A stretch of 33,867 nucleotides of DNA from Crocinitomicaceae bacterium (GTDB taxonomy: Bacteria; Bacteroidota; Bacteroidia; Flavobacteriales_D; Crocinitomicaceae), in assembly GCA_023254905.1 (NCBI GenBank), contig JALRKF010000035.1, positions 1 through 33,867 on the forward strand, in the 5' to 3' direction. Made by a program: the position numbers and the translations under genes. This document shows positions 1 through 33,867 of this stretch, one piece after another. Under the pieces are notes generated by a model. The model worked only from the letters and a program-made list of their open reading frames with translations. It ran no database searches and had not been told where the DNA came from. The stretch's first letter is position 1. Each line of letters opens with the position of its first letter.

Positions 1-78
1 GCGTTGAATGCGCGCGATGCCCACATGCGCGGCGCGCAGATCTTAACGCGCACCAAAGTTATCTCTGCCGAGGTTAAA
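1..78 (+). pseudogene. Fragment of aerobic glycerol-3-phosphate dehydrogenase (GlpD), probable chimeric end
   Basis: Read in frame from base 1, the translation is ALNARDAHMRGAQILTRTKV followed by ISAE. It matches the internal GlpD segment usually seen as LNARDAxxRGAxxLTRTxxxSA in proteobacteria. GlpD is a flavoprotein of over 500 residues, so only about 25 residues are present, with no start and no remainder. The bases here are clearly richer in G+C than what follows. The reading frame runs by chance into the next ORF. The join lies somewhere around 70-95 and cannot be placed exactly. I infer a chimeric assembly or cloning end; a degraded transferred gene is less likely. Confidence 0.6.
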
Positions 79-99
79 GCTCTCAATACAAAAGATAGA

Positions 100-447
100 A
101 TGCAGCCATGGATTGGTATTCTGTTAATCGTAGCCCTGTCAGGAGGATATTTTATGGGTGGCTCATATGTTGATACCCTTTGGGGAGAAGTATCAGGAAT
201 GTGGTCAGATTCAGGGGGAGCTGAGCAGAGTGATGCAGGAATTGAGGTAGTTAACGATGCAGTTGTGGAAGTGGAAGTTCTTCCAGAAGAGGCCATGGAG
301 AGTGATGGTATGGATGAAATGTGGGGAGATGGTATGGAAGGTATGGAAGACATGGACATGTATGATATGGACATGGAAGACATAGACATGTATGATATGG
401 ACATGGAGGACATAGACATGTATGATATGGACGATTACGATTCATAA
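100..447 (+). CDS. Small membrane-anchored protein with Asp/Met-rich tandem repeats
   Basis: Family not recognised. The open frame extends upstream into the GlpD-like fragment, so I take the ATG at 100 as the likely start (about 115 residues). The protein begins with a hydrophobic segment (WIGILLIVALSGGYFMGG) that looks like an uncleaved membrane anchor. An acidic linker follows, and then a C-terminal tail of near-perfect 10-residue repeats of the form D-M/I-D-M-Y-D-M-D-M-E. The tail is encoded by 30-bp direct repeats at 349-438. Acidic and methionine side chains alternate, which could bind metal ions, but this is only inference. The base composition looks higher in G+C than the genes that follow. 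This gene may therefore belong to the foreign end piece or to the Bacteroidota chromosome. A strong terminator follows. Confidence 0.55.
   Translation: MQPWIGILLIVALSGGYFMGGSYVDTLWGEVSGMWSDSGGAEQSDAGIEVVNDAVVEVEVLPEEAMESDGMDEMWGDGMEGMEDMDMYDMDMEDIDMYDMDMEDIDMYDMDDYDS
349..438 (+). repeat. Three 30-bp in-frame tandem repeats (Asp/Met-rich tail)
   Basis: Units start at 349, 379 and 409. The first two differ by one or two bases, and the third diverges in its last six bases. Each unit encodes ten residues of alternating Asp and Met with one Tyr and one Glu. Because the unit is a multiple of three, copy number can change by slippage without breaking the frame. Confidence 0.85.
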
Positions 448-473
448 GTTTATTCTTAAACATTGTAGCTATT

Positions 474-507
474 AAAATAATGCCTCCTTGCGAGGCATTA
501 TTTTTTT
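474..507 (+). terminator. Rho-independent terminator
   Basis: A perfect 13-bp stem (474-486 with 492-504) encloses a 5-base loop (CTTGC). The core is GCCTC/GAGGC and the hairpin runs into a T tract ending at 507. It ends transcription of the Asp/Met-repeat gene. The flanking A run lets it work weakly in the other direction too. Confidence 0.9.
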
Positions 508-578
508 CTGCGCATTGATAATTTTGTCTGCTAAAAAAGAAGTAGAATGCATATTAAATATTGCATACATTTGTTTTC

Positions 579-2888
579 ATGCTTGTGAAACCTATATTCT
601 TTGCAGTTTTTATTCTATTCCTGAGTGGTGCATGTTTCGGCACTACTTACTATGTGTCTAGTCAAGGGAATGATTTGAACACTGGCATCACTTTGGTAGA
701 TCCTTTCAGAACAATAGCGCATCTCAATACGCTATCTTTTAATCCAGGCGACTCCATTCTTTTTAGAAGCGGTGATCGCTTTCAAGGGGAGCTGGTAATT
801 AACAACTCTGGTAATAATTCAAATGCGATATACATTGGTGCCTATGGAACAGGTGACATGCCAGAGTTAATAGGAGGAGATACATTATTCAATTGGAACA
901 ACTTCGAAGGCCCGATATATCGAACGCATTTTGGAGCAACTATAAAATTACTTACTGTTAATAGCGAACAGCAAATGCTTGCTAGGCATCCCAACGAAGA
1001 GTGGTTCGCTCTAAATATAGGAGCTCTAAACACGGACTTGCAAGATTTAAATAGAATTGGAGATCCAGATTGGTCTGGTGCCACCTTATTGGTGATGAAT
1101 AATGATTGGAGTTTAAATCCTTATTCTGTGCAGAGTTTTAATTCTGGAACTGGAGATTTTGTAGTTGCAAATGGTGTTACGGCGAATTCATCCTCGGATG
1201 TAGAATATTGTATTGTAGATCATCTTGAGGCATTGGATAGCCCAGGTGAATGGTACCAGGATCCGCTAACAGATAGCATCTATTTATGGACTTTCGATGG
1301 CCAGGATCCCTCCTTACATGATGTTTTGGCATCAACAAGAGAAAATGGTATCTACATTTTAGGAAATTATGTAAAGGTCGAGGGACTAAAAATCAATTGT
1401 TTTGGACATTCGGGCATAAGATTTGACAATAGGCATCATATCGAGATAACTTCAAATGACATTAGGAATGTTAAAAGACACGGTATCTACTCACTTTTTG
1501 GTCACACAAATAAGATCTTGAACAATACTATTCGGAATGTTGGTCATTTTGGAATAGTGGGTTACGATACTCCGAATAGTAAAATTCACGAAAATCGTCT
1601 GATGAATGTAGGATTGTATAATAATATCAGTGAGTTAGGTTTGCAAACTTCAAAGGGATCTGGAATAAGGTTTAGTGGTGATTCATTGGTAATAGAAAAC
1701 AATAAACTTGAAAATATTGGCTACAATGGTATTCACTTTAAAGGTGTAGGTTGTGCTATTCAGAGTAATGTCATCAAATACTTCAGCAAAACTACATGGG
1801 ATAGTGGTGCTATTTATTGTTGGAATCAACATTTTGATTCTCTAGGCTCTTCTGGAACATGGATAAAAAACAATATTATAATAGGTGGCATGGACAGTAC
1901 GAATGTTCGATTTCCTGATAATCGCAAAGCATTCGGAATATATACAGATGATCGAATTCACAACGTAGAAGTGAGAGATAATTTCGTAGCGCAGACATTT
2001 GTTGGTATCTTTTTGCATAACAATCGATTTGTTACCGCTCATGGAAATGAACTTTACAACAATTGGGATAATGATATTCGATTAACCACCGACGCGATTG
2101 TTTCAGAAGGAGATATGTACGGTAATATCGTGGAGCAGAATAGATTGTTTAGAACGGATACAATTAGAAATAATCTAGGTGTTAGATGTCGATGGAGTAC
2201 TTATGATTTGGGAGATTATGATAGTAATTATTTTTATCAACCATATTACGATTCTTCGGTTAATTTCTCTTATCGCCCCGATGACGTAAATGAGGAGTTC
2301 TATAATTATTCTTTGAATGATTGGTCTCTATTTTCGGGGAACGATTTAAATTCAGTTTCAGCACCCTTTCAATGGCCTCAGAACATGGATTATTCCATGT
2401 TTGTGGTAAACGAAACGGATTCTATCCGCAACATTCCATTAAATGGTAATTGGATTGGATTTGATAGTGTGTTGTACTCAGGAAATATTTTACTTGATCC
2501 ATTTAATGGAAAGGTAATCTGGATGGCGGAAGATTGTAACAATCAGATCGGGGGTACCGCATTTATCGATTCGTGCGATATTTGTTCAGGCGGAGGAACG
2601 GGAATTACTCCAATTTTAAATGTCTCCTTGTGTGACTTAAAAGCGCTTGATATTGAAGAGTTAAGTTTAAAAGTTTACCCTAATCCTGCTGCAGAAGATA
2701 TAATTTTGTCAATAGGTGATGCACTCATTGGAAGTCGATTTACTGTACTCGATCAGATGGGAAGAATCCTTTCTCAAAGGTTTTTTGTGGAGAGAGAGAA
2801 TTTACTGGATATATCTAATTATGATAAAGGAATTTATTTTATTCAGACAGATCTAAAAAGTAATCATGTCAAGATTATTAAGTTTTAA
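579..2888 (+). CDS. Secreted right-handed beta-helix protein with T9SS sorting domain
   Basis: This is a predicted extracellular protein with a pectate-lyase-like parallel beta-helix. The ATG at 579 is preferred over the TTG at 561 because it opens directly onto a signal peptide (MLVKPIFFAVFILFLSGACF). The mature part starts with the YYVSSQGNDLNTG motif typical of DUF1565-type beta-helix proteins. Asn-rich helix coils (NxI-N-N) run through roughly residues 250-510, as in polysaccharide lyases and carbohydrate-binding passenger domains. Near the C-terminus is a short Cys-rich GGTAFIDSCDICSGG motif common in Bacteroidota surface proteins. A type A T9SS sorting domain then starts at VYPNPAAEDI and ends in a basic VKIIKF. 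Substrate and activity cannot be read from the sequence. Its stop lies 7 bases from the convergent kinase gene. Confidence 0.85.
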   Translation: MLVKPIFFAVFILFLSGACFGTTYYVSSQGNDLNTGITLVDPFRTIAHLNTLSFNPGDSILFRSGDRFQGELVINNSGNNSNAIYIGAYGTGDMPELIGGDTLFNWNNFEGPIYRTHFGATIKLLTVNSEQQMLARHPNEEWFALNIGALNTDLQDLNRIGDPDWSGATLLVMNNDWSLNPYSVQSFNSGTGDFVVANGVTANSSSDVEYCIVDHLEALDSPGEWYQDPLTDSIYLWTFDGQDPSLHDVLASTRENGIYILGNYVKVEGLKINCFGHSGIRFDNRHHIEITSNDIRNVKRHGIYSLFGHTNKILNNTIRNVGHFGIVGYDTPNSKIHENRLMNVGLYNNISELGLQTSKGSGIRFSGDSLVIENNKLENIGYNGIHFKGVGCAIQSNVIKYFSKTTWDSGAIYCWNQHFDSLGSSGTWIKNNIIIGGMDSTNVRFPDNRKAFGIYTDDRIHNVEVRDNFVAQTFVGIFLHNNRFVTAHGNELYNNWDNDIRLTTDAIVSEGDMYGNIVEQNRLFRTDTIRNNLGVRCRWSTYDLGDYDSNYFYQPYYDSSVNFSYRPDDVNEEFYNYSLNDWSLFSGNDLNSVSAPFQWPQNMDYSMFVVNETDSIRNIPLNGNWIGFDSVLYSGNILLDPFNGKVIWMAEDCNNQIGGTAFIDSCDICSGGGTGITPILNVSLCDLKALDIEELSLKVYPNPAAEDIILSIGDALIGSRFTVLDQMGRILSQRFFVERENLLDISNYDKGIYFIQTDLKSNHVKIIKF

Positions 2889-2895
2889 AGAGCTT

Positions 2896-4377
2896 CTATT
2901 TTAGTTCAAGTTTTTCGAGTTCCTTCACGAGTAATAATCTATCAATAGGTTTTATTAAGCATGCATTCATTCCAGCTTTATTACTTTTCAGAGCCGTTCC
3001 ATCAACTACGTTTGCAGTTAAACCAATAATTGGAGTTGACTTACATAGCTTTTTCCTTATTGTTTCTGTTGCCTCAAAACCATCCATCACAGGCATCTGA
3101 AAATCCATAAAAATGACGTCATAATCTTTTTCTTTTACTGCTTCTACTGCATCAAAACCATTTTCTACTTCATCGCATGTACCTCCCCAGTTACTTAATA
3201 ATTGATTTATGAGCATCCTATTAAATGGATTATCGTCCACAATTAGGATATTTTGCTTTTCCAAATTGTAAGTATCGTTTTTATCTTTTCTAATAGTCTC
3301 CTTGTTCGCTTTACTCAACTCTACAGTAAAATGAACCCTTGTTCCTATTCCGTATTCACTTTCAATAAATAGTTTACTATTCATTTGATCTAACAGATCT
3401 TTTACTATTGTGAGTCCTAAACCGGTTCCCCCGGAATGATTCGATACTTGTTTAAAAGGTTCGAGAACATCTTTTATGTATTCTTTTTTAATTCCAATGC
3501 CAGTATCAGCAATCGAAAATTTAATGACTTGATTTTTTGTTGATTCTTCAATTAATTGAACATTAATTTCAATTTCACCCTTTTCGGTGAATTTAATGGA
3601 GTTATTTATGAGGTTAGTAAATATTTGACCAAATCTAACTTTATCTAACAACAATGTTGAGTTTATATTTTGACCAAAATTCAAATTAATTCTAGTACCC
3701 CTTTTTTCAGCATTTGGTTCCAAAGGATCAATTTTACTCTTGATCAGTTCTTGCAGGTCCGTTGCGGATGGCACGAAGCTGAACTGATCAGAGTTTATTT
3801 TGGTCAAGTCAAGAATATTATTTATTATCGATAACAAGTCTAATGACTGATCATGTATTATAGTCAATCTTGATTTATCCTCATTGGAAGTAGTAGAGTT
3901 CAACGCTAATTCTGTAAAACCAATGATAGAATTTAAAGGAGTTCTCATCTCATGACTCATCTTTGCAAGAAAGCTATCCTTGATCTTCATAGCATCCTCC
4001 AGTTCACTGATTAAATTTTTAAGTTTTACCTGATTTTGTATTTCTTGCTCATGCATACTCTCTAATTCCTCTCCAAGAATATTGATAGAGTAACCAAGCG
4101 CGCCGATATTTTCATTTTCTTCATCGATAGTCACTTTTCTTGAAAAATCAGCTTGAGCGTAACCAAATAAAATTTGTTGTAATTCATCAATTTTGTTCTG
4201 GATTTCATTGAAACTTTGGGCGCTTCTTTTGGTATTAAAAAGCGTATAAAGATCGTCGAGGATGCTCTCATTTTCATCGAAAATATCCATTAATTCAGAT
4301 TCTTCGAATGACTTGCAAGAGAGTAAAAAACGAATGACAGGAATAGCTGCTTTGATATCTTTTTTTGACGGTTTCAT
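2896..4377 (-). CDS. Soluble hybrid histidine kinase / response regulator
   Basis: This 493-residue protein has no membrane segment or signal peptide, so it should sense a cytoplasmic or partner-borne signal. An N-terminal helical region (1-130) contains a HAMP-like stretch near 70-107. The HisKA dimerisation domain has its phospho-accepting H142 in KMSHEMRTPLNSIIGF. The ATPase domain shows the N box (FTNLINNSIKF, 253-263), DTGIG (291-295) and GGTGLGL (316-322). A C-terminal receiver domain (375-493) has the acidic pair D381/D382, the phospho-acceptor D425 in FMDFQMPVMDG, and K476 in the KP motif. There is no DNA-binding output domain, so the signal probably passes to an Hpt protein or another regulator elsewhere. 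It starts 2 bases after the stop of the STAS-like gene, so the two are almost certainly co-transcribed. Confidence 0.92.
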   Translation of the reverse strand: MKPSKKDIKAAIPVIRFLLSCKSFEESELMDIFDENESILDDLYTLFNTKRSAQSFNEIQNKIDELQQILFGYAQADFSRKVTIDEENENIGALGYSINILGEELESMHEQEIQNQVKLKNLISELEDAMKIKDSFLAKMSHEMRTPLNSIIGFTELALNSTTSNEDKSRLTIIHDQSLDLLSIINNILDLTKINSDQFSFVPSATDLQELIKSKIDPLEPNAEKRGTRINLNFGQNINSTLLLDKVRFGQIFTNLINNSIKFTEKGEIEINVQLIEESTKNQVIKFSIADTGIGIKKEYIKDVLEPFKQVSNHSGGTGLGLTIVKDLLDQMNSKLFIESEYGIGTRVHFTVELSKANKETIRKDKNDTYNLEKQNILIVDDNPFNRMLINQLLSNWGGTCDEVENGFDAVEAVKEKDYDVIFMDFQMPVMDGFEATETIRKKLCKSTPIIGLTANVVDGTALKSNKAGMNACLIKPIDRLLLVKELEKLELK

Positions 4378-4379
4378 TG

Positions 4380-4808
4380 CTAAAAATCATTTTCACACCA
4401 CAAATGCGCTTCTTTGGAGTCAGTGAACATTTTGGTTGGTACATCTACCTTTCTTAAGTTGATAAAAAAGTTGGCCATTACTTTACTTATCGGCGATCTA
4501 ACAATGAACGCAAATTTCAACACCAAGTTTTGACTTTCTGAGGAACTGTAAAAGTCTCTTGTTTCCTTGTCCAAGGGACTACCTAGTCGGAGGTCACATA
4601 TCATAAAAACTTTACTAAAATCATTTGAAGACGTATAATGATTGCATCTCGATACTTGTTGGCGAGCATCATCGATAGTATGTTTACAATTGGGTTTGCA
4701 ATAGATGTATTGAATTTCATCTATGAACCAATAAAATGTCGACTTTGTTTCAAATATTTCAGCTCCAGAGGGAGGAAAGAAATCATCTGGGAATTTATCT
4801 TCTATCAT
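4380..4808 (-). CDS. STAS/SpoIIAA-like (DUF7793-type) protein
   Basis: This 142-residue cytoplasmic protein resembles the STAS/SEC14-like families common in Bacteroidota. It shows an N-terminal beta-hairpin (FYWFIDEIQYIYCKPN), a helix beginning TIDDARQQV, a core strand ending VFMICDLR, then DKETRDFYSSSESQ, and finally the block FIVRSPISKVMANFFINL followed by PTKMFTDSKEAHLW. The last block, with the FTD...EA.LWL-like ending, is the most recognisable part. Such proteins are thought to bind small hydrophobic ligands or to act as partner-switch modules. It is the first gene of an operon with the hybrid kinase, which suggests it is the input or partner of that kinase. That function is inference. 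Confidence 0.7.
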   Translation of the reverse strand: MIEDKFPDDFFPPSGAEIFETKSTFYWFIDEIQYIYCKPNCKHTIDDARQQVSRCNHYTSSNDFSKVFMICDLRLGSPLDKETRDFYSSSESQNLVLKFAFIVRSPISKVMANFFINLRKVDVPTKMFTDSKEAHLWCENDF

Positions 4809-5003
4809 AAAATCTTTGCACTTAAAAAAAGCGAAAAAAAATAGAGTTTTCAGTTACTACAAAAGTGATTAGCTATTGGTCTTGATCAATCAAAACAGGT
4901 AGAAGATAATTATTTATTTTCAATACTTATCGGGTAAATGATGAGTTTTTTTCTGAATCCTTCGATATTGAAAGGAATAATAACGAAAAGAGCGAGTTAA
5001 TCA

Positions 5004-5034
5004 TTGCGAAATTATAGAAAGGTTCGTAAATTTC
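5004..5034 (+). promoter_or_regulatory. Candidate promoter of the iron-oxidase gene
   Basis: TTG at 5004-5006 and TAAATTTC at 5027-5034 are separated by 20 bases. This fits the Bacteroidota arrangement TTG-N19/21-TAnnTTTG with one mismatch (final C for G). Transcription would start near 5041, leaving a short leader before the ATG at 5058. That placement argues against the TTG at 5004 being a start codon. Confidence 0.4.
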
Positions 5035-5057
5035 GAGCGACTAAAAAAAAATCTACT

Positions 5058-5810
5058 ATGACAACCGAATTGATGTTAAAAGAAGCACTTCAGCACAGAG
5101 CTATAAATCACCCATATCTTAAAGCGCTCCAGAATGGGGAGTTTAACAATAACCTAGAAATTTATAAAGATTTTGCACAGCAATATGGGGCATATAGCAA
5201 ATGGTTTCCGCGATACTTAACAGCGGTTATATCAAAGCTAGAGAATGCAGAGCACAGAAATCATTTACTGGAGAATCTCTCCGAGGAATCGGGTCATTTG
5301 CATGATGAAGATATAGAAGCGATCAAACAAATTGGAATAGAGGAATCTTGGGTTCAAGGCATAAGTCACCCTAAGTTGTTTCAGCAATTCCAAGAATCTA
5401 TCGGTTTAACAGACACATCAAATTTTGGGATTGAAGTAGAAATTTGGAGAGAATCTTTTTTGTCTCTGATTAAAGATGGGTCGGATGCTGCAGCCATTGG
5501 CGCTATTGGACTGGGAACAGAGTCAATTGTTAAGTATGTTTATAAGTATATCATTGATGGGCTCGAAAATCACACGGATCTCACACTACAGCAATACGTA
5601 TTCTTTCCTTTGCATACGGAGGTAGATGATGAGCACGGTATTGTCCTTATGAATATTGCCCAAGAAATTGCTCAGAGAGATGAAACAAGTGAGCGAGAGC
5701 TGCGAAAAGGTATGTTGAAAGCACTTAATTTGCGCGCAGCTTTTTGGGATGATATGTACGAAAGAGCAAAGAAGCTTGATTCAAAATACGTACAATCTTT
5801 TTCAAACTAA
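5058..5810 (+). CDS. Haem-oxygenase-like iron-containing oxidase (HDO / PqqC-TenA fold)
   Basis: The preferred start is the ATG at 5058, giving 250 residues. The longer frame from the TTG at 5004 adds an implausible basic leader. The protein matches the all-helical PqqC/TenA/CADD-like group (iron-containing redox enzyme family). Features are HPYLKALQNGEF near the N-terminus, QQYGAYSKWFPRYL, then ENLSEESG and SHPKLFQQFQESIGL. Numbered from 5004, the probable metal ligands are E95 (or E94), H122 in HPxLF, E173 in GTESIV, and H204/D208/H211 in HTEVDDEHG. The HxxxDxxH spacing is the one known from CADD and SznF diiron oxidases. Known members cleave C-C bonds or hydroxylate amines with O2. The substrate is unknown here. 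The cupin gene begins 15 bases downstream. Confidence 0.8.
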   Translation: MTTELMLKEALQHRAINHPYLKALQNGEFNNNLEIYKDFAQQYGAYSKWFPRYLTAVISKLENAEHRNHLLENLSEESGHLHDEDIEAIKQIGIEESWVQGISHPKLFQQFQESIGLTDTSNFGIEVEIWRESFLSLIKDGSDAAAIGAIGLGTESIVKYVYKYIIDGLENHTDLTLQQYVFFPLHTEVDDEHGIVLMNIAQEIAQRDETSERELRKGMLKALNLRAAFWDDMYERAKKLDSKYVQSFSN

Positions 5811-5825
5811 GGGTTAATTGCGGAC

Positions 5826-6590
5826 ATGATGCATGAGTTGTTCAAAAAGGCTGTAAAGGGACGTCGTTTTAACGATAGTGAGGCAGAGTTCTTACAAAAG
5901 ATTATTTCTGACCTTCGAGATTATTTTGAAAATAATGGGTCAAATAATTTCTCAGCAATTTCTATTGCAAGCAATGTTGCGATTGGTTTAGCTTCGAGAA
6001 GCGAAAAATCAAAGGATAAAGTAGAAGATTTTATTGGTTGGCTTGAGAATCCAAAATCTAATTTTCAATTTGATGAAGACATTGACTATCTATGCAATGT
6101 CTTCTACATGGAAATAGTATCGAAAAGAACGGAATCCATAATTGAAGGTATAAATAAAGAAAAATCACTAACGCTTTCAGACAGACCAGCTGACTTTGTA
6201 GCCTCTCTTGACGAGGATGGCAAGGAAAGAATTTATGAAAATGTTATTCATGATTTGGATATAGATTTTACAGTTGATAGACTTAATTTTCCCTGTGAGG
6301 TGCTCGATCCAAGAGTAGTTAGTATAAAACCTGGTAAAGGAAATGAAATGCACAGGCATGCGCATGAAACTATTTTTGTTTTTCTCGAAGGAAATGGTAA
6401 AGTTATCGTAGATAATATTGAAAATGAAGTGAAATCAGGTTCTTTTGCTTACATTCCGCGTTGGTCAGTGCATCAAACAATAAATACTGGAGAAAAAGAT
6501 TTAAAATTTCTTGCTGTAGCCGATTTTGGATTAACTGGTAAGAGCTTTGTCGGTAATTATCATCGCACAGCGCGTCTGAAAGAAGCTTAA
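5826..6590 (+). CDS. Helical domain plus C-terminal cupin protein
   Basis: This 254-residue protein has two parts. Residues 1-150 are predicted mostly helical and I do not recognise the fold. Residues about 160-235 are a cupin barrel: PGKGNEMHRHAHETIFVFLE gives H176, H178, H180 and E181, and H216 in WSVHQTIN closes the usual metal site, 38 residues after H178. The closing GSFAYIPRWSVHQ is a standard second cupin motif. Metal-dependent oxygenation, isomerisation or ligand binding are all possible. It is very probably co-transcribed with the iron oxidase just upstream, and the same HDO-then-cupin order is known as a single chain in SznF. A second ATG at 5829 is equally usable as a start. Confidence 0.75.
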   Translation: MMHELFKKAVKGRRFNDSEAEFLQKIISDLRDYFENNGSNNFSAISIASNVAIGLASRSEKSKDKVEDFIGWLENPKSNFQFDEDIDYLCNVFYMEIVSKRTESIIEGINKEKSLTLSDRPADFVASLDEDGKERIYENVIHDLDIDFTVDRLNFPCEVLDPRVVSIKPGKGNEMHRHAHETIFVFLEGNGKVIVDNIENEVKSGSFAYIPRWSVHQTINTGEKDLKFLAVADFGLTGKSFVGNYHRTARLKEA

Positions 6591-6606
6591 AAAAAGTTTA
6601 TTTCAA

Positions 6607-7539
6607 TTAGATATTAATCCAGGTACGAACCAATGTTCGTTTCTTACTGACCTCCTCATAATCTGTATATTCTGTTCTACTATGGCAGATAAAGTTATTA
6701 TTAATGAATAATATATCTCCTCGCTTCATAAAATAGGTTAATTGATTTTCCTTGTGGTGAAAAAAATCATCGATTGCGTCCATTGCAGAAATCAAATTTT
6801 CAGAGATCTCCATGTTACATCTCTTATGTCCACTGAGTATCCAATAACGCATGTATCGGAATTTAAAAACTCCTGTTTGATCAGAGAAGATTGGGAAGCT
6901 ATTACTTTTTATTGTTTCAATATCTGTTTTGCTGCCGGGTGTTATAACATCTCGAATGATGTTTTGACAGAGTAATTCAATAAATTCTGGATGTTTTGTT
7001 TCCAGCCATTGATATAAATTAGCTGTATTCGAAATGATTGATTCCCCGCCAGTTTTGCCTGGTTGTAAGCAGAGCAGTCCAACAATATCAGGGCTATATT
7101 GAGCGGATGTACTGTCCGTATGAAACCCTGTTGATGCATTTGTCTTTGAAACTGGGACGGCCTCTTTCTTGTAGTCCAAATTTCTGTCCTTTACCTCGAA
7201 AAGTTCACCATATCTATTGTTAAGCTTGCCCAGCCCGAGCGAGATAGCATAGTAAAGTGATTTGAGTTGATCATTTGATAATTCGACATCGGAAATTTTT
7301 AAAAGTGAGAATCCTGGAGACGACTCTATGATTGGCTTGATGGTATTTGCCCACTCCATTAAGGCTTTGAAATCAGAGGACTCATTGGCATCATTAAACT
7401 GTTTGTTATCGATTTTGCCATCTTTGATAAAATTAGAACACCCGGCAGTTAACTCAACAGGAACAGAGATAGCACTTTTTTCAATTTCAGGTAAAGTTCC
7501 CCCCCAGACTAGGTCATCTAATTTTTCCGGACTTATCAT
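6607..7539 (-). CDS. TauD/TfdA-like Fe(II)/2-oxoglutarate-dependent oxygenase
   Basis: This 310-residue protein has the clavaminate synthase/TauD fold. The iron triad is clear: H140 and D142 in TGFHTDSTSAQYSPD, and the distal H286 in FICHSRTEY. The 2-oxoglutarate-binding arginine is R301 or R305 in the closing KKRTLVRTWI. The segment PDIVGLLCLQPGKTGGESIISNT is the typical strand after HxD. Such enzymes hydroxylate, desaturate or halogenate small substrates; H-x-D rather than H-x-A/G argues against a halogenase. Its ATG follows the TAA of the methyltransferase with no spacer, so translation of the two is likely coupled. It converges on the cupin gene, with 16 bases between the two stops. Confidence 0.85.
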   Translation of the reverse strand: MISPEKLDDLVWGGTLPEIEKSAISVPVELTAGCSNFIKDGKIDNKQFNDANESSDFKALMEWANTIKPIIESSPGFSLLKISDVELSNDQLKSLYYAISLGLGKLNNRYGELFEVKDRNLDYKKEAVPVSKTNASTGFHTDSTSAQYSPDIVGLLCLQPGKTGGESIISNTANLYQWLETKHPEFIELLCQNIIRDVITPGSKTDIETIKSNSFPIFSDQTGVFKFRYMRYWILSGHKRCNMEISENLISAMDAIDDFFHHKENQLTYFMKRGDILFINNNFICHSRTEYTDYEEVSKKRTLVRTWINI

Positions 7540-8304
7540 TTATACTTTTTGGATTTTGAAGGCCATGTGTAATGGTAAATCTTCAAGAGGTCCAAAGAAA
7601 TCCTCATCAAACTTAATGTGTTCTTTGGTGATGTGTAATTCGTGCACTTCAGGAAGTGTAGTAAAGTTTGCGCTTTTCAGGCAAGTGAAATAATCCTGAA
7701 CAGTTTTGTGAATACATTGAACGTTGACTGCGATGCCATCTCGACGCCAAATTTCTCCTGGGAATAACTTATTCCTCCCTGAGAAGTAACCACCCTTAAC
7801 GTCAAAGTAAAAAGGATACTTATCCTTTTTCAGATAGGCCAATAGTGGATGAGGAACTGAAAAAATAAATCGTCCACCTGGTTTAAGAAGTTCAAAAACT
7901 TTTTCCATTACCATCTGAGTTTCTTCAACATTGAGATAATTGAATAAAAACATAGCAAGGATCAGATCATATTCCTCTCGTTGCTCAACTTTGAAGTCTA
8001 AAATATTACTTGTTCGGTAAGTTGAATGTCGAATATTTTCATCTTCCTGAATGCGTATTGCATTTGAGATCATCTTATCAGAAATATCTATTCCATCAAC
8101 ATGTTTAGCCCCTCGCTTTAGCATTTGTCTTCCTACATAACCCTCTCCGCATCCGACATCGAGAATATTGAGACCTTGCAGTGGTTCACACATATCCAAT
8201 ACAAATGGACGAGCAGAAAAATCTGAAAGCAAAATCGGCTCATTGCGGCTCCAATCATCTGCTTGGTTGTTGTATAATAGTTTTGGGTCTTTTTCCGCTT
8301 TCAT
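7540..8304 (-). CDS. Class I SAM-dependent methyltransferase
   Basis: I use the ATG at 8304 (254 residues). The longer version begins at TTG 8325, inside a candidate promoter box. In the longer numbering, motif I is ILDVGCGEG (54-62), followed by an acidic D80 in GIDIS and the post-motif EYDLILAMFLFNYL. LKPGGRFIFSVPHPLLAY matches motif III of UbiE/BioC-type small-molecule methyltransferases. The C-terminal third (YFSGRNKLFPGEIWRRDGI onward) resembles the cap region of this class and should hold the acceptor. It is translationally coupled to the Fe/2OG oxygenase and lies next to the HDO/cupin pair, so a shared tailoring or biosynthetic pathway is plausible. The substrate is unknown. Confidence 0.88.
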   Translation of the reverse strand: MKAEKDPKLLYNNQADDWSRNEPILLSDFSARPFVLDMCEPLQGLNILDVGCGEGYVGRQMLKRGAKHVDGIDISDKMISNAIRIQEDENIRHSTYRTSNILDFKVEQREEYDLILAMFLFNYLNVEETQMVMEKVFELLKPGGRFIFSVPHPLLAYLKKDKYPFYFDVKGGYFSGRNKLFPGEIWRRDGIAVNVQCIHKTVQDYFTCLKSANFTTLPEVHELHITKEHIKFDEDFFGPLEDLPLHMAFKIQKV

Positions 8305-8322
8305 GTTACTTTTTTTGTCGAT

Positions 8323-8347
8323 CAAATCTAGTTCGATTTCAAAGCTA
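8323..8347 (-). promoter_or_regulatory. Candidate promoter boxes for the methyltransferase-oxygenase operon
   Basis: On the minus strand TAGATTTG (8330-8323) and TAGCTTTG (8347-8340) both match TAnnTTTG. The nearer one would place transcription start about a dozen bases ahead of the ATG at 8304. No good TTG box is seen at the expected distance, so support is partial. Confidence 0.35.
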
Positions 8348-8358
8348 AGCTAATGTAT

Positions 8359-8385
8359 AAATCTGAATTCATAACTATCAGATTT
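8359..8385 (-). terminator. Weak hairpin after the T9SS protein gene
   Basis: AAATCTGA (8359-8366) and TCAGATTT (8378-8385) form an 8-bp stem around an 11-base loop, directly after the minus-strand stop codon. The stem is AT-rich and the T tail (TTTATAC) is short, so this is a weak terminator candidate. Confidence 0.4.
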
Positions 8386-10425
8386 TTATTGTTTGATTAA
8401 TCTCAACAAAGTGCGCTGGTCTTTACCATCAGTTAATTCAATCCAATATATTCCTGCTGGTTGATTCAGCTTATATTTAATAAAATCAACGTTCTTGTGT
8501 TTTTTGCTTTCTAAAAGCATTCCAGAAGCATCCATAATTTTGAGCCTAACATTTTCTATTGATGAATTAAATTCAACAAAGAAAACTCCGTCTGTAGGAT
8601 TTGGATAAATGTTGAAATCAGTAGTAAAGGTATTCTCGATAATATTGGTCATCATAACTGTCAAACAAGCCGAGGTGTCAACACATCCATTTTCTGTTAG
8701 CTCCAAAGCATAAATTCCGCTGATCACAGGTAAATAAGTAGCATTAGTTGCTCCCTGAATAGGCTCGTATTCATTATCACAGTCTAACCATTGAAAAGCA
8801 TCTGCAACTGTAAAATCTGTATATAGTGTGTCTCCACTGTTATAAACGGAATTGTCAATATTAACAACTCTAATATTGTTGTATGTGAGACTATCTTCTC
8901 CATTAATTGACAAATCATAAACCACGTAACTAGTATCCGAATACAAGGCTATTTGAGTGCCATCCGGAAATAAATACTCAATACCACTGCAAACAGTGTC
9001 ATAGGTTATCATCATTGAAGTAGGGGAGTCTCTAAACCCGAGTAATTTGAGGCCAGTAGTTTCTCCGTCATAGGCCATTTGAGATAGGTAATAGGGATCA
9101 GAGGAAATGTAGTCGATGCTATCGGCTGATCTCAATATAAATACAGGATAACTGTTTAAATAAGGTTTTGTTTTGAACTGCTCTCCCAGCTGATAATTAT
9201 TTGGTGTTGCGGAAATTAATTGGTTGTTAGATTCAAATAAATAGTAAATAGAATCTACATCATACTTCATCGGGGTGTAGGCCGTATCAAGACAATTATT
9301 GATTAGATCGTAATTTACAATTGAATTCTTACAGGAGTCTACATTGGCTCCGAGCACATAGAAATATCTGAAGCTCATCGATCTACCAAATCCCAATTGT
9401 CCATTTGATGGAAAACGGATCATTTCGAAAACATGATAATCGCGGTTGTTCCAGGTCGCACTCAAGTTTCCTGCATCGCCATATCTGAAAACGTTATTAT
9501 TAGTATTCGTTGTTTTTGGATGCGCCATCGCAAGGGCAGGGGAGTTACCTGTACTATCAGATGACCAAGCGACCCATCCACCAGTATTTACCGTTTGCAC
9601 TACGGGTGTTTGGCCATAAAGACCTGTCGTTAAATTATAGTTATTTGTTGGTGTTGAGATGAAAAAGTGATCAAGGTTTGAATTACGTACTCCGCCCCAA
9701 GGCATATTTAGAAAACTAATATTGTCGTTACCGAAATTATATATCATATTATCAACTTGGATTATGCCAGCTCCTTTGTTTGTATAGGTTGTGTAGTAAA
9801 GTAAATGAGATTTATGATTAATATTCAGTAAATCCTCCGTATGTGCCTGCTGACCCCAGTTTACAGTTGTGAAAGACATATTAGTCGAATCGTAATAACT
9901 CGCAATTAAAGGAGAGTAAAACGGTTTATTTTGAGAGGGTGTTTTCAGATATACTCCGGCTTGGTGAATAAAGTAAGAGGAATCTGGTGTGTTATTTAAA
10001 GCTCCATCTACAGCGACCATTTGCCAGACTTCATCTACCCAAGGTGCATAAGAGGTGCCTCCGCCATAGCTCGGCTGAACCCAGTTAATTGGTCTCCATT
10101 GTGGAGGGACAGATTCACCAAATATCCCTCGAAAAGAATAAAGCTGCCCTCCCTTTCCTATGCGAATACTGTACGATTGGCTCGTATCTTGTGAGTTTAT
10201 GTAAGATAATTGAGCGTTAAAAACTACATTCTCAGGAAAGCTATCTACTGCCCAAATTGAAGGAGAGACGGAATATGTTTTTTTAAATTCAAATCCATTG
10301 GAATCAATGTTGCTGAGGTTACTGTTGAACCAATTGGAGCACAACAAACTATCTTTATTTTGTGCATTGGTAACAAACACAAAAAGGTTTAATGCTAAGA
10401 ATGAAATTAATGTGTGATATCTCAT
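8386..10425 (-). CDS. Secreted protein of unknown function with T9SS sorting domain
   Basis: This 679-residue protein has a cleavable signal peptide (MRYHTLISFLALNLFVFVTNAQ). The large middle region (about 40-370) is rich in aromatic residues and Asn/Thr. It has motifs such as IRIGKGGQLYSFRGIFGES and GGGTSYAPWVDEVWQMVAVD that suggest a beta-rich, possibly carbohydrate-active or carbohydrate-binding domain, though I cannot name a family. Around residues 480-590 is an Ig/PKD-like module (CDNEYEPIQGATNATYLPVISGIYALELTENGCVD would be its core). The last ~80 residues are a type A sorting domain (IYPNPTDGVFFVEF ... PAGIYWIEL ... LLRLIKQ). The gene starts 13 bases after the HTTM-like gene, so read-through from that operon is possible. 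Confidence 0.8.
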   Translation of the reverse strand: MRYHTLISFLALNLFVFVTNAQNKDSLLCSNWFNSNLSNIDSNGFEFKKTYSVSPSIWAVDSFPENVVFNAQLSYINSQDTSQSYSIRIGKGGQLYSFRGIFGESVPPQWRPINWVQPSYGGGTSYAPWVDEVWQMVAVDGALNNTPDSSYFIHQAGVYLKTPSQNKPFYSPLIASYYDSTNMSFTTVNWGQQAHTEDLLNINHKSHLLYYTTYTNKGAGIIQVDNMIYNFGNDNISFLNMPWGGVRNSNLDHFFISTPTNNYNLTTGLYGQTPVVQTVNTGGWVAWSSDSTGNSPALAMAHPKTTNTNNNVFRYGDAGNLSATWNNRDYHVFEMIRFPSNGQLGFGRSMSFRYFYVLGANVDSCKNSIVNYDLINNCLDTAYTPMKYDVDSIYYLFESNNQLISATPNNYQLGEQFKTKPYLNSYPVFILRSADSIDYISSDPYYLSQMAYDGETTGLKLLGFRDSPTSMMITYDTVCSGIEYLFPDGTQIALYSDTSYVVYDLSINGEDSLTYNNIRVVNIDNSVYNSGDTLYTDFTVADAFQWLDCDNEYEPIQGATNATYLPVISGIYALELTENGCVDTSACLTVMMTNIIENTFTTDFNIYPNPTDGVFFVEFNSSIENVRLKIMDASGMLLESKKHKNVDFIKYKLNQPAGIYWIELTDGKDQRTLLRLIKQ

Positions 10426-10438
10426 AATTTAAATATAT

Positions 10439-11287
10439 CTAATCAACTCCAGAAATTGTTTCAGTTTTCATTCTTTCTATTTGTTTCATTGGAATAAATA
10501 CTACAAATAAAATCCACAGTTGCAAAAATGAAACGTCGACAAGAATAGTAGTGATTAAATGAAAAATAACCCCAATCACGATCAAATAGTAATCAAACCG
10601 ACGTGTAAAAAATGCTAAGATGAATGATGCTTCCATGGATACTCCCAGAATCAAAGCAATATCAGCGAGTAAAGGGTAATTTGACAAATTAAACATTGCT
10701 GTCTCCAGAAAATTCATTTTATAATCATCAATCGCTAATCGATCAACATAATTATGCTCAATTAACCATCGCATTTGACCTGAATTAAAAACGGATCCTC
10801 GAAATATTTTCCAGATTGCAGCAGATGCGTAGATAAATGCAACAAAATATCTCAAACCAGTAAAAGCCAATGAAAAGGTTTTGAGCGACTTGAAACAAAA
10901 CGGAACTATCAACAAGGATAGTGTAATTATATTGTGATAATGCCAACATTGATAGGAGTTCAGCAAAACGCAATAAACCAAAAAGAATATTCCAGTAAGT
11001 AATGGTAAAACAATGCGTTTTGGAAAGAATGCAGTAAGCAGGCAGAGTGCGCTTAGCGTGATATCAAAAGTTAGTGCTACAGGATAATTTGATCTTGTTA
11101 ATTCACCAATGCCAGTTAAATGAATAATCCAATAAGTCAAATCTAAATCCAATCGCAATAAAACAGGTGATTCCAATTGACTTAACATTAAATCAGCCCA
11201 CCATTGATAGGAAATCACAAAGAACAACCAAACAAACACCAATCTAGTTAGTCGAATACGTGAAATATCGTTGTAAAAAGGGATCAT
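10439..11287 (-). CDS. HTTM-like multi-pass membrane protein
   Basis: This 282-residue integral membrane protein has about seven to eight hydrophobic helices. The segment FVAFIYASAAIWKIFRGSVF, followed by a loop and helices, resembles the HTTM (vitamin-K-dependent gamma-carboxylase-like transmembrane) family and related DoxX-like proteins. The carboxylase lumenal domain and its catalytic lysine motif are absent, so I do not assign carboxylase activity. Its ATG overlaps the TGA of the upstream single-pass protein by 4 bases (ATGA), which indicates translational coupling and suggests the two proteins act together. The role is unknown. Confidence 0.65.
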   Translation of the reverse strand: MIPFYNDISRIRLTRLVFVWLFFVISYQWWADLMLSQLESPVLLRLDLDLTYWIIHLTGIGELTRSNYPVALTFDITLSALCLLTAFFPKRIVLPLLTGIFFLVYCVLLNSYQCWHYHNIITLSLLIVPFCFKSLKTFSLAFTGLRYFVAFIYASAAIWKIFRGSVFNSGQMRWLIEHNYVDRLAIDDYKMNFLETAMFNLSNYPLLADIALILGVSMEASFILAFFTRRFDYYLIVIGVIFHLITTILVDVSFLQLWILFVVFIPMKQIERMKTETISGVD

Positions 11288-11838
11288 TTAAAATTTAGTT
11301 TTGCCACAGGTTTCTCGAGAATTTTCTCAACGGTCCTGTTATTTCGGAAAACCAAAACAGAGTTTCCAACTTCTAACTCCCGAACCTCTAGCTCAAAAAT
11401 TCTCTCAATGTAACGTTTCAACCAATTTAAAAAGACATCTCTGTCAGATACATCATTGACAAGACGTTTTTCAATTGTAGAATAGAGAGATTTAGAGCAT
11501 TTATTTTTCAAATGTTTTTTGAGAATATGTCTTGTTGATGTTTGATAAGATTTCTCTTCGAGTTGGATAAAATACATGATAGGTATTTGTATCATTTCTC
11601 GAGTTGGTCTGGAAATATTGGGTAAATCAAGATTCTCCCCATTCACCTTTACATATATTCGATCAAATTTACCAGTTGGAGATTGACGATCAGAATAATG
11701 CGCCCACAAGAAAAAAGGGGTAATCTCAATCTTTGATAACGAACACCAGATTGTCGCAAGGATGAAGAATGTAAAAAATACAAAAGCTGTTTTCGATTGT
11801 CGCCATGCCGAGCGTAGGAAGAAATTCATACGATCCAT
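11284..11838 (-). CDS. Single-pass membrane protein, partner of the HTTM-like protein
   Basis: This 184-residue protein has one transmembrane segment near the N-terminus (about 19-38, FVFFTFFILATIWCSL) followed by a mixed soluble domain rich in Lys, Arg and Glu. Topology is likely N-in with the soluble part in the periplasm. I do not recognise the family. An internal ATG (M4) is an alternative start. It is the first gene of a minus-strand operon and overlaps the HTTM-like gene by 4 bases. HTTM proteins in other bacteria are often paired with a small membrane-anchored protein, so this pairing may be functional; that is inference. Confidence 0.6.
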   Translation of the reverse strand: MDRMNFFLRSAWRQSKTAFVFFTFFILATIWCSLSKIEITPFFLWAHYSDRQSPTGKFDRIYVKVNGENLDLPNISRPTREMIQIPIMYFIQLEEKSYQTSTRHILKKHLKNKCSKSLYSTIEKRLVNDVSDRDVFLNWLKRYIERIFELEVRELEVGNSVLVFRNNRTVEKILEKPVAKLNFK

Positions 11839-11982
11839 TGATTATTACGCATGTAAGATGCGAAAAATCATTCATAATTTTAGTAATCTTATCTTATCAA
11901 AACTTACTTAAAATTTAATTAGATTTTTCGAATCTATTAGATGAAGATCGTTTACAGTTATTGCAAACTTGGTTATTAGAAG

Positions 11983-12672
11983 ATGAAAACAATTAATTAC
12001 AGTGATGGGGAAGGACTTGAAATTATTCAAAGTTCACTTCGTCGAGGTGGGATTCTGTTGAATCTTAATAATGTTTTTGCAGTTGTTTCCACAGCAAGTG
12101 ATTTCGGAATAGAAGCGTTGAGTAAAATAAAAAAACGCAAAGAGGGGAAATCATATGGCTCCATGGTTTCCGATCCTTTTAGATTCATTCAAGAATCACA
12201 ATTGGATAGCATTGCAAAGGAGAGGTTAAGTGTTTTAGCCAATACTGGGGCATTGGAAGGTTCATTTATTCGACTTCCATGGGTCAATAATAATCAAAAG
12301 GATATTGTTATGAATGGAACACATCAAGGACTTGTATTGAGTGAACCAGTTAAAACCTTTTGTGAGCAAGTTGAATTTAGACTTGAGGATGAGTTCAAAG
12401 ATATTTTTATGCCTCGATTATTGTGTTCAAGTGCAAATATTAGTGGAGACCAAAGGGGCTCGATCACGGATAGAGAGACCGCTATTAGATTTGGAATCGA
12501 TAGAGAAATTGAATTATTTGTTGATTTTAATTTTGATAAAAAAGAAATCACAAAAGGCTCATTTCCAATTTTTTCATTTTCGGAATCTACCTATATCGTT
12601 GAGAGAGAGGGCCCTAACAAAGAAAAAATAGAGAGAAAATTAAAGGATTTTGGATTCTTAAATAGTGTTTAG
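11983..12672 (+). CDS. Divergent YrdC/Sua5-like protein lacking canonical motif I
   Basis: This 229-residue protein shares the frame of the YrdC/Sua5/TsaC family, which makes threonylcarbamoyl-AMP for the t6A modification of tRNA. Conserved parts are RRGGILLNLNN at the first strand, KIKKRKEGKSYGSMVSD in place of the KxR...KPL loop, an RLP segment after GALEGSF, and SSANISGDQRGSITDRETAI matching STSANxSG. However, the normally invariant PTDTVYGL/PTEAVFG segment is replaced by LNLNNVFAVV, and the PGPxT motif reads TGALEG. It is therefore unlikely to be the housekeeping enzyme and may use another substrate or none. The promoter region is shared with the divergent HTTM operon. Its 3' end overlaps the convergent MmgE/PrpD gene by 15 bases. 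Confidence 0.72.
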   Translation: MKTINYSDGEGLEIIQSSLRRGGILLNLNNVFAVVSTASDFGIEALSKIKKRKEGKSYGSMVSDPFRFIQESQLDSIAKERLSVLANTGALEGSFIRLPWVNNNQKDIVMNGTHQGLVLSEPVKTFCEQVEFRLEDEFKDIFMPRLLCSSANISGDQRGSITDRETAIRFGIDREIELFVDFNFDKKEITKGSFPIFSFSESTYIVEREGPNKEKIERKLKDFGFLNSV

Positions 12673-14055
12673 AATGTCAATAATAGAGTCTAGACTTTCA
12701 TATTTATGAATACTTAATAGATGCTTTTCTAAATCTTTTATATCCCTTTCATCGAGCATCGGACGGCAACAAGAAGAAAATTTTGCACTCAACTCATCTT
12801 CAGTCATCGGTGTTTTCCAATGTCCTGGCCAGCTATCACAACTAATCGGATCTTGCGATTCTGTTTGGATGATAACATACATTTCACCGAAATCACGAGG
12901 AATATCTGGGTCTAGCTTCAATTTTATCCTCTTTAGATAGTTTTGTATTTTGGGCGAACTAAGCCTTTCATCGGTAAAACTCTCAGAATTGACATAGCCA
13001 TCAATGAGTGAAACAGCGATATTATACTGGAAGCTGAATCGTGCCTCATTGGAATCTATCGGATTTGGCCTGTCACAATAATTAAATATTGGAACTGAAA
13101 CATTAATATCCCCATTTGAGTGGTTTCCCTTGTGTACTTGAAGAGCTGCTTGAATTGCAATTTGCATGGCAGTGTGCGATGGCCATTTTTTAAAGGCAAA
13201 GCCTGGATCATGAAAGCAGCTTAACTCTTCCATTCCTGTCAGTAAAACTTGGAAATTAAAATTGTCCCCCCCAAAAGCCTCTGCCCAGCCACTTCCGGTT
13301 TCAATGATGTTTTTAGATGAGGTTAACCCAAAGGAGGTTAACAAAGCTGCCTCTAATCCTCCTCGAGCGGCATTTCCACAATGTGTAGCTTTTGTCATAG
13401 TACCAATATTACCTGAAAGGCCAGATGATTTGCTTGCAGCGTAACCTATTGCCATACAACATTGCTCTTGTGTTAATCCTAATGCGATTGAAGATGCAAG
13501 AGCACTTCCAAGAGTTCCAACAGTTCCGGGAGGATGAAATCCTTTTTTTTCGAATGGGAAATGGTTTTTGTTCTCGGCGGCCTCAATGTCTGATAATTTC
13601 GCAGCAATGCGCAAGCCAGCTTCAAATTGGATGCCTGCTACAAATGCTTTAAGAAAGGTTTTACCATCAATTTTTTTTGATTGCGCAATAGCTATCAACG
13701 GAGCCAAAACAGGAGATACTGCATGTGTGGGAGGCAGAAACATAGGCTCAAAATCCATGGAGTGTATGGCACAACCATAAATAAATGCAGCATCCGGTAA
13801 ATTTGAATTCTGTTGATATCCAATAATCTTTATTCCGTTCTTTGGCTGATTTGATTCTAGATATTTGGAAAGCACCTGAACAATAGGATGGTTTATTCCA
13901 GCAAGAAGTACACCAAAACCATCACGAATTAAATCTCTAGCGATTTTCGAAATTTCATCGTTTAGGCTATCAATATTGATCCCATAAGCCAGATTAACAA
14001 TTTCACCCGTTACATTGGATCTTTTCTGTTTATAAGAGTTCTTTTCTTCTAACAT
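12658..14055 (-). CDS. MmgE/PrpD family protein
   Basis: This 465-residue protein has the two-domain MmgE/PrpD fold. Family members include 2-methylcitrate dehydratase, cis-aconitate decarboxylase and iminodisuccinate epimerase. Family segments are AAFIYGCAIHSMDFEP near residue 95, the helix PVLAPLIAIAQS, GFHPPGTVGTLGSALASSIALGLT (173-196), MTKATHCGNAARGGLEAALL (219-238), and KKWPSHTAMQIAIQAAL in the small domain. HSMDFEP takes the place of the usual HxxDxD-like active-site segment. No prpB, prpC or acnD lies nearby, so a methylcitrate cycle role is not supported by context, and substrate choice within the family cannot be read by eye. The intergenic region downstream (14056-14234) contains only a long imperfect hairpin. 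Confidence 0.85.
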   Translation of the reverse strand: MLEEKNSYKQKRSNVTGEIVNLAYGINIDSLNDEISKIARDLIRDGFGVLLAGINHPIVQVLSKYLESNQPKNGIKIIGYQQNSNLPDAAFIYGCAIHSMDFEPMFLPPTHAVSPVLAPLIAIAQSKKIDGKTFLKAFVAGIQFEAGLRIAAKLSDIEAAENKNHFPFEKKGFHPPGTVGTLGSALASSIALGLTQEQCCMAIGYAASKSSGLSGNIGTMTKATHCGNAARGGLEAALLTSFGLTSSKNIIETGSGWAEAFGGDNFNFQVLLTGMEELSCFHDPGFAFKKWPSHTAMQIAIQAALQVHKGNHSNGDINVSVPIFNYCDRPNPIDSNEARFSFQYNIAVSLIDGYVNSESFTDERLSSPKIQNYLKRIKLKLDPDIPRDFGEMYVIIQTESQDPISCDSWPGHWKTPMTEDELSAKFSSCCRPMLDERDIKDLEKHLLSIHKYESLDSIIDILNTI

Positions 14056-14163
14056 CTCAAGAAACTTTCATACACTCTACATTCTTTGTAAATAAACTAA
14101 AAAATGCCATACTTATGTCACTTTGAGAAGATAAATAGGAAGTATTTTAATAAAAAGAATCGA

Positions 14164-14222
14164 GTGTATTTTTTAAATTTCTAGATGCTAATTAGATACA
14201 ATTTTGAGATTAAAAAACACAC
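14164..14222 (-). other. Long imperfect inverted repeat downstream of the CIA30 gene
   Basis: 14164-14176 (GTGTATTTTTTAA) can pair with 14210-14222 (TTAAAAAACACAC), with one G-T type mismatch, leaving a 33-base loop. It lies just past the minus-strand stop of the CIA30 gene and may serve as a processing or termination hairpin, but the loop is long for an intrinsic terminator. Confidence 0.3.
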
Positions 14223-14234
14223 TTTCTTATCCTT

Positions 14235-14804
14235 TTATAAGTCAGAAATTAGATCAATTCTATCTAATTCTATTTCAAAGGTTTCGTCTTTCTTGTTTGC
14301 AATAAGAATAGAAAATTGCTCTATAGAGGTCTTATTAAAATTTCGCATATTCAATTTTCTTCCCCGAAAAGAGGGGTAGAATTCATTCAGTTTTAGCTTA
14401 ACGGATTGCCATTTACCGTTGGTTGAAAAAGTTTGTACATAGGAATAATAATCCGTTTTGTTGTGCTTTATTCTGAATTGATATTCCTTCCCGTCGCCTT
14501 TTAAGCGAATTTTAATTGACTTCATATCATTCACATTAACGGGCTCACTCGAGAATCTTACGGATGCGAACCCCCCATAATTTTCTGTAGAAACTTTTCC
14601 TTTGAATAATCCTGTGCCATCCGAAGTAATTGTGAATTTGGAGGTTGATATTCCACCCATAACATCGTCATTCACAATTTTCCAATCGACAGCATCAGAG
14701 CTCGAATTGAAGTCAAAAATATTTCGGGTTAATGGCTCAGAAGAATCAAAAGAGTACATAGCTATCGTTATTGCAGATAATAAGAAGATTCCGATATTTT
14801 TCAT
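14235..14804 (-). CDS. CIA30 (NDUFAF1-like) domain protein, exported
   Basis: This 189-residue protein has a signal peptide or anchor (MKNIGIFLLSAITIAMYSF) and a single CIA30 domain. The hallmark is WKIVNDDVMGGISTSKF followed by GLFKGKVSTENYGGFASVRF. Then come a galactose-binding-like beta-sandwich core (IKIRLKGDGKEYQFRIKHN) and the FEIELDRIDLI end. In mitochondria this family helps assemble complex I; bacterial members are of uncertain function and probably fold as carbohydrate-binding-like sandwiches. Its ATG overlaps the stop of the upstream NAD(P)-binding/DUF2867 gene by 4 bases (ATGA). In plants and cyanobacteria CIA30 is often fused to an NAD(P)-binding domain, so the operon pair mirrors a known fusion. 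Confidence 0.85.
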   Translation of the reverse strand: MKNIGIFLLSAITIAMYSFDSSEPLTRNIFDFNSSSDAVDWKIVNDDVMGGISTSKFTITSDGTGLFKGKVSTENYGGFASVRFSSEPVNVNDMKSIKIRLKGDGKEYQFRIKHNKTDYYSYVQTFSTNGKWQSVKLKLNEFYPSFRGRKLNMRNFNKTSIEQFSILIANKKDETFEIELDRIDLISDL

Positions 14805-16225
14805 GATTTATAGTTTGTTAATTTTTTCAGCAGACCATTAAATATGAAGCCATGAAATGGGTATACAATAAACCAATAAATTCTTCCTGCAAGCCCCTTC
14901 GGTCGAAATGTTGCAGTTTGAACCAACAGACTATTCTCAATCTTGAACTCAAGCCAGGCTTCACCTGGTAATTTCATTTCTGCAAATAGAAGTAGTCTAC
15001 CTTCCTCCCTATTTGCGTATAAAACACGCCAAAAGTCAAGCGCATCTCCTGGATTTAAGGTCTTTGGATTTGTTCTACCTCGGCGAAGGCCTACACCTCC
15101 TGCGAGCTTATCAAGGTAGCCACGGATTTTCCACAACCAATTTCCATAATACCAACCATTGTCTCCGCCTAACTTCCAAATACGATCTATTGTTAACTTT
15201 TTATTTTTAACCGGTAATTTGCGACAATCATTGAGAGTACCATATTCAGGAACAAGAATAAAGTCCCCAATGTCAAAGTCTATTCCACTGCTCACATAGG
15301 AATCTTTCCAACTCGAAACAATGTTGTTCTCCTGAATCCTGTCAAATGCTCTTTTTATGGCAGATTTATAACTTATGGGTTCCAAGTTGAGCAGCTTATT
15401 TATCCTATTGTCCCTGCATATTACCTCTATTTTCATACTATCAACAAGTGATGTAGCCAGCTTGTATGAGGTTGATGTCACAAAATAAAGCCAATAAGAA
15501 GAGAGGCGAGGAGTCATTACTGGAACGGTCCATATTTTTCGCTTTAAACCTCTAACTTCTGCAAATTGAAGAAGCATTTCCTTGTAAGAGAGTATATCTG
15601 GTGAGCCGATGTCAAAATTTTGGTTGAATACTTTTTCATTTAACAGACTTTTTGAGAGGATGGAGAGTACATCTGAAACTCCTATGGGTTGACATTTTGT
15701 TAAAAGCCATTTAGGAGTAATCATGACAGGTAATTTTTCTACCAAGTCTCTTATGATTTCGAAAGACGCACTTCCAGATCCAACTATTATTCCCGCTCTC
15801 AGGCATGTAAAGTTGTAGTCACCCTTGGTCAATTCATCTTCAACATTTTTTCTTGATTTGAGATGCTTTGACAACTTAGTGTTATTGGTCATTCCACTCA
15901 GGTAAATTACATGCTTTACTTTTGTTTTTTCCATTCTAGTTCTGAAATGAATTGCACATTTCAATTCTAATGCTTGATAGTCTGAAGAGCCAGACATACT
16001 ATGCACTAGGTAGTATGCTGCATCAATTTCGTTCGGTATCGCATCCAGAGAATCAATTTCGGTAAGGTCTATTTCTAAGACGGTAATGTTTTTGCGAACC
16101 GATGCTGGCGGATTAAAACGGTTCTTGTCTCGAACACAACAGTACAAATAGTGACCTTGTTCGATAAGTTGAATCATCAGTCGTTTTCCTATGTATCCAT
16201 TAGCTCCTGTTAACAAGACATTCAT
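14801..16225 (-). CDS. NAD(P)-binding epimerase-like protein with C-terminal DUF2867
   Basis: The ATG at 16225 is preferred because the longer frame starts with TTG at 16240; MNVLLTGANGYIGKRL then sits right at the N-terminus as in other extended/atypical short-chain dehydrogenases. The N-terminal ~270 residues are an NmrA/epimerase-like Rossmann domain: TGANGYIG for the dinucleotide, YYLVHSMSG, and HVIYLSGMTNN in place of a strict YxxxK. The C-terminal ~170 residues match DUF2867 (GDFILVPEYGTL, IWKLGGDNGWYYGNWLWKIRG, GLRRGRTNPKTLNPGDALDFWRV, LAGRIYWFIVYPFHGFIFNGL). The two-domain form is a widespread bacterial family of unknown reaction. It forms an operon with the CIA30 gene. Confidence 0.88.
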   Translation of the reverse strand: MNVLLTGANGYIGKRLMIQLIEQGHYLYCCVRDKNRFNPPASVRKNITVLEIDLTEIDSLDAIPNEIDAAYYLVHSMSGSSDYQALELKCAIHFRTRMEKTKVKHVIYLSGMTNNTKLSKHLKSRKNVEDELTKGDYNFTCLRAGIIVGSGSASFEIIRDLVEKLPVMITPKWLLTKCQPIGVSDVLSILSKSLLNEKVFNQNFDIGSPDILSYKEMLLQFAEVRGLKRKIWTVPVMTPRLSSYWLYFVTSTSYKLATSLVDSMKIEVICRDNRINKLLNLEPISYKSAIKRAFDRIQENNIVSSWKDSYVSSGIDFDIGDFILVPEYGTLNDCRKLPVKNKKLTIDRIWKLGGDNGWYYGNWLWKIRGYLDKLAGGVGLRRGRTNPKTLNPGDALDFWRVLYANREEGRLLLFAEMKLPGEAWLEFKIENSLLVQTATFRPKGLAGRIYWFIVYPFHGFIFNGLLKKLTNYKS

Positions 16226-16253
16226 ACCAGAAATATACAAATTTCTTTATTGT

Positions 16254-16281
16254 GTTTAACAATAATAATAATTAGTTAAAC
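16254..16281 (-). promoter_or_regulatory. Inverted repeat upstream of the NAD(P)-binding/DUF2867 gene
   Basis: GTTTAAC (16254-16260) and GTTAAAC (16275-16281) are perfect inverted copies separated by 14 bases of AATAAT-rich sequence, about 30 bases ahead of the ATG at 16225. It is a possible operator. The sequence is AT-rich, so chance is a real alternative. Confidence 0.25.
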
Positions 16282-16366
16282 AATAATAGTTTTTGAAATT
16301 GACGCTTTCAATGTAAATTGTTCAACTGATGAATTAATTTCCGCATCGAGATTATCTGCTTTAATG

Positions 16367-16397
16367 TTGATTTACTGGTGGATTATTGCTAAATTTT
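16367..16397 (+). promoter_or_regulatory. Candidate promoter of the secreted protease gene
   Basis: TTG at 16367-16369 and TAAATTTT at 16390-16397 are spaced by 20 bases. This is close to the Bacteroidota consensus TTG-N19/21-TAnnTTTG, with one mismatch. The implied start of transcription near 16404 leaves a leader of roughly 27 bases before the GTG start codon. Confidence 0.4.
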
Positions 16398-16431
16398 GGC
16401 AACCATTTTATAAACTATTAAACCAATACTC

Positions 16432-19400
16432 GTGAGAGCTGTTATTTCGATCCTATTTTTCCTTTTTCTATTTCAAAACTCATTCGCACAAACCGTTCAT
16501 CGTTGGTACCAAGACGGGAAGGTCATATTCCAATTGGAAGAGAATGAAAAAAAACCTGTTACTAATTCAGGACTAGTATTTATTGACGATTTCCCATTCA
16601 TAAAAAACATTGAATCTTATTTCGGTATTGATAAAATAGTACATCTGCATCCGAATATCGCGGATCGAGAACTAAGCAGAACTTATCAAATAGAATTTTC
16701 GCAGATAAACAAAGTGACCGAGCTAATCGCATATTTAGACAAGATTGATGCGATAGAATATGCAGAGGCTAAGGAATTGCATGAGTCATTTCTCACTCCA
16801 AATGATCAATATTTCGTTAATTCTTTCAATTCCGGTCAATGGGCTCTTTTTCAGATAGAAGCTCCATTAGCTTGGGATATATCTACAGGGGCCTCTGATG
16901 TGGTTGTAGCTGTCACAGATAATGCAATAAACATAAATCATCCTGATCTGGTCAATAAAATGGTCCCAGGTTGGGATGCGGTTGACAATGATAACGATCC
17001 TTCTCCTTGTGGAGGAAACAATGGATTTCATGGATCACACGTATCTGGTATTGTCGGAGCTGAGAGTAACAATAATATAGGTATTGCATCAATTGGCTAC
17101 AACGTTAGTATAATGCCTGTTAAAATAGGAGACTGTAATACGGGTTCTCTGACCAGTGGTTACGACGGTATTATTTGGGCCGCAGATAACGATGCAGATG
17201 TAATTAACATGTCTTGGGGCGGAGGAGGCTCCTCTAATTATGGCCAAAATGTATGTAATTACGCTTGGAATCTCGGTTCAATTTTAGTGGCAGCGGCTGG
17301 AAACGATGGTACTAGTCAGCAGTTTTATCCTGCGGCATACAACAATGTAATATCGGTTGCATCTACTACTTCTGGTGATTCAAAATCAAGTTTTTCTCAG
17401 TATGGCTCTTGGGTTGATATTTCTGCGCCAGGGTCGAGTATTTTGAGCACAAATGAGGGTAGTTCGTACCAGGTAACTCAAGGAACTTCAATGGCATCAC
17501 CCTTAGTTGCTGGTCTCGTCGGACTCATGATCTCTCATGCGCCCTCAGCACCACAACAGGAAGTGGTAAATTGTCTTTTAAATACAGCGGATAACATTGA
17601 TGCCTCAAATTCGAACTATATAGGACAGCTCGGTGCAGGAAGAATAAATGCCTACCAAGCATTATTGTGCATGAATCAATTTACATATGCTCTCGATGTT
17701 GGGATATCCTCTATTAACAATCCGGAAGGGTCTATTTGTTCTGCAAGTGTAGATCCTGAAATTACCTTAACAAATTTTGGAGGAAATACAGTGACAAGTG
17801 TCGATATTGAGTACCAGATAGATGCTGGCCCGATAAATGTATTAAACTGGACTGGAAGTTTGGCTCAAGGACAATCTACCAATATTACACTACCAACACA
17901 AACTCCGGGAGCAGGGGCTCACACATTTACAGCAACTGCGATAAATCCAAACGGGTCAACGGACCAGAATACCTCAAACAATTCAGAAACTTCAAATTTC
18001 TCAATAGTTATTAATGGGCAAATCGCCGATCTAACCGTTATTACCGATTGCTATGGATCGGAGATTACTTGGTCTGTTAATGAGGATGGATCGGGCAATA
18101 CTGTTGCATCTGGAGGACCATATACGAACATAACTGGAGGAGAAACAATTACAGAAAATATTTGTTTGGCTTCTGGCTGTTATGTTTTTGTAATAAATGA
18201 TTCTTATGGTGATGGACTTTACGGGTCACAATGGACTTGCACTGTAGATGGAGATTATTTTATGACCGATCAACTCGGGACAACTCTTTTTCAGATGACG
18301 GCGCCAAACGGCGATTTTGGCAGTCAAACTAGTCATAACTTTTGTATTACGTCAAACGTAGCGCTGGATGCAGGTATTAGTGATGTAAGTTTTCCTTCAG
18401 GTACGATTTGTGGTTCTTCAATTGATCCTGTTGTTCAATTAAACAACTATGGTACGTCAACGCTCACATCAGTGGATATTGTGTATGGCGTGGGAGGACC
18501 GACCCAAACTTTTTCATGGGTTGGCAGTTTAGCTCAAGGGGGAAGTGTATTAATTAATTTACCAAGTATGTCTGTTAGTAATGGAGCTTATACATTTACA
18601 GCCTTCACAAATCTACCGAATAGTGCGATTGATCTCAACACACTTAACGATCAAAGCAGTGATAATTTTAGTGTTTTTACGGGCTCTCAACCGCTCCCGT
18701 TCGACGAAGATTTCGAGTCAAATTCGTTCACAAGTAATGCCTGGACAATCACAAATCCTGATAATGGAATAACATGGGAGTTAGTTACTGTTGCGGGAAG
18801 TGCGCCTGGTGATAAAGCTGCAAAAATCGATTTTTACAATTACGGTAATGGATTTGAGCGTGATGGTATGCAAACACCTCCCTTGGATTTTTCAAATTAT
18901 TCCAGTGTAAGTATGACTTTTGATCATGCATTTCGAAGATACAATACAAGCTCAGCAGATTCTCTGGTTATTTTAGTTTCTACAGACTGTGGAAATACGT
19001 TTGACAGAATTGCAGCCTATGCTGAAGATGGAACAGGGACATTAGCCACTGCATTTACAAGCACCGTGGAGTTTATCCCTGTGACAGGTGATTGGTGCAC
19101 AGGGACAGTAGGGGCCAATTGCTTTACTCTTGATTTATCAGCTTACGATGGTTTACCTTCCGTTGTTGTTCGCTTTGAGAGCTTTAACAACGGCATCGCA
19201 GGTAACAATCTCTTTATCGATAATATTAACATTGATGGAACACAATTGAATAATCCACCTGTCGCAAATTACTCTGTTGGTTCGACGCTTTGCGTTGGCG
19301 AGAACATTACCTTCACAGATAATTCAACAGCTAGTCCTACTTCTTGGTCTTGGGATTTTGGCGATGGATCAGGGGTTAGCACATCTTCAAATCCTAGCTA

Positions 19401-21102
19401 TAACTATAACATTAGCGGCACCTATACTGTAATACTTACGGTTTCCAATGCGTATGGTAGTGACACATATTCTCAGGATATTATTGTTAACGCACTTCCG
19501 AACCTTTCTGCTGTTGCGACATCCACTAATATTTGCGAAGGGGATAGCGTTGATTTAAATGCCTCTGGAGCAAATTCATATACATGGGATAATGGAGTGG
19601 GAACGGGCGCAAATGTCATAGTAGCACCTACCACTTCATCAGTTTATGAGGTTACAGGTATTGATTTGAATGGTTGTGAAAATATAGCTCAAGTTGCAAT
19701 AAATGTTAACCCTAATCCTATTATCAGCCTTCTCTCTGCTCAGGATCCATCGTCTTGTCTTGCGAACGATGGTATATTGACAGTTGGTAGTCAAGGGACT
19801 GGAAATTTGAGCTGGGTCGGTCCAACATCAGGAAATACGAATGCTGTGACTTTACCATATTCAGTCAGTGCTCTAGGAGCGGGGTCTTATAATATTTCCT
19901 TCACTGATGACAATGGGTGCGTAGCACAGGATATTACTGCCTTGCTAAGCGATCCTAATTCTCCCCCTGCACCTGTCGTAAATCAAGGAAATACAATCGC
20001 CATATGTGCAGGTCAGTCGGTAAATTTAACATCTTCGTATTCATCTGGTAATACCTGGTCTACAAATGAAACTACGCAGACGATAAATGTAAATAGTATT
20101 GGAAATTATACTGTTTACTATACAGATCCTTCCGGCTGTATTTCACCGCCAGCCTCAGTTGATGTTGTGGAGAGTCCACCGTTGAATATCAGTACAAGCG
20201 GTAATATTGCCATTTGTGAAGGTGAAACAACCAATCTTGTTGCCTCGGGAGCCAGCACTTACATCTGGGATAATGGTGCAGGATCAGGTGCTAATGTCTC
20301 AGTATCACCATCGATAAGTACTAATTATACAGTGACGGGAACGGATGTTAATGGTTGTCAAGGACAAGCCCTAGTTAGTGTTGTCGTGAATACGCTACCT
20401 GTGATAACAACTAATGCGGATTTTGCAATATGCTCTGGTAGCACTGCGAATCTGACTGCTCTCGGTGGATCAACTTACGTGTGGGATAATAATGCTGGTG
20501 CAGGAGCAAATGTAATTGTAACACCGACACAAACGACGACATATGTTGTGATAGGAACAGACTTTAATGGTTGCGTAGGGTCAGATACGGTAATAGTGAC
20601 AGTGAACTCAAATCCAACTGTATCCATTACACCTTCAGAACTTGATACACTTTGTGGGAATAGTGCGGATCCAATCACATTATCGGGGACACCTACTGGT
20701 GGTACATTTTCCGGTCCTGGAGTTATTGGAGACGTTTTCAATCCTGGTGTTGTAGGAGAAGGTTCATTCATTATCAATTACACCTATTCCGATGCAAATG
20801 GATGTTCTGGAGTAACAAGCATCGAAGCCGTTGTTGTTGATTGTTCATCTTTAAAAGAGAGTCATTTTAACGCTATTATTTTGTCACCAAATCCAAATCT
20901 TGGAGAATTTAAAGTGTCGGGATTGTTAATAAACTCAGAATACTTAATACTTGATTCACGAGGTAGATTGGTATCTCGCGGTTTAGTTGATAGTTCGGAA
21001 CAAATCACCATACGAGATCAATTGGAAATGGGTATGTATTATTTCCGAGGAATTGCGTCAAATGAACAGAGTAGCGTAATTCGATTTGTTGTAAATAAAT
21101 AA
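16432..21102 (+). CDS. Secreted subtilisin-like (S8) protease with Ig/PKD-type repeats and T9SS tail
   Basis: This 1556-residue protein has a GTG start and a signal peptide (MRAVISILFFLFLFQNSFAQ). After a propeptide-like stretch comes an S8 catalytic domain (about 135-410). The triad is D163 in VAVTDNAININHPDL, H200 in GFHGSHVSG and S353 in GTSMASP; the oxyanion Asn is N291 in AAAGNDG. The D163 context (TDNA instead of DTG) is unusual but the residue is present. Next are two CARDB-like modules (starting about 419 and 641) flanking a CYGSEITWSV...GDGLYGS module. A jelly-roll/MAM-like domain lies at about 753-940, a PKD domain (WDFGDGSG) at about 945-1020, and three ~72-residue Ig-like repeats follow (near 1021, 1249 and 1322). 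A T9SS sorting domain (LSPNPNLGEF ... IRFVVNK) ends the protein. It probably degrades external protein or peptide. Confidence 0.93.
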   Translation: MRAVISILFFLFLFQNSFAQTVHRWYQDGKVIFQLEENEKKPVTNSGLVFIDDFPFIKNIESYFGIDKIVHLHPNIADRELSRTYQIEFSQINKVTELIAYLDKIDAIEYAEAKELHESFLTPNDQYFVNSFNSGQWALFQIEAPLAWDISTGASDVVVAVTDNAININHPDLVNKMVPGWDAVDNDNDPSPCGGNNGFHGSHVSGIVGAESNNNIGIASIGYNVSIMPVKIGDCNTGSLTSGYDGIIWAADNDADVINMSWGGGGSSNYGQNVCNYAWNLGSILVAAAGNDGTSQQFYPAAYNNVISVASTTSGDSKSSFSQYGSWVDISAPGSSILSTNEGSSYQVTQGTSMASPLVAGLVGLMISHAPSAPQQEVVNCLLNTADNIDASNSNYIGQLGAGRINAYQALLCMNQFTYALDVGISSINNPEGSICSASVDPEITLTNFGGNTVTSVDIEYQIDAGPINVLNWTGSLAQGQSTNITLPTQTPGAGAHTFTATAINPNGSTDQNTSNNSETSNFSIVINGQIADLTVITDCYGSEITWSVNEDGSGNTVASGGPYTNITGGETITENICLASGCYVFVINDSYGDGLYGSQWTCTVDGDYFMTDQLGTTLFQMTAPNGDFGSQTSHNFCITSNVALDAGISDVSFPSGTICGSSIDPVVQLNNYGTSTLTSVDIVYGVGGPTQTFSWVGSLAQGGSVLINLPSMSVSNGAYTFTAFTNLPNSAIDLNTLNDQSSDNFSVFTGSQPLPFDEDFESNSFTSNAWTITNPDNGITWELVTVAGSAPGDKAAKIDFYNYGNGFERDGMQTPPLDFSNYSSVSMTFDHAFRRYNTSSADSLVILVSTDCGNTFDRIAAYAEDGTGTLATAFTSTVEFIPVTGDWCTGTVGANCFTLDLSAYDGLPSVVVRFESFNNGIAGNNLFIDNINIDGTQLNNPPVANYSVGSTLCVGENITFTDNSTASPTSWSWDFGDGSGVSTSSNPSYNYNISGTYTVILTVSNAYGSDTYSQDIIVNALPNLSAVATSTNICEGDSVDLNASGANSYTWDNGVGTGANVIVAPTTSSVYEVTGIDLNGCENIAQVAINVNPNPIISLLSAQDPSSCLANDGILTVGSQGTGNLSWVGPTSGNTNAVTLPYSVSALGAGSYNISFTDDNGCVAQDITALLSDPNSPPAPVVNQGNTIAICAGQSVNLTSSYSSGNTWSTNETTQTINVNSIGNYTVYYTDPSGCISPPASVDVVESPPLNISTSGNIAICEGETTNLVASGASTYIWDNGAGSGANVSVSPSISTNYTVTGTDVNGCQGQALVSVVVNTLPVITTNADFAICSGSTANLTALGGSTYVWDNNAGAGANVIVTPTQTTTYVVIGTDFNGCVGSDTVIVTVNSNPTVSITPSELDTLCGNSADPITLSGTPTGGTFSGPGVIGDVFNPGVVGEGSFIINYTYSDANGCSGVTSIEAVVVDCSSLKESHFNAIILSPNPNLGEFKVSGLLINSEYLILDSRGRLVSRGLVDSSEQITIRDQLEMGMYYFRGIASNEQSSVIRFVVNK
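19492..20611 (+). repeat. Three Ig-like repeats within the protease gene
   Basis: Units at about 19492-19710, 20176-20394 and 20395-20611 each encode ~72 residues. The pattern is ICEG (or ICSG), then Y-x-W-D-N, then GANV, and finally T-D-x-N-G-C before V-x-V-N. Units 2 and 3 are directly adjacent. An unrelated pair of modules separates unit 1. Confidence 0.8.
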
Positions 21103-21175
21103 CTATTCAGAAATTACCATGCTTTAAAGGAAATTTGAACCTCTGCTGTGTAGGGGTGGAAGATCAAACAAGTTG

Positions 21176-21221
21176 TTAGGTTGCACCTAATAATGAGAAT
21201 CAAATTTCAGAGATATTTGAT
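21176..21221 (-). terminator. Hairpins between the protease and ammonium transporter genes
   Basis: Two small inverted repeats lie in this convergent gap. TTAGGT/ACCTAA (21176-21181 with 21185-21190) has a 3-base loop. ATCAAAT/ATTTGAT (21199-21205 with 21215-21221) has a 9-base loop. Neither has a convincing T tract, so termination is plausible but weakly supported. Confidence 0.3.
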
Positions 21222-21232
21222 TTTGATATCAA

Positions 21233-22510
21233 TTAATCAATTTTTTCACCGTGCTGACTGATATCTAATCCTCTAATTTCCTGATCTGGCCTAACTCGGA
21301 TTTTCAATATTACATCAACGACCTTGAAAAGGAGAAGTGAGCCGAAGAAACAAAAAACAGCACAAATCATAAGTGCGAGCAGGTGATAAAAGAATGTTTC
21401 ATATACACCATTCACAAGACCAACCTTTGACGCAAAAACACCGGTAAGAATCATTCCAGAAATCCCTCCGATCCCATGGCTTGGGAATACATCTAGAGTA
21501 TCATCAAGCTCACTCTTTCTCATTTTTCTGATCGCCCAATTTGATATAAGGGAAGAAATAAATCCAATAAATATGGCTTGTCCTATTGTAACAAATCCCG
21601 CAGCGGGTGTTATTGCAACGAGTCCAACGACTGCTCCAATACATGCCCCGACAGCAGACATTTTTCTTCCATGCATACGTTCGTAAAATATCCAAGTAAC
21701 CATTGCTGTAGCAGAAGCCAGATTTGTATTGGAGAAAGCAGCAACAGCATCTTCATTTGCTCCTAGAGCGGACCCTGAATTGAATCCAAACCAACCAAAC
21801 CATAATAATCCCGTACCCAGTATTATGAAAGGGACATTGGCATGTTCTTCTCCTTCCATTTTTCTTTTACCTAGGTATAAAGTGCCTGCTAGTGCTGCGA
21901 ATCCTGCTGACATGTGCACAACGGTTCCACCGGCAAAATCGAGAACACCCCAATTTCGGAAGATTCCTTCAGGATGCCATGTCATGTGTGCAAGAGGGCA
22001 ATAAATAAATATGCTGAATAGCACCATAAAGAGGATATAGCTCCTAAATCGAACTCTACCAGCAAAACTTCCTGTGATTAGTGCGGGTGTGATAATTGCA
22101 AATTTCAATTGGAAAAGAGCGAATAGTAAAAAGGGTATAGTCTCTGAAAATTCTGGATTTGGATCTAAACCAACATCATTAAAATTTAAATAAGTAAGCG
22201 GATTTCCAATTATACCTCCGATGCTTTCTCCAAAAGCCAAGCTAAAACCAATGACAACCCACAGGACACTAATAACACCGAGAGCAACAAAGCTCTGGAG
22301 CATTGTGGAAATAACATTTTTCTTGTCAATCATTCCGCCATAGAAAAATGAAAGTCCAGGAGTCATTAGTAAAACGAAAGCACTTGCAACGAGCATCCAA
22401 GCGGTATCACCCGTGTCAATGCTATTCTTTAATTCATTGTACTCATTTGATCCAAAAAGAACAAAAATCACCAGGACGAATAAAACGATGAAATTTATCT
22501 TTTTACCCAT
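21233..22510 (-). CDS. amt: Ammonium transporter (Amt/MEP/Rh family)
   Basis: This 425-residue inner-membrane protein has about eleven helices. Family marks are MTPGLSFFYGGM (outer Phe gate and start of the conserved region), QLKFAIITPALITGSFAGRVRF, HMTWHPEG, and DFAGGTVVHMSAG with pore H199. Also present are WFGWFGFNSGSALGAN and FPSHGIGGISGMILTG with pore H345. It conducts ammonium/ammonia for nitrogen uptake. The first ~30 residues contain a possible signal-like helix. No glnK/PII gene follows, although amt is often next to one. It begins 2 bases after the stop of the KAS III-like gene, so the two share the promoter at 23610-23640. Confidence 0.95.
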   Translation of the reverse strand: MGKKINFIVLFVLVIFVLFGSNEYNELKNSIDTGDTAWMLVASAFVLLMTPGLSFFYGGMIDKKNVISTMLQSFVALGVISVLWVVIGFSLAFGESIGGIIGNPLTYLNFNDVGLDPNPEFSETIPFLLFALFQLKFAIITPALITGSFAGRVRFRSYILFMVLFSIFIYCPLAHMTWHPEGIFRNWGVLDFAGGTVVHMSAGFAALAGTLYLGKRKMEGEEHANVPFIILGTGLLWFGWFGFNSGSALGANEDAVAAFSNTNLASATAMVTWIFYERMHGRKMSAVGACIGAVVGLVAITPAAGFVTIGQAIFIGFISSLISNWAIRKMRKSELDDTLDVFPSHGIGGISGMILTGVFASKVGLVNGVYETFFYHLLALMICAVFCFFGSLLLFKVVDVILKIRVRPDQEIRGLDISQHGEKID

Positions 22511-22512
22511 TT

Positions 22513-23583
22513 TTAAAACTGATAGGTGATTGCATTTATATTCATTCCAGCACCAACGGATGCAATAATTACGACATCACCTTTTTTCACCTCATGATCA
22601 TCTAAATTCTTTTCGATTACAAGATCAATAAGGGTCGGGATGGTTGCCACAGAGCTATTACCTAAGTGTTTAATGCTCATTGGCATAATATCTTTTGGTA
22701 CATCCGTTATACCATAAAGATTATAGAACCTTTCAACGATTGCATCATCCATTTTTTCATTTGCTTGATGTAAGAAGATTTTTTTTACGTCGTAAATAGA
22801 CTTACCTGATTTATCTAGGGTCTCTTTCATTCCAAGAGGAACATTACTCAAAGCATATTCGTAAATCTTCCGTCCCTTCATCTTAATATATTTGGTCTGT
22901 TCATTTCCTGACCTATACGATTCCCCACAATAAAGATAGTCGGCCTCTTCAATTGCATGGGTTACAGAAGAATAGGAGAGTATTCCCTCTTCAATTGAGG
23001 AGGTCTCTTTAGAACTTAAAATACAAGCACCAGCTCCATCTGCAAATATCATTGAATCACGATCGTGGGGGTCTAGAACACGCGAAAGAGTCTCACATCC
23101 AATTACGAGAACATTCGTTGCCATACCTGATTTAATAAAGCTATCCGCCTGTATCACTCCTTGTACCCATCCAGGACAACCGAAAATTAGGTCATACGCA
23201 ACTGCACGCGGATTATGGATATTTAAACTTTGCTTGATCTTTGAAGCAAGACTTGGCATAATAACTGATTGAACGTCACCATGATTAACATTTCCAAAAT
23301 TGTGAGCGACAATAATATGATCTATTGCTTCCTTATCAATACCACTTTTTTTTATTGCGAGCTCAGCAGCTTTTGCACCAAGATCGGAGGTAAGTTCGTG
23401 ATTTGAGGCGTATCTTCGGTTTTGGATTCCGGTAATTTTTTCAAATTTACGTGTAATCAATTCAGGGCTTCCAGCTAGTATTTCTTTGTTTTCATCGTAA
23501 AAAGTGTTCACATGAAAATCTTCATTCTTTTTGATTGCTTCCGGTATGTAAGAGCCGAAACCTCTGAAATAACTTATGCCCAT
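22513..23583 (-). CDS. 3-oxoacyl-ACP synthase III (KAS III/FabH)-like protein
   Basis: This 356-residue thiolase-fold enzyme has the KAS III triad: C136 in LIFGCPGWVQG, H272 in FLHQANEKM and N309 in HLGNSSVATIPTL. The closing GDVVIIASVGAGMNINA is the usual glycine-rich end. It condenses an acyl-CoA starter with malonyl-ACP, or, in this longer Bacteroidota branch, may act on a special acyl donor. FGCPGWVQG instead of the AACAGF of housekeeping FabH suggests a paralogue rather than the main initiator. No acyl carrier protein or other fatty-acid gene lies nearby. It leads the operon with amt, an odd partnership for which I see no known rationale. Confidence 0.85.
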   Translation of the reverse strand: MGISYFRGFGSYIPEAIKKNEDFHVNTFYDENKEILAGSPELITRKFEKITGIQNRRYASNHELTSDLGAKAAELAIKKSGIDKEAIDHIIVAHNFGNVNHGDVQSVIMPSLASKIKQSLNIHNPRAVAYDLIFGCPGWVQGVIQADSFIKSGMATNVLVIGCETLSRVLDPHDRDSMIFADGAGACILSSKETSSIEEGILSYSSVTHAIEEADYLYCGESYRSGNEQTKYIKMKGRKIYEYALSNVPLGMKETLDKSGKSIYDVKKIFLHQANEKMDDAIVERFYNLYGITDVPKDIMPMSIKHLGNSSVATIPTLIDLVIEKNLDDHEVKKGDVVIIASVGAGMNINAITYQF

Positions 23584-23589
23584 CTTACT

Positions 23590-23608
23590 TATTGTATTAA
23601 ATACAATA
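23590..23608 (-). promoter_or_regulatory. 19-bp perfect palindrome (candidate operator)
   Basis: TATTGTATT-A-AATACAATA is a perfect 9-1-9 inverted repeat. It lies between the -7 box (23610-23617) and the ATG at 23583, and so would cover the transcription start. That position fits a repressor site controlling the KAS III-amt operon. The protein that binds is not identifiable here. Confidence 0.55.
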
Positions 23609-23609
23609 T

Positions 23610-23640
23610 CAAATCTAACTTGTTTCGAGCAAACATCAAA
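23610..23640 (-). promoter_or_regulatory. Consensus Bacteroidota promoter of the KAS III-amt operon
   Basis: On the minus strand TTTG (23640-23637) is followed after 19 bases by TAGATTTG (23617-23610). This is an exact match to the TTTG-N19-TAnnTTTG pattern of the Bacteroidota primary sigma factor. Transcription would begin inside the adjoining palindrome, giving a leader of roughly 15-20 bases. Confidence 0.65.
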
Positions 23641-23713
23641 ATTTAATTTTCAACGCTTTACACAAAAACCAGAATTTTTCGATTTTTATAATTATTGAGC
23701 CTTCGAGAAGTGA

Positions 23714-24148
23714 TTAGAGAACATTAACTCGGACTGCTACCCATCCTTTTGGGCCTTTTTCCTTCTCAAAGGTTACTTTCTTTCCTTGAGTTGGTTCTCC
23801 ATTGATATTGCTGTGGTGAACAAAAATATTTTCATCGTCAGGACTTTTGATGAATCCATACCCTTTGGAGTCGTCGAAATAAATTATCGAACCCTCTAAT
23901 ATCGGATCAATTTCTTCTTTTTCTCTTTTTGGAACGCCTAACTCGATATTTTTAGCCTTGACCTCTTTCTTTTTGGTTGGATCTGGCGGAGTATCTCTAA
24001 TCACGCCATTTTCATCAACATAGGCCATCATGTCCTCGAGATTCCCAGAGCTTTCACTGTCTTTTTTTGCTTCTCGTTTGAGTTCTTTTTCTTTACGCTT
24101 CAGTGCTTTCTTCTTTTCTCTTTCTTTCTTACTGTAAGTATCCGCCAT
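23714..24148 (-). CDS. Cold-shock-domain protein with charged N-terminal extension
   Basis: This 144-residue protein carries a C-terminal cold-shock (OB-fold) domain, about 84-144. RNP1 is KGYGFI (95-100) and RNP2 is IFVHHS (108-113), both binding single-stranded RNA or DNA. The N-terminal 80 residues are an unusual, highly charged, Lys/Glu-rich extension likely to be helical or disordered, followed by AYVDENGVIRDTPPD. Cold-shock proteins of this longer layout occur in many Bacteroidota and are thought to act as RNA chaperones. It starts 6 bases after the stop of a small ORF and is the last gene of a three-gene unit. Confidence 0.9.
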   Translation of the reverse strand: MADTYSKKEREKKKALKRKEKELKREAKKDSESSGNLEDMMAYVDENGVIRDTPPDPTKKKEVKAKNIELGVPKREKEEIDPILEGSIIYFDDSKGYGFIKSPDDENIFVHHSNINGEPTQGKKVTFEKEKGPKGWVAVRVNVL

Positions 24149-24154
24149 ACATGG

Positions 24155-24382
24155 TTAATTAAACTTTTTTACGAAATCCGAGAAATGAGAAGGTGTTGGA
24201 GTATAATCTCCGGTTTCAAAATCAGCCCTTGAATTTTTTAGTCTGCACAAATGTAATGCATAAATACGACAAATGGTATTCGCTTCTCCATTGAAGTACT
24301 TCGCATCATTCATGTACGACGTTCCATTGATTAATCCAAAAGAATCATCCTTGCTGAATAACTTGGTCTCAAAAGACCTCAC
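24155..24382 (-). CDS. Small protein (75 aa) in the cold-shock operon
   Basis: I do not recognise this protein. It starts at GTG, which overlaps the stop of the upstream 66-residue ORF (GTGA, 24382-24379), and ends 6 bases before the cold-shock gene. This tight spacing is the main evidence that it is real. The sequence is soluble, with two Cys residues in the middle (ICRIYALHLCRLKNS) and a closing HFSDFVKKFN. Function unknown; a role linked to cold or RNA handling is only suggested by context. Confidence 0.5.
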   Translation of the reverse strand: MRSFETKLFSKDDSFGLINGTSYMNDAKYFNGEANTICRIYALHLCRLKNSRADFETGDYTPTPSHFSDFVKKFN

Positions 24383-24579
24383 TGTGTAATTTGAAAGTTG
24401 TTTCTATCTAAGTAGAGTAGAAAGTTTTTAAGACTTACCTGCGACAACCTATGCTCCTCTCTCATGTATTGAATATATTTTTCAAAAACAGCCTTATTTG
24501 AGTCCTTTTTACGGTAATTTGGAACTACATAGTGGCTGTCTTTTGTTTGTCTCAATTCATTTAAAGTTCTTCTTTTCAT
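24379..24579 (-). CDS. Small basic protein (66 aa) leading the cold-shock operon
   Basis: I do not recognise this protein. It begins MKRRTLNELRQTKDSHYVVP, is basic overall, and has a likely amphipathic helix VFEKYIQYMREEHRLSQVSL. It starts with ATG and its stop overlaps the next start by 4 bases, so it appears to be translated in a chain with the 75-residue protein and the cold-shock protein. The 214-base region upstream (24580-24793) is very AT-rich and shared with the divergent lectin-like gene. Confidence 0.5.
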   Translation of the reverse strand: MKRRTLNELRQTKDSHYVVPNYRKKDSNKAVFEKYIQYMREEHRLSQVSLKNFLLYLDRNNFQITQ

Positions 24580-24603
24580 AATAACATTTTTAGTAATAGT
24601 AAA

Positions 24604-24618
24604 TAATACAATAAGTAA
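24604..24618 (-). promoter_or_regulatory. 15-base motif shared with the KAS III operon promoter
   Basis: The minus-strand sequence TTACTTATTGTATTA here is identical to plus-strand 23585-23599, which forms half of the palindrome ahead of the KAS III gene. Both copies lie within 45 bases of a start codon. Similar TTATTGTATA runs also occur at about 24740 and 24764. This may be a shared regulator site, or a chance match in AT-rich DNA. Confidence 0.3.
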
Positions 24619-24745
24619 ATATAGAACTTTTTTTCTATTTAAAAATGTACTGTTTCAATTTTTTGAGAATTACTTTTTCGCGATCAAACATGTATACAAT
24701 CGCTAATAGTAAAATCCTAATAATTAATGATTAGAATAATTATTG

Positions 24746-24753
24746 TATATTTG
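24746..24753 (+). promoter_or_regulatory. Candidate -7 box of the lectin-like gene
   Basis: TATATTTG matches TAnnTTTG and lies 40 bases before the ATG at 24794. No TTG is found at the right distance upstream, so only half of a promoter is supported. Confidence 0.4.
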
Positions 24754-24793
24754 ACTACAACCTTATTGTATAACTTACTATTACTAACGTGAA

Positions 24794-26371
24794 ATGAAGG
24801 CTCATTGTTTAGCATTTTATTTACTTCTCTGCACCTCCGTATTGAGTCAAGCTCCGTCGACAGCTGATGGAAGTTCTTCGAATGCTGGTTGTCAATCTAG
24901 CCCGCAGAGTGGATCTCAACCACAGCCTAATTTTTTTGATCAAGGAGATGGTGGAGGACCAGGTTGCTCAGGTAACGGATGGGTTCTGGAAACGGCGCAG
25001 CAATCAACAGGTACAAACAGTACTGCAAATAACACGGACGATGCTGATTGTCTTTTATTTGTAGACGATAATTCTTGTGATTTTTTCGTTTGGAATACAC
25101 CCGTTCCGATAAATGCAGCTTTCTGTGTTTCTTTTACAATACAGATGGCAGGTCCTACTTCTGACGACGGTGGATTGGCGTTTACTATGTTTAGCACCGG
25201 AGGGAGTGGTACTGGATTTGATGCGGTATATGGAAATGGTGATGACTTTCCTTGTTCAAGTCAATTAAATGGTTGCAATTCGGGTGGTGGTTCTGCTGTA
25301 GACGGCAACTTAGGTTACACACCTATATTTACAGATGCCGAAACAGGTGGCTCCGGAGCGTTAACGGTTGAGTTCGATGTTGATGATAATACTTCTGAGG
25401 GGATTCCTTCAGATGCTGATTTTAGTGGATGTGCTTCCGGACACATATCTATACACGAAGATGGTTGTAATATCAACTACCTTGCTGGAGAATGTGCGCC
25501 CAACATGAACGATGGGAATCCCCATCAAATTCAAATTTGTTGGGATCCGAATTGTGGAGATAATGGTCTCCTTACTGTCTCTATGGATGGTGTAGATGTC
25601 ACTGCATTGAATGAGGATATAACAAGTTATTTTTTAGAAGGTTGGGGTGTATCCGGTTCTACTAATGAAGTTTATTTTGCCTTCACTGGCGGATATCAAG
25701 GAAACTTCGGGGATAATGATGGGTCTACATCCTACGTTTGTGATATTTGTATGAGCTATCCTTCTTCTCCTGTGTGTGCAGTGCCCGCAGTTGCAACTAG
25801 TGCCCTTTCTGAAAATTGTGGAATATCCTTACCTGTAGAATTGTCTTTATTCAACGGAATTTTGCGGAATAGATCTATTGACCTAGATTGGATTACTCAA
25901 TCTGAGTTCCAAAATGCATATTTTGATATAGAGAGATCTTACGATGGATCAAATTGGCAACAAATTTATTCGCTACCAGGAAATGGAACAACGAATCAAG
26001 TAAGCAAGTACAATTACTCCGATATAGAATTTGATCCAACACAGAAATTAGTTTATTATCGACTTAAGCAATTTGATTACGATGGTAAATCTGCGAATTC
26101 AGAGATAATCAGCGTGAAACTAGATGCTCTAAAAGAGGAATTAGTAGTTTATCCTAATCCAGCTCGTAATCACCTCAATATTCATCAAGAGGATATATCT
26201 TCTCAAACTTTGGAGCTTTATAATGTTCTTGGAACATTGATCTTGGATAAAAATTCTTCATGCGTAAACTACTTGAGTAATTCGCATTTATTGATCGATG
26301 TTAAGGATCTCAATTCAGGAACATACCTTCTTAAGGTAGGGGATGAGAGGGGAGTAATACGTATTGATTGA
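24794..26371 (+). CDS. Secreted L-type-lectin-like protein with T9SS sorting domain
   Basis: This 525-residue protein has a signal peptide (MKAHCLAFYLLLCTSVLSQ). Residues about 45-330 resemble a legume (L-type) lectin beta-sandwich: GGLAFTMFSTGGSGTGFDAV, then LTVEFDVDDNTSEG with an acidic metal-site-like stretch, GHISIHEDG, HQIQICWDPN and LLTVSMDGVDV. It is unusually Cys- and Gly-rich. A fibronectin-III-like module follows (LPVELSLFNGILRNRSIDLDW to YYRLKQFDYDGKSANSEI). The protein ends in a type A sorting domain (VYPNPARNHLNI ... LNSGTYLLKV). It is likely exported by T9SS to the surface or medium, where it may bind glycans; the ligand is unknown. Confidence 0.85.
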   Translation: MKAHCLAFYLLLCTSVLSQAPSTADGSSSNAGCQSSPQSGSQPQPNFFDQGDGGGPGCSGNGWVLETAQQSTGTNSTANNTDDADCLLFVDDNSCDFFVWNTPVPINAAFCVSFTIQMAGPTSDDGGLAFTMFSTGGSGTGFDAVYGNGDDFPCSSQLNGCNSGGGSAVDGNLGYTPIFTDAETGGSGALTVEFDVDDNTSEGIPSDADFSGCASGHISIHEDGCNINYLAGECAPNMNDGNPHQIQICWDPNCGDNGLLTVSMDGVDVTALNEDITSYFLEGWGVSGSTNEVYFAFTGGYQGNFGDNDGSTSYVCDICMSYPSSPVCAVPAVATSALSENCGISLPVELSLFNGILRNRSIDLDWITQSEFQNAYFDIERSYDGSNWQQIYSLPGNGTTNQVSKYNYSDIEFDPTQKLVYYRLKQFDYDGKSANSEIISVKLDALKEELVVYPNPARNHLNIHQEDISSQTLELYNVLGTLILDKNSSCVNYLSNSHLLIDVKDLNSGTYLLKVGDERGVIRID

Positions 26372-26400
26372 TTCTTGAATTTAGAAATATATTTGACTAA

Positions 26401-26435
26401 AAGAAAGAGGAGCATTTGCTCCTCTTTCTTTTTTT
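26401..26435 (+). terminator. Strong rho-independent terminator
   Basis: A perfect 13-bp stem (26401-26413 with 26418-26430) encloses a 4-base loop (ATTT) and has a GGAGC/GCTCC core. A T run extends to 26435. It ends the lectin-like gene. The A residues before the stem (26398-26402) give it partial activity toward the minus-strand operon that ends at 26493. Confidence 0.93.
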
Positions 26436-26492
26436 AATGAAACCGGGTCCTTACCTAATTTTACAAAAGCTAGTGTAACCAAACTACAGTTA

Positions 26493-27539
<1,047 letters not shown>

Positions 27540-28103
27540 TTATTTTGCTAACCAAGAACCTCCAACGGCCAATACGTTATCTAATTCTAAGTACTCTTTG
27601 TAATTTGCTTCTGATATACCTCCTGTTGGGCAGAATTTTATATTTCTAAAAATTGATCCGTAAGCTTTGAGCGCCTCTGAACCACCAAATAAATCTGCAG
27701 GGAAGAATTTAAAGAATTCCCACCCGATTTCAATACCCCTGATGATCTCACTTGGTGTTGATACTCCTGTTATGAAGGGTATTCCGCTAAAGTCCAGAAG
27801 TTGAATCATTCCAGTGGTAAGACCAGGACTCACCATGAAATCTACCCTAAGATCAATACTCTTCTGAATTTGTTCCGCATTGATTATGGTGCCAACTCCA
27901 ACCTTAAATTCATCTCCGTATTTTTGCTTGAATAATTTTATTGCTTCCCACGCAAATTCAGTCCTGAGGGTAATTTCAATCACCGATATATTTTTGGATT
28001 TTAATTTTTCGTAGATCTGCACTAACTCCACCTCATCCGAAATTGTAACTACCGGTATTAACGGATTTTCCTTAAGTATTTTTTCAATATTATTTTGAAT
28101 CAT
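27540..28103 (-). CDS. eda: KDPG aldolase (2-dehydro-3-deoxyphosphogluconate aldolase)
   Basis: This class I aldolase cleaves 2-keto-3-deoxy-6-phosphogluconate to pyruvate and glyceraldehyde 3-phosphate. Signature residues are E43 in EITLRT, the GVGTI phosphate/substrate strand, VSPG, the Schiff-base K132 in FFKFFPAD, and CPTGGI for phosphate binding. The 187 residues end right after AVGGSWLAK. Typical homologues are about 205-215 residues and continue into a final helix, so this one lacks ~20-25 residues at the C-terminus. The core barrel and all catalytic residues remain. It starts 12 bases after the edd stop. Confidence 0.93.
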   Translation of the reverse strand: MIQNNIEKILKENPLIPVVTISDEVELVQIYEKLKSKNISVIEITLRTEFAWEAIKLFKQKYGDEFKVGVGTIINAEQIQKSIDLRVDFMVSPGLTTGMIQLLDFSGIPFITGVSTPSEIIRGIEIGWEFFKFFPADLFGGSEALKAYGSIFRNIKFCPTGGISEANYKEYLELDNVLAVGGSWLAK

Positions 28104-28115
28104 AACTATAATGGT

Positions 28116-29921
28116 TTAGAGGAAACCAGCTCCTTCGTCACTTTTCGACAAAAGGTTTCTTAGGTTATTAAACAGAGAGATTCCATGCGTTGATGTATCA
28201 TAGCACACAGATCTTTCTGGTCTGGTTGTCAGATCATCTGCAGCAGAACATCTTAGTGTTCCTGTTTTCGCATCAATAAGGATGCTATCTCCTGTTTTAA
28301 TTTTTCCAATTAATCCGCCATCTGCTGCTTCTGGCGTTAAATGAATTGCTGCGGGAACTTTTCCTGAGGCACCTGACATTCTTCCATCGGTTACAAGAGC
28401 AACTTTATATCCTCTTTTTTGCAGGATTGTAAGTGTTGGTGTCAATTTATGGAGTTCTGGCATTCCTTTTTGCTTTGGTCCCTGAAAAGGTATAACCGCT
28501 ATAAAATCGCGCTCAAGCTCTCCATTTTTGTAAGCAGTTATTAAATCGTTCTGATCATCAAAAACAATAGCTTCAGCCTCAATGGTATGGTGTTGCTCAT
28601 CCACTGCAGAGGTTTTTATGATTGCAGATCCTAGATTACCATGAAGAACTTTGAGTCCACCGCTATTTTTAAATGGGTTTGAAACAGGGCGAATTATATT
28701 TTCATTTAATGTTTTCTGTGTTCCATCTACGTAGGTAATCTGTCCATCGATTAATTTAGGCTCACTCGTATACAAATCAAGACCAAACCCAGCAACTGTT
28801 TGCACATCTGGATGGAGTAATCCATTTTCTAAAAGTGTGTGGATAACAAAGGACATACCTCCCGAGGCATGGAAGTGGTTGATATCTGCAGCACCATTCG
28901 GATAAACTTTACAAATACTTGGAATCAAATCGGAAAGCTCTGAGAAATCATCCCACGTTATTTTAATACCAGCCGCTTTTGCAATCGCAGGTAGGTGTAG
29001 CGTATGGTTTGTCGACCCTCCTGTAGCCAATAGCCCAATAATACCATTCACGATAGTTTTCTCAGACACCATGAAACCTAGTGATTTCTGTACATCTCCT
29101 GATCTTATGTTTTCCAGAAGCAAACGAATTGCTTCTTTGTTCAATGCGGATCGTAGAGCAGTACCTGGATTTACAAAACTTGATCCCGGCAGCTGCAATC
29201 CCATGATCTCTACAAGCATTTGATTTGAGTTTGCCGTTCCATAAAAAGTACAAGTGCCTGGGGAATGGTATGAATCTGATTCGCCTTTCAAAAGTTCTTC
29301 TCTCGAGATTTTTCCTTCTGCAAACTCTCTACGTATTCTTGCTTTTTCTTCATTCGGAATACCAGATTCCATTGGTCCTCCCGGGATGAAGATAGAGGGG
29401 AGGTGACCAAATGAGAGATTACCGATTAACATGCCAGGAACAATTTTATCACATATTCCAAGGTTAGCAGAACCATCAAACATGTCATGTGATAGGCCAA
29501 TTGCCGTTGAAAGAGCAATTACATCTCGGCTCATAAGAGACAAATCCATTCCTGGTTGTCCTTGCGTTACGCCATCACACATTGCGGGAACTCCACCAGC
29601 AACCTGAAGTGTAGCATTATATTCATTCGCATAATTTCGAAGCTCTTTTGGATAATCTTCATAGGTTTTATGGGCTGAGAGCATGTCGTTATATGCTGTT
29701 TGAAGACCAATGTTGGGTTCTCTTCCCTCCGCTATACTTTTTTTATCTCCCGGACCACAGCTTGCAAATCCATGTGCAAGATTTCCGCAACTCAACTTAT
29801 TCCGAATAATACTAGAGTCAAAGTTCTTTTTGGTAATTTCAAGATATGCAGATCGAGAATCTACACTTCTTTCTGTTATCCTGTTGGTAATTTCCTCTAT
29901 TTTACTATTGATCTTAGGCAT
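28116..29921 (-). CDS. edd: 6-Phosphogluconate dehydratase
   Basis: This 601-residue IlvD/Edd-family iron-sulfur enzyme converts 6-phosphogluconate to KDPG. I choose the ATG at 29921 over the TTG at 29933; the ATG overlaps the pgl stop by 8 bases. Candidate cluster cysteines (ATG numbering) are C55 in HGFASCGPGDKK, C157 in LGICDKIVPG and C224 in PGTCTFYGTANSNQ. LATGGSTNHTLHLPAIAKAAG and VTDGRMSGASGKVPAAIHL are further family marks. The latter, with its substrate-phosphate-binding residues, separates Edd/IlvD from other dehydratases. The length and the neighbours zwf, pgl and eda favour Edd over dihydroxy-acid dehydratase. Confidence 0.95.
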   Translation of the reverse strand: MPKINSKIEEITNRITERSVDSRSAYLEITKKNFDSSIIRNKLSCGNLAHGFASCGPGDKKSIAEGREPNIGLQTAYNDMLSAHKTYEDYPKELRNYANEYNATLQVAGGVPAMCDGVTQGQPGMDLSLMSRDVIALSTAIGLSHDMFDGSANLGICDKIVPGMLIGNLSFGHLPSIFIPGGPMESGIPNEEKARIRREFAEGKISREELLKGESDSYHSPGTCTFYGTANSNQMLVEIMGLQLPGSSFVNPGTALRSALNKEAIRLLLENIRSGDVQKSLGFMVSEKTIVNGIIGLLATGGSTNHTLHLPAIAKAAGIKITWDDFSELSDLIPSICKVYPNGAADINHFHASGGMSFVIHTLLENGLLHPDVQTVAGFGLDLYTSEPKLIDGQITYVDGTQKTLNENIIRPVSNPFKNSGGLKVLHGNLGSAIIKTSAVDEQHHTIEAEAIVFDDQNDLITAYKNGELERDFIAVIPFQGPKQKGMPELHKLTPTLTILQKRGYKVALVTDGRMSGASGKVPAAIHLTPEAADGGLIGKIKTGDSILIDAKTGTLRCSAADDLTTRPERSVCYDTSTHGISLFNNLRNLLSKSDEGAGFL

Positions 29922-30564
29922 AATAGATCTCAATATCTTTTCTTTCTCTCAATAATTTATGGATGGGAAGATTAAGCTCGTTGTTTGTCAAAATGCGTAG
30001 CTTTTCCTCGCCAAAGATGAGAAGGAAAATACGTTTTGCTTTTGTCAGTAAACTTTTACTGCATGTAATCCTTCTCATTGGAAGATTAGGTGCATTTGTA
30101 TTGAATAAATTATCCTCGTCAATCTCCATGACTAAGTCAGAGTTAGGATCATCCGGAAAAAGACTAGCAGTGTGCCCGTCTGCACCCATCCCGAGAACTA
30201 CCACGTCGAGTTTTTCACAAAATACTTTATAGTGTTCTCTTGCAATCATAATATTGTCCACATGATCGGTCTCGTTATGGACCATGCCAACGATGTTTTT
30301 CGAATTGGAAAAAAGGTCTCTAACTAGTCGTTCATTACTATGCTCACTCGTAGTTGGTACAAAGCGTTCATCAACAAGTCCTATGGTGGTTTTACTGAAC
30401 GCATCGTAGTTTTCATTTAGATCTTTGTACAATGGTCCAGGTGTACTCCCACCAGAGAGCAGTAAGGTCGAATGTCTTGATTCCTCATTCTCTTTTCGTA
30501 AAGCATCAACGATTTCCTTTCTTAACTTTTTTACGGCCTCTTCTTTGCTATCAAATTTATTCAT
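29914..30564 (-). CDS. pgl: 6-Phosphogluconolactonase
   Basis: This 216-residue DevB/SOL-type lactonase hydrolyses 6-phosphogluconolactone to 6-phosphogluconate. Diagnostic segments are LLLSGGSTPGPLY (34-46), IGLVDERFVPTTSEHSNERL (61-80) and VVVLGMGADGHTASLFPDD (121-139). The last includes the catalytic GxDGHTASLFP-type motif. It starts 2 bases after the zwf stop and overlaps the edd start, so the three are translated as a unit. It supplies the substrate for edd. Confidence 0.94.
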   Translation of the reverse strand: MNKFDSKEEAVKKLRKEIVDALRKENEESRHSTLLLSGGSTPGPLYKDLNENYDAFSKTTIGLVDERFVPTTSEHSNERLVRDLFSNSKNIVGMVHNETDHVDNIMIAREHYKVFCEKLDVVVLGMGADGHTASLFPDDPNSDLVMEIDEDNLFNTNAPNLPMRRITCSKSLLTKAKRIFLLIFGEEKLRILTNNELNLPIHKLLRERKDIEIYYA

Positions 30565-30566
30565 GA

Positions 30567-32006
30567 TTACTTAGTTTGCCATTTAGTTCCCTCCTCTAGG
30601 ATTTCATCTCCAGGCCCCCAGCCCCCCGATTCATATAATTTGATTGGAACCTGTTTTTTCCAGATCCTTGTTATACTTTCTATCCATTTCCAAGCTGCTT
30701 CTAATTCGTCTTTCCTCATGAAGAGTGTTTGATTTCCTCTCAGAATATCAATTATTAATCTCTCGTATGCATCTGGCATGCGGTTATCGAAAGAGTCCAC
30801 AAAATCTAACTTTAATGAGATCGGTTGAAATCTGTATCCACCAGGTCCTGGCACCTTGCTGAGTTGAACTAATTCTATTCTTTCTTCAGGTTGAAGACGT
30901 ATGATCAGTTTATTACTCAATGGAAACTTTGAGTCGGGAAAAATGCTGTGTGGCATTTCTTTGAAATTAAGAACAATATCGGAATACCTCTTTTTCATTC
31001 GCTTACCTGTTCTTAGGTAAATAGGAACATTTTTCCATCGCCAATTGTCAATATATGTCTTTAATGCAACGAATGTTTCAGTTTCTGATTCGTACCTCTC
31101 AATATCCTCTAAGTATGAATTTAATTGATCGTTATTTACTGTACCGCGCGTATACTGACCACGCACTACATGTTCCGCTATGGAGGATTTATCCATTGGT
31201 CTTAGGGATTGCAGTACCTTGAGCTTTTCGTTCCGAACTGCGTCGGGATCAAGAGTTGCAGGAGGTTCCATCGCAACTAGGCAAAGCAACTGAAGGAGAT
31301 GATTTTGAACCATATCAAGTAAAGCCCCTGTGTCATCATAATACCCGGCTCTTTTTTCGACGCCCAAACTCTCTGCCACGGTAATCTGAATACTTTCTAC
31401 ATTTTCAGCATTCCATGCCCTCTCGAATAGGTGATTTGCAAATCTCAACACCATTAAGTTTTGAACAGTCTCTTTACCCAAGTAGTGGTCGATTCTGAAA
31501 ATTTGCTTTTCCTTAAAGTATGAGGAAATAAGATCGTTTATTGCTGTGCTTGACTCCAAATCATGACCCAGGGGTTTTTCTAAAACTACCTTGGATAAGT
31601 CGTTGATTAGATTTGCTTGTCCAAGACAAGAACAAATTTCGCCAAAAGCCGAAGAGGGCACGGAGAAGTAATACACATTTTGTCTGTTCGGGTTCCTTTG
31701 GATTATTTCGGTCAATTTGCCATACTCCTCAGGTGTATGCTTTGGAATATTTGCTAATTCAAAGTTTTCGAAAAATGCTTTCTTTTTCTCTGCAGTCGCA
31801 GTTTTAGGAAGATACTCATCGACAAGATCAATGAATGTTCGCAAATCACTCATTTTTCTCGAAACGGGAATCACTGTAAAGGGAAGCTTTAATTGATTCT
31901 CCGTAAATCGAAAATAAAGTGCAGGTATTATTTTTCTTTTGGAAAGATCACCATCTCCACCAAAAATAATAATGTTAAATGGGTCTATTTTTGTTCTGGT
32001 TGCCAC
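30567..32006 (-). CDS. zwf: Glucose-6-phosphate 1-dehydrogenase
   Basis: This 479-residue enzyme oxidises glucose 6-phosphate to the lactone. It has the dinucleotide loop FGGDGDLSKRK (15-25), EKPLG (143-147), the substrate motif RIDHYLGKE with D173/H174 (171-179), and catalytic H236 in MVQNHLLQL. The near-C-terminal GGWGPGDEILE is also typical. GGDGDL replaces the common GATGDL but keeps the GxxGDL pattern. It begins at GTG, with no ATG closer and the family start MATRTKIDPFNIIIFGG fully retained. It is the first gene of the operon behind the candidate promoter and palindrome upstream. No gnd gene is seen here, so 6-phosphogluconate appears committed to Entner-Doudoroff within this locus. Confidence 0.96.
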   Translation of the reverse strand: MATRTKIDPFNIIIFGGDGDLSKRKIIPALYFRFTENQLKLPFTVIPVSRKMSDLRTFIDLVDEYLPKTATAEKKKAFFENFELANIPKHTPEEYGKLTEIIQRNPNRQNVYYFSVPSSAFGEICSCLGQANLINDLSKVVLEKPLGHDLESSTAINDLISSYFKEKQIFRIDHYLGKETVQNLMVLRFANHLFERAWNAENVESIQITVAESLGVEKRAGYYDDTGALLDMVQNHLLQLLCLVAMEPPATLDPDAVRNEKLKVLQSLRPMDKSSIAEHVVRGQYTRGTVNNDQLNSYLEDIERYESETETFVALKTYIDNWRWKNVPIYLRTGKRMKKRYSDIVLNFKEMPHSIFPDSKFPLSNKLIIRLQPEERIELVQLSKVPGPGGYRFQPISLKLDFVDSFDNRMPDAYERLIIDILRGNQTLFMRKDELEAAWKWIESITRIWKKQVPIKLYESGGWGPGDEILEEGTKWQTK

Positions 32007-32007
32007 T

Positions 32008-32023
32008 ACTAATTGTAATTAGT
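32008..32023 (-). promoter_or_regulatory. Palindrome overlapping the start of the zwf-pgl-edd-eda-gap transcript
   Basis: ACTAATT-GT-AATTAGT is a perfect 7-2-7 inverted repeat. It lies between the zwf start codon (32006) and a minus-strand -7 box, TACATTTG (32033-32026). It therefore covers the likely transcription start, as expected for a repressor operator. A sugar-responsive regulator is plausible but none is encoded in the window. Confidence 0.45.
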
Positions 32024-32025
32024 AC

Positions 32026-32033
32026 CAAATGTA
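32026..32033 (-). promoter_or_regulatory. Candidate -7 box of the Entner-Doudoroff operon
   Basis: TACATTTG on the minus strand matches TAnnTTTG and lies 20 bases ahead of the GTG start of zwf. No TTG at the expected spacing is seen upstream. Confidence 0.45.
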
Positions 32034-32077
32034 CAAAATACTTTTGGTATGTTTTACATTAAGTATTATTTTTTTCA

Positions 32078-32085
32078 TATATTTG
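32078..32085 (+). promoter_or_regulatory. Candidate -7 box of the sugar kinase-SusC operon
   Basis: TATATTTG matches TAnnTTTG and lies 22 bases before the ATG at 32108. The upstream element is not recognisable. It shares a 101-base divergent control region with the zwf operon. Confidence 0.45.
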
Positions 32086-32107
32086 TGTTAACTCAAAGTT
32101 ACTATTT

Positions 32108-32989
32108 ATGATAATCATTGTTGAAAGTGGATCTACGAAGGCCGACTGGATGCTCATAAAAGACGGAAACGCAGTTCCATACAACACGAAAGGCTTTAAT
32201 CCCTTCTTTCACGGAAAAGAAGACATTCTTCTTGAATTGAACGATCATTTGGAATTAGATCTCATCAAAGAACAAGTTACTCAAATTCATTTTTATGGTG
32301 CCGGATGCTCATCACCTGAATTAAATGAACGTATTAGAGTAGGTTTAAATGCCTTCTTTGTTAATGCAGAAATCAGTGTAGGTCATGATTTATTGGCATG
32401 TGCACTGTCTCTATACGAGGGTAGGCCTCTAATCGCCTCTATCTTGGGAACGGGATCAAACTCTTGCTACTATGATAGCATTGGTCTAAAGGAAGTTGTA
32501 CCGGCGCTTGGTTATATTTTGGGTGATGAGGGTAGTGGAAGTTATTTTGGTAAGCGACTTCTTGCTGATTTTCTTTACAACAGATTACCTGATGTAATGT
32601 CAAAAGAGTTCACGAACAAAGGCCTAAGCAAAGAAAAAATTGTTGAAAATGTTTATATGAAGTCAGATGCGAATGTTTATATAGCATCTTTCATGCCGAC
32701 ATTGATAAAAAACAAAGATCTTGACTATTGTCAAAACCTTATTCGAAAAGGATTCCGAGATTTCATAAATGTCCACGTTAAGTGTTTCCAAAATTATAAC
32801 AACGCAGAAGTATCCTTCGTTGGCTCTGTTGCGAGTCTTCTCAAGGAGGAACTTCAATCAGTATGTTTGGAGGAAGACGTAACCTTCGGGAAAGTGGTAA
32901 GGAGGCCGCTTGAAAATCTAGTAAAATACCATCAGGGCAATACCCTAGCTAAAACCGAAGAACTAACAATTAAAGTGAATAAAAATTAA
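32108..32989 (+). CDS. BadF/BadG-type sugar kinase (N-acetylglucosamine kinase-like)
   Basis: This 293-residue protein has the ASKHA (actin-like ATPase) fold. Its phosphate-1 loop is VESGSTKADW near the N-terminus, the phosphate-2 loop is ASILGTGSNSCYYD, and GYILGDEGSGSYFGKRLL is the connecting and adenosine-side segment. In Bacteroidota this ~285-residue branch is commonly annotated as N-acetylglucosamine kinase. The true hexose or amino-sugar substrate cannot be told from sequence. It is followed after 10 bases by a SusC-like gene and lies divergent from zwf. This suggests it phosphorylates an imported sugar that then enters the Entner-Doudoroff route. Confidence 0.82.
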   Translation: MIIIVESGSTKADWMLIKDGNAVPYNTKGFNPFFHGKEDILLELNDHLELDLIKEQVTQIHFYGAGCSSPELNERIRVGLNAFFVNAEISVGHDLLACALSLYEGRPLIASILGTGSNSCYYDSIGLKEVVPALGYILGDEGSGSYFGKRLLADFLYNRLPDVMSKEFTNKGLSKEKIVENVYMKSDANVYIASFMPTLIKNKDLDYCQNLIRKGFRDFINVHVKCFQNYNNAEVSFVGSVASLLKEELQSVCLEEDVTFGKVVRRPLENLVKYHQGNTLAKTEELTIKVNKN

Positions 32990-32999
32990 TTCTTATACC

Positions 33000-33680
33000 A
33001 TGCGTAAACTATTGATCGGGCTATTTGCCTGTGCTATTAGCTATTCCTATTCTCAATCCAACGTTAGTGGAGTTGTCGAGGGGGAAAACGGCGATCCTAT
33101 CCCATTAGCGAGTGTCTCTGTAAAAGGAGCTAATAAGGGGGTAAAGACAGATTTTGAGGGAAAATATTCAATTGCTGTAGATGTGACAGACACACTTACC
33201 CTGGTTTATTATGCGACAGGCTTCGTCCGACAAGAAATTCTAGTTGCTGGAAGAGCAAAAATAGATGTTGTCATGGTCTCGGAAGCGAAAGAATTGGATG
33301 AGGTAGTCGTTGTAGGATATGGAGAAGCTTCAAGTAAAGAACTAACCGGAGCAACGTCCAAGGTAGATGGTGAGGATGTCGAGAAGATGAATCTGGCAAG
33401 GATGGATCAAGCCCTTCAAGGTCAAGTTTCGGGTGTTAATATTAGTACGAACTCGGGCTCACCTGGTGGTTCCTCGAATATTCGCATTAGGGGGCTTTCA
33501 ACATTTGGTAATAATGATCCATTAGTACTCGTTGATGGTGTTGTATACGATGTGGCTGGACTAAATGCTTTGAATCCATCCGATATAAAGTCTATTAACG
33601 TGTTGAAAGATGCTACTGCTGGTATTTACGGAGTTCGTGCAGCGACTGGTGTGATTATCGTGGAAACAAAAAAAGGAAGG
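33000..33680 (+). CDS. SusC/RagA-like TonB-dependent outer-membrane receptor, N-terminal part only
   Basis: About 227 residues are genuine. They comprise a signal peptide (MRKLLIGLFACAISYSYSQ) and a carboxypeptidase-D-like regulatory domain (VSGVVEGENGDPIPLASVSV ... TDFEGKYSI). The TonB-box-like ELDEVVVVGYG follows, then the start of the plug domain (LQGQVSGVNISTNSGSPGG, IRIRGLSTFGNNDPLVLVDG, INVLKDATAGIYGVRAATGVIIV). Intact SusC proteins have about 1000 residues and end in a 22-strand barrel. Here the reading after ETKKGR changes to unrelated sequence that reads as bioF on the other strand, and the frame closes at 33770. The truncation is therefore at the contig join, near 33680-33690. It is probably co-transcribed with the kinase; a susD partner would be expected downstream. 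Confidence 0.9.
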
Positions 33681-33681
33681 A

Positions 33682-33867
33682 TTAACCAAAAGCCATGCTC
33701 CTTCAATCGTTTGGCAACGGCCATCGTCTTAGCTGAATCGCCAAGTATAATAGGCTGTATCGCAGTCTGAGAGTCGGTCAACTTAATATTATTTTCTGCA
33801 CAGGCTTCCCTAAAACAGCTTGCCCAGAACACGAAGAACACGAACAGGTAGCCTTCAAGTGCGTGGC
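33682..33867 (-). pseudogene. Fragment of 8-amino-7-oxononanoate synthase (bioF), probable chimeric end
   Basis: The minus strand reads FREACAENNIKLTDSQTAIQ, then PIILGDSAKTMAVAKRLKEH, then GFW. This corresponds to the BioF C-terminal segment, in E. coli LADSCSAIQPLIVGD...GCW, that precedes TAIRPPTVP. The expected continuation is absent: at about 33686 the sequence switches to the SusC-like gene on the other strand. The part nearest the window end (HALEGYLFVFFVF) does not fit BioF well and may contain a frameshift or low-quality bases. The style is gammaproteobacterial, unlike the rest of the window, and no other biotin gene is present. I infer a chimeric join, matching the GlpD-like piece at the opposite end. 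Confidence 0.7.

Follow-up and report, generated by a model that had tools for sequence, protein, structure and literature searches.

The dimetal ligands of HDO-type oxidases follow the motif E-H-X-H-D/E-H, according to the available part of PMC11363339. As far as the accessible text of PMC13108848 goes, functions have been validated for only about a dozen HDOs, and the substrates of the characterized enzymes are mainly amino or fatty acids, with BesC acting on chlorolysine and HrmI on lysine. SznF unites an HDO with a mono-iron cupin, whose ligands are H407, H409, and H448 (available portions of PMC11705231 and PMC11177257). An auxiliary helix of SznF supplies one more carboxylate ligand (3H/4C). 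In the fluopsin C pathway, as described in the accessible part of PMC11363339, two HDOs (FlcE and FlcD) work together with the fumarate-adding FlcB and the C-S cleaving FlcC.

Here, we analyzed a 33,867-nucleotide stretch of DNA from a Crocinitomicaceae bacterium (hereafter, the window). An HDO-type oxidase gene (5058..5810, plus strand) is followed after 15 bases by a gene for a 254-aa protein with a predicted helical region and a C-terminal cupin domain (5826..6590, plus strand). On the minus strand, the gene for a class I SAM methyltransferase (MT; 254 aa, 7540..8304) is directly upstream of that for a TauD-type Fe(II)/2-oxoglutarate oxygenase (310 aa, 6607..7539), with 0 bases between them, and 16 bases separate the convergent stops. 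The starts were assigned to ATG 5058 for HDO and ATG 8304 for MT, as longer TTG extensions were disfavored by orthologues. These ORFs, with their positions and spacing, exactly reproduced those of an initial annotation made from the sequence, in which they had been read as one four-gene tailoring pathway with no transporter attached. Pfam scanning of ten window proteins detected no adenylation, ligase, or carrier domains, and the statement on transporters proved correct for the immediate neighbors in the window, but not for some relatives, in which MFS and MMPL pumps were found. Promoter-like and terminator-like signals occurred in the same counts as in shuffled sequence.

A constant HDO with two separable modules

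The distribution of the genes was analyzed in 249 genomes, consisting of a Chitinophaga-labelled MAG that carries the gene set and its relatives. Absence was called on draft MAGs with thresholds of 1e-12 or 1e-8 for the cupin, 1e-40 for MT, and 1e-25 for TauD. HDO was present in 14 genomes, the cupin in 8, MT in 8, and TauD in the same 8 as MT. All cupin and all MT genomes fell within the HDO genomes, and their union was exact: six contained the cupin only, six MT-TauD only, and two both. The hypergeometric p for the overlap with HDO was 9e-12 for cupin and MT each, and 3e-9 (cupin) and 3.5e-5 (MT) once genomes that had contributed profile rows or been found through the profiles were removed; these figures overstate the significance because related genomes are not independent. 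Altogether, 23 distinct HDO genomes were collected, comprising 6 with HDO-cupin but without MT-TauD, 11 with HDO-MT-TauD but without the cupin, and 6 with both. HDO was found in 10/10 genomes located via MT, including cases where it is not adjacent to MT, and the sole non-intact HDO was that of G108, an HDO-MT-TauD genome, which has a stop codon inside the gene. Conversely, 394 other genomes drawn evenly across the phylum gave no HDO match at E<=1e-20, consistent with the earlier view that the set is not housekeeping.

Gene order was analyzed in relatives. The cupin gene adjoins HDO in nine other genomes (G102-G106, G127, G129, G307, and G327), and TauD adjoins MT in 13/13 loci. HDO-cupin-MT-TauD are collinear in G105 and also in G102, where the run extends over two contigs. 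These contigs have an exact common end of 141 bases, and we therefore rejected the idea that the modules of G102 are unlinked. In G129 and G127, the order is GNAT-HDO-cupin-lipoprotein-like gene, and at the same site in G102, MT-TauD is inserted between. The window itself contains both modules in a convergent arrangement. In the HDO tree, HDOs accompanied by MT only formed one group (support 100/99), with a distant Indioceanicola row separate. The cupin had been considered as a local addition, as no full-length relative was seen among 98 relatives; this was rejected when orthologues were found in further genomes.

It is hardly credible that four unrelated genes became neighbors by chance. Such a reading could appeal to the two convergent pairs of the window and to the three of six two-module genomes (G103, G104, and G106) with the modules on different contigs, but it is already contradicted by the exact union pattern and the collinear runs elsewhere. 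Thus, the four genes are not chance neighbors and the gene set is real. The system is modular, combining a constant HDO with a cupin module, an MT-TauD module, or both; neither the cupin nor MT-TauD occurs without HDO in the genomes searched, with a non-intact HDO only in G108. The initial annotation had named scattering of the genes in close relatives as evidence against itself; this was partly observed, since the modules are separable and can reside on different contigs, yet the co-occurrence holds. The pattern supports its reading of a functional set resembling a small tailoring pathway. As for a single four-gene pathway, the genes do co-occur, but as an HDO core plus two modules that can occur apart, rather than as a fixed foursome.

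Predicted active sites and alternative functions

The HDO protein matched Haem_oxygenas_2 (PF14518) with 65.5 bits (cut-off 28.9), indicating membership of the HDO superfamily. VIA structure comparison with its AF2 model (pLDDT 91.8) gave Z of 24.4 for HrmI, 24.3 for CADD, and 23.5 for BesC. The predicted dimetal ligands E77 (or E76), H104, E155, H186, D190, and H193 were invariant in 22/22 HDO rows, so that every row carries the E-H-X-H-D/E-H motif at the putative metal site. H104 was chosen because it is invariant and aligned to the CADD stretch beginning with the ligand histidine of CADD; H80 and H82 were rejected as ligands since both vary among relatives. Compared with CADD, ~20 residues are inserted between the first two ligands, and acidic residues 84 and 85 on the inserted helix (83-91 in the AF2 model) were present in all 22 rows. 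Against the BesC NCBIfam equivalog, HDO scored 27.4 bits, below the cut-off of 500.

The similarity to CADD raises the alternative of a CADD-type p-aminobenzoate synthase for folate surrounded by unrelated neighbors. CADD is the top PDB match of HDO by sequence, the CADD family TIGR04305 matches 22/22 HDO rows, and in G307 the cupin is followed, 1.7 kb downstream, by a PabC-like gene. However, the window HDO scores only 66.6 bits (cut-off 200), the consistent partners are non-folate genes, and the sacrificial Tyr27 and Lys152 are replaced by Leu/Ile21 and Ile/Leu165, respectively, in 22/22 rows. With both sacrificial residues missing, this alternative was rejected as extremely unlikely.

The cupin protein contains Cupin_2 at residues 164-231 (58.1 bits, cut-off 27.2), and the ~160 residues N-terminal to it had no Pfam match. 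In a low-confidence AF2 model, this region was mostly helical up to approximately residue 137; neither a metal site nor the fold of this region can be judged from the model (pLDDT 61.5, 2 rows used). The predicted His triad H176, H178, and H216, together with invariant H180 and E181, was retained in 12/12 rows.

This triad raises the alternative that the SznF logic is split between two proteins, in which case HDO would N-hydroxylate an amino-acid nitrogen, the separate 3-His cupin would rearrange the hydroxylated compound into one with an N-N or N-O group, and MT would N-methylate like SznE, which performs the N-methylation in the streptozotocin pathway. Consistent with this, the cupin HxH is followed by a third His 38 residues on in all 12 rows, matched to SznF by motif spacing and not by structure; the highest Z belongs to the N-oxygenase HrmI, though in a tie with CADD and BesC; and the acidic residues on the inserted helix could supply a seventh ligand. 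On the other hand, HxH...H is widespread among cupins, MT resembles ToxA, and the HDO-MT-TauD form works without this cupin. SznF was absent from the 9 PDB matches of the HDO profile at E<=10 and from the best 60 of 73 PDB matches of the cupin profile; its absence from the best 50 VIA matches of HDO and the best 50 Foldseek matches of the cupin excludes nothing. A fused SznF was rejected, as the window and the cupin-bearing relatives read encode HDO and cupin separately. Taken together, we regard the split SznF logic as distinctly unlikely.

The sole domain found in the oxygenase was TauD (PF02668; 94.4 bits, cut-off 27). The predicted facial triad H140, D142, and H286, with R301/R305, was conserved in 17/17 rows, in agreement with the HxD...H plus distal Arg pattern. 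Its nearest solved relatives were FrbJ (5eqn, E 1.9e-15), followed by 7n7v and GBBH. MT matched Methyltransf_25 (68 bits, cut-off 27), and its nearest solved relative was ToxA (8rdl, E 2.2e-21), over the SAM domain only. Of the four proteins, only MT had a PADLOC match, to mad2 (84.9 bits, residues 20-155); this was read as fold similarity, and a role in anti-phage defence was rejected. The cupin query against viral contigs returned 52 pattern stretches, none of which was confirmed, and the HDO query against phages had no match.

A carnitine- or betaine-type metabolism would make the TauD protein a relative of γ-butyrobetaine (GBB) or trimethyllysine (TML) dioxygenase, which are its best NCBIfam matches at 56.7 and 52.5 bits. 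These scores are, however, far under the cut-offs of 414.75 and 268.3. Tyr177, Trp181, and Tyr194 of GBBH are presumably its aromatic cage residues; the first two align with aromatic Y110 (17/17) and F114 (16/17), but the Tyr194 position is Lys132 in 16/17 rows. Moreover, aldolase and aldehyde dehydrogenase domains were absent from the ten window proteins scanned. This type of metabolism was thus rejected on the scores and one cage position, and is very unlikely, but the rejection is not absolute, given the aromatic residues at the remaining cage positions.

Catabolism is the best-known setting of the TauD family, and the set might therefore degrade or detoxify an environmental metabolite rather than make one, a role with which many of these observations would also agree. 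On plasmids, the best relative of the TauD protein (32%) lies in a catabolic-looking Acinetobacter operon. In G105, a PaaE-like reductase gene after TauD completes a five-gene run, HDO-cupin-MT-TauD-reductase, and a RipC/RipB-like lyase/hydratase fusion comes next. Against this, no uptake system was detected among the 18 neighbor proteins scanned in relatives, the pumps are of exporter types, and a methyltransferase would be unusual in degradation. We consider the catabolic role rather unlikely. In G307/G327, the pump is a Tet-like MFS that follows the cupin, and in G329/G339 an MMPL pump precedes HDO. Since they come from two close-relative pairs, and reductase, pumps, and GNAT occur only in some relatives and are not conserved over the set, export is only weakly suggested.

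Proposed pathway and comparison with known systems

On balance, we somewhat favor a rare compact orphan pathway centered on HDO, which would oxidize and tailor a small, perhaps amino-acid-derived, metabolite; the presumed product class is a modified amino acid. By analogy with characterized HDOs, the dimetal HDO would use O2 to oxidize a small molecule, with amino acids and related amines or acids as the likeliest candidates, through C-C cleavage, desaturation, or N-oxygenation. The HDO product would be a reactive intermediate, handled either by the metallo-cupin or by methylation and Fe/2OG oxidation, and both modules would act on it where all four genes are present, as in the window. HDO is placed first because either module can be missing and HDO cannot, an order that follows the logic of presence and absence rather than biochemistry. 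The finished molecule may leave the cell through an exporter, as an MFS or MMPL pump adjoins the HDO genes in two relative lineages. A bolder and quite speculative version is that HDO and the helical-cupin protein form an SznF-like two-protein pair for N-oxidation and N-N formation, swappable for or combinable with the MT-Fe/2OG branch on the same HDO product. This product would then have two interchangeable fates, and the metabolite finally formed in these uncultured Bacteroidota would be a reactive or metal-binding one.

Literature searches, largely outside subscription papers, found no paper on this gene set. The relatives provide a natural experiment, with a constant HDO, partner modules singly or together, and one site that occurs both with and without MT-TauD; because the modules are separable, the reaction order is testable with two to four small proteins. 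Its study could uncover a novel O2-dependent transformation or natural product in Bacteroidota, a group whose mini-pathways of this kind are probably easily overlooked because they lack NRPS or PKS.

Among known systems, fluopsin C (FlcA-E) is likewise made by a small pathway that combines HDO chemistry with SAM-dependent methylation, but here there is one HDO with a TauD and a cupin. Identity with it was rejected, because two HDOs and the fumarate-adding and C-S cleaving enzymes operate there; no second HDO and no flc-type lyases were found among the ten window proteins scanned, and the window's own genome gave one HDO match (E<=0.001), though it is 83% complete and a distant HDO could escape. 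CADD and NePabS resemble the window HDO in fold and ligand set and are its closest PDB relatives by sequence, but it lacks both sacrificial residues and contains the insertion between the first two ligands. The HDO fold is also that of BesC and HrmI, but their identity to the window HDO in the structure alignment is 21% and 16%, respectively, and their gene context differs. FrbJ and the GBB/TML dioxygenases have in common with the oxygenase the TauD domain and the Fe/2OG facial triad, whereas the window protein has only the TauD domain, a Lys at one cage position, and low scores. With ToxA, which acts in azapteridine N-methylation, only the SAM domain of MT aligns. Finally, SznF/SznE of streptozotocin also pair an HDO with a metal-binding His-triad cupin and have a methyltransferase in the pathway; in contrast, HDO and cupin are separate proteins here, a helical region forms part of the cupin protein itself, no similarity at the sequence level was detected, and a TauD oxygenase joins the set.

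The four-gene locus and its proteins

Reading of the ORFs bore out the four genes that the initial annotation had placed here. The HDO (heme-oxygenase-like dimetal oxidase/oxygenase) gene at 5058-5810 and the gene for a helical protein with a C-terminal cupin at 5826-6590 lie on the plus strand, and those for a TauD-type Fe(II)/2-oxoglutarate oxygenase (6607-7539) and a SAM methyltransferase (MT; 7540-8304) lie on the minus strand. The products matched Pfam Haem_oxygenas_2, Cupin_2, TauD, and Methyltransf_25, respectively, above the cut-offs, and alignment with relatives backed these start codons. The GC content was 0.370 for the cluster versus 0.375 for the window, indicating that composition shows no sign of foreign DNA. 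This 33.9-kb contig, from a genome that is 83% complete (2.27 Mb), most likely belongs to Crocinitomicaceae.

Other genes were also observed in the window. A protein at 4-447 ends in a run of DMD/MED/DMY repeats, forming a strongly acidic, methionine-rich tail. A hybrid histidine kinase lies beside a DUF7793 protein on a common strand with a 2-base gap (2896-4808). Two minus-strand genes overlapping by 4 bases (10439-11838; 282 and 184 aa) had no hit in Pfam or NCBIfam (E<=0.01). The MmgE/PrpD-family protein at 12658-14055 matched both Pfam domains and fell far under the 2-methylcitrate dehydratase cut-offs. An Entner-Doudoroff set was read by eye on the minus strand (26493-32006): glyceraldehyde-3-phosphate dehydrogenase, KDPG aldolase, 6-phosphogluconate dehydratase, 6-phosphogluconolactonase, and glucose-6-phosphate dehydrogenase.

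The HDO model (pLDDT 91.8) matched HrmI (Z 24.4; 2.4 A, 217 residues), CADD (Z 24.3; 1.9 A, 209 residues), and BesC (Z 23.5; 1.9 A, 206 residues), which are tied as judged from this predicted structure; FlcD (21.7), UndA (21.5), PolF (19.1), and RohS (18.3) gave lower Z scores. E76, E77, H104, E155, H186, D190, and H193 were kept in all 22 aligned rows, where positions 84 and 85, on an inserted helix (83-91), were always acidic; H104 is a predicted ligand by alignment to CADD. Similarly, cupin residues H176, H178, H180, E181, and H216 were kept in 12/12 rows, the helical region being much less conserved, and the TauD facial triad and arginines in 17/17. The closest solved relative of the MT was ToxA, with the match limited to the SAM domain.

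Distribution and co-occurrence

An MT profile search of 84,980 species (one genome each), which under-counts because exact short peptide matches are required, found 13 loci, all in MAGs labelled Bacteroidota. TauD adjoined MT in every locus, and HDO lay upstream in the same run in nine, immediately 5' of MT in eight of these. The ninth, L047 of the Chitinophaga-labelled MAG G105, is ordered HDO-cupin-MT-TauD; HDO, cupin, and MT overlap successively by 4 bases, and a 3-base gap separates MT from TauD. HDO was present in all ten MT-located genomes searched; in G102, G103, G104, and G106 it was away from the MT locus, with the cupin gene next after it. The cupin profile matched in 6 of 14 genomes tested. 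One of the eight loci with HDO immediately 5' of MT is L050 of genome G108. Its HDO (~9242-9991; G108:C11:14623-15345) carries an in-frame TAA near the N terminus; the MT and TauD reading frames are uninterrupted, and the cupin was not found in this genome. The stop reflects either decay or sequencing error.

Near home, across 99 genomes (the window's own and 98 relatives), MT, TauD, and strong HDO matches (E<1e-80) were confined to one set of four genomes: the window's own, G015 (of the same genus), G021, and G064. The three relatives carry HDO-MT-TauD as a tight run in one orientation without cupin. Weak HDO matches in 12 genomes (E 2e-6 to 6e-4) were excluded. A full-length cupin relative was found in the own genome only, eight weak matches to the cupin domain alone being excluded. 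An even phylum draw of 395 genomes gave HDO in the own genome only, indicating that the family is rare.

Four profile searches of G105 and its relatives (249 genomes; unequal thresholds of 1e-30 for HDO, 1e-12 for cupin, 1e-40 for MT, and 1e-25 for TauD) found HDO in 14 and cupin, MT, and TauD in 8 each, the MT and TauD genomes being the same. All cupin and all MT genomes fell within the HDO genomes, which split into six with cupin only, six with MT-TauD only, two with both, and none with neither. Each inclusion had a hypergeometric probability of 9e-12, or 3e-9 (cupin) and 3.5e-5 (MT) without genomes that gave profile rows or were reached by profiles, figures whose significance is inflated by kinship among genomes. 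Pooling all distinct genomes (G261 and G064 are one, as their contig coordinates show, and were counted once) gave 23 with HDO, a tally biased by ten located via MT: six with both modules, six with cupin only, and 11, including G108, with MT-TauD only.

Arrangement of the modules and associated genes

Both modules are collinear in G105 and G102; in the latter, contigs C396 and C240 have an exact common 141-base end spanning the cupin end and MT start. In the window the modules are convergent. In G103, G104, and G106 they lie on separate contigs, for which no joining end overlap was found among the stretches compared. G127 and G129 have the order GNAT-HDO-cupin-lipoprotein-like gene (labelled by eye), and in G102 MT-TauD lies between cupin and that last gene, whose product is 80% identical to that of G129 and 71% to that of G127. 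This is one site without and with the second module. G343 and G171 carry cupin and HDO on two separate contigs, and in G171 the contig ends within the cupin gene. A tree of the HDO proteins placed ten MT-only rows in one group (100/99), with the distant Indioceanicola row outside; the window grouped with cupin-linked rows at lower support (80/77).

Reductase, pump, and GNAT genes neighbor the set in some relatives, none of them universally. In G105, a PaaE-like FAD/NAD/2Fe-2S reductase (291.7 bits; cut-off 420.8) begins 7 bases past TauD and is a plausible electron source for HDO. In G307 and G327, a Tet-like MFS gene lies 3' of cupin, overlapping it by 4 bases in the former and 24 bases away in the latter. 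An MMPL pump gene lies 5' of HDO, 96 bases away in G339 and 87 in G329, the two pump proteins being 88% identical; each type comes from one pair of close relatives and was thus counted once. GNAT genes (products 43-76% identical) lie upstream of HDO in G102, G105, G127, and G129 and adjoin cupin in G171. Downstream of the G105 five-gene run, L047 also carries an HpcH/HpaI (RipC-like)-MaoC fusion (12999-15002) and an IS4 transposase (15433-16638).

Outside Bacteroidota, a 1.18-Mb plasmid of Indioceanicola profundi carries adjacent HDO (37%) and MT (44%) genes (NZ_CP030127.1 87265-88820; L107 7926-9481). A weak glycosyltransferase match precedes them; downstream lie genes without a Pfam hit, ATP-grasp-like and 2OG-oxygenase-like by eye, and a gene for a TylF-like methyltransferase. 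A FlgL-like gene (by eye) and a DegT aminotransferase gene are nearby, and these surroundings suggest a glycan-decoration locus. On a Pantoea agglomerans plasmid (NZ_CP143422.1 34675-36675; L108 14905-16905), 'ectB' encodes a fusion between a class III aminotransferase and a domain of the HDO type, the latter 28% identical to the window HDO; with the next gene, a weak GSP_synth match below cut-off, it is possibly another small pathway.

Proposed order of reactions and known HDO systems

The tailoring pathway proposed in the initial annotation was supported in part: the locus is best read as a mini-pathway around HDO whose two modules can occur separately, in place of a single fixed set. No prior description of this gene set was found in the openly licensed literature searched. 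In the genomes examined, neither module occurred without HDO, yet each could be present where the other was missing. On the most economical reading HDO acts first; it would catalyze the committing O2-dependent step, and cupin and MT-TauD would each process its product.

A more specific chemistry, HDO N-oxidation followed by cupin rearrangement, is a serious possibility by analogy with SznF, which joins HDO and cupin (H407/H409/H448) in one polypeptide (PMC11705231), although sequence gives no link between SznF and the window proteins. By structure, the HDO is tied to an N-oxygenase of lysine, an enzyme that fragments chlorolysine, and a radical pABA synthase; HDOs with similar ligands can differ through what surrounds the active site (PMC13108848).
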